In this document: positions 1 to 64,000 of the stretch, one piece after another
Layout of the letters: each line of letters opens with the position of its first letter
Position numbering within the stretch: position 1 is the first letter of the stretch
Source of the DNA: Panopea generosa
Taxonomy: Eukaryota; Mollusca; Bivalvia; Adapedonta; Hiatellidae
Reading direction: 5' to 3'
Assembly (NCBI GenBank): GCA_029582155.1
Contig: CM055896.1
Location: 23,527,184 to 23,591,183, forward strand
DNA: 64,000 nt
Program-made: the position numbers and the translations under genes
The notes under the pieces: model-generated
Told to the model about the DNA's origin: nothing
Databases searched by the model: none
The model's input: only the letters and a program-made list of their open reading frames with translations

Positions 1-3000
1 TCATGGTTGATATAGATCAGATATAGAGTGTCTCATGGTTGATATAGATCAGATATAAGGTGTCTCATGGTTGATATAGATCAGATATAGGTTGTCTCAT
101 GGTTGATATAGATCAGATATAAGGTGTCTCATGGTTGATATATATCAGATATAGGATGTCTCATGATTAATTTAGATATGATATAGGGTGTCTCATGGTT
201 GATTTAGATCAGATATAGGGTGTCTCATGGTTGATATAGATCATATATAGTGTGTCTCATGGTTGATATAGATCATATATAGAGTGTCTCATGGTTGATA
301 TAGATCAGATATAGGGTGTCTCATGGTTGATATAGATCAGATATAAGGTGTCTCATGGTTGATATAGGGTGTCTCGTGGTTGATTTAGATCAGATATAGG
401 GTGTCTCATCATTGATATAGGGTGTCTCATGGTTGATTTAGATCAGATATAGGGTGTCTCATGGTTGATTTAGATCAGATATAAGGTGTCTAATGGTTGA
501 TTTAGATCAGATATAGGGTGTCTCATGGTTGATATAGATCATATATAGTGTGTCTCATGGTTGATTTAGATCAGATATAGAGTGTCTCATGGTTGATATA
601 GATCAGATATAGAGTGTCTCATGGTTGATATAGATCAGATATAAGGTGTCTCATGGTTGATATAGATCAGATATAGGGTGTCTCATGGTTAATTTAGATC
701 ATATATAGGGTGTCACATGGTTGATATAGATCAGATATAGAGTGATTCATGGTTGATATAGATCAGATATAAGGTGTCTCATGGTTGATATAGATCAGAT
801 ATAGGATGTCTCATGATTAATTTAGATCAGATATAGGGTGTCTCATGGTTGATTTAAATCAGATAGAGGGTGTCTCATGGTTGATATAGATCATATATAG
901 TGTGTCTCATGGTTGATAGAGATCATATATAGAGTGTCTCATGGTTGATATAGATCAGATATAGAGTGTCTCATGGTTGATATAGATCAGATATAGAGTG
1001 TCTCATGGTTGATATATATCAGATATAAGGTGTCTCATGGTTGATATAAATCAGATATAGGGTGTCTCATGGTTAATTTAGATCATATATAGGGTGTTTC
1101 ATGGTTGATATAGATCAGATATAGAGTGATTCATGGTTGATATAGATCAGATATAAGGTGTCTCATGGTTGATATAGATCAGATATAAGGTGTCTCATGG
1201 TTGATATAGATCAGAAATAGGATGTCTCATGATTAATTTAGATCAGATATAGGGTGTCTCATGGTTGATTTAAATCAGATATAGTGTGTCTCATGGTTGA
1301 TATAGATCATATATAGTGTGTCTCATGGTTGATATAGATCATATATAGAGTGTCTCATGGTTGATATAGATCAGATATAGGGTGTCTCATGGTTGATATA
1401 GATCAGATATAGGGTGTCTCATGGTTGATATAGGGTGTCTCGTGGTTGATTTAGATCAGATATAGGGTGTCTCATCATTGATATAGGGTGTCTCATGGTT
1501 AATTTAGATCAGATATAGGGTGTCTCATGGTTGATATAGATCAGATATAGGGTGTCTCATGGTTAATTTAGATCAGATATAGAGTGTCTCATGGTTGATA
1601 TAGATCAGATATAAGGTGTCACGTGGTTGATATAGATCAGATATAGGATGTCTCATGGTTGATTTAGATCAGATATAGGGTATCTCATGGTTGATATAGA
1701 TCATATATAGTGTGTCTCATGGTTGATATAGATCAGATATAGGGTGTCTCATGGTTGATATAGATCATATATAAGGTGTCTCATGATTAATTTAGATATG
1801 ATATAGGGTGTCTCATGGTTGATTTAGATCAGATATAGGGTGTCTCATGGTTGATATAGATCATATATAGTGTGTCTCATGGTTGATATAGATCATATAT
1901 AGAGTGTCTCATGGTTGATATAGATCAGATATAGGGTGTCTCATGGTTGATATAGATCAGATATAAGGTGTCTCATGGTTGATAAAGGGGGGGCTCGTGG
2001 TTGATTTAGATCAGATATAGGGTGTATCATCATTGATATAGGGTGTCTCATGGTTGATTTAGATCAGATATAGGGTGTCTCATGGTTGATTTAGATCAGA
2101 TATAGGTTGTCTCATGGTTGATATAGATCATATATAGTGTGTCTCATGGTTGATATAGATCATATATAGAATGTCTCATGGTTGATATAGATCAGATATA
2201 GAGTGTCTCATGGTTGATATAGATCAGATATAAGGTGTCTCATGGTTGATATAGATCAGATATAGGGTGTCTCATGGTTAATTTAGATCATATATAGGGT
2301 GTCACATGGTTGATATAGATCAGATATAGAGTGATTCATGGTTGATATAGATCAGATATAAGGTGTCTCATGGTTGATATAGATCAGATATAAGGTGTCT
2401 CATGGTTGATATATATCAGATATAGGATGTCTCATGATTAATTTAGATCAGATATAGGGTGTCTCATGGTTGATTTAAATCAGATAGAGGGTGTCTCATG
2501 GTTGATATAGATCATATATAGTGTGTCTCATGGTTGATAGAGATCATATATAGAGTGTCTCATGGTTGATATAGATCATATATAGAGTGTCTCATGGTTG
2601 ATATAGATCAGATATAGAGTGTCTCATGGTTGATATATATCAGATATAAGGTGTCTCTTGGTTGATATAAATCAGATATAGGGTGTCTCATGGTTAATTT
2701 AGATCATATATAGGGTGTCTCATGGTTGATATAGATCAGATATAGAGTGATTCATGGTTGATATAGATCAGATATAAGGTGTCTCATGGTTGATATAGAT
2801 CAGATATAGGGTGTCTCATGGTTGATATAGATCAGAAATAGGATGTCTCATGATTAATTTAGATCAGATATAGGGTGTCTCATGGTTGATTTAAATCAGA
2901 TATAGTGTGTCTCATGGTTGATATAGATCATATATAGTGTGTCTCATGGTTGATATAGATCATATATAGAGTGTCTCATGGTTGATATAGATCAGATATA

Positions 3001-3776
3001 GGGTGTCTCATGGTTGATATAGATCAGATATAAGGTGTCTCATGGTTGATATAGGGTGTCTCGTGGTTGATTTAGATCAGATATAGGGTGTCTCATCATT
3101 GATATAGGGTGTCTCATGGTTGATTTAGATCAGATATAGGGTGTCTCATGGTTGATATAGATCAGATATATGGTGTCTCATGGTTAATTTAGATCATATA
3201 TAGGGTGTCTCATGGTTGATATAGATCATATATAGAGTGTCTCATGGTTGATATGGATCAGATATATAGTGTCTCATGGTTGATATAGATCAGATATATG
3301 GTGTCTCATGGTTGATATAGATCAGATAAAGGGTGTCTCATGGTTAATTTAGATCATATATAGGGTGTCTCATGGTTGATATAGATCAGATATAGAGTGT
3401 CTCATGGTTGATATAGATCAGATATAAGGTGTCTCATGGTTGATATAGATCAGATATAGGATGTCTCATGGTTGATTTAGATCAGATATAGGGTATCTCA
3501 TGGTTGATATAGATCATATATAGTGTATCTCATGGTTGATATAGATCATATATAGAGTGTCTCATGGTTGATATAGATCAGATATAGGGTGTCTCATGGT
3601 TGATATAGATCAGATATAAGGTGTCTCATGGTCGATATAGGGTGTCTCGTGGTTGATTTAGATCAGATATAGGGTGTCTCATCATTGATATAGGGTGTCT
3701 CATGGTTGATTTAGATCAGATATAGAGTGTCTCATGGTTGATGTAGATAAGATATAGGATGTCTCATGGTTGATAT
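1..3776. repeat. 32-bp satellite array (left edge)
   Basis: About 117 tandem units of a 32-bp AT-rich monomer whose core reads TCATGGTTGATATAGATCAG followed by ATATAGGGTGTC. Units start at 1, 33, 65 and so on. Variants include TTTAGATC for ATAGATC, CATATATAG for CAGATATAG, and a shortened 21-bp unit that lacks the middle ATC...TAG segment (for example near 361, 1427, 1981, 3048 and 3640). Stop codons are frequent and no reading frame stays open. The array is already running at base 1, so its true left end lies outside the window. It ends near 3776, where complex sequence begins at TGTTCACTTG. No coding function is visible. Confidence 0.97.
161..3400. repeat. ~1.62-kb higher-order repeat in the 32-bp array
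   Basis: Diagnostic variant units recur at a constant offset. The unit with TTTAGATATGATATAG occurs at 161 and 1781 (offset 1620). The shortened unit followed by TCGTGGTTGATTTAG occurs at 361 and 1981 (offset 1620), and at 1427 and 3048 (offset 1621). The order of variants between these markers also matches. The array therefore grew by duplication of ~50-unit blocks, giving about two blocks plus partial copies on each side. Confidence 0.85.
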
Positions 3777-6600
3777 GTTCACTTGTTTTATTCCGCTAAA
3801 AACATTTTGTACTTATGATATAATTCATGCCGGGATATCAAGATAATTCAATTCAATTCAGCCCTGTCTAGCATCGCGGATACTGGTTTCAACAAACGCA
3901 TGTAACAACAGTTTCTTATATATCATTTCTCATTCATTTTCGTATAAAGTATTTCTGTGTCAGGTTTATAAACTCGACCTTTTTTTTTTTATTTCTAATA
4001 TAATATTAACGATTCACGACCACACGTCACTGCAACGAGATCTTTATCAGATGTGTAAATAATTGAAAGAGAACATTTCCTCTTGTCTCCTTGGAAAAAA
4101 TCCTAGATCAATTATTCAAGTCACACACCTCATAAAACTGCCTAAATTAATTGATACTCCAATTGTAGAGGATTAGTTTCTGGCCAAGTGAATAAACATA
4201 ATATCGTTATTGGTTTTCTGCAAGAACAAATTACAATGAGCACTCTGCTGGAGATTGTATTCGGTATTGTTAAACACACATGATCAAATAGTATATGTAG
4301 CAGTATTAAACTTGTAAAGTGGCGATATGCAAACAAATGCCTGTTTTGTACAATTGGCATTTGTATTAATTGTTCATGTAATATGTATAAACTTGATAGG
4401 GAAGTTATTTTTTCTATTAATGCGTTATACAAGTACAATGTACACATCAGTCAAGTTATATTTTACTATATATATACATGTCTGTATGTTTAATTGATGA
4501 AGTATTTAAGACATTTAGCCGTCATTGCAACTTGTTATTGTGTTTAAGTCCTTACTAAAATGTATGCTGTCTTGTAACCCAAATATTAGACTGTGACCTG
4601 TTTCATCGACATTGTGTTCTTTCTATAATCGAAACGGTTTCCGTTAAACCTTATTATTTGGTCATTGGGCAATTAGACAAATAAATATCGTTTTAATTTA
4701 ACATATCTTTATAAATCCATTATAATAGATCTTTCATAATTAGGCAATTGTTCATTAGTATGTCCAAAAACTTAAAGTGGCATAACCAATAAGTTCTGCC
4801 CTTTCAATTCAATACTAACTGGTATACTTGTTATATTCATCATAAATTGTGACTATCTAGATAATATCTAGTGCTACCTACCGTTGCCTTTCGTCACAAA
4901 ACATGTTTAAAATTTAAACTCACTTTCATCGTCGACTTTTTAATTAGACCTGACTCGTGGAATAACGTAAATGATTTAGTATATACATGAAGTATCTCAA
5001 TTGCATCAGCAAACGCCCTATAAGTTCAGGGTATCATAGATTAAGCACGTGCGGCATAACAGATACTCAGACAGGGTGGTTTTATTTAAAGTCATTTTAT
5101 TCACATGTATTTGTATTTCTCATATAAGTTCAAAGTCACAAAGCTAACATTTTAAACAAAATAAGGTTAGTCTAAAACTAACTGACCAAACTCCTATCCT
5201 CCCAAAGAGGCTACGGGCTCTTTTCACTGATTGGTCAACTCGTTACTGCCTGACTATTGGTCAGTTTCTTAATTACTAAGTCCATTAAACTTGCCCATAT
5301 CGTATAACAAAACCGACATGTCATCTCTATATTATGTATACCTAAGGCTATATCTTATTGTAACATATCCATCTGTCAGACACCTTATCTCCATTAGCCT
5401 GTCATATATCACCTTATTCAGTCGACTTCGTTGACCTTTGATGTTATATACAATCAATTTCTTAAATCTACTTTAAATTCCATCTTAAGATATTAAAACA
5501 ATTCAAGAAGTTAAACATTACAAGAATTCTTAACTAACGTAATATAACACCCGAGTAAGCGGTTAAGTTTAAACTTTATACGACCATACGTGTTATAGTC
5601 CTGCATGACGCAGTGATGGTTAATCGGGTGGTCCGGTTTCAAATACCGTGACACTATTTTTTCCCTTCAGTACTCCATTAATCCAAAGGCCACAAAATTA
5701 ACTTTAATTCATCTTGATTTTTGTAGGGACTGTTACGTTTTTTGACGTGTTGCATTGCCGGATACGAAGTTTGCTGCTATAGTTTTTATACATATGTATT
5801 ATTTTAAGTGAAATATATATAAGTGAAAATGATTACTCGAAGAAGTTGGCATTTGTTAACAAATTTGAGTTACTGTACAATATTACCATATTTAAAGTTA
5901 AATTCAATTTTCGGTCGTTTTTTTGTTTTGTTATAATTTAAGTCAGTTTGACTTTTCCGGATGATAAATTATATGCTTATTTGACAACTGCAAACGTTTG
6001 CATACGAAAAAACTTATGTTGTACAGTTTTGTTAAAAAGTATTCATTAAGCGGTTTATAGGAATGTTTTAGCAATAATTAAACTACGTTTAATTTCAATC
6101 ATTTTTATTATTTTGAGAAATTGTGTTGGAAAGTTTGATTGAACAAATATATCTAGAAAACAATTTATTAAAACGTACCTCTTTAAGATTTTGAAATTAA
6201 CGATAATCTTTCATTTAAAAGAAACCTGAATCATTCATTCAATAATAACCTCATGTTTCTTTTATTTTTTTGGAAGATCTAACGGTTTCACTTAATATAT
6301 AATTAAATATAAGCTGTTAATGCTACAGTCTAAATTGACAGTGGTTATTATTGATGACAAGCCAATGTTGATAACTATGTATAATATGCAGCGAAAATCA
6401 TTGGCGCATAGTAACTGTGATCTTGGTAAAGAATTATTTATTATACATGGTCTTATTCCACTATAATTATCTTTATTTTCAGATGAAATAAACATTTTAA
6501 AATGTACTGAAAAATTAATAAAAGGAAGTATAAATAATTGTATCCGTAATTGATTTTAGAAACCCGAAGATTTGTTATTGTCACGTGACATGAAAAATGA
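3777..6600. other. AT-rich non-coding stretch, no gene recognised
   Basis: Complex, non-tandem sequence between the 32-bp array and the inverted-repeat element. Only short stop-bounded frames occur (for example about 100 codons on the minus strand at 4142-4447), without recognisable domains or splice-linked partners. On the minus strand, sequence around 5050-5550 carries AATAAA signals and TG/CA-like ends. I considered a solo LTR there but could not support it. I see no host gene in this stretch. Confidence 0.6.
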
Positions 6601-6757
6601 AGTGTCTATCGGCACGACGGTTCTGCCAATTATTTTTCTTATCCGCAAGACGGTAATGCCGATATTGGCAGGACAGGGAAGTAAGTCACGGCAGTTAGTC
6701 AAGGGGTGTAAGTATATATCCGGGCATTTTTCAGCATTTTCAAATTAGTTTGAGATT

Positions 6758-6872
6758 GATATCTGACACTCGTCATTTCATACAGAATTTTATTAAACGA
6801 GTTCAGGAAAACACCTTTCCTGGACGAGTTTAATGAAATGGTGTATGAATTGACACCAAGTGTTAGATTCTG
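6758..6872. repeat. Long imperfect palindrome (hairpin)
   Basis: Two ~53-bp arms are separated by a loop of about 5 bases (ACACC). The left arm ends ATTTTATTAAACGAGTTCAG and the right arm begins CTGGACGAGTTTAATGAAAT. The inner 24 bp pair with about 4 mismatches and the outer part pairs more loosely (CATTTCATACAG against GTGTATGAATTG). A third half-copy, GACGAGTTTAATAAAATTCT, lies at about 7088-7108. This marks a repeat family with palindromic ends, probably a foldback or MITE relic. Confidence 0.65.
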
Positions 6873-7250
6873 TTGATCACATTCCCCACGTACAGATAAA
6901 ACTTCAAGTTAGTAACTTACTAAAGGACAGACCGACCGCCTTCATAGGCCGAATAACCAAAACAAGAGGTAAAAGTCTGACCTAAAATATAATTTTAACT
7001 AAAGAAACACAATTTTCAATTCGAATATACATCTATGAAACAACAACATTCATTATACTCGCCAAGCACACTTATTTAAACTTTTCTTTGACGAGTTTAA
7101 TAAAATTCTGAAGTTGTATAAATACGCGAATTAATACAAAGGTCTGGTCAATCGGCATTCAGTTAAAGACGTTCAATGTTGTATTACACTTGGGCTGCAT
7201 TACATAGTTAACTAGGATTGATATGTGATAAACATGAATAAAAAAGATAG

Positions 7251-7288
7251 GTGAGAGAGAGAGAGAGGAAGAGAGAAAGAAAAGAGAG
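7251..7288 (+). repeat. GA-rich low-complexity tract
   Basis: A purine run of GAGAGAGAGAG-type repeats with AAGA interruptions, followed by a pyrimidine-rich stretch. It is a simple microsatellite, with no coding signal. Confidence 0.8.
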
Positions 7289-7703
7289 ATTGTTGTTGTT
7301 GCTTGTTTTTTCCTGTTTTCTTTCTCTTTATACAGTGTGTCCTACCTCTACTCTCTTCTTGTCTCAAGGCTGGCTCGAATTCCATCCGGATTTTAACAAG
7401 CTGGTCCTAAAGTAATTTGGACATGTTTGAGGGGGACATAAAAATCGTCACTCATTTAATGGATTATTCACAGGCATCTGCATTACTTTCACAATTTGAG
7501 GCTTTCTCTACATTGTTATACATGTATAATGCACCAATCAGATATTTTTACATATTCCGGAATTCATGGACTAAAAATTGCTGCCCACACAACCTAATTG
7601 TTTCCATGGAAATAAAACTCTACATTTAAAAACGTTTACTGTTACATGATGCTTGTGATTTAGTTATTTTGCTATATTAGAGTGTATAAGGATGTATGAG
7701 AAA

Positions 7704-7796
7704 GTATATGCTGCCCCCACCCCTACCCCCACACTAACCTGAACATTGGTGGGACCCCCACCCCCAACCCCCCACCCCTTCCCCCAACTCCCGGCT
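7704..7796 (-). other. C-rich tract, G-quadruplex candidate on minus strand
   Basis: At least eight runs of four to six C occur within about 90 bases (for example GCCCCCACCCCTACCCCCAC and ACCCCCACCCCCAACC). They give matching G runs on the minus strand with loops of 1-3 bases, which fits the usual G4 pattern. The surrounding DNA is strongly AT-rich, so the tract stands out. Function is unknown. Confidence 0.7.
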
Positions 7797-8009
7797 CATA
7801 CGCCTATGTTGTCAGAGGGGTTTTCTTGTGATGTCTTTTGATTTATTGCCATGTCTTGTTTATTTTCCTTTTGTTTACTCCTTTCATGTCTTGTCTAATA
7901 TAAATTCCCTCAATTCGTTATTTCTCCACACTCATGTGCTACGTAAATTAAAATGAGTCCGTCGTGCCGATAAGGAAAATAATTGACACGACGGTCGTGC
8001 CGATAGCCT

Positions 8010-9425
8010 TGTCCTTAATATTTGTCCATTCATTCCTGCCAACTCGCTCGGGAATTATCGGATTTAGGATAGTTGTTTTGTTGAATTTATCACGGGACGC
8101 GATTTACCGACAAGAACATTCTGACTGTAAAACACGCATTTCAGAAGCAGAAAAAAAAAACATATTTCTCAACAAAAAGTTCATAAAATAACTTTATTTA
8201 TATGATAGCATTTCAATAATCAGTGTCTTTAAAGATAACAGTCAGTATACTTTATATACTCATCGAATCTACACGTATATAACTAAATCACCACTACATT
8301 ATCTCTATCGCTTAAATGAAGTAACGGTTTACATTTGCAGTTTTTTATCTAATTTCAGTAAACATAGATTGTTCTTAGACAACCGATTACAAATTAAAAT
8401 GTTCTTGTATGTGTTTTGATAATTGTAAATAGCATACAAACACATCTAAAAGATACAACACAAACAAAGTTAGACATGAATACACCTTCTGTCTTTTAAT
8501 TCATAAACATCATCGATGTTAGTGATTGAGAATAACCTACCACATTTAGTTCAACACAAGTAGAGGGTGAGTGTTTACTGTTTGATTTGTTAAATTTGAA
8601 CAATAACTATTAATAATTTACTTGTTTAATGGAAATACAATTCCAAAACTAGCAATGTGTGTCTTTCACTCATGAATTCAATACACTTTACTACTCACGT
8701 CTCGTTCTGACACTTCGTCCTAGCATTTATTCATAGCTCGAAACAGGTTTTACTTTCCTATTTAAAGGACAGTAAAGGAGTATCGTGTGTACTGCCTATT
8801 ACAGATTACTGACTCAGGCGAACATAGATCGTGTGTTGAGAAACAATTGCATAATGTTGTGTATGAACATATATTTTTTGCTTGATTGAAGATTGTCTCA
8901 TATATGTACCATATGTATTGGGCGACCTCGTGTGGGGGCATATTTTGTTGAATATGAAAATCAAAGCAAAATGCCTGTTATTATTTATATTTTTATTTTA
9001 CTCCTTAAATTAAGGTGCTGATCCAGTGTTACTCTAACTTACTGCTGAAGTCAACTCTAGTGGGACATACGTGACTGAGTTTCATAGTGCATTAATAATA
9101 AAACTGACTCTGATCATTTCAGTTCTTGTTTGCGTTTTAATCTTACAAGGAATCGTTTTCTATAGTAAAATGTCCCTAGTCCATATTCCAAGAATACAAC
9201 GATTCTTCATAATACATGTACATGTCCGTATGACCTACTCTAAATCCCACAGCATTTGGTGTCTTTGCTTTTCTATTGAAAATTTGACGTCAATCTTAAT
9301 GACTATGTATCATTTTTACTGCAACCATACTGAACAGAAATATGGAGCTATTTCTGATGTGTAGGTATTTCGAAAAACTGATGTCAGCTAATATGTACTA
9401 AACACATAACATGTTATATTATTGA
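8010..9425. other. AT-rich non-coding stretch, no gene recognised
   Basis: Complex sequence between the inverted-repeat element and the 66-bp array. The longest frame (about 97 codons, 9071-9364, plus) has a hydrophobic start but no recognisable domain, and nothing indicates it is a gene. Confidence 0.6.
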
Positions 9426-11600
9426 AGAAATGTGCCTCTATATGGAGTGTCTGTATTAATAATCTTGTATTACACAATATATAAGTAACACATAAATGTG
9501 CCTCTATATGGAATGTCTGTACCAATAATCCTGTATTACACAATGTATATGTAACACATAAATGTGCCTCTATATGGAGTGTCTGTACCAATAATCGTGT
9601 ATTACACGATGTATATGTAACACATAAATGTGCCTCTATATGGAGTGTCTGTACCAATAATGCTGTATTACACAATGTATATGTAACACATAAATGTGCC
9701 TCTATATGGAGTGTCTGTACCAATAATCGTGTATTACACGATGTATATGTAACACATGAATGTGCCTCTATATGGAGTGTCTGTACCAATAATCCTGCAT
9801 TACACGATGTAAAAGTAACACATAAATGTGCCCCTATATGGAGTGTCAGTACCAATAATCCTGTATTACACGATGTATATGTAACACATAAATGTGCCCC
9901 TATATGGAGTGCCGTACCAATAATCCTGTATTACACAATGTATATGTAACACATGAATGTGCCATTATATGGAGTGTCTGTACCAATAATCCTGTATTAC
10001 ACGATGTAAAAGTAACACATAAATGTGCCCCTATATGGAGTGCCTGTACCAATAATCCTGTATTATACAATTTATATGTAACACATAAATGTGCCCCTGT
10101 ATGGAGTGTCTGTACCAATAATCCTGCATTACACAATGTATATGTAACACATACATGTGCCCCTATATGGAGTGTCTGTACCAATAATCCTGTATTACAC
10201 AATGTATATGTAACACATAAATGTGCCTATATATGGAGTGTCTGTACCAATAATCTTGCATTACACAATGTATATGTAACACATTAATGTGCCTATATAT
10301 GGAGTGCCTGTACCAATAATCCTGTTTTACACAATTTATATGTAACACATAAATGTGCCTCTATATGGAGTGTCTGTATCAATAATCATGTATTTCACAA
10401 TGTATATGTAACACATAAATGTGCCTCTATATGGAGTGCCTGTACCAATAATCTTGTATTACACAGTGTATATGTAACACATAAATGTGCCTCTATATGG
10501 AGTGTCTGTACCAATAATCCTATATTACAGAATGTATATTTTTTTTATTTGAGGTAACACATAAATGTGCCTCTATATGGAGTGTTTGTATCAATAATCC
10601 TGTATTACACAATGTATATGTAACACATAAATGTGCTTCTATATGGGGTGTCTGTACCAAAATCGTGTATTACACAATGTATATGTAACACATAAATGTG
10701 CCTCTATATGGAGTGTCTGTACCAATAATATTGTATTACACAATGTATATGTAACACATAAATGTGCCTCTATATGGAGTGTCTGTACCAATAATATTGT
10801 ATTACATAATGTATATGTAACACATAAATGTGTCTATATATGGAGTGTCTGTACCAATAATACTGTATTATATAATGTATATGTAACACATAAATGTGCC
10901 TCTATATGGAGTGTCTGTACCAATAATCCTGTATTACATAATATATATGTAACACATAAATGTGCCTCTATATGGAGTGTCTGTACCAATAATCCTGTAT
11001 TACATGATATATATGTAACACATAAATGTGCCTCTATATGGAGTGTTTCTACCAATAATATTGTATTACACAATGTTTATGTAACACATAATTGTGTCTC
11101 TATATGGAGTGTATGTACCAATAATCGTGTATTACATAATGTATATGTAACACATAAATGTGCCTCTATATGGAGTGTCTGTACTAATAATCGTTTATTA
11201 CATAATGTATATGTAACACATAAATGTGCCTCTATATGGAGTGTCTGTACTAATAATCGTTTATTACATAATGTACATGTAACACATAAATGTGCCTCTA
11301 TATGGAGTGTCTGTACTAATAATCTTGTATTACACGATGTATATGTAACACATAAATGTGCCTATATATGGAGTGTCTGTACTAATAATCTTGCAAAACA
11401 TAATGTATAATTTATGTAACTCATAAATTTGCCTCTATATGGAGTTTCTGTACTAATAATCGTGTATTACACGATGTATATGAAACACATAAATGTGCCT
11501 CTAGTTGGAGTGTCTCTACTAATAATCTTGAATTACACAATGTATTTTTAACACAAACATGTGCCTCTATATGGAGTGTCTCTGTCCCTCTATATGGAGT
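9426..11600. repeat. 66-bp satellite array (first family)
   Basis: About 33 tandem units of 66 bp with core TGTGCCTCTATATGGAGTGT, then CTGTACCAATAATCCTGTAT, then TACACAATGTATATGTAACA and CATAAA. Copies start at 9431 and 9497 and continue at 66-bp steps. Because 66 is a multiple of three, a 22-residue motif (WSVCTNNPVLHNVYVTHKCA-like) reads open on the plus strand and another motif reads open on the minus strand. Unit differences mostly change amino acids and stops break the frames, so I treat these as chance frames and not a gene. One unit near 10531-10555 carries a T-rich insertion. The array passes directly into the 63-bp family. Confidence 0.95.
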
Positions 11601-11604
11601 GTCT

Positions 11605-12900
11605 GTATTAACACATGGCATGTGACACTACCTAAACATAATCCAGACGTTTACAAGCATATCTCTTCATGTAACACATGGCATGTGACGCTACCTAAAC
11701 ATAATAAAGACGTTGACAAGTACAGCTCTACATGTAACACATGGCATGTGACGCTACCTAAACATAATCCAGACGTTGAAAAGAAAAGCTCTACATGTAA
11801 CAAATGACATGTGACACTACCATAACATAATTCAGACGTTGACAAGAAATGCTCTACATGTAACACATGACGTGTGACACTACCAAAACATAATCCAGAC
11901 GTTGACTAGTACAGCTCTACATGTAACACATGACATGTGACAATACTAAAACATAATCCAGACGTTGAAAAGTACAGCTCTACATGTAACACATGACATG
12001 TGACACTACTTAAACTTAATTCAGATGTTGACAAGAAAAACTCTACATATAATACATGACATGTGACACTACCTAAACATAATCCAGATGTTGACAAGAA
12101 AAGCTCTACATGTAACACATGACATGTGACACTACCTAAACATAATCCAAATGTTGACAAGAATAGCTCAAGATGTAACACATGGCATGTTATACTACCT
12201 AAACATAATCCAGACGTTGACAAGAAAAGCTCTACATGTAACACATGACATGTGACACTACCTAAACATAATCCAGATGTTGACAAGAATAGCTCAAGAT
12301 GTAACACATGGCATGTTATACTACCTAAACATAATCCAGATGTTGACAAGAATAGCTCTAGATGTAACACAAGACATGTGACACTACCTTAACATAATCC
12401 AGATGTTGACAAGTACAGCTCTACACGTAACACATGAAATGTGACACTACCTAAACATAATCCAGATGTTGACAAGAATATCTCTACATGTAACACATGG
12501 CGTGTGACACTAACTTAACATAATCCAGACGTTGACAAGAGTAGCTCTACATGTAACACATGGCATGTGACACTACCTAAATATAATCCAGACGTTGACA
12601 ATTACAGCTCTACATGTAACACATGGCATGAGACACTACCTAAACATAATCTAGACGTTGACAAGAATATCTCTATATATAACACATGGCATATGACACT
12701 TCCTAAATTTAATCAAGACATTGAAAAGTACAGCTCTATACGTTGACTATATCAATATATATATAACATTGCATGTGACACTACCACAACATTATCTCAA
12801 CGTTGACAAGTATAGCTGTATATATAACACATGGAATGTGACACTATCTAAAAATAATCCAAATGTTAACAAGTACAGCTCTATGTATAACAATTGACAA
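11605..12900. repeat. 63-bp array, left subfamily (CTACATGTAACACATG type)
   Basis: Units here end in AGCTCTACATGTAACACATG instead of AGCTGTATATATAACACC, and many have GACAAGAAAAGC or GACAAGAATAGC. Sequence between units is variable and frame-breaking indels occur. This subfamily keeps the ATGTAACACAT core shared with the 66-bp family on its left. Confidence 0.85.
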
Positions 12901-14580
12901 GTGACACTACCTAAACATAATCCATTAGTTGACAAGAATATCTCATATATAACACATGGCATGTGACACTACCTAAATATAATCAAGACGTCGACAACTA
13001 CATTTCTATATATAACACATGGCATGTGACAACTACCTCAACAAAATCCTGAGGTTGACAAGAATAGCTCTATATATAACACATGGCATGTGGCACTCCC
13101 GAAACATAATCCAGACGTAGACAAGAATAGCTCTATATATAACACATGGCATGTTGCACTCCCGAAACATAATCCAGACGTAGACAAGAATAGCCCTATA
13201 TATAATACATCGCATGTGACACGATCTAAAAATAATCCAGACGTTGACAAGAATAGGTCATATATAACACATGACTTGTGGCACTACCTAAGCATAAGCC
13301 AAAACTTCACAAGTACAGCTCTATATGTGTAACAAATGGCACGTGACACTACCTAAACATAATCAAAACGTTGATAAGTACAGCTCTATGTATAACACAT
13401 GCCATGTGACACTACCACAACATAATCCAGATGTTGACAAGTAAAGCTCTATATATAATACATGGCATGTGACATTTCCTGAACATAATCAAGAAGTCGT
13501 TGACAAGTACAGCATTATATATAACACATGACATGTGACACTACCTAAACATAATCTAGACAGTGACAAGAATAGCTATATATATATAACAGATTGCATA
13601 TTACACTACCTTAACATAAGCCAGACATTGACAAGTACAGCTCTATATATGCAACACATGGCATGTGATACTACCTAAACATAATCCAAACATTGATAAT
13701 TACAGCTCTATATATAACACATGGCATGTGACACTACCTCAAAATAATCCAGACGTTGACTAGTATAGCTCTATATATAACACATGACATGTGACACAAC
13801 CTAAACATAATCCAGACATTAACAATAATAGCTAATTATATAACACATTGCATGTGACACTACCTAAACATAATCCAGACGTTGATAAGAATAACTCTAT
13901 ATATAACACATGACATGTGACACTACCTAAACATAATCCAGAAGTTGACAATTGCATATTTATATATAACATATGTCATGTGACACTACCAAAACATAAT
14001 CTAGACTTTGACAAGTACAGCTCTATATATAACACATGAAATATGACTCTACCTAAATATCATCCAGACACTGACAAGTACAGCTGTATATATAACACCT
14101 GACATGTGACACTCCCTAAACATAATTGACAAGAATAGCTCTGTATATAACACCTGACATGTGACACTCCCTCAACATAATTGGCAAAAATAGCTCTATA
14201 TATAACACATGACATGTGACACTGCCTAAACATAATCCAGATTTAAACAAGTACACCTGTATATATAACACCTGGCATGTGACACTCCCTAAACATAATT
14301 GACAAGAATACCTCTATATGTAACACATGATATGTGATAGCTACCTAAACATAATTCAGACGTTGACAAGTACAGCTGTATATAAAACACCTGGCATGTG
14401 ACACTACCTAAACATATTCCATACGTTGACAAGTACAATTGTATATAAATCATCTGGCATGTGACACTACCTAACCATAATCCAGATTTTGACATGTACA
14501 GCTGTATATATAGCACCTGGCATGTGACACTTCCTTAACATAATCCAGACGTTGACATGTATAGCTGTATATATAACACC
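12900..14580. repeat. 63-bp array, degenerate middle zone
   Basis: Units are diverged, with frequent single-base indels, shortened units (for example around 14120-14190, where the CCAGACGT segment is missing), and mixed AACACATGGC/AACACCTGGC junctions. It lies between the left subfamily and the homogeneous core. Confidence 0.8.
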
Positions 14581-15420
14581 TCGCATGTGACACTACCTAA
14601 ACATAATCCAGACGTTGACAAGTACAGCTGTATATATAACACCTGGCATGTGAAACTACCTTAACATAATCCAGACGTTGACAAGTACAACTGTATATAT
14701 AACACCTCGCATGTGACACTACCTAAACATAATCCAGACGTTGACAAGTACAGCTGTATATATAACACCTGGCATGTGACACTACCTCAACATAATCCAG
14801 ACGTTGACATGTACAGCTGTATATATAACACCTGGCATGTGACACTACCTAAACATAATCCAGACGTTGACAAGTACAGCTGTATATATAACACCTGGCA
14901 TGTGACACTATCTAAACATAATCCAGACGTTGACATGTACAGCTGTATATATAACACCTGGCATGTGACACTACCTAAACATAATCCAGACGTTGACAAG
15001 TACAGCTGTATATATAACACCTGGCATGTGACACTATCTAAATATAATCCAGACGTTGACATGTACAGCTGTATATATAACACCTGGCATGTGACACTAC
15101 CTAAACATAATCCAGACGTTGACAAGTACAGCTGTATATATAACACATGGCATGTGACACTACCTAAACATAATCCAGACGTTGACAAGTACAGCTGTAT
15201 ATATAACACCTGGCATGTGACACTATCTAAACATAATCCAGACGTTGACAAGTACAGCTGTATATATAACACCTGGCATGTGACACTACCTAAACATAAT
15301 CCAGATTTTGACAAGTACAACTGTATATATAACGCCTGGAATGTGGTACTACCTAAACATAATCCAGACGTTGACAAGTACAGTTGTATATATAACACCT
15401 GGCATGTGACACAACCTAAA
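14580..15420. repeat. 63-bp array, first homogeneous run
   Basis: About 13 nearly identical units, with alternating GACAAGTACAGC and GACATGTACAGC forms, which suggests a partial 126-bp dimer. The run is open on plus (14713-15429) and on minus (14787-15398). It ends at a spacer unit beginning ACATAATTGACAAGAATAGC at about 15419. Confidence 0.85.
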
Positions 15421-15524
15421 CATAATTGACAAGAATAGCTCTATATGTAACACATGATATGTGATAGCTACCTAAACATAATCCAGACGTTGACAATTAC
15501 AGCTGTATATATAACACCTGGCAT

Positions 15525-18276
15525 GTGACACTACCTAAACATAATCCAGACCTTGACAAGTACAGCTATATATACAACACCTGGCTTGTGACACTACCTA
15601 AACATCATCCAGATTTTGACAAGTACAACTGTGTATATAACACCTGGCATGTGACACTACCAAAACATAATCCACACGTTGACATGTACAGCTGTATATA
15701 TAACACCTCGCATGTGACACTACCTAAACATAATCCAGATTTTGACATGTACAGCTGCATATATAACACCTTGCATGTGAAACTACCTAAACATAATCCA
15801 CACGTTGACATGTACAGCTGTATATATAACACCTCGCATGTGACACTACCTAAACATAATCCAGATTTTGACAAGTACAACTGTATATATTACACCTGGC
15901 ATGTGGCACTACCTAAACATAATCCAGACGTTGACAAGTACAGCTGTATATATAACACCTGGCATGTGACACAACCTAAACATAATTGACAAGAATAGCT
16001 CTATATGTAACACATGATATGTGATAGCTACCTAAACATAATCCAGACATTGACAAGTACAGCTGTATATATAACACCTGGCATGCGACACTTCCTAAAC
16101 ATAATCCAGACGTTGACAGGTACAGCTATATATACAACACCTGGCATGTGACACTACCTAAACATCATCCAGATTTTGACAAGTACAACTATGTATATAA
16201 CACCTGGCATGTGACACTACCTAAACATATTCCAGACGTTGACATGTACAGCTGTATATATAACACCTGGCATGTGACACTACCTAAACATATTCCAGAC
16301 GTTGACAACCACAGCTGTATATATAACACCTGGCATGTGACACTACCTAAACAAATTCCAGATTTTGACAAGTACAACTGTTTATATAACACCTGGCATG
16401 TGACACTACCTAAACATAATCTAGACGTTGACATGTACAGCTGTATATATAACACCTGGTATGTGACACTACCTAAACATATTCCAGACGTTGACATGCA
16501 CAGCTGTATATATAACACCCGGCATGTGACACTACATAAACATAATCTAGACGTTGACATGACCAGCTGTATATATAACACCTGGCATGTGACACTACCT
16601 GAACATCATCCAGATTTTGACAAGTACAACTATGTATATAACACCTGGCATGTGAAACTACCTAAACATAATCCAGATTTTGACAAGTACAACTGTATAT
16701 ATAACACCTGGCATGTGACACTACCTAAACATATTCCAGACGTTGACAACCACAGCTGTATATATAACACCTGGCATGTAACACTACCGAAATATAATCC
16801 AGATTTTGACAAGTACAACTGTATATATAACACCTGGCATGTGAAACTACCTTAACATAATCTAGACGTTGACATGTACAGTTGTATATATAACACCTCG
16901 CATGTAACACTTCCTAAACAAAATCCAGATTTTGACAAGTACAACTATGTATATAACACCTGGCATGTGACACTACCTAAACATAATCCAGATTTTGACA
17001 AGTACAACTGTATATATAACACCTGGCATGTGACACTACCTAAACATATTCCAGACGTTGACAACCACAGCTGTATATATAACACCTGGCATGTAACACT
17101 ACTTAAATATAATCCAGATTTTGACAAGTACAACTGTATATATAACACCTGGCATGTGAAACTACCTAAACATAATCTAGACGTTGACATGTACAGCTGT
17201 ATATATAACACCTGGTATGTGACACTACCTAAACATAATCTAGACGTTGACATGTACAGTTGTATATATAACACCTAGCATGTGACACTACCTAAACATA
17301 ATCTAGACGTTGACATGTACAGCTGTATATATAACACCTGGCATGTGACACTACCTAAACATAATCCAGATTTTGACAAGTACAACTGTATATATAACAC
17401 CTGGCATGTGACACTACCTAAACATAATCTAGACGTTGACATGACCAGCTGTATATGTAACACCTGGCATGTGACACTACCTAAACATAATCCAGATTTT
17501 GACAAGTACAACTGTATATATAACACCTGGCATGTGACACTACCTAAACATAATCCAGACGTTGACAAGTACAGCTGTATAAATAACACCTAGCATGTGA
17601 CACAACCTAAACATAATTGACAAGAATAGCTCTATATGTAACACATGATATGTGACACTACCTAAACATAATCCAAATGTTGACAAGTACAGCTGTATAT
17701 ATAACACCTGGCATGTGACACAACCTAAACATAATTGACAAGAATAGCTCTATATGTAACACATGATATGTGATAGCTACTTAAACATAATCCAGAGGTT
17801 GACAAGTACAGCTGTATATATACACCACCTGGCATGTGACACTACCTAAACATTATCCAGATTTTGACAAGTACAACTGTGTATATAACACCTGGCATGT
17901 AACACTACCTAAATATAATCCAGATTTTGACAAGTACAACTGTATATATAACACCTGGCATGTGAAACTACCTAAACATAATCTAGACGTTGACATGTAC
18001 AGTTGTATATATAACACCGGGCATGTAACACTACCTAAACAAATTCCAGATTTTGACAAGTACAACTGTTTATATAACACCTGGCATGTGACACTACCTA
18101 AACATAATCTAGACGTTGACATGTACAGCTGTATATATAACACCTGGTATGTGACACTACCTAAACATATTCAAGACGTTGACATGTACAGCTGTATATA
18201 TAACACCTGGCATGTGACACTACCTAAACATAATCTAGACGTTGACATGACCAGCTGTATATATAACACCTGGCAT
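15525..18276. repeat. 2752-bp higher-order repeat unit, copy 1
   Basis: The ordered series of variant monomers starting at 15525 recurs from about 18277. Markers 15981 and 18733 (spacer), and 16148 and 18900 (unit with CATCATCCAGATTTTG), are both offset by 2752. The match continues to about 16855/19607. Beyond this the right-hand copy has a net gain of about five monomers (16874 corresponds to 19941, offset 3067). Confidence 0.8.
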
Positions 18277-18899
18277 GTGACACTACCTAAACATAATCCA
18301 GACGTTGACAAGTACAGCTATATATACAACACCTGGCTTGTGACACTACCTAAACATCATCCAGATTTTGACAAGTACAACTGTGTATATAACACCTGGC
18401 ATGTGACACTACCAAAACATAATCCACACGTTGACATGTACAGCTGTATATATAACACCTCGCATGTGACACTACCTAAACATAATCCAGATTTTGACAT
18501 GTACAGCTGCATATATAACACCTTGCATGTGAAACTACCTAAACATAATCCACACGTTGACATGTACAGCTGTATATATAACACCTCGCATGTGACACTA
18601 CCTAAACATAATCCAGATTTTGACAAGTACAACTGTATATATTACACCTGGCATGTGGCACTACCTAAACATAATCCAGACGTTGACAAGTACAGCTGTA
18701 TATATAACACCTGGCATGTGACACAACCTAAACATAATTGACAAGAATAGCTCTATATGTAACACATGATATGTGATAGCTACCTAAACGTAATCCAGAC
18801 ATTGACAAGTACAGCTGTATATATAACACCTGGCATGCGACACTTCCTAAACATAATCCAGACGTTGACAGGTACAGCTATATATACAACACCTGGCAT

Positions 18900-21800
18900 G
18901 TGACACTACCTAAACATCATCCAGATTTTGACAAGTACAACTATGTATATAACACCTGGCATGTGACACTACCTAAACATATTCCAGACGTTGACATGTA
19001 CAGCTGTATATATAACACCTGGCATGTGACACTACCTAAACATATTCCAGACGTTGACAACCACAGCTGTATATATAACACCTGGCATGTGACACTACCT
19101 AAACAAATTCCAGATTTTGACAAGTACAACTGTTTATATAACACCTGGCATGTGACACTACCTAAACATAATCTAGACGTTGACATGTACAGCTGTATAT
19201 ATAACACCTGGTATGTGACACTACCTAAACATATTCCAGACGTTGACATGCACAGCTGTATATATAACACCCGGCATGTGACACTACCTAAACATAATCT
19301 AGACGTTGACATGACCAGCTGTATATATAACACCTGGCATGTGACACTACCTGAACATCATCCAGATTTTGACAAGTACAACTATGTATATAACACCTGG
19401 CATGTGAAACTACCTAAACATAATCCAGATTTTGACAAGTACAACTGTATATATAACACCTGGCATGTGACACTACCTAATCATATTCCAGACGTTGACA
19501 ACCACAGCTGTATATATAACACCTGGCATGTAACACTACCGAAATATAATCCAGATTTTGACAAGTACAACTGTATATATAACACCTGGCATGTGAAACT
19601 ACCTGAACATAATCTAGACGTTGACATGTACAGTTGTATATATAACACCTGGCATGTGACACTACCTAAACATAATCTAGACGTTGACATGTACAGCTGT
19701 ATATATAACACCTGGCATGTAACACTACCTAAACATAATCCAGATTTTGACAAGTACAACTGTATATATAACACCTGGCATGTGACACTACCTAATCATA
19801 TTCCAGACGTTGACAACCACAGCTGTATATATAACACCTGGCATGTAACACTACCGAAATATAATCCAGATTTTGACAAGTACAACTGTATATATAACAC
19901 CTGGCATGTGAAACTACCTTAACATAATCTAGACGTTGACATGTACAGTTGTATATATAACACCTCGCATGTAACACTTCCTAAACAAAATCCAGATTTT
20001 GACAAGTACAACTATGTATATAACACCTGGCATGTGACACTACCTAAACATAATCCAGATTTTGACAAGTACAACTGTATATATAACACCTGGCATGTGA
20101 CACTACCTAAACATATTCCAGACGTTGACAACCACAGCTGTATATATAACACCTGGCATGTAACACTACTTAAATATAATCCAGATTTTGACAAGTACAA
20201 CTGTATATATAACACCTGGCATGTGAAACTACCTGAACATAATCTAGACGTTGACATGTACAGTTGTATATATAACACCTGGCATGTGACACTACCTAAA
20301 CATAATCTAGACGTTGACATGTACAGCTGTATATATAACACCTGGCATGTGACACTACCTAAACATAATCCAGATTTTGACAAGTACAACTGTATATATA
20401 ACACCTGGCATGTGACACTACCTAAACATAATCTAGACGTTGACATGACCAGCTGTATATGTAACACCTGGCATGTGACACTACCTAAACATAATCCAGA
20501 TTTTGACAAGTACAACTGTATATATAACACCTGGCATGTGACACTACCTAAACATAATCCAGACGTTGACAAGTACAGCTGTATAAATAACACCTAGCAT
20601 GTGACACAACCTAAACATAATTGACAAGAATAGCTCTATATGTAACACATGATATGTGACACTACCTAAACATAATCCAAATGTTGACAAGTACAGCTGT
20701 ATATATAACACCTGGCATGTGACACAACCTAAACATAATTGACAAGAATAGCTCTATATGTAACACATGATATGTGATAGCTACTTAAACATAATCCAGA
20801 CGTTGACAAGTACAGCTGTATATATACACCACCTGGCATGTGACACTACCTAAACATTATCCAGATTTTGACAAGTACAACTGTGTATATAACACCTGGC
20901 ATGTAACACTACCTAAATATAATCCAGATTTTGACAAGTACAACTGTATATATAACACCTGGCATGTGACACTACCTAAACATAATCCAGACGTTGACAT
21001 GTACAGCTGTTTATATAACACCTGGCATGTGACACTACCTAAACATAATCCAAATTTTGACAAGTACAACTGTATATATAACACCTGGCATGTGAAACTA
21101 CCTAAACATAATCTAGACGTTGACATGTACAGTTGTATATATAACACCTGGCATGTAACACTACCTAAACAAATTCCAGATTTTGACAAGTACAACTGTT
21201 TATATAACACCTGGCATGTGACACTACCTAAACATAATCTAGACGTTGACATGTACAGCTGTATATATAACACCTGGTATGTGACACTACCTAAACATAT
21301 TCAAGACGTTGACATGTACAGCTGTATATATAACACCTGGCATGTGACACTACCTAAACATAATCTAGACGTTGATATGACCAGCTGTATATATAACACC
21401 TGGCATGTGACACTACCTAAACATCATCCAGATTTTGACAAGTACAACTATGTATATAACACCTGGCATGTGACACTACCTAAACATAATCCAGATTTTG
21501 ACAAGTACAACTGTATATATAACACCTGGCATGTGACACTACCTAAACATATTCCAGACGTTGACAACCACAGCTGTATATATAACACCTGGCATGTAAC
21601 ACTACCTAAATATAATCCAGATTTTGACAAGTACAACTGTATATATAACACCTGGCATGTGAAACTACCTTAACATAATCTAGACGTTGACATGTACAGT
21701 TGTATATATAACACCTGGCATGTAACACTTCCTAAACAAAATCCAGATTTTGACAAGTACAACTGTTTATATAACACCTGGCATGTGACACTACCTAAAC

Positions 21801-22338
21801 ATAATCTAGACGTTGACATGTACAGCTGTATATATAACACCTGGCATGTGACACTACCTAAACATAATCCAGATTTTGACAAGTACAACTGTATATATAA
21901 CACCTGGCATGTGACACTACCTAAACATAATCTAGACGTTGACATGACCAGCTGTATATATAACACCTGGCATGTGACACTACCTAAACATAATCCAGAT
22001 TTTGACAAGTACAACTGTATATATAACACCTGGCATGTGACACTACCTAAACATAATCCAGACGTTGACAAGTACAGCTGTATAAATAACACCTAGCAAG
22101 TGACACAACCTAAACATAATTGACAAGAATAGCTCTATATGTAACACATGATATGTGACACTACCTAAACATAATCCAAATGTTGACAAGTACAGCTGTA
22201 TATAAAACACCTGGCATGTGACACAACTTAAACATAATTGACAAGAATAGCTCTATATGTAACACATGATATGTGATAGCTACTTAAACATAATCCAGAC
22301 GTTGACAAGTACAGCTGTATATATACACCACCTGGCAT
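18900..22338. repeat. ~3.44-kb higher-order repeat, copy A
   Basis: The left member of a near-perfect tandem duplication. Markers at 19941, 20840 and 21692 recur at 23379, 24278 and 25130, all offset by exactly 3438. The block includes three spacer groups (around 20614, 20735 and 22116). Early monomers differ from copy B (HHPDF versus HYPDF form and a few others), so the duplication boundary probably lies near 19185, with a related older block before it. Confidence 0.85.
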
Positions 22339-25300
22339 GTGACACTACCTAAACATTATCCAGATTTTGACAAGTACAACTGTGTATATAACACCTGGCA
22401 TGTGACACTACCTAAACATAATCCAGACGTTGACATGCACAGCTGTATATATAACACCTGGCATGTGACACTACCTAAACATAATCCAGACGTTGACAAC
22501 CACAGCTGTATATATAACACCTGGCATGTGACACTACCTAAACAAATTCCAGATTTTGACAAGTACAACTGTTTATATAACACCTGGCATGTGACACTAC
22601 CTAAACATAATCTAACGTTGACATGTACAGCTGTATATATAACACCTGGTATGTGACACTACCTAAACATATTCCAGACGTTGACATGCACAGCTGTATA
22701 TATAACACCCGGCATGTGACACTACCTAAACATAATCTAGACGTTGACATGACCAGCTGTATATATAACACCTGGCATGTGACACTACCTGAACATCATC
22801 CAGATTTTGACAAGTACAACTATGTATATAACACCTGGCATGTGAAACTACCTAAACATAATCCAGATTTTGACAAGTACAACTGTATATATAACACCTG
22901 GCATGTGACACTACCTAATCATATTCCAGACGTTGACAACCACAGCTGTATATATAACACCTGGCATGTAACACTACCGAAATATAATCCAGATTTTGAC
23001 AAGTACAACTGTATATATAACACCTGGCATGTGAAACTACCTGAACATAATCTAGACGTTGACATGTACAGTTGTATATATAACACCTGGCATGTGACAC
23101 TACCTAAACATAATCTAGACGTTGACATGTACAGCTGTATATATAACACCTGGCATGTAACACTACCTAAACATAATCCAGATTTTGACAAGTACAACTG
23201 TATATATAACACCTGGCATGTGACACTACCTAATCATATTCCAGACGTTGACAACCACAGCTGTATATATAACACCTGGCATGTAACACTACCGAAATAT
23301 AATCCAGATTTTGACAAGTACAACTGTATATATAACACCTGGCATGTGAAACTACCTTAACATAATCTAGACGTTGACATGTACAGTTGTATATATAACA
23401 CCTCGCATGTAACACTTCCTAAACAAAATCCAGATTTTGACAAGTACAACTATGTATATAACACCTGGCATGTGACACTACCTAAACATAATCCAGATTT
23501 TGACAAGTACAACTGTATATATAACACCTGGCATGTGACACTACCTAAACATATTCCAGACGTTGACAACCACAGCTGTATATATAACACCTGGCATGTA
23601 ACACTACTTAAATATAATCCAGATTTTGACAAGTACAACTGTATATATAACACCTGGCATGTGAAACTACCTGAACATAATCTAGACGTTGACATGTACA
23701 GTTGTATATATAACACCTGGCATGTGACACTACCTAAACATAATCTAGACGTTGACATGTACAGCTGTATATATAACACCTGGCATGTGACACTACCTAA
23801 ACATAATCCAGATTTTGACAAGTACAACTGTATATATAACACCTGGCATGTGACACTACCTAAACATAATCTAGACGTTGACATGACCAGCTGTATATGT
23901 AACACCTGGCATGTGACACTACCTAAACATAATCCAGATTTTGACAAGTACAACTGTATATATAACACCTGGCATGTGACACTACCTAAACATAATCCAG
24001 ACGTTGACAAGTACAGCTGTATAAATAACACCTAGCATGTGACACAACCTAAACATAATTGACAAGAATAGCTCTATATGTAACACATGATATGTGACAC
24101 TACCTAAACATAATCCAAATGTTGACAAGTACAGCTGTATATATAACACCTGGCATGTGACACAACCTAAACATAATTGACAAGAATAGCTCTATATGTA
24201 ACACATGATATGTGATAGCTACTTAAACATAATCCAGACGTTGACAAGTACAGCTGTATATATACACCACCTGGCATGTGACACTACCTAAACATTATCC
24301 AGATTTTGACAAGTACAACTGTGTATATAACACCTGGCATGTAACACTACCTAAATATAATCCAGATTTTGACAAGTACAACTGTATATATAACACCTGG
24401 CATGTGACACTACCTAAACATAATCCAGACGTTGACATGTACAGCTGTTTATATAACACCTGGCATGTGACACTACCTAAACATAATCCAAATTTTGACA
24501 AGTACAACTGTATATATAACACCTGGCATGTGAAACTACCTAAACATAATCTAGACGTTGACATGTACAGTTGTATATATAACACCTGGCATGTAACACT
24601 ACCTAAACAAATTCCAGATTTTGACAAGTACAACTGTTTATATAACACCTGGCATGTGACACTACCTAAACATAATCTAGACGTTGACATGTACAGCTGT
24701 ATATATAACACCTGGTATGTGACACTACCTAAACATATTCAAGACGTTGACATGTACAGCTGTATATATAACACCTGGCATGTGACACTACCTAAACATA
24801 ATCTAGACGTTGACATGACCAGCTGTATATATAACACCTGGCATGTGACACTACCTAAACATCATCCAGATTTTGACAAGTACAACTATGTATATAACAC
24901 CTGGCATGTGACACTACCTAAACATAATCCAGATTTTGACAAGTACAACTGTATATATAACACCTGGCATGTGACACTACCTAAACATATTCCAGACGTT
25001 GACAACCACAGCTGTATATATAACACCTGGCATGTAACACTACCTAAATATAATCCAGATTTTGACAAGTACAACTGTATATATAACACCTGGCATGTGA
25101 AACTACCTTAACATAATCTAGACGTTGACATGTACAGTTGTATATATAACACCTGGCATGTAACACTTCCTAAACAAAATCCAGATTTTGACAAGTACAA
25201 CTGTTTATATAACACCTGGCATGTGACACTACCTAAACATAATCTAGACGTTGACATGTACAGCTGTATATATAACACCTGGCATGTGACACTACCTAAA

Positions 25301-25776
25301 CATAATCCAGATTTTGACAAGTACAACTGTATATATAACACCTGGCATGTGACACTACCTAAACATAATCTAGACGTTGACATGACCAGCTGTATATATA
25401 ACACCTGGCATGTGACACTACCTAAACATAATCCAGATTTTGACAAGTACAACTGTATATATAACACCTGGCATGTGACACTACCTAAACATAATCCAGA
25501 CGTTGACAAGTACAGCTGTATAAATAACACCTAGCAAGTGACACAACCTAAACATAATTGACAAGAATAGCTCTATATGTAACACATGATATGTGACACT
25601 ACCTAAACATAATCCAAATGTTGACAAGTACAGCTGTATATAAAACACCTGGCATGTGACACAACTTAAACATAATTGACAAGAATAGCTCTATATGTAA
25701 CACATGATATGTGATAGCTACTTAAACATAATCCAGACGTTGACAAGTACAGCTGTATATATACACCACCTGGCAT
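22339..25776. repeat. ~3.44-kb higher-order repeat, copy B
   Basis: The right member of the duplication. A single-base loss at about 22614 (AATCTAACGTTG against AATCTAGACGTTG) shifts the offset from 3439 to 3438 and is private to this copy. From about 22623 to 25776 it matches copy A almost base for base, including shared stops at CTACCTTAACATAATC. This implies recent unequal exchange or, less likely, an assembly duplication. Confidence 0.85.
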
Positions 25777-26990
25777 GTGACACTACCTAAACATTATCCA
25801 GATTTTGACAAGTACAACTGTGTATATAACACCTGGCATGTGACACTACCTAAACATAATCCAGACGTTGACATGCACAGCTGTATATATAACACCTGGC
25901 ATGTGACACTACCTAAACATAATCCAGACGTTGACATGTACAGCTGTATATATAACACCTGGCATGTGACACTACCTAAACATAATCCAGACGTTGACAT
26001 GTACAGCTGTATATATAACACCTGGCATGTGACACTACCTAAACATAATCCAGACGTTGACAAGTACAGCTGTATATATAACACATGGCATGTGACACTA
26101 CCTAAACATAATCCAGACGTTGACATGTACAGCTGTATATATAACACCTGGCATGTGACACTACCTAAACATAATCTAGACGTTGACATGACCAGCTGTA
26201 TATATAACACCTGGCATGTGACACTACCTAAACATAATCCAGATTTTGACAAGTACAGCTGTATATATAACACCTGGCATGTGACACTACCTAAACATAA
26301 TCCAGACGTTGACATGACCAGCTGTATATATAACACCTGGCATGTGACACTACCTAAACATAATCCAGACGTTGACATGTACAACTGTATATATAACACC
26401 TGGCATGTGACACTACCTAAACATAATCCAGACGTTGACATGTACAGCTGTATATATAACACCTGGCATGTGACACTACCTAAACATAATCCAGACGTTG
26501 ACAAGTACAGCTGTATATATAACACATGGCATGTGACACTACCTAAACATAGTCCAGACGTTGACATGTACAGCTGTATATATAACACCTGGCATGTGAC
26601 ATTACCTAAACATAATCTAGACGTTGACATGACCAGCTGTATATATAACACCTGGCATGTGACACTACCTAAACATAATCCAGATTTTGACAAGTACAAC
26701 TGTATATATAACACCTGGCATGTGACACTACCTAAACATAATCCAGATTTTGACAAGTACAACTGTATATATAACACCTGGCATTTGACACTACCTAAAC
26801 ATAATCCAGATTTTGACAAGTACAACTGTATATATAACACCTTGCATGTGAAACTACCTAAACATAATCCAGACGATGACAAGTACAACTGTATATATAA
26901 CACCTTGCATGTGAAACTACCGAAACATAATCTAGACGTTGACATGTACAGCTGTATATATAACACCTGGCATGTGCCATTCCCTCAACA
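25777..26990. repeat. 63-bp array, final homogeneous run with 441-bp repeat
   Basis: About 19 units without a spacer. A seven-monomer block recurs: the AACACATGGC variant occurs at about 26080 and 26521 (offset 441), each followed by matching GACATGTACAGC and GACATGACCAGC units. The array stops sharply near 26990 after a unit reading CATGTGCCATTCCC. Unlike the left side, there is no decayed flank. Confidence 0.85.
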
Positions 26991-27814
26991 TAAGAATAGC
27001 TCTTTATATTCATAACTATTCATGCTATGGATATTAAATGCAATTAATTAGCTTTGAACATTCATCAATGCCTTTCCCCGCAGGACATGCGTCATTTCGA
27101 TGCTCGTCATTGATTAGATATCTTCGTTAACGATGTTTTTTGACGTCTTTAACTGTTCGGTCAAGTTAAGTGGAAATATTTTGGCAGTTTGCGTGTGTAA
27201 TACACACAATCCGAATTGATAATATACTAGGTAAAATATATACATATACTAGGGTTAGCTAACCCTGTCATTTACGAAAGCGATCTCGCTACGATGTTAA
27301 TATAACTATATATGAATTTATAAAAAAAATGATATGGTGCTTGAGAAGAAAGTTTCATCTATAGAAATACAGTGAATATAATATGTTATATATCACACTA
27401 ACAAAATCCTTGTTAGTTTTATTGCTCGCTTCTCATAAAATCATGAATTATACATGAATACCATTAAACGCACAGAACAATGAAAACCATATATGCTAAA
27501 TGTCTCCAATACAACGTATGAATTGTGTAAACGTGTATACATTATACAGTTATTAAGTTGTTCAATAATATCTATACAGCAAGCTACTGCGAATGTACAG
27601 AATACTGGTAATTCCTTGTCACAGCCATTGAGTAAATACATTAACAATACTTTAAAAAAACGAGTAACAAAAACAACAACACAAAAAACAACAAACAAAA
27701 ACAACACCATGATTATACCTGAATGCAGAAAATTCAAATATTAGATCTAAATACAACTAAACGTGATAATTGTTAAATTACCATTTTTAAAATAACACCA
27801 AATATGCGCTATGG
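26991..27814. other. AT-rich non-coding stretch
   Basis: Single-copy-looking DNA after the megasatellite. It holds a perfect 16-bp palindrome AGGGTTAGCTAACCCT at 27251-27266 and an A-rich, AAC-rich tract at about 27650-27710. Two overlapping frames of 83 and 98 codons (27441-27744) lie on opposite strands. The minus one is hydrophobic, but neither has a recognisable domain. Confidence 0.6.
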
Positions 27815-28740
27815 TGTAACCGCAACCCTTAGTGTAACAAACTCAATTTTTGTTACACTAGGGGTCATAACCGCAACCCTTAGTGTAACAAAAATGGATT
27901 GTGTTACACTAAGGTTACGGATGCGACCCTTAGTGTTGTTACACTAATTGTTACACTGAGCGTATGTTTTGTACATGTATTGACATTTGATTATAAAACG
28001 GGTTCACTTAGTGTAACATTTTTCTTCAACTAGAAATTTATTTGTCCCTGCTATGAAACTGGGGCATATAGTAGTATCCATGTTCGTCCTTCCGCCCGTG
28101 CATCTATCTGATATGTTGCGCAGTGCTTCCAATATGCTTCCATTATCGAGGGGGGTTGGGGTCGAGGTTTACGGGAAAAGAGGTCAAGTTCAATTGCACT
28201 AACATTAACACAATGCATAAATACTGGTATAAGCCATACATTGTATGTGTAACAAAATAAGTTTATATAGATGTGATTTGGTGCAAAAAATCTTATTACG
28301 ACGAAAAGTATATTTTTGTTACAAACTAAGGGTTATTTATAACCGCAACAATAAGTGTAAAAAAGTTATGTTACAATACGGATTATCTATAACCGCAACC
28401 CTTAGTGTAAAAAAAATATGTTACAATACGGATTATCTATAACTGCAACCCTTAGTGTAAAAAAAGTTGTGTAACAATACGGATTATCTATAACCGCAAC
28501 CCTTAGTGTTAAAAAAGTTGTGTTACAATACGGAGTATCTATAACCGCAACCCTTAATGTAAAAAGAGTTGTGTTACAATACGGATTACCTATAAACGTA
28601 ACACTTCGTGCAACAAAATTAGTTTAATATGTGGATGTGATTTGTTGAAAAAAAGCTTTTCCTATGTAAAATATATTTTTGTTACACTAAGGGTTATTTA
28701 TAACAGCCAGCCTTAATGTAACAAAATAAGTTTTATGTTG
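27815..28740. mobile_element. Dispersed repeat family 'E', copy 1
   Basis: Begins with several CCCTTAGTGTAACAAA blocks and their inverse TTTGTTACACTAAGG (27827-27920), so the end is palindromic. A central part follows (TTTATTTGTCCCTGCTATGA, GGGGCATATAGT, TTCGTCCTTCCGCCCG), then a tandem tail. A collinear copy lies at 40950-42370. There is no transposase-like frame, so this is a non-autonomous repeat of unresolved class. Confidence 0.7.
28325..28612. repeat. 50/51-bp tandem repeat inside E copy 1
   Basis: About five units containing ATACGGATTATCTATAACCG then CAACCCTTAGTGTAAAAAAA. Units start at about 28381, 28431, 28482 and 28533. The monomer carries the family's CCCTTAGTGTAA end motif, so the array appears to have grown from one end of the element. 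Confidence 0.8.
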
Positions 28741-31700
28741 ATGTGAAAACATTCTCTAAAACCATTTTTAGTTGTGATTTTTTGTTTTAAAATCATCATT
28801 ATTCCACAGCATGTATACTGCCACATTTGTTAGTTGAAATAAACACGATAAAATAAACAATATCGAAACGACATGAATGCCCCGAATGTTTCTTTAATGG
28901 TGATGACTCTAGAATCCAAAAACGCAAACTCGTCAAAGGTATCTTTGTTCTGAACACCTATATGAAGTTTCATCAACACTGGATTGAAAATCAGTGTGGA
29001 AGAGCGGTAACCACAGTTTCCAACCGTTTCTGGAGGAGGCGGTGGAGGTAACGATGGATGGCCGTGGGATTTGCGATCAGCTGTAGGAAAACTAAGGTTA
29101 TTTTAACTATTGTTGATAATTTTTTGGAAAATTTGAGTCGAGCAAGATGATGCCGTAACATTTTTGAACACTCGGCACTAACCGAACCTGTACAGACTAT
29201 AGCCGTTTTCTTGATCATTCGTGCAAATATGGAACGAGTGTTTCAAATGTGCGAAAACTGTCTTGTTACCGAACATAATTTGATATATCATTTTCAATAC
29301 CCTCCTCAACATTAAAAGTTCACCTTTTTCGGTCTTCTACTGCTGTAAAACTGATTTAGTGACGGTTTTATGTTGAAAAGTCAGCGTACCGCGGGAGGAT
29401 GGTGGATTTTTTAAAAGCCATTTTTCAATAGTTTTCGATGCAAACAAGTGTCTGCTCGATTGCCAATCTAATCTAAAACTATTACAATATGTTACGACGA
29501 TGAAATAGGCTCCTTTAAGGCAAATCAAGTTAAAAACTGGCATTTAAATTCTTATATACCGCCTTTATCAAAACATCAACACTGAAAGTTCTGGCTATTA
29601 TTAATTAGTTTATACTAATATATTTTGCGATGAAAACTCAGAGCTTCTATTTACCACTCTCGAGTCCGTTTCCTGGGTAGAACCAGTTTAAATTCATATA
29701 CTTATAAAATCACAGTACACATCCGTATATTCATAAAGTATCAATAACTGCCATGGATAAATTATAACAGCAAGTGATATAATTAAAAATATATCTGATC
29801 AGCCATACTATAGCACGTATAAACATATACGATCTGACAGATAACGCACGTTAGTTAATTCAATCAGACACTCAGCCCTCTTCTAACACAAGGCAGCATT
29901 GATGTCTAGTGCGACATGGTCTAGTCTCTATGGAGACTTTTAGAGATTTTTATTTTGCATCTCCCGAGCCGTGCAACCGCGGAAGTCGATTTTACTAACT
30001 GGAAGTTTCCAACGGAATCTGTTGGGAAGGTTTCACGACTTTAAAATCCAAACAATTGACATATTATGAATCAGAATAAAAACATTAACAATACATCGAT
30101 GCGTGATAAAAGTATATGCATTGCACGCTAAGTATGCCGATAAACCGATCTCAAACACGAGAGGGGTTCCATTTCAGATGAATATGTATTTGCCGCCATT
30201 ATCATCTGACATCGAGTGTTCCGAATGAATCATCACGATATTGTATAACAACAGATGCCTTTATATTATGAAACTGGTGCCGGTCAATTTTTGCTTAGTT
30301 TAAACCGAACAGTTTACATTAATTTTATGGTTTTTTTGTAATGCTTGTTAGTATAAGTTATATATGATGTGATAAGTTCTGTGTTTAACAACTTTAAATT
30401 GTTTTAGGTAAAACAATAGAAAAATGCAATATATATGCAAAGGCTAATATCAGGTCAACATACAGTGCTGAAATTTCGGGTGACACCTTTAGTATTTCTT
30501 TAAACACTTTTGAACCTTTGTCTGAATTTAACAATTTTGGTACCAAAGATGATAAAGTGTTTGTCTATTTCCAATTATTTTTCTTCCATTTTTTAAGTAT
30601 TACGGGTTGAAAACAAAATAAAAGTGGCCTTTTACGATTTTTTTATTTTAACAAAAACGGTATTGTGTAACTGCAAACAGTGACTTGGTTTTACACACGT
30701 ATGTCTCTGCTACACACAGGCATTTTTATGTACGACCTTATGTAGTAGTTGTTTGATATCACACCTAAGATACTCGAACTGTTACTATTTGAACAGTTTT
30801 TGAGGTACTTATTTAATATTGTTTTTGTAGAAATAATATCAAAATGTACACCACACTAAAAGATTAAAACATATATCATAGACGGATAATTACGTGTATC
30901 AGTATTTAAGCAATAACCCTTCTCTTAATTTACAGTCAATAAAACTACCAATAAGTAAAGTTTACTGGGGTATTTAAAATTAAATAAAAAGTGTAAAAGC
31001 ACCCACTCCCTGAATATTATTTTAGAAGATCTTATACATTCTCAGCACGCGTTTATTCGTATTTCAGCTATATTTCCAGCCTATAAAATTAAGATGAAGT
31101 TGTCTGTGGTAAGGTCCATACTAGGTCCGTATTGTTTTGTTTTTTATTTAAAAAGGTAAAATGTTAAAAAAAATGATCACCTGAACCCTAACCCATTATC
31201 ATGTATGTCAAATACCAAATTCCCAAGGACTAATATCAGTGACCTATCCATTAAGTACTATTAAGTCGTTGCTTAGGCTATATATATTGCAAATTCCTTA
31301 CAAAAATACATGGTAACTTATTTTCTTTTCTTTATTCAATAGTTAAAACGTAACAACAAAGAATGATAACTATGCACCAACTTTCAAGAAAATATAAACG
31401 CTTGTGTGAGTATCGCGTCAACCGTGTGTACATCAAATCTTCTCCGTTATATGTTGTTCACGGTGGACAATTATTCATTTCGCGACTATGATTTTGATGG
31501 TTCACCCAGTAAATTGTTAATAATTTCATTGTAACTGAACAAAATGATGTATTTTATTTATACCGTTTGTTAAATTAATTTTTCATTGATTTATTACAAC
31601 AGTTTGTTTTTTCTGTCAAGCCGTATAACAGCGTTAAAAGACATACACAGCGTAGCGGTGTCGGTGATTTTTTTCCAGTACTGTAACAGTAATTGGTCTA

Positions 31701-32164
31701 GCGCAATAAGGCGTTATGGACAGCAGATCAGATATCAGAATAATAAAAAAGCTTTCCATTCACGCCTTATTTAATCAGGCTACATAGAGGTGATGAGGTG
31801 AACATAGGTCGCATGACACGCCAGTGACTTCCCCCACTACCATGGAAACAAACATTACATAGATTGTCCTAGTTGTGCCTTAATCTGTTAATAGTTAATT
31901 TCCGCTAACAAATAAATATATAACGAGATTTTGTTTGTTTAACATAATTTTACCGAGAGGTAGAACGCTTCGTCCCTTATTCCGTTACTATTGAAATGTC
32001 ACTGTCTGTTCTACATTTATTTGCTGTACAAAATAATACGACTGAGTTATCGTTACCGACTCAGAAGAATAATCGAATTATGATTACAGACCAGACATAT
32101 TCTGCTCTATAAATAGTATCGTAAAGAATAAAACGATATGATATTTTAAAATATATTTTAAATA
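28741..32164. other. Long non-coding stretch, no gene recognised
   Basis: Complex AT-rich DNA with only short frames (75 codons at 28991-29218 minus; 68 codons at 29337-29543 minus; 62 codons at 31586-31774 plus), none with a recognisable domain. At about 29665-29690 the segment TTTCCTGGGTAGAACCAGTT resembles the body of the SINE-like copies near 58-59 kb and may be a SINE tail fragment. I find no tandem array here. Confidence 0.55.
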
Positions 32165-32755
32165 AGCACCGACTTAAGCGACATCTATATATACACCACA
32201 TCACCGGGACAAAATTGCAACACGTTTCTGTTGGTGGATTTATTTAGGGAACGATGTTTTAAAAACATACAGAAAGTTTACCAAAGTCGGACATGTATAA
32301 ATTTGAATAAAAATGATAATTGACAATGCTTTGATAAAATATATTAATTTATTAATCTGCTATATTGTTGAGAGAATATTACTTTTAAAGTTGATACTGT
32401 TGAAAATAGTGTTAATGATACACATTTTAAAGGGGAAAAAAATAACTACATCTACAAAATATTGACATAATGAATTACCTCACCTACCAATATTATACAG
32501 GGATACTTCCAATTTAATAGTGATTAATTAATTTCAATTTTTATTCACTAAATACTGACCTCACAAATCAAGAGATTACAAATTAAAAACAGCCCTTATA
32601 CTTATTTCAGTTAAATTGATGACAAGTTTAGGATTTATCCTCGTGCTTGAAAATATTATTTGGATTTTGAAGGTTGTAGTAACTTTATAGTAACTCATAT
32701 GAAATATGCAACATTCCCCATTCCCACTAGCACCGATTTAAGCGACATCTATATA
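32165..32755 (+). repeat. Direct 27-bp repeats flanking a duplicated element
   Basis: AGCACCGACTTAAGCGACAT with the following CTATATA occurs at about 32165-32191 and again, with one change, at about 32728-32755. They flank the first copy of the ~360-bp duplicated element. They are too long for a target-site duplication and may be ends of a compound repeat. Confidence 0.6.
32196..32560 (+). repeat. Duplicated dispersed element, copy 1
   Basis: Collinear with 34046-34382. Shared blocks include CAGAAAGTTTACCAAAGTCG, ACTGTTGAAAATAGTGTTAA, and a terminal stretch CAATTT(T)AATAGTGA(T/C)TAA ahead of a T-rich ATTCACTAAATACT segment. Same orientation, 1.85 kb apart. Non-coding, with class unknown. Confidence 0.8.
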
Positions 32756-33404
32756 ATTATATTCTCAAGCAACACTACATGTGTTCCATGATTCCACGAA
32801 ATCATAAATAATAATGCATGTATCATTGACAAAACAAAATTCCAACGGTCTTAAATCTAACAACATATGTAACACATATTTTCGACGGAGCGGTTGTGTT
32901 ACACATTCTGTTATATCCAGACTGGTTACATCCCATTTAATGACATGTAACTTTGAACCAACTAGACAAGATAACTTATTACATAGACAAAATGTAACTA
33001 TATACATGTACATGTATATGTATTTACAGATCGCGACAATACCTGTGAAAATGCCTTTGGCAATGGATTATAACTGCTATTAATAGCTTTTTCATTAAAA
33101 CAGATATAATGTCCCTTTTCTTTAAATAAATAAATGGGTATTATGCTGAAACTATAAAGCAGAAAATATAACGACAGATAAAATATTTGTTCATTGATAT
33201 ACTGACATATTTTTATCATTTTGTAATAATGTTAAACAAATATTTGTAACATGATGAAAATATTAACTAATAAAATTATATCGAGGCGGTTTACCAGTTA
33301 TGCTGCTTCTTCAACTTTCTGCCATAGCTTACAATAATCATACTAATAAGTATAAAGTTTCTTTTCAAACTTACTTTTTTTCCTGTTATCTTTTAAAACA
33401 CTTC

Positions 33405-33905
33405 AATCTTTGCATACTTAGTTCGTACTTCATTATTGCATACTAATTTCATTTTTGTTTTGCTTTCCGTTCTTACTTCAATCTTACTTCATTCTTGATT
33501 TCCTTTCCGTACTTACTTCAATCTTGATTTCTTATCCGTACTTATTTCATTCTTAATTTCCTTTCCGTAATTACTTCATTCTTGATTTCCTTTCCGTACT
33601 GACTTCAATCTTGATTTCCTACCGTACTTACTTCAATATTGATTTTCTTTCAATACTAATTTCATTCTTGATTTCCTTTCCGTACTTACGTCAATCTTGA
33701 TATCCTTTCCGTACTTACTTCATTCTTGATTTCCTTTCCGTACTTACTTCATTCTTGATTTCCTTTCCGTACTAATTTCAATCTTGATTTCCTTTCCGTT
33801 CTTAGTTCATTCTGGATTTTCTATCCGTACTTACTTCAATCTTGATTTCCTTTCCGTACTTTCTTCAATCTTGATTTCCTCTCCGTACTTACTTCATTCT
33901 TGTTA
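33405..33905 (+). repeat. 29-bp tandem array
   Basis: About 16 units reading CTTACTTCAATCTTGATTTC then CTTTCCGTA, with ATTCTT/AATCTT variants and some 28-bp units. Pyrimidine-rich on the plus strand. An 80-codon plus frame overlapping its right end (33784-34026) is an artefact of the repeat. Confidence 0.92.
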
Positions 33906-34045
33906 TCTCTTTTTCTTTTTAGTCTTGTTATCTTTGTTGATTTCCATACATACTCCATACACTTATTGTTATTTCCTGTTATTTTTATCTGTGTTTCATA
34001 CTCCAGTTGATTTCGAGCTCCAGTAAAAAAGTTCAATAAGGCTAT

Positions 34046-34382
34046 CACATCATTCGGACAAATTGCAACAGAATTTCTCGTGTTGGATTTAATTAGGGAA
34101 TGATGTGTTAAAACAAACAGAAAGTTTACCAAAGTCGTAAATGTATAAATTAGAAAAAATAAAATAATGAAAATATTGGTTTATGACGATAATTTGATCA
34201 AATATATAAGTATATAAACCTGCAGTACTTGTTGAAAATATTATTTTTTAAAGTTATACTGTTGAAAATAGTGTTAATGATACTCATTTTAAAGAAATTT
34301 TTTATTGACATTTAGCATAATATTTTTTTTCCAATTTTAATAGTGACTAAAAAAATTCATTTTTTATTGACTAAGTATTAAA
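34046..34382 (+). repeat. Duplicated dispersed element, copy 2
   Basis: Second copy of the element at 32196-32560, slightly shorter through small deletions in the T-rich part. The pair bracket the 29-bp array and about 1.5 kb of unique DNA. Confidence 0.8.
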
Positions 34383-34637
34383 AGTATATAAAGATCAATT
34401 AACAAAAAATAAAACAACAACAAATATGTCATTACCAACATCAGAAGCAACAGTAATAGTTGTAACAACAACGACAATGGCAACAATTAAAGCTCTTAAG
34501 TTATGTCCGCCTAAAAATTTTCCACAAAATAGCAATTTATGGAAAATCATTTCTTTTTTGGAAAATAAATAATCTTTGTAATCTGTCGCAAATGAACAAG
34601 TGGTCACCCGACAGCATATCCTACAAATATACGTTAA

Positions 34638-35112
34638 GGCATAGTACCACCATTGCAAAAAGGAAGTGCTTCCGTGGGGTAGTCGCATAATGGCGGTTAT
34701 AAATAATCCTCAATTCTTCTTCTTTAAAAATGCATTTTCCTTATTTTAATGCTCATTTTTGTAATTGAATGGCATTATTGATGTATTTTGAACATTTTGA
34801 TAGCATTGTCATGTTTTAATTGTGAATTTAGAAAAAAAAATGATGCTTGGAAATTGGGGTATGAATTCATGATTTCGGAAGTCTACTTTCACTTTGTCAC
34901 CAGTGTACACACTGAGCAGAAAAAAAATCTCTTATATGACACATGACCCCTACTTTTCTCATCATATTTTGATAGTGCCGAGGTTGACAAACAGTAAAAT
35001 GTAGGTTTCACTTCTTTCATTTGGGATTCTCTATGAATGACAAGCCTTCAAACTTTTATTATTTACTATAGAATAAAGAACAAAAATCAATGTTGGGGTT
35101 ACACCTTAATAT
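34638..35112 (+). mobile_element. ~475-bp dispersed repeat, forward copy
   Basis: Reads GGCATAGTACCACCATTGCA at its left end and runs to the AAAGAACAAAAATCAATG region near 35090-35110. The reverse complement of the whole segment lies at 46912-47388 with roughly 90% identity by eye, including CTTCCGTGGGGTAGTCGCAT and TGACACATGACCCCTACTTT. No open frame spans it and no terminal repeat is evident. This is a dispersed element of unknown class. Confidence 0.85.
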
Positions 35113-38100
35113 GTACCTAAACATGTATCAGAGGATGCAATGTATATAGCAATAGTAGTCCATTTCATATACTGTATCTGAAATGGCTGGAAATATTCAA
35201 TATATCTAAATGCGTGAGCAAACAATAATTTTTACAAGGTATCGTGTTTCTTATCGTTGAGAGCGAGAAAGAGGATCAGCAGTCACATGTTAGCCAACGT
35301 TTAAATACTTTATGAACGCTGCATGGCATATATATGGCAAAAATATATGGGGCTATTTCTATCTTATTTTGTCATTCTGGGGGGACGAAAAAAATATGAC
35401 AAAACAATGGACATTACTAAGATCCAGTGAAACATTGTAATTTTGTTATCCAGTCGCTTTACGGCCTACATGTTAATATCACAGCCATACAATATGAAAA
35501 CAACACAGCATGGTGTATTGGTGTCAGACACGATTGAGCAAATAAACGGGCACTTGCGGAAGGTGGCAAGATGACAAAAATATTAAATACAGTACACGAT
35601 AACTACCGGACAATATGGACATTTTTAATATGTATAGGCACTTACGCATAATTAAGTGTACTAATTTAAATTGAAAATTACATTTAACAATAAAACAGAT
35701 AATAGATATGCATCCCGAACAAACTTATACTTTTACAAAATTTTAATCATCTAAAATATACAGAAAATACAATGTGACAATGTTGTTCTCTAGTTAGTCA
35801 TACTTTCACAGGTTCTGAACATTCAAGTATTGATGCTTGTGAAATAGAATTAGCAATGTCAAATGTTGTGAAGATTATACTTGCAAACAGTCAGACTTTC
35901 AGAAGTGCATAAACCTATCACTGCTATTGAAGAAACAGTATATGTATTAGTTGATCATCTGGAAGTTTCACTGACCTATTTATCTTAACTTGATGGGGTG
36001 CAGATAATTTGCGTTGAAAGAGCAGAATATGACTCTAAAACCTCTGATTAATTGGAAAAAGCTGAGCTATTCAGATAGTCTTTTAACATGGGTAAGAAAA
36101 ATGACAACCATCAAGACCATGTTTCCTGTCTACTCCCACAAATATTATCCATGGTATGCAAGAGTTTATCGGCATCTCAAATATACCAAGTGTAAATCCA
36201 GTAAATCATACGGAATCAGAGATCTCAATGATATATTAAGTAATTACTTCATTTCTAACAGCTAGAAACTTAATTCTTGATGACCCATCTCTTTGTAAAA
36301 TTGTCATAGGTTCATAGGTGTAGTTGTGGAAGCAATTTTGAAAAACCAGTTAAACAAAACAAGTTGGTTGTGAAATTATGGAGTCAAATAATAATAAGGC
36401 TGTAAATGGATTTTCAATCAAGAATAAAGACAAAACAGTTATATTTGATACAAAAGAGACATGGAAGGCTGATAAGCCTCTCTTTCAAAGAATAATTTTT
36501 CCAACAAGAGGAATCTAAACTTATCATTTAAATAATTACCTTCCTTGTTTAATGTTTGGGTTATATAAACACCCACTATAACTCCTCGTCAGCCTGGAAT
36601 ACCAAGAGAGGCATATACTGATGACGCTATCTAGGTGTATACTGCAAACTCTATCTGTTCCCCGAGATCACTGGATGAGCTCCGTGATTCCATTGCCAAG
36701 AATTGTTCCTTGAATTGTAAAGTATGTTGACCCAGAAACAATTTTATCAAAATCAGTTGCAACCAGACCGTATGAATAACTAGTACAGTAGATAGTCCGT
36801 GTATCTCATCTGTATGACCTCTCATATCAATAGAGAAATAATTAAAACCGGTGTATTAACACGTGGTGTTATTTATTTGTTACGGTATCTTTACTTTGAC
36901 ACTATGGTTTATATGAACAACAAGAAATTTGATACGTCAAAGGCAGTAGGAATGTGATTAGTTGACTATTATTTTACTTGTATTCCGCCTGTTACGTGAG
37001 AAGCATTATCTATGATAATAATACGAGAACTACACACAGACATCTTAAACACCGAACATAGCGCTGCTATAGACACAAACGGATATTATATTTATTATGT
37101 AATTAATTGTTTAATTGTATTAACTCGTTATAATATAGAAATCAATGCAATGTTTCTCCTTCATGACAAGGATATATAAGTCCAGACCCGCGGCATCGCA
37201 AGGTTAATGACATTCTAAATTATTTTTATCTGACGAAAAACACTTAAAACTCATTTATGCAGAGGAAATGGAATAAAGAACATAGAGATGTTCAATTGAA
37301 TTGTACACGATTCTCGCTTAAAGTTTTAAAATAATCCCAGTCAAATAACAATTAATTATTTAATTACCATTCTGAAAAAAAAACACAAATGGAAAACACG
37401 AAAGTTTGTAGAAAAGAGTTATTTTCTTTCCACCAGAAGAAAATCTTTAAATTACTATACACATGTATTCTTTGCAATATGGAATATATTACTGATATGG
37501 TTACAGTTTATATAAATAGTGGACTATGTATGTAGGTCGTTTAATTGAGTTAACTGTCGTATTAACCAATGTATTTAAAACGCCTTCATATATTTCAAAC
37601 ATATATTGATAACTGTTGTTTCCTCTGGAAACGAAAATATAACTGACTGAAACGTTACAATTAACGTTAATTAATTAACTTTATTATGTTTTTGATAAGT
37701 ATAAAATGTCTTGTAAAATAGCATAATTAACCATATGCTAAATTTGTAGTCACGTCAATATGTATGCCTGGTATGTTTATTATACATTCAAGTAAGTCTT
37801 TTACGTATTGACAGTTAATTAACATTTTAACTCGATCTGAAAATCAAAGTAATAAACACGACCAAAAAGGCTTCAATACACGTTGAATTTCTGAACGCAA
37901 AATACTCTGATTCATTTAAAACACGACCACAAAACGTAGACATTAACGTTTGTTTAGCCTGTAGATATATCTGCAATATATAAATGATCACTATGGCTGC
38001 TTCCATGATAGAATTCACAAATGCGTGTAATGTACATTTTGCGGCCATTTAATCGCATCACTTTAATATGACAATACAAAGGGATAATCAATTGGTATGT

Positions 38101-39186
38101 TAACTTGAGATCTAATAAAGTGTCCGAGTCGAAGTCATCGTTTAATATTGGCAAGAAATTGATCAAATAAATGTATGAGGGCATTCGGTAATTGGATAAG
38201 ACTTCAACATACGAATAGCGGAATAGCTTGTACCAGAAACATGTACCAGAAACATGTACCAGAAATAAATGCGATTATTAAAATCGGTTACCGTATTTAC
38301 AACGATAACATGGGTTGTAATGAAGCACACACACAGAGTAAAAGTACGAACTGGATTGAATGACCGAAAATAAATTGTAAGTTAATGCATAAAACTTTGG
38401 TTTCACAACAACATTTTGAAGTATATGTTTAGCAACTGACAAAACTTAATGCATGACGGTAACATGCACAATTCATCATTCTCTATTTGCAGGAAATAGC
38501 TACAATGAATGTATCGTGAGATAGTTTCTTAAACCCATCGACAACGGCGGACTTTCAGCAAAAAAATGAACTGGTTAGTTTTGTTTAAACTAACTGTAGA
38601 TAGATGTATCAAAGTGCATTAAAACAACATACTTTATTTCAAGACTATGTATTTCTACTTAGGACGAGTTATTGATACATTGGTTTAAGCTAAAATATGC
38701 AGCATCTGGTCTGAAACAAAAAAATAACCCAATCCATTTTATAATACAACAAAAGCGAAATATAGAATAATAAATGCACTTCATGTTCTTTGTTATCAGG
38801 CTCCCCAAAGCGAAATATAAATAAAATCAACAATGAAACTAACATTGATGGCCAGCTTGTTTAATTCATAACAACTGTTATGATTATTGATATCGTGATT
38901 CATTTCCATTTCACCCGTGTGTTGATGAATACAGTGTATTACTCTGACAATTTGATTTTATAAAACCCATTTTGTTATAATGTGATTTTCTTTGGAAACA
39001 TCAGTTAAACGAGTTGATCGTGAGAGTGATCATAGTTAGCATGAATAGGATAAATAGTATCAAGTTAACAAATCATTAAATTTCCTCAAACATTAAGAGC
39101 AGCTGTTCTTATTTTAAATCCTTTTTGACAGTAAATTGCTAGCTTTATTAATAACGGATTTATTTTGTATTCAGAAGATTTATCAA
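35113..39186. other. Long non-coding stretch, no intact gene
   Basis: Complex AT-rich sequence. The only coding-like hint is the fragment at 36014-36265, described separately. A tiny 14-bp triplication (CATGTACCAGAAA) sits at about 38228-38265. Other frames (64-76 codons at 36631-36825, 37827-38048 and 37954-38184, all minus) have no recognisable features. Confidence 0.55.
36014..36265 (+). pseudogene. Possible relic of a repetitive bivalve-type ORF
   Basis: An 83-codon open frame. It contains MFPVYSHKYYPWYARVYRHL, which resembles the 'YARY..Y' stretch I recall from uncharacterised multicopy mollusc proteins. This is memory of a pattern, not a search result. Stops close the frame on both sides. 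Plus-strand sequence at about 36390-36500 reads NKAVNGFSIKNKDKTVIFDT-like and could belong to the same relic after frameshifts. There is no catalytic motif, and no splice sites or promoter were identified. It may simply be a chance frame. Confidence 0.2.
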
Positions 39187-40727
39187 TTAAAAAACACTTG
39201 GTTTATTAAAATAGTATTTTGGAATGTACGCTTTCCTTAAATCGGTATAGAAAGGACATAACAAAATAAAATGATATTCATCCTCTATATCGTCTAAGGT
39301 ACATAATGAGCATTTTCTCTGACTTCTTTCAATATTCATATGTCTATCCGTTTCAATGAATAGTTTATGGGATGACAATCTTATTTTTGCAATAATATTT
39401 CTATGTTTGGTGTTAACTAACAAAGTTAACAAAGTTAGATAATAAGACCTTTCAAAAGTTACCTTCGTTTCGCTATATAAATACAATGAAGAACATAATG
39501 CCATACTTGTACGCCATTGTGTAATATATATGTCTCTTAGGTGGTTTGTTAAAACTGGTATAAAACTATTTATATTAACTGATTCTGGATATAACCAATT
39601 CTCGTGAAAACCAGCGTTTTGTATAAGATTGCATACCTTAAACGACCAATTGATGATACGATTGTCATAATCAATTTCTTTTTTCTTGTTGTATACAACA
39701 GAACTTATAATACAATTCTTGCTTTTATTTTTATATAGTTTCAACCAATACTGAACTATTCTTACATAACTTGTAATATATAAAGGGAACCTACCAAGTT
39801 CAGAGTATATTGATAAAGCGTTTGTTGACAGTTTCACATTCATTAACCATTTACAAAATTGTTTATGAACAGTTTCCAAATGTTCTGCTTTAATGTGGCC
39901 GCACACTTCACAGCTATAGTTTAAAATAGACAAAACATATGAATCAAACAGGTTAAACATTATATCTACGGTAACTTCCTTATTTCTAGTTATACTGAAC
40001 AAAGAGTTCATTGCGCATAGCGGTTTTCCTTTAACAGTATTGGTAGATGGCATGAACGAACCCCCTCCAGACATGACTACATCTAAATAGTTAAAACTTT
40101 TCACTACTTCAAGACTTTTGCCTGCTTTTGTCCATATGTGTCCCTGGTTAATATTTCCACCTTTTTTGAATACTACTATTTTTGTCTTGTCAATGTTAAC
40201 GGTTATATTCCACTTCGTGCAGTAATATTCTAAATTATTTAAAGAATCTTGCAAACCCTCCCTTGTTAACGAACATAGCGCGGCGTCATCAGCAAACAAA
40301 CGAAGATAAATAGAAATCTGCTCCAACGTGAATCCAGCATGAGGAAAAGTGAAAACATTATGGGCGAAGTTATCTCCCCTTGAAACAATCCTAGTTCACT
40401 GTTAAAAAAGTCTTATAAAGAATTCAAATGTTTAACACACAGTTTCACCTCATCATACATGGACCTGATTAATGAGAATAATTTACCATCTATCCCAGAT
40501 CTAATTAACTTAAACCATAAAGTATTTCAGTCAATTAAATCATAGGCTTTTTTAAAGTCCACAAAACAACAGAATAATTGATTTTTACTGCTAAGTTGCT
40601 TTTCAATCAGTGAATTCAGGATGAATATAGCATTCACCGTACTATAATTGAGTTTAAACCCAAACTGAGACTCGGTCGATATATCATTTTCGGCGGTCCA
40701 TTTTTTTAATTGCTCATTCATTTTTTA
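39187..40727 (-). mobile_element. 5'-truncated LINE (non-LTR retrotransposon), reverse transcriptase relic
   Basis: Read on the minus strand. The reverse transcriptase fragment starts near 40727 (MNEQLKKWTAENDIST) with the conserved FGFKLNYSTVNAIFI and CCFVDFKKAYD blocks. An in-frame TGA at 40527-40529 replaces the residue after LID, where Arg (CGA) is usual. The block LWFKLIRSGIDGKLF follows, a second stop lies at about 40413, then GLFQGEITSPIMFSLFL and a frameshift at about 40335. A 379-codon open stretch (40326-39187) carries the catalytic FADD (about 40285-40296), the thumb region, and a C-x2-C-x9-H-x4-C knuckle (about 39257-39313). The endonuclease and 5' part are missing. The element is dead, but long parts are still open, so it is not very old. 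Clade is unresolved; the architecture suggests the CR1/L2 group. Confidence 0.9.
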
Positions 40728-40949
40728 TATTCGTGTACCAGATATAAGAATAAAGCGTATTATATGGTGTAAAGGCTGGAGCGATATATCAGGGCAGTAA
40801 TTGGGAAAATGTCATGGTCGAACAATGTGTGAAGTATGCTTTTAAATCGGCTCCGTCTGCTGTGAGAGTTTCTACAAAAAACAGCGTTTATTGCAGTCTT
40901 CTTTTCGGTATGTCTTGAAAGATGTTTAATGTTACTTACTCAAGGTAAC

Positions 40950-42370
40950 AAAAACCCTTAGTGTAACAAAAACCCTTAGTGTAATAATTCTTACGAAGTG
41001 TCGCAACCACAATCCATAGTGTAACAAAATCATTTTTTTACACTTGGGGTCATAACCATAACCCTTAGTGTAACAAAAATGGACTTTGTTACACCACTAT
41101 GGGTTACAGTTGCGACCCTTACACTAAGCGTATGTTTTGTATGATTATAAAACTGGTTCCCTTAGTGAAACAATTATTTTCCAACTAGAAATTTATTTGT
41201 CTCTGCTATGAAACGGGGGCATATAGTGTTGCCCATGTTCGTCCGACCGTCCGTCCGTCCATCTGTTCTGGTGCGTAGTGATTTCAGTAGGCCGGTGATA
41301 TATTGAATTTACACACAATATTTTATCTAAATGATATCAATTAATAAAAGAAAAAATACTGGTGGACTTTTTTTTATTATTACATTTTATATTTTGCCAA
41401 AATTATTGTTGTAACAAATAGAATAATGCTATCATAGTATTAGCGCTATCTTGAGTTCAAATTGTCAGAAAAGGAAAACTCATATTGATTTGGGGAGTTG
41501 GGTCGGGGTTCAAGGAGAAAAAGGTCAAGATCACTTTCACCAAAACTAGAACAATGTATAAACACTGTTGTATGTCACTCACCAATTGTTTCTCTATTTC
41601 TTAGATTTTCAACTCTTGAAAGTGACATAACCACTAAGACAGAATTAATTCCCGTGAGCAAAGTCAATATACGGTCAGCTATACACTGCACGACTATTAC
41701 TGTTCTTGTAGTGCTCTAGTTTTATGTTGGTTCTAAAACTAGCCTTCACCACCATTACAAAGGCATTATCTTAATAGCATATGCTAACGTCGCAATATGA
41801 TATCAAATTTGCTGTGCTCATTTCTTTGACATTTTGTAATGATGGAATACTAATAAAATGATCACTTAATGTTTAAAAACAATGACAAAATTTGAAGGTA
41901 AGTGGGCACTTATCCTATTTTTAAAATCTTTTATTAAAGTCTCATCGTAGTATATACAATATAATCGCATGCAATAATAAAACAAATCATACACTATGTC
42001 ACTCTTTGAAGAGTTTGTAGACTGAGAGGTATACTATTAAACTGTTGTTAAAAATGTAAATAAACAGCAGTCTAATATATTATTGTGGATTTCCTTTAAA
42101 TTTTCTTTTTAAATAAAAACTAACTACCAGATGTTAAGAAAAAACGTACAGCATCTCTGATTTTGTTACACTAAAAGTAATAGCCGCAACCTTTAAGGGT
42201 CGCCATTGTAACCTTTAGTGTAACAAAATAAGTTTGTGTTACAATAAGGATCTCCAGCCGCGTAAGTTTGTGTTACGCTAAAGATTATTTATTACCGCAA
42301 CACTTAGTGTAATAAAATAATTTTGGTGTAAATGTTATTTGGTGAAGAAAATCTTATTCTTACGATAAGT
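40950..42370. mobile_element. Dispersed repeat family 'E', copy 2
   Basis: Collinear with copy 1. It has CCCTTAGTGTAACAAA blocks at 40960-41120, then GCGTATGTTTTGTA, ATTTATTTGTCTCTGCTATG, GGGGGCATATAGTGTTGCCC and a GTCCGTCCGTCC run at 41240-41265. Next comes AAAAAGGTCAAGATCACTTT (about 41518). Related end motifs return at 42160-42320, and AAAATCTTATT at about 42345 is also shared. It is longer than copy 1, probably through an insertion around 41600-42150. There is no long frame. Confidence 0.65.
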
Positions 42371-43065
42371 GCAAGTTTTGGTGAAAATCCCAAAAAGTAG
42401 CAATGTTCGCAAATTTAACCGATTTTCAAATTTATGTTTTTCATATTATCTATATTATGTAATAGAAGTTTATTCTTACGAAAAAAAAAACGAAAAATTA
42501 CATTTGGCAATTTAAAACGTCAGAATGTTGTGTTCTCAATTGATGAAAATAAATTTTCAGAACGCTGAGCGGTTAATTAATTGTGAAATAAATACTCAAA
42601 GCTTGAGACTATATAAACATACAACATAAGACAAAAAAATGAAAGAAATGCAAACAAAACTTTAGATAAAATAGATTTCCGTTTTTTTCGTCCGATGTAT
42701 CTTGGTTCTGAACACCTGCATCGATGATGGCGATGCTCCATTTAAGTAACAGTGACATTGACCTTGACCTAAAAATCGTGACATACGGAAGAAGGGACGT
42801 ACGGACGGTACGACGGACAGACGGACGGACCTGGGTAGCACTTTAACTCCTCCATTTCAAGGCGGCGGCATAAACAACACGTAACAGTATTAAACAAATA
42901 CATTGTATAAATCCCTGCGATTGTTTAAACAGGCAAAAATCCAAGCGTAATGTTAACCAGTGACATTCTATAACTTTGAAACAAGAAACATTTTAGATAT
43001 TAACCAAACAAACTGCTCTGTAGTTCACAGTGCTAACACTGAACAATTTGTAAACTCTTTCCTTG
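42371..43065. other. Non-coding stretch with inverted GTCCGTCC end
   Basis: AT-rich DNA. At 42795-42870 the segment GACGGACAGACGGACGGACC and the following CTCCATTTCAAGG look like a degenerate inverted match to the GAAACGGGGGCATATAG...GTCCGTCC segment at 41205-41265, so an element may span about 41205-42870. AGTGACATTGACCTTGACCT (42749) is likewise inverted relative to AAGGTCAAGATCACTTT at 41520. Confidence 0.4.
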
Positions 43066-45447
43066 TTACAACTGTGGTTTAGTTGCACCAGCTAGAAGAA
43101 AGTACTACCAGCGCCCAGACAGCTGAGGTATTTACAACTGTGGTTTAGTTGCACCAGCTAGAAAAGAGCACTACCAGCGCCCAGACAGCTGAGGTATTTA
43201 CACCTGTGGTTTAGTTGCACCAGCCAAAAGAACGCACTACTAGCACCTAGACAGCTGAGGTATTTACAACTGTGGTTTAGTTGCACCAGCTAGAATAGAG
43301 CATTACCAGTACTCAGACAGCTGAGGCATTTACAACTGTAGTTTAGTTGCACCAGCTAGAGAAGAGCATTACCAGCGCCCAGACAGCTGAGGTATTTACA
43401 ACTGTGGTTTATTTGCACCAGCTAGAATAGAGCATTACCAGCACCCAGACAGCTGAGGCATTTACAACTGTGGTTTAGTTGCACCAGCTAAAATAGAGCA
43501 TTACCAGCATCCAGACAGCTGAGGTATTTACAACTATGGTTTAGCTGCACCAGCTAGAATAGAGCACTACCAGCACCCGGACAGCTGACGTATTTACAAC
43601 TGTGGTTTAGTTGCACCAGCTAGAAGAAAGCACTACCAGCGCCCAGACAGCTGACGTATTTACAACTGTGGTTTAGTTGCACCAGCTAGAATAGAGCATT
43701 ACCAGCACCCAGACAGCTGACGTATTTACAACTGTGGTTTAGTTGCACCAGCTAGAATAGAGCATTACCAGCACCCAGACAGCTGAGGCATTTACAACTG
43801 TGGTTTAGTTGCACCAGCTAGAATAGAGCATTACCAGCACCCAGACAGCTGAGGCATTTACAACTGTGGTTTAGTTGCACCAGCTAGAAGAAAGCACTAC
43901 CAGCACCCAGACAGTTGAGGTATTTACAACTGTGGTTTAGTTGCACCATCTAGAAGAAAGCACTACCAGCGCCCAGACAGCTGAGGTATTTACAACTGTG
44001 GTTTAGTTGCACCAGCTAGAAGAGAGCGCTATCAGCGCCCAGACAGCTGACGTATTTACAACTGTGATTTAGTTGCACCAGCTAGAAGAAAGCACTACCA
44101 GCGCCCAGACAGCTGAGGCATTTACAACTGTGGTTTAGTTGCACCAGCTAGAAGAAAGCACTACCAGCGCCCAGACAGCTGACGTATTTACAACTGTGGT
44201 TTAGTTGCACCAGCTAGAAGAGAGCACTACCAGCGCCCAGACAGCTGAGGTATTTACAACTGTGGTTTAGTTGCACCAGCTAGAAGAGAGCACTACCAGC
44301 ACCCAGACAGCTGAGGCATTTACAACTGTGGTTTAGTTGCACCAGCTAAAAAAGAGCATTACTAGCGCCCAGACAGATGAGGCATTTACAACTGTGGTTT
44401 AGTTGCACCAGCTAAAATAGAAAACTACCAGCACCCGGACAGCTGAGGCATTTACAACTATGGTTTAGTTGCACCAGCTAGAAGAAAGCACTACCAGCGC
44501 CCAGACAGCTGAGGTATTTACAACTGTAGTTTAGTTGCACCAGCTAGAAGAAAGCACTACCAGCGCCCAGACAGCTGAGGTATTTACAACTGTTGTTTAG
44601 TTGCACCAGCTAGAAGAGAGCACTACAAGCACCCAGACAGTTGAGGTATTTACAACTGTGGTTTAGTTGCACCAGCTAGAAAAGAGCACTATCAGCGCCC
44701 AGACAGCTGAGGTATTTACAACTGTGGTTTAGTTGCACCAGCTAGAAGAGAGCACTACAAGCACCCAGACAGCTGAGGCATTTACAACTGTGGTTTAGTT
44801 GCACCAGCTAGAAAAGAGCACTACCAGCGACCAGACAGCTGAGGTTTTTACAACTGTGGTTTAGTTGCACCAGCTAGAATTAAGCATTATCAGCACCCAG
44901 ACAGCTGAGGCATATACAACTGTGGTTTAGTTGCACCAGCTAGAATAGAGCATTACCAGCACCAAAACAGCTGAGGCATTTACAACTGTGATTTAGTTGC
45001 ACCAGCTAGAATAGAGCATTACCAGCACCCAGACAGCTGAGGTATTTACAACTATGGTTTAGTTGCACCAGCTAGAATAGAGCATTACCAGCACCCAGAC
45101 AGCTGAGGCATTTACAACTATGGTTTAGTTGCACCAGCTAGAAGAAAGCACTATCAGCGCCCAGACAGCTGACGTATTTACAACTGTGGTTTAGTTGCAC
45201 CATCTAGAAGAAAGCACTACCAGCGCCCAGACAGCTGAGGTATTTACAACTGTGGTTTAGTTGCACCAGCTAGAAGAGAGCACTACCAGCGCCCAGACAG
45301 CTGAGGTATTTACAACTGTGGTTTAGTTGCACCAGCTAGAAGAGAGCCCTACCAGCACCCAGACAGCTGAGACATTTACAACTGTGGTTTAGTTGCACCA
45401 GCTAGAAGAGAGCACTACCAGCACCCAGACAGCTGAGGCATTTAAAA
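43066..45447. repeat. 66-bp satellite array (second, unrelated family)
   Basis: About 36 units of 66 bp reading GGTATTTACAACTGTGGTTT, AGTTGCACCAGCTAGAAGAG, AGCACTACCAGCGCCCAGAC, AGCTGA. Positions 43081 and 43147 show the 66-bp step. Variable sites are few (AGAAGA/AGAATA, GCGCCC/GCACCC, GAGG/GACG, GTATTT/GCATTT) and form mixed haplotypes without an obvious long higher-order period. It has the same period as the array at 9426-11600 but no sequence similarity that I can see. The array stops at about 45447, directly against a LINE fragment. Confidence 0.95.
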
Positions 45448-45449
45448 CT

Positions 45450-45690
45450 AGTCTTCAGAGCTTATGCAGACTTACCAGAGTTCAACCTTAAAACAAACGG
45501 ATCATTAGAAAATATAACATTTAACAAAGGTGATATACAATATATATTAAAAATATTAAATGTCAATAAAGCTAGTGGATGCGGTCTTATATTAGTCATA
45601 AGATGTTAAAAGAAACTGCCCATGCTGTGTCAAACCCACTTTGTATACTGTAATTAAGCCACCGATATAAACTGTCACGTGTTCTATTAA
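45450..45690 (+). pseudogene. LINE reverse transcriptase fragment (N-terminal part)
   Basis: Plus-strand reading gives FNLKTNGSLENITFNKGDIQ, then YILKILNVNKASGCGLI (normally NKASGPDxI). After a +1 shift at about 45590 it gives ISHKMLKETAHAVSNPLCIL. This is the typical region just before and at the start of a non-LTR reverse transcriptase domain. It is cut at the left by the satellite boundary and decays after 45690. Catalytic blocks are absent. Confidence 0.75.
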
Positions 45691-46320
45691 TCCAACGCCC
45701 CATGCTGCGAGAGACGTCTGCGTTAACAATAGAATATGATCCCAGGATATGTTCATAGCATGTGGTATGTTATTTTAATCCCAGTATCATCATAGGTCAC
45801 CCAATTAGACATACTTTATGACCTGTTGTATGTTATATTTTGTGGTTATTTTATAACTACCTAATCGACTAAATTTGATTCATATAATTTTTATTTGTTG
45901 GAAGGTTTCATTAACGGGGTAAAATGAGTTATTTTGCTAACTACATAATTATATACTGGGAGGATAAATGTTGTTCGCTAACGTCACTTTGAACACTATT
46001 TTTATTTATATCGCGATGGTGTCTAATAAAGATTACTTAAGACACTTTTCTAAGCGCTGCCACATATGGCATGAAACACATCCAGTCACATTATACTGAA
46101 ACCGGGCCGACCAGACATAGAAATATCCTATAATTGCTGAACGTCAAGCGAGATAGCCTATAGTACCATTATTAAAGTCTTTAGTATGACCGAACTCACG
46201 ACTTTTCGCAGGCGAGGCGGACTCTCTATCACTACTAGAACATATACTATCGAACTTTTTGGGATACAGACAATATTGTCCCCAGCAGATCTTTAACCCG
46301 GCTTTTCTTTGACCTTATAA
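45691..46320. other. Non-coding stretch
   Basis: Complex AT-rich sequence after the LINE fragment. No repeat structure or coding frame is recognised. Confidence 0.55.
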
Positions 46321-46462
46321 TATTTATTACTGTTACTCTTACTATTACAACTACCATTACCATAACCATCATAATCACCATCACCATCAACATCACCATC
46401 ACCATCAACATCATCGCCACCGTCACCGTCATCGTCATCGTCGTCGTCGTCGTCGTCGTCCA
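46321..46462. repeat. ATC/GTC trinucleotide microsatellite
   Basis: Degenerate ACCATC/ATCATC/GTCATC repeats that end in about eight clean GTC units (46435-46460). On the minus strand it gives a Met/Val-rich low-complexity frame that should not be read as a membrane protein. Confidence 0.9.
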
Positions 46463-46911
46463 AATATCAAATTTATACTTATTAAATGTTGTTTAAAATG
46501 CGTCTACAAGTTGGGTATTTTTTCAAAACTCTAAAGTAATTATTATTTTAAAAATTAAGACAATCACTTAAATTCTCTATATCCTCTATATAAAATGAAG
46601 GAAATATCAAGAGAAACTGGATATTATCTCTCCAACAACATCTTTCAAACACATTATTCCTAATTTGTACTTATAAATATAACAATGCATTTTATTAAGC
46701 TTTCTATTGATATTAATACTATTTTGATAAGATTGTATCTCTGGTTAAAAGCACCCCAGTATAAGGCACCGTGTTTATACTGGAGCAGTGTATTTGTCAT
46801 AAGTTCTCCCTTTCTGTATTTGCTTTAGATAATGTGTTTATATGATAAGATGTGTGCTATTATGAACAATGAACGCCATACATTTATATGTTGACATCAA
46901 GGATCTATATA
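46463..46911. other. Non-coding stretch
   Basis: AT-rich sequence between the microsatellite and the inverted dispersed element. Nothing is recognised. Confidence 0.5.
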
Positions 46912-47388
46912 GGTTTTAGGTGTCATCCCACCATTGATTTTTGTTCTTTATTCTATAGTAAATAATAAAAGTTTGAAGGCTTGTCATTCATAGAGAGACC
47001 CAAATGAAAGAAGTGAAACCTACATTTTACTGTTTGTCAACCTATGCACTATCAAAATATGATGAGAAAAGTAGGGGTCATGTGTCATATAAGAGATTTT
47101 TTTTCTGCTCAGTGTGTTCACTGGTGACAAAGTGAAAGAAGACTTCCTAAATCATGTATTCATACCCCAATTTCCAAGCATCAATTTTTTTTTCTAAATT
47201 CACAATTCAAACATGACAATGCTGTCAAAGTGTTCAAAATACATCAATAATGCCATTCAAATAAAAAAATGAGCATTAAAATAAGGAAAATGCATTTTTA
47301 AAGAAGAAGAAATGAGGATTATTTAAAACCGCCATTATGCGACTACCCCACGGAAGCACTTCCTTTTTGCAATGGTGGTACTATGCCT
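46912..47388 (-). mobile_element. ~475-bp dispersed repeat, inverted copy
   Basis: Reverse complement of 34638-35112. It starts near AGGTGTCATCCCACCATTGA (46919) and ends at GCAATGGTGGTACTATGCC (about 47369-47387). Small indels occur in the A/T runs. The two copies face each other across about 12 kb that contains the LINE and the second 66-bp satellite. Confidence 0.85.
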
Positions 47389-48404
47389 TTATATATAATT
47401 CCTTGGTTGATATACCAGTATTATGCTCATGTCTATTTTTTTTTTATAAAGACTATATTAACTCCATGTGTCATCTATTGTTCATCTGCTATTTACAAGG
47501 AATAATATAGAGATAAAAATCCTTGTATTTTATGATTGCGTATCAAAGAGAAACATACTTTGTACTAACAAGCTAAACACATTTTACAACATTTTTCTTT
47601 CTGCGCAAATTGATTAGAACAACAAACTATCTTTATTTTCTAAGTATATATTTTTTTATGAAATAGATTTTAACATTTTGGTCCTTTTCATGGTTTTCCA
47701 CAAGCACTATCAGATTTTTAGCGCATTCTCGTAAGTGATAATTTGATTATTGCTATATGTGTATTCTTGTTATCAGTATATATATCAATGCCTCGAGGCC
47801 ATAACAATTTAAAGGGATATACGACAATGCCGAAAGTCGAGTTTACCCGTTCTCGTATAAAAGCGATCTTTAAAGCTGTGGACATATAAACCAGTAAACT
47901 AGTATACCTAGATTATAAGATGTATTTTATCGTTACACTTTAAATATATGTTCTTTAACCGATATCCTATAGTTTCATAGAAGAGTTATATAGAGCACAT
48001 ATTCTGATTATATGATATGATTCGCTACTTATTACAGACGTACGTTTTTTTAAATATTATTTCCATTTTATAATTTGTTCTCAAGTGTTTAATTTGTCCA
48101 TCAGTTAGTATAAAGTGGATACTCTTAAAGTACACATTGGACACCAACACTACCTTCTATTGTCCCACATTGTCCCACAACCTGTTACGAGGGGAATACA
48201 ATAACGCCCGTCGCTGATTAGCTCACGCTGTGAGACGCCATTGTTCCGGCATGTAATATTATAAAAAAAACTGTGTGGCTTGTTAACATTTTTGCCATTA
48301 TTTTTTTTAAAAAAGGTTGGGATTTATAATGTTTTGGGGCATCGAAAGTAAATATATTTTATTTGCGAAGTTTACTTTGAGTTAAAATATTTAAAGGACT
48401 TTGA
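47389..48404. other. AT-rich non-coding stretch
   Basis: No coding frame or repeat structure is recognised. T-rich and A-rich runs are common. Confidence 0.55.
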
Positions 48405-48800
48405 TTTTACAACAAGTATCACTATTTCTGTTACTACCACGCTTACTTCTACTACAATACGTACACTTACAACACAAACTTCTACAACTACTAATGCAAT
48501 GAATACTACTAATGCTTCTAATATAACTACCACTACTACTACCACTACTTCAACTACTACCGATGCTACTACTACCACCATTAGCGCTTCAACTAATACA
48601 ACCACTACTACTACCACTACATCAACTACTACCGATGCTACAACTACCACTACTAACATTACTGCTATAACTTATACAACTACTACTAATGCTACTACCA
48701 CTACAATTATCACTTATACCACTAATAATAATGCTACTACTACCACCACTTACCACCACAACTACTACTACTATTACTACTACTACTACTACTACTACTT

Positions 48801-48858
<58 letters not shown>

Positions 48859-48886
48859 AACAACCACCACCACCACCACCACCACA

Positions 48887-48917
<31 letters not shown>

Positions 48918-48918
48918 A
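48405..48918. repeat. ACT/ACC trinucleotide microsatellite, ~0.5 kb
   Basis: Degenerate on the left (ACTACTACCACT with GCT, AAT and TCA interruptions) and purest at about 48760-48915, with runs of ACT and a short CAC block. Several frames on both strands stay open and give Thr-, Tyr- or Val-rich strings purely because of the repeat. No gene is implied. Confidence 0.95.
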
Positions 48919-49169
48919 TGCCATAAGAATTCCAAATTGGACAGGGTGTTGTTTTTTTACTACTTTAATTCCATTTGTCTCAGTATTTTACGGACTTTTT
49001 GAGCTGAAATTTAACTTAATAATAGTTATAATTATCCAAAAATATTAAGTTTATAACATTAAAGTTCATAATGAAAACAAAAGTTTTTCCTGAAATTCAC
49101 TGTGTTGTGTTCTTTATAGAACACTATAAACACCGAGGCATACCCTTTAGTCAAGACGGCAAATGGTAC

Positions 49170-49640
49170 AAGCATATAGATTTTATCATTCATCTGATGA
49201 AATTTATAAATTTAAACTTAATAAAACTCTCTTAATCAAAAATACATGTCATGTATGAGCCCGATTTTAGAATATGCTGCTATTGCATGGGATGGGTGCA
49301 CTGATTATAAAACATACACACTGAATACAAATGCAATATGAAGCTGTGGGAATTGTCACAGGCTTAACTAGATCCGTTTCAATCAACAACTTTATAAGAA
49401 AAATTGTCTGATCATTGTAAAGATACAAAAGCTTATTCATGTCTATAAAATTAAAATGGATTATAACCTGATATTTACACGAGTATACTTGATCCTTCCA
49501 TTGCCGTTAATAATCTATACAATCTTAGAAATCAGCACAATCTGCAAGTACGATCTACGGTATTTTCAAACCTATTTTAAATAAACGGGACAGCAGAACC
49601 TATGCACCGACTTTTAGGATCCGATTTTTGAAGGCGCCGA
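49170..49640 (+). pseudogene. LINE reverse transcriptase fragment (C-terminal part)
   Basis: Frame-shifted plus-strand readings give KFKLNKTLLIKN (about 49210), PILEYAAIAWDGCTDYKTYT (about 49260), then QYEAVGIVTGLTRSVSI (about 49334). Further on they give DPSIAVNNLYNLRNQHNLQV (about 49490-49550). This order (RPxLEYA..VWD, QxxAxxIVTGL, YxLRN) is the thumb and post-RT region of CR1/jockey-type LINEs. At least two frameshifts and several stops are present. It could be the distal part of the same element whose N-terminal RT piece lies at 45450-45690. Confidence 0.75.
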
Positions 49641-51387
49641 CTTTTAGACCGAGCTTCTCAAGGTAAGCGACCTGTCGTATTTTCGTGTTTTTTTTTTTGC
49701 TTTAAACAAATTCTACGATTTGTTTACAAAAATAAATCGTTATAAGTGGTGATTTTATCCTATATTTGTTGAAATTAGATGCTTAGAAAGCCTTTTACGA
49801 TTGCATTGATTTGTTTACGTGTAAAAGGGTCTCAATAATACACTACGCATAAAATTCCAGACACTGTATATCAACAGCGTGCGATATAATCCCTTTAAAT
49901 GGACTGATCTGAATCTGAATCTACACGACATATAGCCTATTAATACAGCATATTACAAAACTTTTCTATTATAATGTTTAACATTTCTGAATCTAACACC
50001 AATTCGAAATCAATCATGATTGACGACGACATAACGATAGCCGGTAATATTACATTTGTTTCAGGGACTATTTTCATTGTCAATATGTTAATAAGTATGG
50101 ACACTCCTACAAGGGACTATTTTCATTGTTGAGCGAAATGCTAATTGGTATGGACGCTCCTACATTTCAGCCTTCGTAGTAAATAGCAATCGTTAGCAGA
50201 CATCAGCTATCAAAAGTAAAGACTCAAACACGTTTTCACGTCATTTCTTTAATTTTCGTACATAAAAAATTAAGAACTACTTTCCCTTGAGCAGTTAGAC
50301 GGTGCATATGAAATGAAATGGTTTTATCGACTATGATACTAAGATGACGTCAGAAGATCTGGCCCCTCAAAAATCAGAGAAGATACCGGAATTTTTTTAT
50401 ATATACACCAACATAGGAAGATAACTATGACCGAATCATCGCTCAGGAAACAGCACTTTGTAAGAATGTACATCGACGTCATGTAAATCTCAACGAACTG
50501 CTAATGAAACGATTAGTTTGATTGACTGAATGCATTGTTATGAATATTAATTACATGAAAGGTCAAACTAAGGTAACCTTTAATGCAATCCTGTCAGATT
50601 TACTGTGCGTAGAGTATGAAATCTTAAAGTTTGATCTGATTTTATTGAGATTGTCGTTAACAAATTTACTATGTTAGAAGATTAGAATAATCTAATATAA
50701 GAATATTATATGGCAGTAAACCTTTAATGTTACGTTAAGATATGTTTGCAAAGGTGTAAAATGTATACATTCAAAAACAATCTTTCTTGTAAACAGGCAT
50801 GGAATGTAAATTATATATAAAGTATTGGCTTCTTAATGCAGGAAATCAATATAAAACAAAACATGGATCACCGTCGAGTAATACAACAAAAACTTTCTAC
50901 GTACGTTTATTTACGTGAAACATGCAATATGCTTACTGTTTAAGTACCAAGTTTGTGTAAGTATGTGATGGAGGCGTACCTGTTTCTTCCTATAAGTCCC
51001 ATGTGACTGTTAGTTCACATCAAACAGAACGCTACCGTTATTCTGACAGAGATGGATTTTACGAGTGCGTTGAACTTAATTACATATAGATACTTTAAGC
51101 TTAGGGACCAGCACTCTCAACTACATCGAGTGCGTCTAATTTGCAATGTTTTGTTTGTCGTAAATACAAACCCCAATTTAGACGCTAAGAAGATGGAGCT
51201 TGGCACCTGTTTGTAATAAATAATGGGATGAAATATGAAGTATTTTATATTGCTCAAGGCATAGCAATAAACTATACAATGCAATATCTTTAGGTAATGA
51301 GTGTTCCAGTCTGGTAACACGTTTCATTTTGAAATTTGTTATTATAGTAAATCATAAACAATAATTAGATTTCATTTTTATACCTCA
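49641..51387. other. AT-rich non-coding stretch with a small duplication
   Basis: No gene is recognised. A ~54-bp segment is tandemly duplicated at about 50062-50168 (GGGACTATTTTCATTGT, then TATGGACACTCCTACA or TATGGACGCTCCTACA). Short frames (67 codons, 51117-51320 minus) lack domains. Confidence 0.55.
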
Positions 51388-51407
51388 CCCCCCCCCCCCC
51401 CCCCCCC
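51388..51407 (+). repeat. Poly-C homopolymer (20 C)
   Basis: Twenty consecutive C in AT-rich DNA, followed by an A run and then the GGGGTGGCATATAG start of a dispersed repeat. The length should be taken as approximate, because homopolymers are error-prone in sequencing. Confidence 0.9.
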
Positions 51408-51408
51408 T

Positions 51409-52135
51409 TCCAAAAAAAATAATTGGGGTGGCATATAGTCGTCGCAGTGTCCGTCATTCCTTCCGATATTTCGTGTCTTCGGCCTGTGATTTGTCATGCA
51501 TATATGGATTTTATCAATACTTGCTACAAATGATCAACCTGGCAACGTGTCGTGCGTAACACCCATACTCCCAATTCAAAGGTCAAGGTCACGCTTAACT
51601 TTGTTTGACAACACTTTCAGTCTGTTTGAGATTTCGTATCCAATCTGCAACTTTGTCACCTATGGATCAATTTCAAAAACATTAGACACAATTCATCAGC
51701 ATGGCACGGCGACGTGTCGCCCGTAAGACCCAAATCCGTATCTCAAAGGTCAAAGTCACACTTCGAGTTTTTTTGATAACACTAAGTCTGTGTAGATTTC
51801 GTGTCCGGTCTGTAACTTTGTCATACATTGATGGATTTTCAAGAGCACTTGGCTCAATTGATCAACATGACATGACGACGTGTCGCTTGAAAGACCCAGA
51901 ACCTTACCTCAAAGGTCAATGTCACACTTTCAGTTTCTTTGATATTTCATGTCTGGTCTGTAACTTTGTCTTACATGGAGGGATTTTAATATATTTTGAC
52001 ACAAGCGATCAACATGTCATGATGGTGTGTCACCTCATTTACCTGTAGAAATACCCAGACCTTACAATCATACATCAAGGTTAAGGTTACACAAAGGTCA
52101 AGGTCACACTTTGATGTAAAAAACACACGAAATTG
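51409..52135 (+). mobile_element. Degenerate ~150-165-bp tandem repeat with AAGGTCA motifs
   Basis: Starts with GGGGTGGCATATAGTCGTCG and GTCCGTCATTCC, like the E-family centre. About three to four diverged units follow, each with CTGTAACTTTGTC (51645, 51810, 51958), GATCAACATG and CTCAAAGGTCAAGGTCACAC (about 51577, 51745, 51908, 52092). Two short plus frames (51496-51726 and 51701-52048) follow the repeat and have no domain. I recall the AAGGTCAAGGTCAC signature as frequent in bivalve interspersed repeats. Confidence 0.65.
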
Positions 52136-52719
52136 CGTGTCTAGTCTGAAACGTCAGTCCATTTCTCTTGATATTCATGGATACATTTAAATCCCTACCT
52201 ACCTATTATAAAATATATTGTTATTTTTACAGACTAATTGAGGGGCATGTGACACTTATCAGTGACATTTCTTGTTTTAATTAGTGTCTACTTTCTCTGC
52301 ATCAAAGGCAGTTTCATATTGATTTCGGATGAGGATTGTTTAACCTTACAGTAGAAGTGCTGTACTGTCACATTACCAGTTCATATGAACCTTCAAGATT
52401 TAAACATTGTTGTATAAGAAAATATACACCGAAATACTTACATACCACAAAGGGATATAAGGACAGTGGTACGATCAATGCGAGCACGGAGCCTTATCTG
52501 TATAGCCGCCAATTGGGGTCATACCTGACATTAATATGGGACGGTTTATGTGTTAACACGGGTTTGCTATGTCGTAAAATTTGATGTATGTTATGAAATT
52601 CGATGGATTAAATGTTGCTCAAAGCATACATACTTTTTTCTTAAAAAGTTTCATCAATCTTTAATCGTTTTCGAAAAATTGCCATTTCAAATAGAGGTGC
52701 CAAACTTTTGGACCTCTGT
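52136..52719. other. Non-coding stretch before the foldback element
   Basis: Two short plus frames (82 and 89 codons) without domains. Sequence at 52640-52720 (AAAGTTTCATCAATCTTTAA) resembles the TTTCATCAAACTATATTGCG of the adjoining element and may be an additional decayed part of it. Confidence 0.5.
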
Positions 52720-53170
52720 ATATAACATCTTTCTGCCTTTCCTGGAAAATTTCATCAAACTATATTGCGATTATCACTTCTTTTTTTTTTATTTGAAACA
52801 TACAACCCCGTTACCTTAATTCACAAAATCAGTATCTTGTATAGCATCCTTGCGAATTAATACACGCACGACAGCCACTTATGTTTACCATAAGCCCGGT
52901 TTTTAAATATTATCCATTCAACGATAAGTTTTCAAATATTATCCATTTAATGATAAGTTTTCAAATATTATCCATTCAACGATAAGTTTTCAAATATTAT
53001 CCATTTAATGATTAGTGGCTGTCGTGCGTGCATCAATGCACAAGGAGGCTATACAAGATACCGATTTTGTCAGTTTGAGTAACGGGGTTGTATGTTTCAA
53101 ATCAATCAAACAATATAATAGCAATTCTTATTTATAGATTTTTATGAAACTTTCCAGGAAAGGTCAAAAT
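52720..53170. mobile_element. Foldback/MITE-like element with tandem-repeat core
   Basis: Strong inverted repeats: ATTTGAAACATACAACCCCG at 52791 mirrors CGGGGTTGTATGTTTCAAAT ending at 53102. The match continues inward over ~90 bp to GCACGACAGCCACT on the left and AGTGGCTGTCGTGC on the right. A weaker outer match is GCCTTTCCTGGAAAATTTCA (about 52736) with TGAAACTTTCCAGGAAAGG at about 53145-53163. The centre holds four 29-bp units (52902-53018) that alternate CCATTCAACG and CCATTTAATG. There is no protein frame. Target-site duplications were not identified. Confidence 0.85.
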
Positions 53171-54031
53171 ATGTTGAAACTTCTATTAATAAATAAAATC
53201 GATTTAAAAAAAAATCGATAATGAACTCAATGCATTATTTCTGTTTATCTGAGTGCTGCTTTTCTAAAGTATTTCGGTAATTTCATAAAAAAGCCTATAA
53301 AATCATAGTCAGTTTGGTTTCGAAAATGAGATCTGATCTTTTAACACACGATTGTTACTGAAAATATAATTATCATTATTTGCGTAGAGAGAAAACGAAT
53401 ACTAGTTATATAGGTATACCAATACCAACATACTAAAAAATATTGAAAGGTTGTTTAATCTGAAGGTATTCTATGAACAATATATCACTTCTGTGACCAA
53501 TGTTTATGCAAGGCCAGCAATATGAAAAAGATGTATATTTCAATTATCTAGAAGATTATATTGTTTTCAAATCGTAAGAATCTGGTTTTCTTTTTTGTGT
53601 TTTTATTAAATGAATAAATCAATACTATTTTCTGTTGTTTGATAGGTTTGGCAAGTATTATGTATTATGCATTTATGTTATGTAACATATAAATTTTGTT
53701 CTATGTTATGTTAAGTATGTTAGTAAACGAGTTATGTACCTGTAAGCATCAAACTAAAGGAACACACGAAATCAAAATATATCGTGTATTTTATCAAAAG
53801 AATACGGAAATGGTTGACGATAAAACAGGCGCCGAGATTATCAACGAGATAATTATATATCTAATAATAATTTCGACAACAATAACCAAGCACATGATAA
53901 ATACCGTTATAACGGCAGCCGTTACTTCAACAGAGACTCTGATCCCGTAGACGAGCATGACGGATACCAGGCTAACATAGACTAACATGTGTTATACAAA
54001 CTCTAGTAATACAAATACTATTGTCACACAC
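53171..54031. other. Non-coding stretch upstream of the LINE
   Basis: AT-rich sequence. An 84-codon plus frame (53696-53950) lies just before the endonuclease start. It could be a remnant of the LINE's first ORF or 5' region, but it has no recognisable motif. Confidence 0.45.
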
Positions 54032-54790
54032 ATGAGAGACCTCCGATTAGTAACCTGGAATGTTAGAGACATTATCTCGTCCGCAGCAAGTTTAGCAAAA
54101 GTCAGAAAACATTGATTTTGCTTTTTTAACAGAGCACAAACTTTTTGAGCACTCGAAATATTTTATGAGCTCTATAGACGATTCATATTGCAATATAACA
54201 AGATTGGAAACAAATTTTGATATTTATGGTACACTTGACTGTGGTAAAGTTGGTGTTCCTATACTATTTAAAAGGTATTTGCAGTTTACGATAAGGGAAA
54301 TGACTGAAATTTTAGACAAGCGCATAGCCGGTATCGAACTAACATACCAAAATCATCAAAATTGTTTGCATTTAGTATACATTAACAGTCTTCCAACTAC
54401 GAAAACGAATACTACAATGAATATTTGATAACGTTGCAAGCAATATGCATCTTTTACTCAGAATTTGGTATGATTATATTACTAGGTGATATGAACGGGG
54501 AAACAAACCAATGCAAAATCCTAAATTTCTTACCGAGACGAGCACCTTACCAATTTTGTAAACAGAAACAATATGGTTTCACTAGCCGATTTGTCAATAT
54601 GCATTGGTCCATCATATACGTTCATAACAATGGAAAGAATGCTAGATCACATATTAATGTATAATTAAGATATTGACATCGTATCAAAAGTAACAATCCT
54701 AGATAATGACATGTACCACGTCTCAGATCATTTACCTTTACTTACAGTTTTAAAAATTCCCGTTACACAAACAATTGTTAAAAACAATCA
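54032..54790 (+). pseudogene. LINE apurinic-like endonuclease domain (broken)
   Basis: An ATG at 54032 begins MRDLRLVTWNVRDI, the usual WN start of the exonuclease-endonuclease-phosphatase fold. A frameshift at about 54112 leads to IDFAFLTEHKLFEHSKYF (the catalytic E lies in TEHK). GKVGVPILFKR and RIAGIEL follow. A second shift at about 54410 leads to the GDMNG motif (about 54485-54500). Another break precedes VSDHLPLLTVL (about 54717-54750), the terminal SDH catalytic motif. All main landmarks of the fold survive as sequence, but in different frames. In an intact element this domain nicks target DNA to prime reverse transcription. Confidence 0.85.
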
Positions 54791-54828
54791 TATAAATATA
54801 TCATGGAACAAAGTGAAGGACACACATA

Positions 54829-55620
54829 TTGAGTTGTATCAAGCAAAAATTGTCTTTATTGCTAGTAAAAGTAGAAAGAATGGATATAAACCAATTGTAC
54901 GATGGCATTGTTAAGTCTATTTTAGCTGCAGCTAAGAACACTTTGCCAAAGGATAAGTTTAACTTCCACGCCAAACCGTATTGGTCAAAGGAGATCAAAT
55001 CGTCACATGACGCTCAGCGGCAAGCGCGTCGCTTATGGCTGGAATGCGGGAGCCCCAGGGGAATGCAATTTGAATCTTATGCAAATTACAAATATAAAAA
55101 GAAATTGTTTCAAGAGACTCAAAGGCAAGCGATAAATCAGACAGAAAATAAATTTATTCTTGATTTAAATAACGCTGCGGAGTGCGAAGATTAACTCTTT
55201 TTGAGACTAATAAAAACCCGAAGGGGTAAAAAGCAAGCTACTTGCAGTCAGCTCGACACTGAACAAGGCCTTTCCCGCGACCCAGACGTTATCTGCAGTT
55301 GTTTTACTTCATACTATCGACAACTATACAAACCACTTAACGAACAGCATTTTGACAATGAATTCAAGAACACCATAGAAAGCGAAGTTTTAAAACTTAA
55401 AATGACTGCTTCAAATTCAGAAAACATCCCGGAAATACAACCCAACTTAAACATTGATATCATTAAAAAGCATATACGTTCATTAAAAAACAAGGAAGCG
55501 GCTTCTTTTGATTTGATATATAATGAACATCTCAAGATTGGCGGTACTGTCCCGCACCGGGCGATAACAGAACTATTCAACCCGTATTATTTTAAACGGT
55601 TACCTACCGTCCCAATGTAA
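54829..55620 (+). pseudogene. LINE linker between endonuclease and RT (broken)
   Basis: Two open pieces. The first (54829-55194) contains KPYWSKEIKSSHDAQRQARR and YANYKYKKKLFQETQRQAIN, the basic, Arg/Lys-rich linker typical of these elements. The second (55201-55620) contains DPDVICSCFTSYYRQLYKPL and IIKKHIRSLKNKEAASFDLI. The latter corresponds to the NKAxGxDxI stretch that begins the RT region. A stop at about 55193 and a frame change at about 55620 separate it from the RT core. Confidence 0.8.
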
Positions 55621-55627
55621 AAAGGGT

Positions 55628-56256
55628 ATGATCATTCCCATATATAAAGTCAATGGTATAAGCAGGTCAGATCCCAAAAACTACCGCCCTATAACATTAT
55701 TGCCAGCCATCCTCAAATTATTTGAGAAAGTATTACACGACAATCTTAGTAAATGGATAGACAATTCTGGTAAGTCGTTCCCAAATAGTCAACAGAATGC
55801 GTATCAGAAACACATTGGGGCAATCACTGCCTCTTTTAACTTTCAGGAATCAATCTTCCATAACATAGAGCAACACAGCAAAGTCTACGTTACGACACTT
55901 GACAAGCTTTCGATACTGTGTGGTTGCCGGCAGTTTTCTACAAAATGTCAAAACTTGGTATAAAGGGGTAAATGTGGTCCTTATTGCTAGACGCTCACAC
56001 CGATATGTCGAGTTGTATAGTTGCAAATGGTATAAAATCCGGTTTCTTTGATGAGGAATACGTCAGGGTGGGTGTCATCTCGACTTGGATTTATAATCTT
56101 TTCTTAAATGACCTGCTAAATATTTTAGAGCGGAGCAATCTAAGTACGATGATTCTAGGTAAATTTACCGGAAATACAACACTTGCGGACGATATAGCGC
56201 TTTCAGCGATAAACCTTGCGAACCTACAAAAAATGTTGGATATAACATATCAGTAA
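55628..56256 (+). pseudogene. LINE reverse transcriptase core (broken)
   Basis: Starts with IIPIYKVNGISRSDPKNYRP, then ITLLPAILKLFEKVLHDNLS, which match RT blocks 1-2. An NxxQxAY motif (SQQNAYQKHIGAITA) follows. A frameshift near 55900-55970 disrupts the first catalytic Asp region. The second piece has GFFDEEYVRVGVISTWIYNL (the GxxQGxxxSP block, heavily altered, with Gln and Pro lost) and LADDIAL at 56182-56200, where the catalytic DD is kept. It would copy element RNA into DNA if intact. Confidence 0.85.
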
Positions 56257-56639
56257 AGGTACAATATTAATCCAACTAAAAGTTTCACCATAATATTCGG
56301 TGGCAGAACAAAGTTTCAACATTTTACAGAACTATATATAGGGTCATACATAATAAGCCAAACAAACACAGTTTAACACATAAGAGTACACCTTAATAAT
56401 CGACTGTCGGATAACGATAACGATAAAGTCAAAATGCGTGTCAAAAAGCCAAATCTTCTCTTTTTTCGCTGCTTTCTATTAACATAGATCCCATTCACAT
56501 AAACCCCACACATTCGACTAATTTAGTCACCAAAATCTGTATCCCTAGACTTTTGTTTGGGGCTGAAATATGGTCGAGTCTTACTAAGCAGAATTACAAT
56601 CAATTAGAAAAAGTTTTGCGAATGGCTGCGTAAAAGATA

Positions 56640-57371
56640 TAGAAGCTCCAGGTTAGAACGCGCACGGATGCGTGTCTAAGTATGCTAGGATGGAAATCAA
56701 TTAAATCTGAAATTAACTGTAGAAAACTATGCTTTCTTGGTCGAATATGTAACATGCCAAATTACTTATTAACTAAACTTATTTTTAATACGCGACTATC
56801 AGTTTACATTTGTGGCAACGATACCAAACAGCGTGATTTTATCCCCGGTATTGTCAATATTCTCGAAAAGTATTCACTATCTAACCATCTCGTTAATTAT
56901 TCTAACAATGGAACATTCCCAAACAAAGACTATTGGAAACATTTATGTAAAATGACCATTCACGAATCTGAAACTGAATCATGGAATTCGAGAATGCAAA
57001 GTAACGATTACTTTAAACGATTTTGTCACCTGCACACACGCATAGAGAACGCTATCATTTGGGAGTAAGCAACAAATAGCGATAGTTTACCATATGCTTT
57101 TTATGTATGCAGATTTTGGGTCTGCCAGAGTGCTCACACTGGAACCGCTTCTCTTTGCCAGTACTGTGGCACATTTTTCATTGATAACAATACACATATG
57201 ATTATTGACTGTAATTTTATGTCGGACTAAAGGGAAGATTTTTATAACAGAATACTTCATATTTTTGGTCAAGAGAGATTATCGGAAATAATGCATGGAT
57301 GTAGCGAAACTATACTCCAGAAATTAATAGGAAAGCGAATATTTTTTCTCTCATTCTATAACATTATATAA
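56640..57371 (+). pseudogene. LINE C-terminal region with zinc knuckle (broken)
   Basis: An open piece at 56682-57068 begins MLGWKSIKSEINCRKLCFLG, typical of the post-RT region (the normal L..L..R KL.FLGR pattern). After a break, CQYCGTFFIDNNTHMIIDC at 57157-57213 forms a C-x2-C-x9-H-x4-C knuckle. A stop follows at about 57229, and the reading continues to a final stop at about 57371 (LIGKRIFFLSFYNII). Confidence 0.8.
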
Positions 57372-58257
57372 ATCCTTGTAACAAAGGGAAATAAAGAGTA
57401 TAATAATGTTCCCAAGTATAAGTTTACGCTTCCCAACTCTGACATGTATAGCAGTAGGCAACGTATTACCAAAAATCTTGTTGATCGTCTGCTTTCAAAT
57501 AAACCGTTTAACGTTAAACATGTAAACGTAAGGGTTTCACACTAATAAAGTATAGTCCATGATAGCTGTATTGTAAGATAAACAAACTATTGACAGATGG
57601 TGACTGGAGCCAATCTATGAAACGTAGTTTATTTTAGTTATCAACTCATGTACATGTACATACATGTATGATATGATCAAAACTATGGTAATGTGATGCC
57701 CGTCAACCATTTAATTTACATGTTGTTTCCTGTTTCAGATAAAGTGCTTGCACGCATACGGACCGTGTTCTAGTGTTATATTTGCATCGTGAAGATAGAT
57801 AATAACAAGGAATAATTTTTATTTTAAAATTCGAGAAGTGCCGTATGTCGCCAACTGATCTACCATTAGCAGAAATTAAGTTCCAACAACACGGTTATAA
57901 ACTAAAAATCAATTTATATTTTATCTCTAAAACCTCTAAAACCTCGCTGTAAGGTGACTGGCTTGATTAATTGCATGTATGTAACAGAGCCAAAAAATGT
58001 CCGCAATTCAAATATAACTCCATCTGAGTTGGTTTCAAATTTCCGTAAGACACCTACTGGCGTAAACAAATGTATTCTATTGATATACTATTTAGAATTA
58101 TAATGTGTTATAATGTAATTTTATAGATATAATGGAAAATATGCTTAAAATTGTACAACCATCTAATCTTCAGCTACAATAACTTTCATGAAGCTGTGTA
58201 AATTTTACGACATCTAGATTAAGTAATCATATTTAAAAACCCATTAAAGTGTGTTTG
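57372..58257. other. Non-coding stretch, LINE 3' flank
   Basis: May include the LINE 3' untranslated region (AATAAAG at about 57544). A TACATGTACATACATGTA palindromic run sits at about 57650-57668. No gene is recognised. Confidence 0.5.
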
Positions 58258-58506
58258 TTTAGCGTCATATTTATGCTATCGAGGACTAACAGACGATGCT
58301 TTCTTGGGATCCTGGAAATTAACTAGTACTTGAGCACATCCATAACTTATAACTTTCCCAATTCAGTCAGCGGTGAGAGTCAAATGACAATTAGATGTTA
58401 CGTTGTAAAGTAACCATCGCGGAGACTGTGGCCGTGCGAGGATTCAAACTCACGATCCCTGGATTGATAGTCATGCGCATTATCGACTGAGCTAACCGGT
58501 CCGGGC
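58258..58506 (-). mobile_element. tRNA-derived SINE-like element 1
   Basis: On the minus strand the head at 58506 reads GCCCGGACCGGTTAGCTCAG. Box A (TAGCTCAGTCGA, complement at 58483-58494) is followed about 43 bases later by box B (GAGTTTGAATC, complement at 58441-58451), which is normal tRNA spacing for RNA polymerase III. The tRNA arms no longer fold well, so it is not a functional tRNA. The body contains CCGCGATGG, the complement of TCAGCGGTGAGAG, and the complement of GATCCTGGAAATTAACTAGT. The body matches element 2. Confidence 0.8.
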
Positions 58507-58851
58507 AATGAAAGTCAACTATATTTGCAAAATACAGATCAATATGATAACGGCACAGGTTAATTAAATTGTCCCTCGGGTATTATTTCATTGTCCATAT
58601 TTTATTTTTGTTATGTATTCCTAGTAGAGATCATTGTGCTTATAGTTTCTCCAAGCCACTGTATCAGTTTGTAGCCAACTGACATGCTGATGTTCAAAAT
58701 AGATAAATGACTAAACAACCCCAAACAGACAAACTAATATTTGACGTCAAATACATGTTAACCAATATGAGATAACCAAAATAAACTTTAATTAGTATAA
58801 TGCCTGGTTGCTTTCCGATTTACCAAACACCTGAATTGATTGAATTGATTA

Positions 58852-59120
58852 TTTAGCGTAATGTTTATACCATTGAGGATAAGCAGATGATCAGTTAATC
58901 TAACCAAGGTTTTCTTGGATCCTGGAAAGTTAACCAGTACTCGAGCACTCCCCATCTCCGCAAGTAAATGATAACTTCCCCCCACTTGAATCAGCGGTGA
59001 GAGATGAATGCTAATGAGACAAAATGTCGTATATCAACCATCACGGAGACTGTGGCCGGGTGGGGATTTGAGCTCACGACTCCTGGAATGATAGTCAGAT
59101 GCGCTACCGCGCGCCCGGCT
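58852..59120 (-). mobile_element. tRNA-derived SINE-like element 2
   Basis: Same orientation and organisation as element 1. The minus-strand head at 59120 reads GCCGGGCGCGCGGTAGCGCA, and a box-B-like GAGCTCAAATCCC has its complement at about 59062-59074. The shared body includes CGGAGACTGTGGCCGG, TCAGCGGTGAGAG, GGATCCTGGAAAGTTAACCA and the terminal TTTAGCGT..TTTAT..CAT.GAGGA complement. Box A is decayed. The 3' tail side has GAATTGATTGAATTGATT, a simple-repeat tail typical of SINEs. Confidence 0.8.
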
Positions 59121-59689
59121 GAATGACGTCAAATAGTCGTTATAAGATATGTTTACTTGATTTATTACAATGGACGTTGAAATTTACCATAATTACAAAA
59201 GTTAAAAACACCCAATTCAACAGATTGTCACTCATTGAATCAGACAACCCTTGGATAATACGAACCCTTGTGTAATACGAGGCATCATTTGATGTAACGA
59301 AATGATAAGTGTCACGTAGTGGTATTCCTATCGATACAATGGAAGAAGACATAACAAAGAATAGTGTGTCTTTTACATGCTGTCCTGATTGCCAATTTCC
59401 GGGAACACGAAAATATTAAATAAACAATATTGTATTTTTTTAATAAGTTACCAAAATGGAACACTTTCCAGTATTATTTAAATTAGCGTTATTACTCGTA
59501 CAATGCATTCTTATTCTTACTTCATTTGTACATTATAAACGTATGATCTCGTTTATCAATTTTTTTTGCGAGACTATCGCCAGCATTTGGGAAGAACATT
59601 AATAAAAGTATTAACGTTGTATTTTTTTTTTGCTATACTGTATAACTATTTCAGAATTAAATGCTTTGTTTTCATGTGAAAAGTTTGGT
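59121..59689. other. Non-coding stretch
   Basis: AT-rich DNA between SINE 2 and the 65-bp array. No feature is recognised. Confidence 0.5.
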
Positions 59690-60170
59690 CAGGGTATATA
59701 TACCGTAACGCAATGGAATAGTATGGTCTAATTATTTACACCGTAAAGTCAAGGAAATGTTTGATCAAGGTAACGTTAAGGAATAATATGGTCAAATCAT
59801 TTACTCCGTAAAGTCAAGGAAATGTTTGGACAAGGTTAGGCTAAGGAATAATATGCTCAAATCATTTACGCCATAAAGTCAAGGAAATGTTTGATCAAGG
59901 TTAGGCTAAGGAATAATATGGTCAACTCATTTACACCGTAAAGTCAAGGAAATGTTTGATCAAGGTTAGGTTAAGGAATAATATGGTCAAATCATTTACT
60001 CCGTAAAGTCAAGGAATTGTTTAGGATTTATACCGCAACGCATTGGAATAATAATGTATGTACAAATTATTACACAGTAACACCAAGGAATCCGTAACGC
60101 TAAGGAATAATATAGACCGTAACGCCAAGTAACAGTTTGATCAAGGTAGTCATACCGCAGCGATAAGTAC
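59690..60170 (+). repeat. 65-bp tandem array, degenerating rightward
   Basis: The GGTC marker falls at 59725, 59790, 59855 (mutated), 59920 and 59985, giving a 65-bp step. The monomer contains TTTACTCCGTAAAGTCAAGG, AAATGTTTGATCAAGGTTAG and GCTAAGGAATAATATGGTC. After about 60010 the units become shorter and diverged (CCGTAACGC, AAGGAATAATAT), and the repeat fades out by 60170. Confidence 0.92.
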
Positions 60171-60551
60171 GAGCAAAAGCATGGTCCAGGTTTTTATACC
60201 GCACATTTAGCTGTTGTCTATAAGTAAGCATAATAACTATTGTGGTGATGTATTGTGTTCATGATTTTGTTATTTATTTAAATTTGCATCTCCATATATT
60301 ATGTCCTTTAGATAAATGGTTGTATACATATCTTAATACAAAATGTAACTTCATCCGAAAATTGGTGCGATACTATTACATCAATTTTTTTTATAAATTT
60401 TATTGCATAAAATAAGACTATAATGTGTCAGAGAGAAGACTAGCATTATCGAACACAACAGTATAAACACAATCAGTATGATATTATTATTTTTAATATG
60501 GTTCAACGCCATTTTCAACACATTTCAGTTTATATATGGCATATCAAGTTT

Positions 60552-60713
60552 TAATGGTGGAGGAAGACCTCAGACTGAGTAGAACCACCGTCCTTCCGCA
60601 AGTAATTGGCAAACTTTCTTACATAAAGTTTTGGACCAAGCAGGACTCCAACCTACGACTTTAGCAGTGAAAGGTTAGTGATCTTGAGACGGCGCCTTAG
60701 ACCACTTGGAGGC
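60552..60713 (-). mobile_element. tRNA-derived SINE-like element 3 (Leu/Ser-type head)
   Basis: On the minus strand the head at about 60713 reads GGCCTCCAAGTGGTCTAAGG. Box A AGTGGTCTAAGG (complement at 60695-60706) is followed by box B GGTTGGAGTCC (complement at 60643-60653), about 53 bases apart. This is the longer spacing of type-II (Leu/Ser) tRNAs. The body includes the complement of GGTGGAGGAAGACCTCAG at about 60556. It differs from SINEs 1 and 2, so it belongs to another family. Confidence 0.7.
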
Positions 60714-60756
60714 CACGGAGGACCAACAATCAGTATTATTTTTATATTTATTTTGG

Positions 60757-60830
60757 GCTGTGGTTCTATGAATAAAGTGTTGGCCGCATGCGAAATAGGT
60801 GGCGGGTTCGATCCCAGACTCGACCTTATC
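60757..60830 (+). mobile_element. tRNA-like SINE head 4
   Basis: A perfect box B, GGTTCGATCCC, lies at 60805-60815. About 43 bases upstream is a decayed box A around TGGTTCTATGAATAAAG (60761). The segment GTTGGCCGCATGCGAAATAG lies between, as in a tRNA-like anticodon region. It is oriented opposite to element 3 and begins about 45 bp from its head, so the two heads diverge. No long body was identified. Confidence 0.55.
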
Positions 60831-60994
60831 GATGACCTCCCAACAACTCAGTACAGGTTCTAACAATGAAACGGATTTTAGATCGTTTTATATATTAAGC
60901 TCTGAATTTACTTTGCACTGAAGTTAACTTAATTAGTGTAACACAATCATAAGACAGCGGATAATCGTCAGTGACCAAGCCGTTAGTCGTTGTT

Positions 60995-61396
<402 letters not shown>

Positions 61397-62387
61397 ATTA
61401 TATACATCTTAGTAATACCCTGTCTGTAAACTATAAAAATACCGAACATGCATTTGCTTCGTAATTCTTACAATAGAGATGTGGAGTCATTTGAAATTTG
61501 AATTATACAGTTGGCAAAAAACTAAGTTATGGCATATATCAGACAGTGTCTATATCTCTTTGTATCATATGCATTTAATGTTGCTGAATCATCTTTATGA
61601 CATCTCGTGTGGATAGAAACAAGAACAAAAGCGTCATAATAACAAATGAAGCTATTTGTACTTGTGACAAGCTATGTCTCAGTTTCGATAGCACGGTTTG
61701 CAAGAATAATAACAGATGTAGGTAAGAAATGTAATAAGGTCTGTATACGGCCATCACTTCTTTTAAGACGAAAACGAAATACTACTTTATATCTTTAGTT
61801 TATCTTCCACTGAATATATAGCTCATAAAAGCGTAAATAAAAATAAATAAGTTCTTTAATTATATCATGTTGCTCTATAAGTAGAATGCATTGTTTCTCC
61901 ACTACAGAAGTCAACTCATGAAACAGTAAATGTAATTGCAACCCGCAGCATCTCGGTTGTAGCGACATTCTTAATGTTTTTATGCGACAAACAAAACCCC
62001 ACTTAAATCTCATTTATATAACGGGAATTAAATTAAGACTGTGATTATTTAAATTTCAGTTGGATTGTATATGCCTTTAGGTAAATATTGCTCAACGTAT
62101 TAAAAATAATCACATCGTTGCGGCAGATAATATATTAATTGCCATTTATCTCAGTAAAACTCGAAGAGCGAAGGAAAATCATTCTGAAGTTAATTCAATC
62201 GAGTTAATGGATTTTCAAATGAGAACATTATTTTTGGAAGTTATCTTAAATCAAAATATATGCCATATGATAATTTGAATTAAAGCACCTCAGTATGTAT
62301 GCTAGACCAAAATTCATAAGGCATCTTAAGTAAAAAAAATAACCTAAATCGAAATGTGTTGCTTAACCGAGCATTTTCTAATAGAGC
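61397..62387. other. AT-rich non-coding stretch
   Basis: Two short minus frames (60 and 72 codons at 61575-61757 and 61795-62013) with no recognisable domain. Nothing else is seen. Confidence 0.5.
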
Positions 62388-62640
62388 AGGACTGGTATTC
62401 ACCAACCGTTCTTAAGAATATTCGTAGACTTGAACTCAAGAATGAATTTTGAAAATTACACTTAGACACCACTGTTCGAGACCAAAATTTGCAAGCATGT
62501 AGGGACGTCTAGTATATAGTCAAATAAACACTCACAATTGTTCTATATCCCATGACAAACTAGACATTAGAGGTTGAAATTTGGATTTTCGAGCTCAAGT
62601 CTAAGGATATTCTCAAGAATAGTTGGTGTATACGACATTG
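62388..62640. mobile_element. Short inverted-repeat element (MITE-like), ~250 bp
   Basis: The left end GGTATTCACCAACCGTTCTT, continuing to AAGAATATTCGTAGACTTGA, mirrors the right end TCAAGTCTAAGGATATTCTC, continuing to AAGAATAGTTGGTGTATAC. Arms are ~49 bp with roughly 80% pairing by eye. The ~150-bp centre is non-coding. It fits a non-autonomous DNA transposon. Flanking target duplications were not resolved. Confidence 0.75.
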
Positions 62641-62942
62641 TTGATTTTATTTGATATTAAGATTCTATTTTCGTTTCTATTTGTGTAGGTTGCATACCTC
62701 TAGCACATGGTTAAAAAAACGTCCTAGTTCACATATCTGTGGTCATGTACAGCAAACCTATAAAATGTGTTTTAATATTATCAAATTGCTAACTGTATGC
62801 TAACTCTTATTTTCAAACTAGCGTGACATGATATGCTCAACATATTAATCATGAATAAACAAAAATTAAATATGGCCATACTTGTTTGGTATAAAATAAT
62901 ATTTTTTTCATTAATGATTCGTTAACAATCCATCCAATAGTA

Positions 62943-64000
62943 ATGTGGTTTCTAGTGGTTTGGCTTTCCCGCCATCGATATATCCAGTGGTTTGGTTTCC
63001 CCACCATGAATATATGTGGTTTAAAGTGGCTTGACTTCCCCGCCATTGATATATCTAGTGGTTTGGCTTCCCCGCCATTTATATATATAGTGGTTTGGCT
63101 TCACCGCCATGGATATATCTAGGGTTTTGGCTTCCCCACCATATATATATATAGCGGTTTGGCTTCCCCGCCATATATATTGTGGTTTCTAGTAGTTTGG
63201 CTTCCCCGCCATGGATATATTTAGTGGTTTGGCTACCCCGCCATGAATATATGAGGTTTTTAGTAGTTTGGCTTCCCCGCCATGGATATATCTAAGGGCT
63301 TGGCTTCCCATCCATGGATATATCTAGTGGTTTGGCTTCCCCGCCATGTATGTATCTAGTGGTTTGCCTTCCCCGCCATGTATATATGTGGTTTCTAGTA
63401 GTTTGGCTTCCCCGCAATGGATATATCTAGGGGCCTGGCTTCCTAATCATGGATATATCTAGTGGTTTGCCTTCCCCGCCATGTATATATGTGGTTTCTA
63501 GTGGTTTGGTTTACCCGCCATGGATATATCTTGGGGTTTGGCTTCACCGCCATGGATATATCTAGTGGTTTGGCTTCCCCGCCATGTATATATGTGGTTT
63601 CTTGTGGTTTGGTTTCCCCGCCATGGATATATCTAGGAGTTTGGCTTCCCCACCGTGGATATATCTAGGGATTTGGCTTCCCCGCCATAGATATATGTGG
63701 TTTCTAGTGGTCCTGCTTCCCCGCAATGGATATATCTAGGGGTTTGGCTTCTCCGCCATGTATATATGTGGTTTCTAGTACGTTGGCTTCCCCACCATGG
63801 ATATATCTAGGGGCCTGGCTTCCTAATCATGGATATATCTAGTGGTTTGCCTTCCCCGCCATGTATATATGTGGTTTCTAGTAGTTTGGCTTCTCCTCCA
63901 TGGATATATCTAGGGGTTTGGCTTCCCCGCCGTTGATATATCTAGGGGGTTGGCTTCCCCGCCATGGATATATGTGGTTTCTAGTGATTTGGTTTTCACC
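62943..64000. repeat. 32/39-bp satellite array (right edge)
   Basis: Two interspersed unit lengths. The 32-bp unit is GGTTTGGCTTCCCCGCCATG followed by GATATATCTAGG. A ~39-bp unit replaces the end with TATATATGTGGTTTCTAGTA. A block with GGGCCTGGCTTCCTAATCAT recurs at 63431 and 63821 (offset 390), which shows a higher-order repeat. Other than the shared 32-bp length I see no sequence relation to the array at 1-3776. A 68-codon plus frame (63462-63668) is a repeat artefact. The array continues past the window. Confidence 0.95.

Follow-up and report, generated by a model that had tools for sequence, protein, structure and literature searches.

The stretch of DNA analysed here (the window) comprises 64,000 nucleotides of Panopea generosa contig CM055896.1. 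Positions 11605 to 26993 hold a tandem array of about 245 copies of a 63-bp unit, about 15 kb in length, which directly follows a second array with a 66-bp unit. The features of the two arrays are as follows.

9428–11604: 66-bp tandem array of about 32 units, abutting the 63-bp array (TRF, 9428–11581; monomer alignment).
11605–14086: diverged left edge of the 63-bp array, made up of the partial unit 11605–11665 and monomers 0–37.
14087–26993: homogenised core with irregular higher-order repeats, monomers 38–244 (nearest-monomer distances, repeated monomer runs).
17578–17879: first of five cassettes with monomer lengths of 55, 63, 55, 64, and 65 bp.
Starts at 20582, 22081, 24020, and 25519: the further cassettes with these monomer lengths.
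19046–22498: copy 1 of a block of about 55 monomers that is duplicated in tandem (compared with copy 2).
22485–25936: copy 2 of the duplication, directly after copy 1 (compared with copy 1).
25777–27015, plus strand: stop-free frame of 412 codons with a GTG start, judged non-coding (ORF listing, variant tests, null).
25794–26966, minus strand: antisense stop-free frame of 390 codons with a GTG start, judged non-coding (ORF listing, variant tests, null).

TRF reported 63-bp arrays at 11609–12738 and 12758–26993, the latter with a score of 20096. Monomers were delimited by wrap-around alignment of positions 11605 to 27000 to the 63-bp consensus, which gave 245 monomers from 11666 on, preceded by the partial first unit. 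Both methods found the megasatellite that the initial annotation had placed at 11605 to 26990, and the 245 monomers form a head-to-tail array of many similar units, as in a satellite or large minisatellite. The start-to-start interval was exactly 63 bp in 204 of 244 cases; the remaining 40 intervals measured 55 bp (16 cases), 64 bp (10), 65 bp (8), 62 bp (3), and 66, 67, and 78 bp (one each). The description of the array as almost indel-free therefore holds only between the recurring cassettes and not for the array overall.

The consensus of the 63-bp unit is stop-free in one plus frame, as had been proposed, and in one minus frame, where one or two had been allowed for. The plus frame was open in 164 of the 174 gap-free core monomers and in 17 of the 35 gap-free left-edge monomers. 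The minus frames were open in 135, 24, and 8 of the core monomers, and 18 of the 35 left-edge monomers were open in the minus frame that is open in 135 core monomers. When a consensus is built from the first 16 monomers, the plus frame contains a TGA; when it is built from all gap-free left-edge monomers, that frame is open.

Over 3452 compared bases, the two copies of the duplication, each about 3.4 kb long, showed a single substitution, and copy 2 carries a frame-breaking 1-bp deletion near 22614; the duplication may be an assembly error. With insertions disregarded, identical runs of 34, 17, 7, and 6 monomers recurred at lags of 55, 103, 48, 44, 104, and 49 monomers, and 123 of 244 monomer sequences were distinct. 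The higher-order repeats had offsets of about 1.5, 1.9, 2.8, and 3.4 kb. The cassettes break the frame and recur along with the duplicated blocks. Recurrent shared stops had been listed as evidence against coding; much of that pattern fits the recurrence of these odd-length cassettes with the blocks that contain them.

Divergence along the array was examined in bins of 12 monomers. The distance to the core consensus was 9.6–14.4% in left-edge bins, the last of which extends beyond 14086, and 3.0–7.7% in core bins. The mean nearest-monomer distance stayed at 0–0.8% across the bins covering 15442 to 26702; it was 1.3% in the bin that starts at 14694 and 2.4% in the last one. In satellite theory, unequal exchange homogenises the interior of an array and leaves the edges behind. 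Block-duplication homogenisation and a diverged edge were both found here, with the right edge consisting of only one degenerate unit, the last, which carries old-type letters. The gradient is thus one-sided, and the right end is young up to that last unit, which counts against the satellite history proposed below.

Elsewhere in the window there are further tandem arrays at 1–3776 (32 bp, with 21- and 53-bp substructure), 43066–45449 (another 66-bp family, of different sequence), and 62943–63992 (complex, with periods of 32 to 206 bp). A dispersed repeat family with AACCGCAACCCTTAGTGTAACA-like motifs occurs at 27780–28740 and 40940–42370 (74% over 325 aligned columns), and a 51-bp tandem array lies within the first of these copies, at 28317–28618. 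An inverted pair, 34625–35109 and 46915–47400, is 95% identical over 486 columns and probably represents two copies of a recent transposable element. Weak reverse-transcriptase (RVT_1) matches, both below the Pfam cut-off, were found in frames at 39187–40395 (minus strand, E 1.6e-05) and 55568–55960 (plus strand, E 0.0044), which we read as putative decayed retroelement pieces. A search of the window with Rfam at gathering scores and a tRNA scan gave no match.

The overlapping antisense frames of 412 and 390 codons exist as the initial annotation gave them. Its statement that the starts are GTG only proved incorrect: ATG-initiated frames of 380 codons (plus strand, 25873–27015) and 383 codons (minus strand, 25794–26945) are present, and there are 22 ATG ORFs of 100 or more codons in positions 11605–27030. 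Because a 21-codon unit keeps its frame from one copy to the next, a stop-free unit frame stays open until a variant closes it. Among 5000 dinucleotide shuffles of the 63-bp unit, 88% had at least one open frame, 36% had exactly two, and 42% had one per strand. For an array-level null, the substitutions and indels of the array itself were imposed on 2000 shuffled units within the range 11605–27000, in which the observed frames measure 408 (plus) and 390 (minus) codons. The longest plus frame was matched or surpassed in 32% of the null trials and the longest minus frame in 50%; in 20% the shorter of these two frames was at least as long as observed. Only 7% of the trials gave an antisense overlap as great as the observed one, which counts against the chance explanation. 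When one column was removed from the unit (transitions only), frames of at least 200 codons on both strands were found in 0 of 1000 trials, versus 45.5% with 63-bp units. Since openness was at chance level in the nulls and was lost with 62-bp units, it follows from the period, and we conclude that arithmetic, namely a period divisible by three, accounts for the coding look of the array. The open frames that had been thought notable are no longer than chance for such a period. Nor is there support for the suggestion of something unusual, given the outcome of the codon-position test described next; the regular 63-bp period fits block-wise duplication.

Coding constraint was assessed from the variants among monomers. 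Every distinct variant entered the count a single time, and its effect in each of the six frames was set against that of identical changes moved to other positions with the same base; such counting is approximate because the monomers are not independent. Of the 245 monomers, the left-edge set contained 35 and the core set 174; a wider set contained 224 gap-free monomers. No set includes the degenerate last unit or any monomer with a deletion, and the core set further omits old-type monomers and those before monomer 43. The 174 gap-free core monomers (69 of them distinct) contained 64 distinct variants. In the core plus frame the observed (expected) numbers were 12 (14.8) synonymous, 49 (46.1) missense, and 3 (3.0) stop, and in the core minus frame they were 11 (16.8), 43 (40.6), and 10 (6.6). 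Third-position variants in the core numbered 16 in each frame, with 21.1 expected for the plus and 21.0 for the minus frame. The 35 left-edge monomers contained 85 variants: 20 (18.1) synonymous, 61 (63.0) missense, and 4 (4.0) stop in the plus frame, and 22 (22.1), 53 (55.7), and 10 (7.2) in the minus frame. Third positions at the left edge were slightly high in both open frames (32 vs. 29.4) and not significantly so (P 0.24 and 0.22). These tests of the core and left edge therefore revealed no significant third-position excess and no avoidance of stops in either open frame.

An omega-like ratio was 1.30 (0.69–2.68) for the plus frame and 1.71 (0.89–3.64) for the minus frame in the core, and 0.88 (0.53–1.53) and 1.01 (0.61–1.72), respectively, at the left edge. 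All four intervals span 1; those for the left edge would allow mild constraint, down to 0.53. Indels were classed in monomers 0–243 by position and total size per monomer, with five scattered inserted bases in one monomer counted as one class, and 10 of the 12 classes were not multiples of 3. The combination of a synonymous or third-position excess with in-frame indels, as in a protein-coding repeat gene, was thus not found in the array. No codon-level constraint was detected, and the variation looks neutral. Selection on translation, which the initial annotation had left open, receives no support in either open frame.

The synonymous deficit in the core minus frame had P = 0.013, one of 42 one-sided values. 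It is opposite in direction to purifying selection and is readable as diversifying. Of the 42 values for the core set, four were below 0.05 (0.013 to 0.045). Three of these four belong to closed frames, and the tests are correlated; we read the four values as noise. A reading in which both strands make overlapping antisense repeat polypeptides, unconstrained or weakly diversifying, with the adjoining 66-bp array behaving likewise, is scarcely credible to us. If it were true, the satellite would be a source from which long, young ORFs emerge on both strands.

Translation of the plus frame alone, with its 21-residue repeat, either into a long repetitive polypeptide or as part of a host gene in which it forms a large internal exon, might be suggested by the open frame in nearly all gap-free core monomers, by the ATG-initiated ORF of 380 codons, and by Pfam, in which the plus translation matched four unrelated families, two of them above curated cut-offs (DUF2227, E 5.9e-07, the best; and PP1). 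No stretch passes on its own, however, and proteins made from shuffled repeats score alike: of ten control proteins from shuffled, mutated units, shortened to 168–294 residues, all ten matched at least one family at E up to 0.1 and five were above a curated cut-off. The Pfam matches were therefore rejected as a real domain. Against translation there are also the synonymous share, which is not raised, the occurrence of stops at the expected number, the position of omega-like values below 0.69 outside the core interval, and the frame-breaking cassettes, which recur, duplicated with the rest. We consider a repeat protein very improbable indeed. The minus translation matched no Pfam family. In a PDB search the plus frame matched seven sequences labelled RPB1 or DNA-directed RNA polymerase subunit (E 0.083–0.94), presumably through the repetitive tail of the largest RNA polymerase subunit, and the minus frame had no match up to E 1. 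A recognisable domain, as a repeat gene might have, was thus found in neither translation with Pfam or PDB. An exact 20-base search with part of the 63-bp unit gave no match in prokaryote genome contigs and one match in viral contigs (L001); the latter was dismissed as a chance match, the 63-bp array being absent in 261 of 1895 bases around it.

The adjoining 66-bp unit was compared with the 63-bp unit. Its consensus likewise has one open frame on each strand, and the array at 9428–11604 holds ORFs of 259 (plus) and 155 (minus) codons. Between the 66-bp unit and the unit of the first 16 monomers there is a common stretch of 28 columns (local score 29, P = 0.003, 2000 shuffles) around a CACAT-n-ATGTG quasi-palindrome; the core unit shares 14 columns (P = 0.04, 2000 shuffles). 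A common origin of the two units, or a shared amplification seed, is possible on this resemblance. The shared stretch, together with the higher-order structure of the array, might also point to a function at the sequence level, such as protein binding at a conserved box of the satellite. Yet stretches of 9, 13, and 17 columns were not extra conserved among left-edge monomers (permutation P 0.31, 0.87, and 0.88) or in the 66-bp array (P 0.15, 0.28, and 0.17), and we regard such a function as distinctly improbable. The least-conserved 13-column stretch of the 66-bp unit was nominally low (P 0.028). Short conserved motifs are described at monomer junctions of nematode satellites in the portion of PMC3694981 consulted.

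The array might instead be the repeat part of a Helentron/HINE-type mobile element that carried and seeded it. Satellite-like arrays carried inside such elements are described in Crassostrea gigas (PMC7492417, in the portion consulted), and the 63-bp array resembles them in being a tandem array amid mobile-element fragments, in a window with many tandem arrays and some retroelement fragments. The 63-bp array differs from them, as far as that portion describes the elements, in that the left and right modules that define the element were not recognised at its flanks. A 12-nt inverted match does join the flanks (9211–9222 and 27981–27970), but it is at chance level (24.3 bits; in 30 shuffles the mean best was 24.3 and the maximum 32.2). 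There was no inverted repeat of at least 10 nt wholly within the 60 bp after the last repeat and no microsatellite beside the left end in the TRF listing, and when the masked window was compared with itself, the flanks at about 8007–9427 and 26994–27779 had no match at E 1e-3. Thus, of the subterminal inverted repeats, left microsatellite, and right palindrome of HINE elements, none was found above chance; repeats of 11–12 bp are too short to stand out at a single locus. We consider an origin within such an element unlikely.

The array most likely belongs to a known kind, the noncoding satellite. We put at roughly 94% the probability that it is a noncoding satellite (a large minisatellite) whose openness is fortuitous, in agreement with the leaning of the initial annotation. 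In the history that we propose, a 63-bp unit would have been amplified in tandem, and blocks of several monomers would then have been repeatedly duplicated and homogenised, with unequal crossing-over or replication slippage as the most likely mechanism. The outcome would be the diverged left edge, the homogeneous core with irregular higher-order repeats, and the one degenerate right-edge unit. The consensus happens to lack a stop in one frame per strand, which leaves frames open across runs of full-length copies. The near-identical duplication, the odd-length cassettes, the diverged left edge, and the homogeneous core fit unequal crossing-over, and we infer that unequal exchange was the homogenising process and that the array is not translated. 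The anatomy of the array, its block duplications, the chance level of its openness, and the lack of detectable codon-level constraint are direct observations.

The locus neatly illustrates what appears to be the homogenisation of a satellite in blocks, and it calls for caution in annotation. When the period of an array is divisible by three, ATG-started frames hundreds of codons long can arise on both strands by chance alone, and such frames can carry significant-looking Pfam scores. Annotation pipelines should mask multiple-of-three arrays or run a codon-variation test.

That repeats generate long open frames is an old idea, said to go back to Ohno. Surface-protein genes of yeast contain in-frame megasatellites, which are located inside the genes. 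The 63-bp array resembles these in having a tandem motif with a length that is a multiple of three and a long open frame; unlike these intragenic repeats, it has no visible codon-level constraint. Among the matches listed in our literature searches on open frames in tandem repeats, which consisted of titles and the beginnings of abstracts, none concerned this array. At human Xp22.33, a 61-bp VNTR array of 18 kb, whose irregular higher-order repeats measure 1.6 and 2.5 kb, is described in the portion of PMC2588610 consulted. Its unit is not a multiple of three, and the likeness is one of description. As far as that description goes, the two arrays are similar in unit size, total length, and irregular higher-order repeats, and the Xp22.33 array is the nearest published analogue among those met in the searches.
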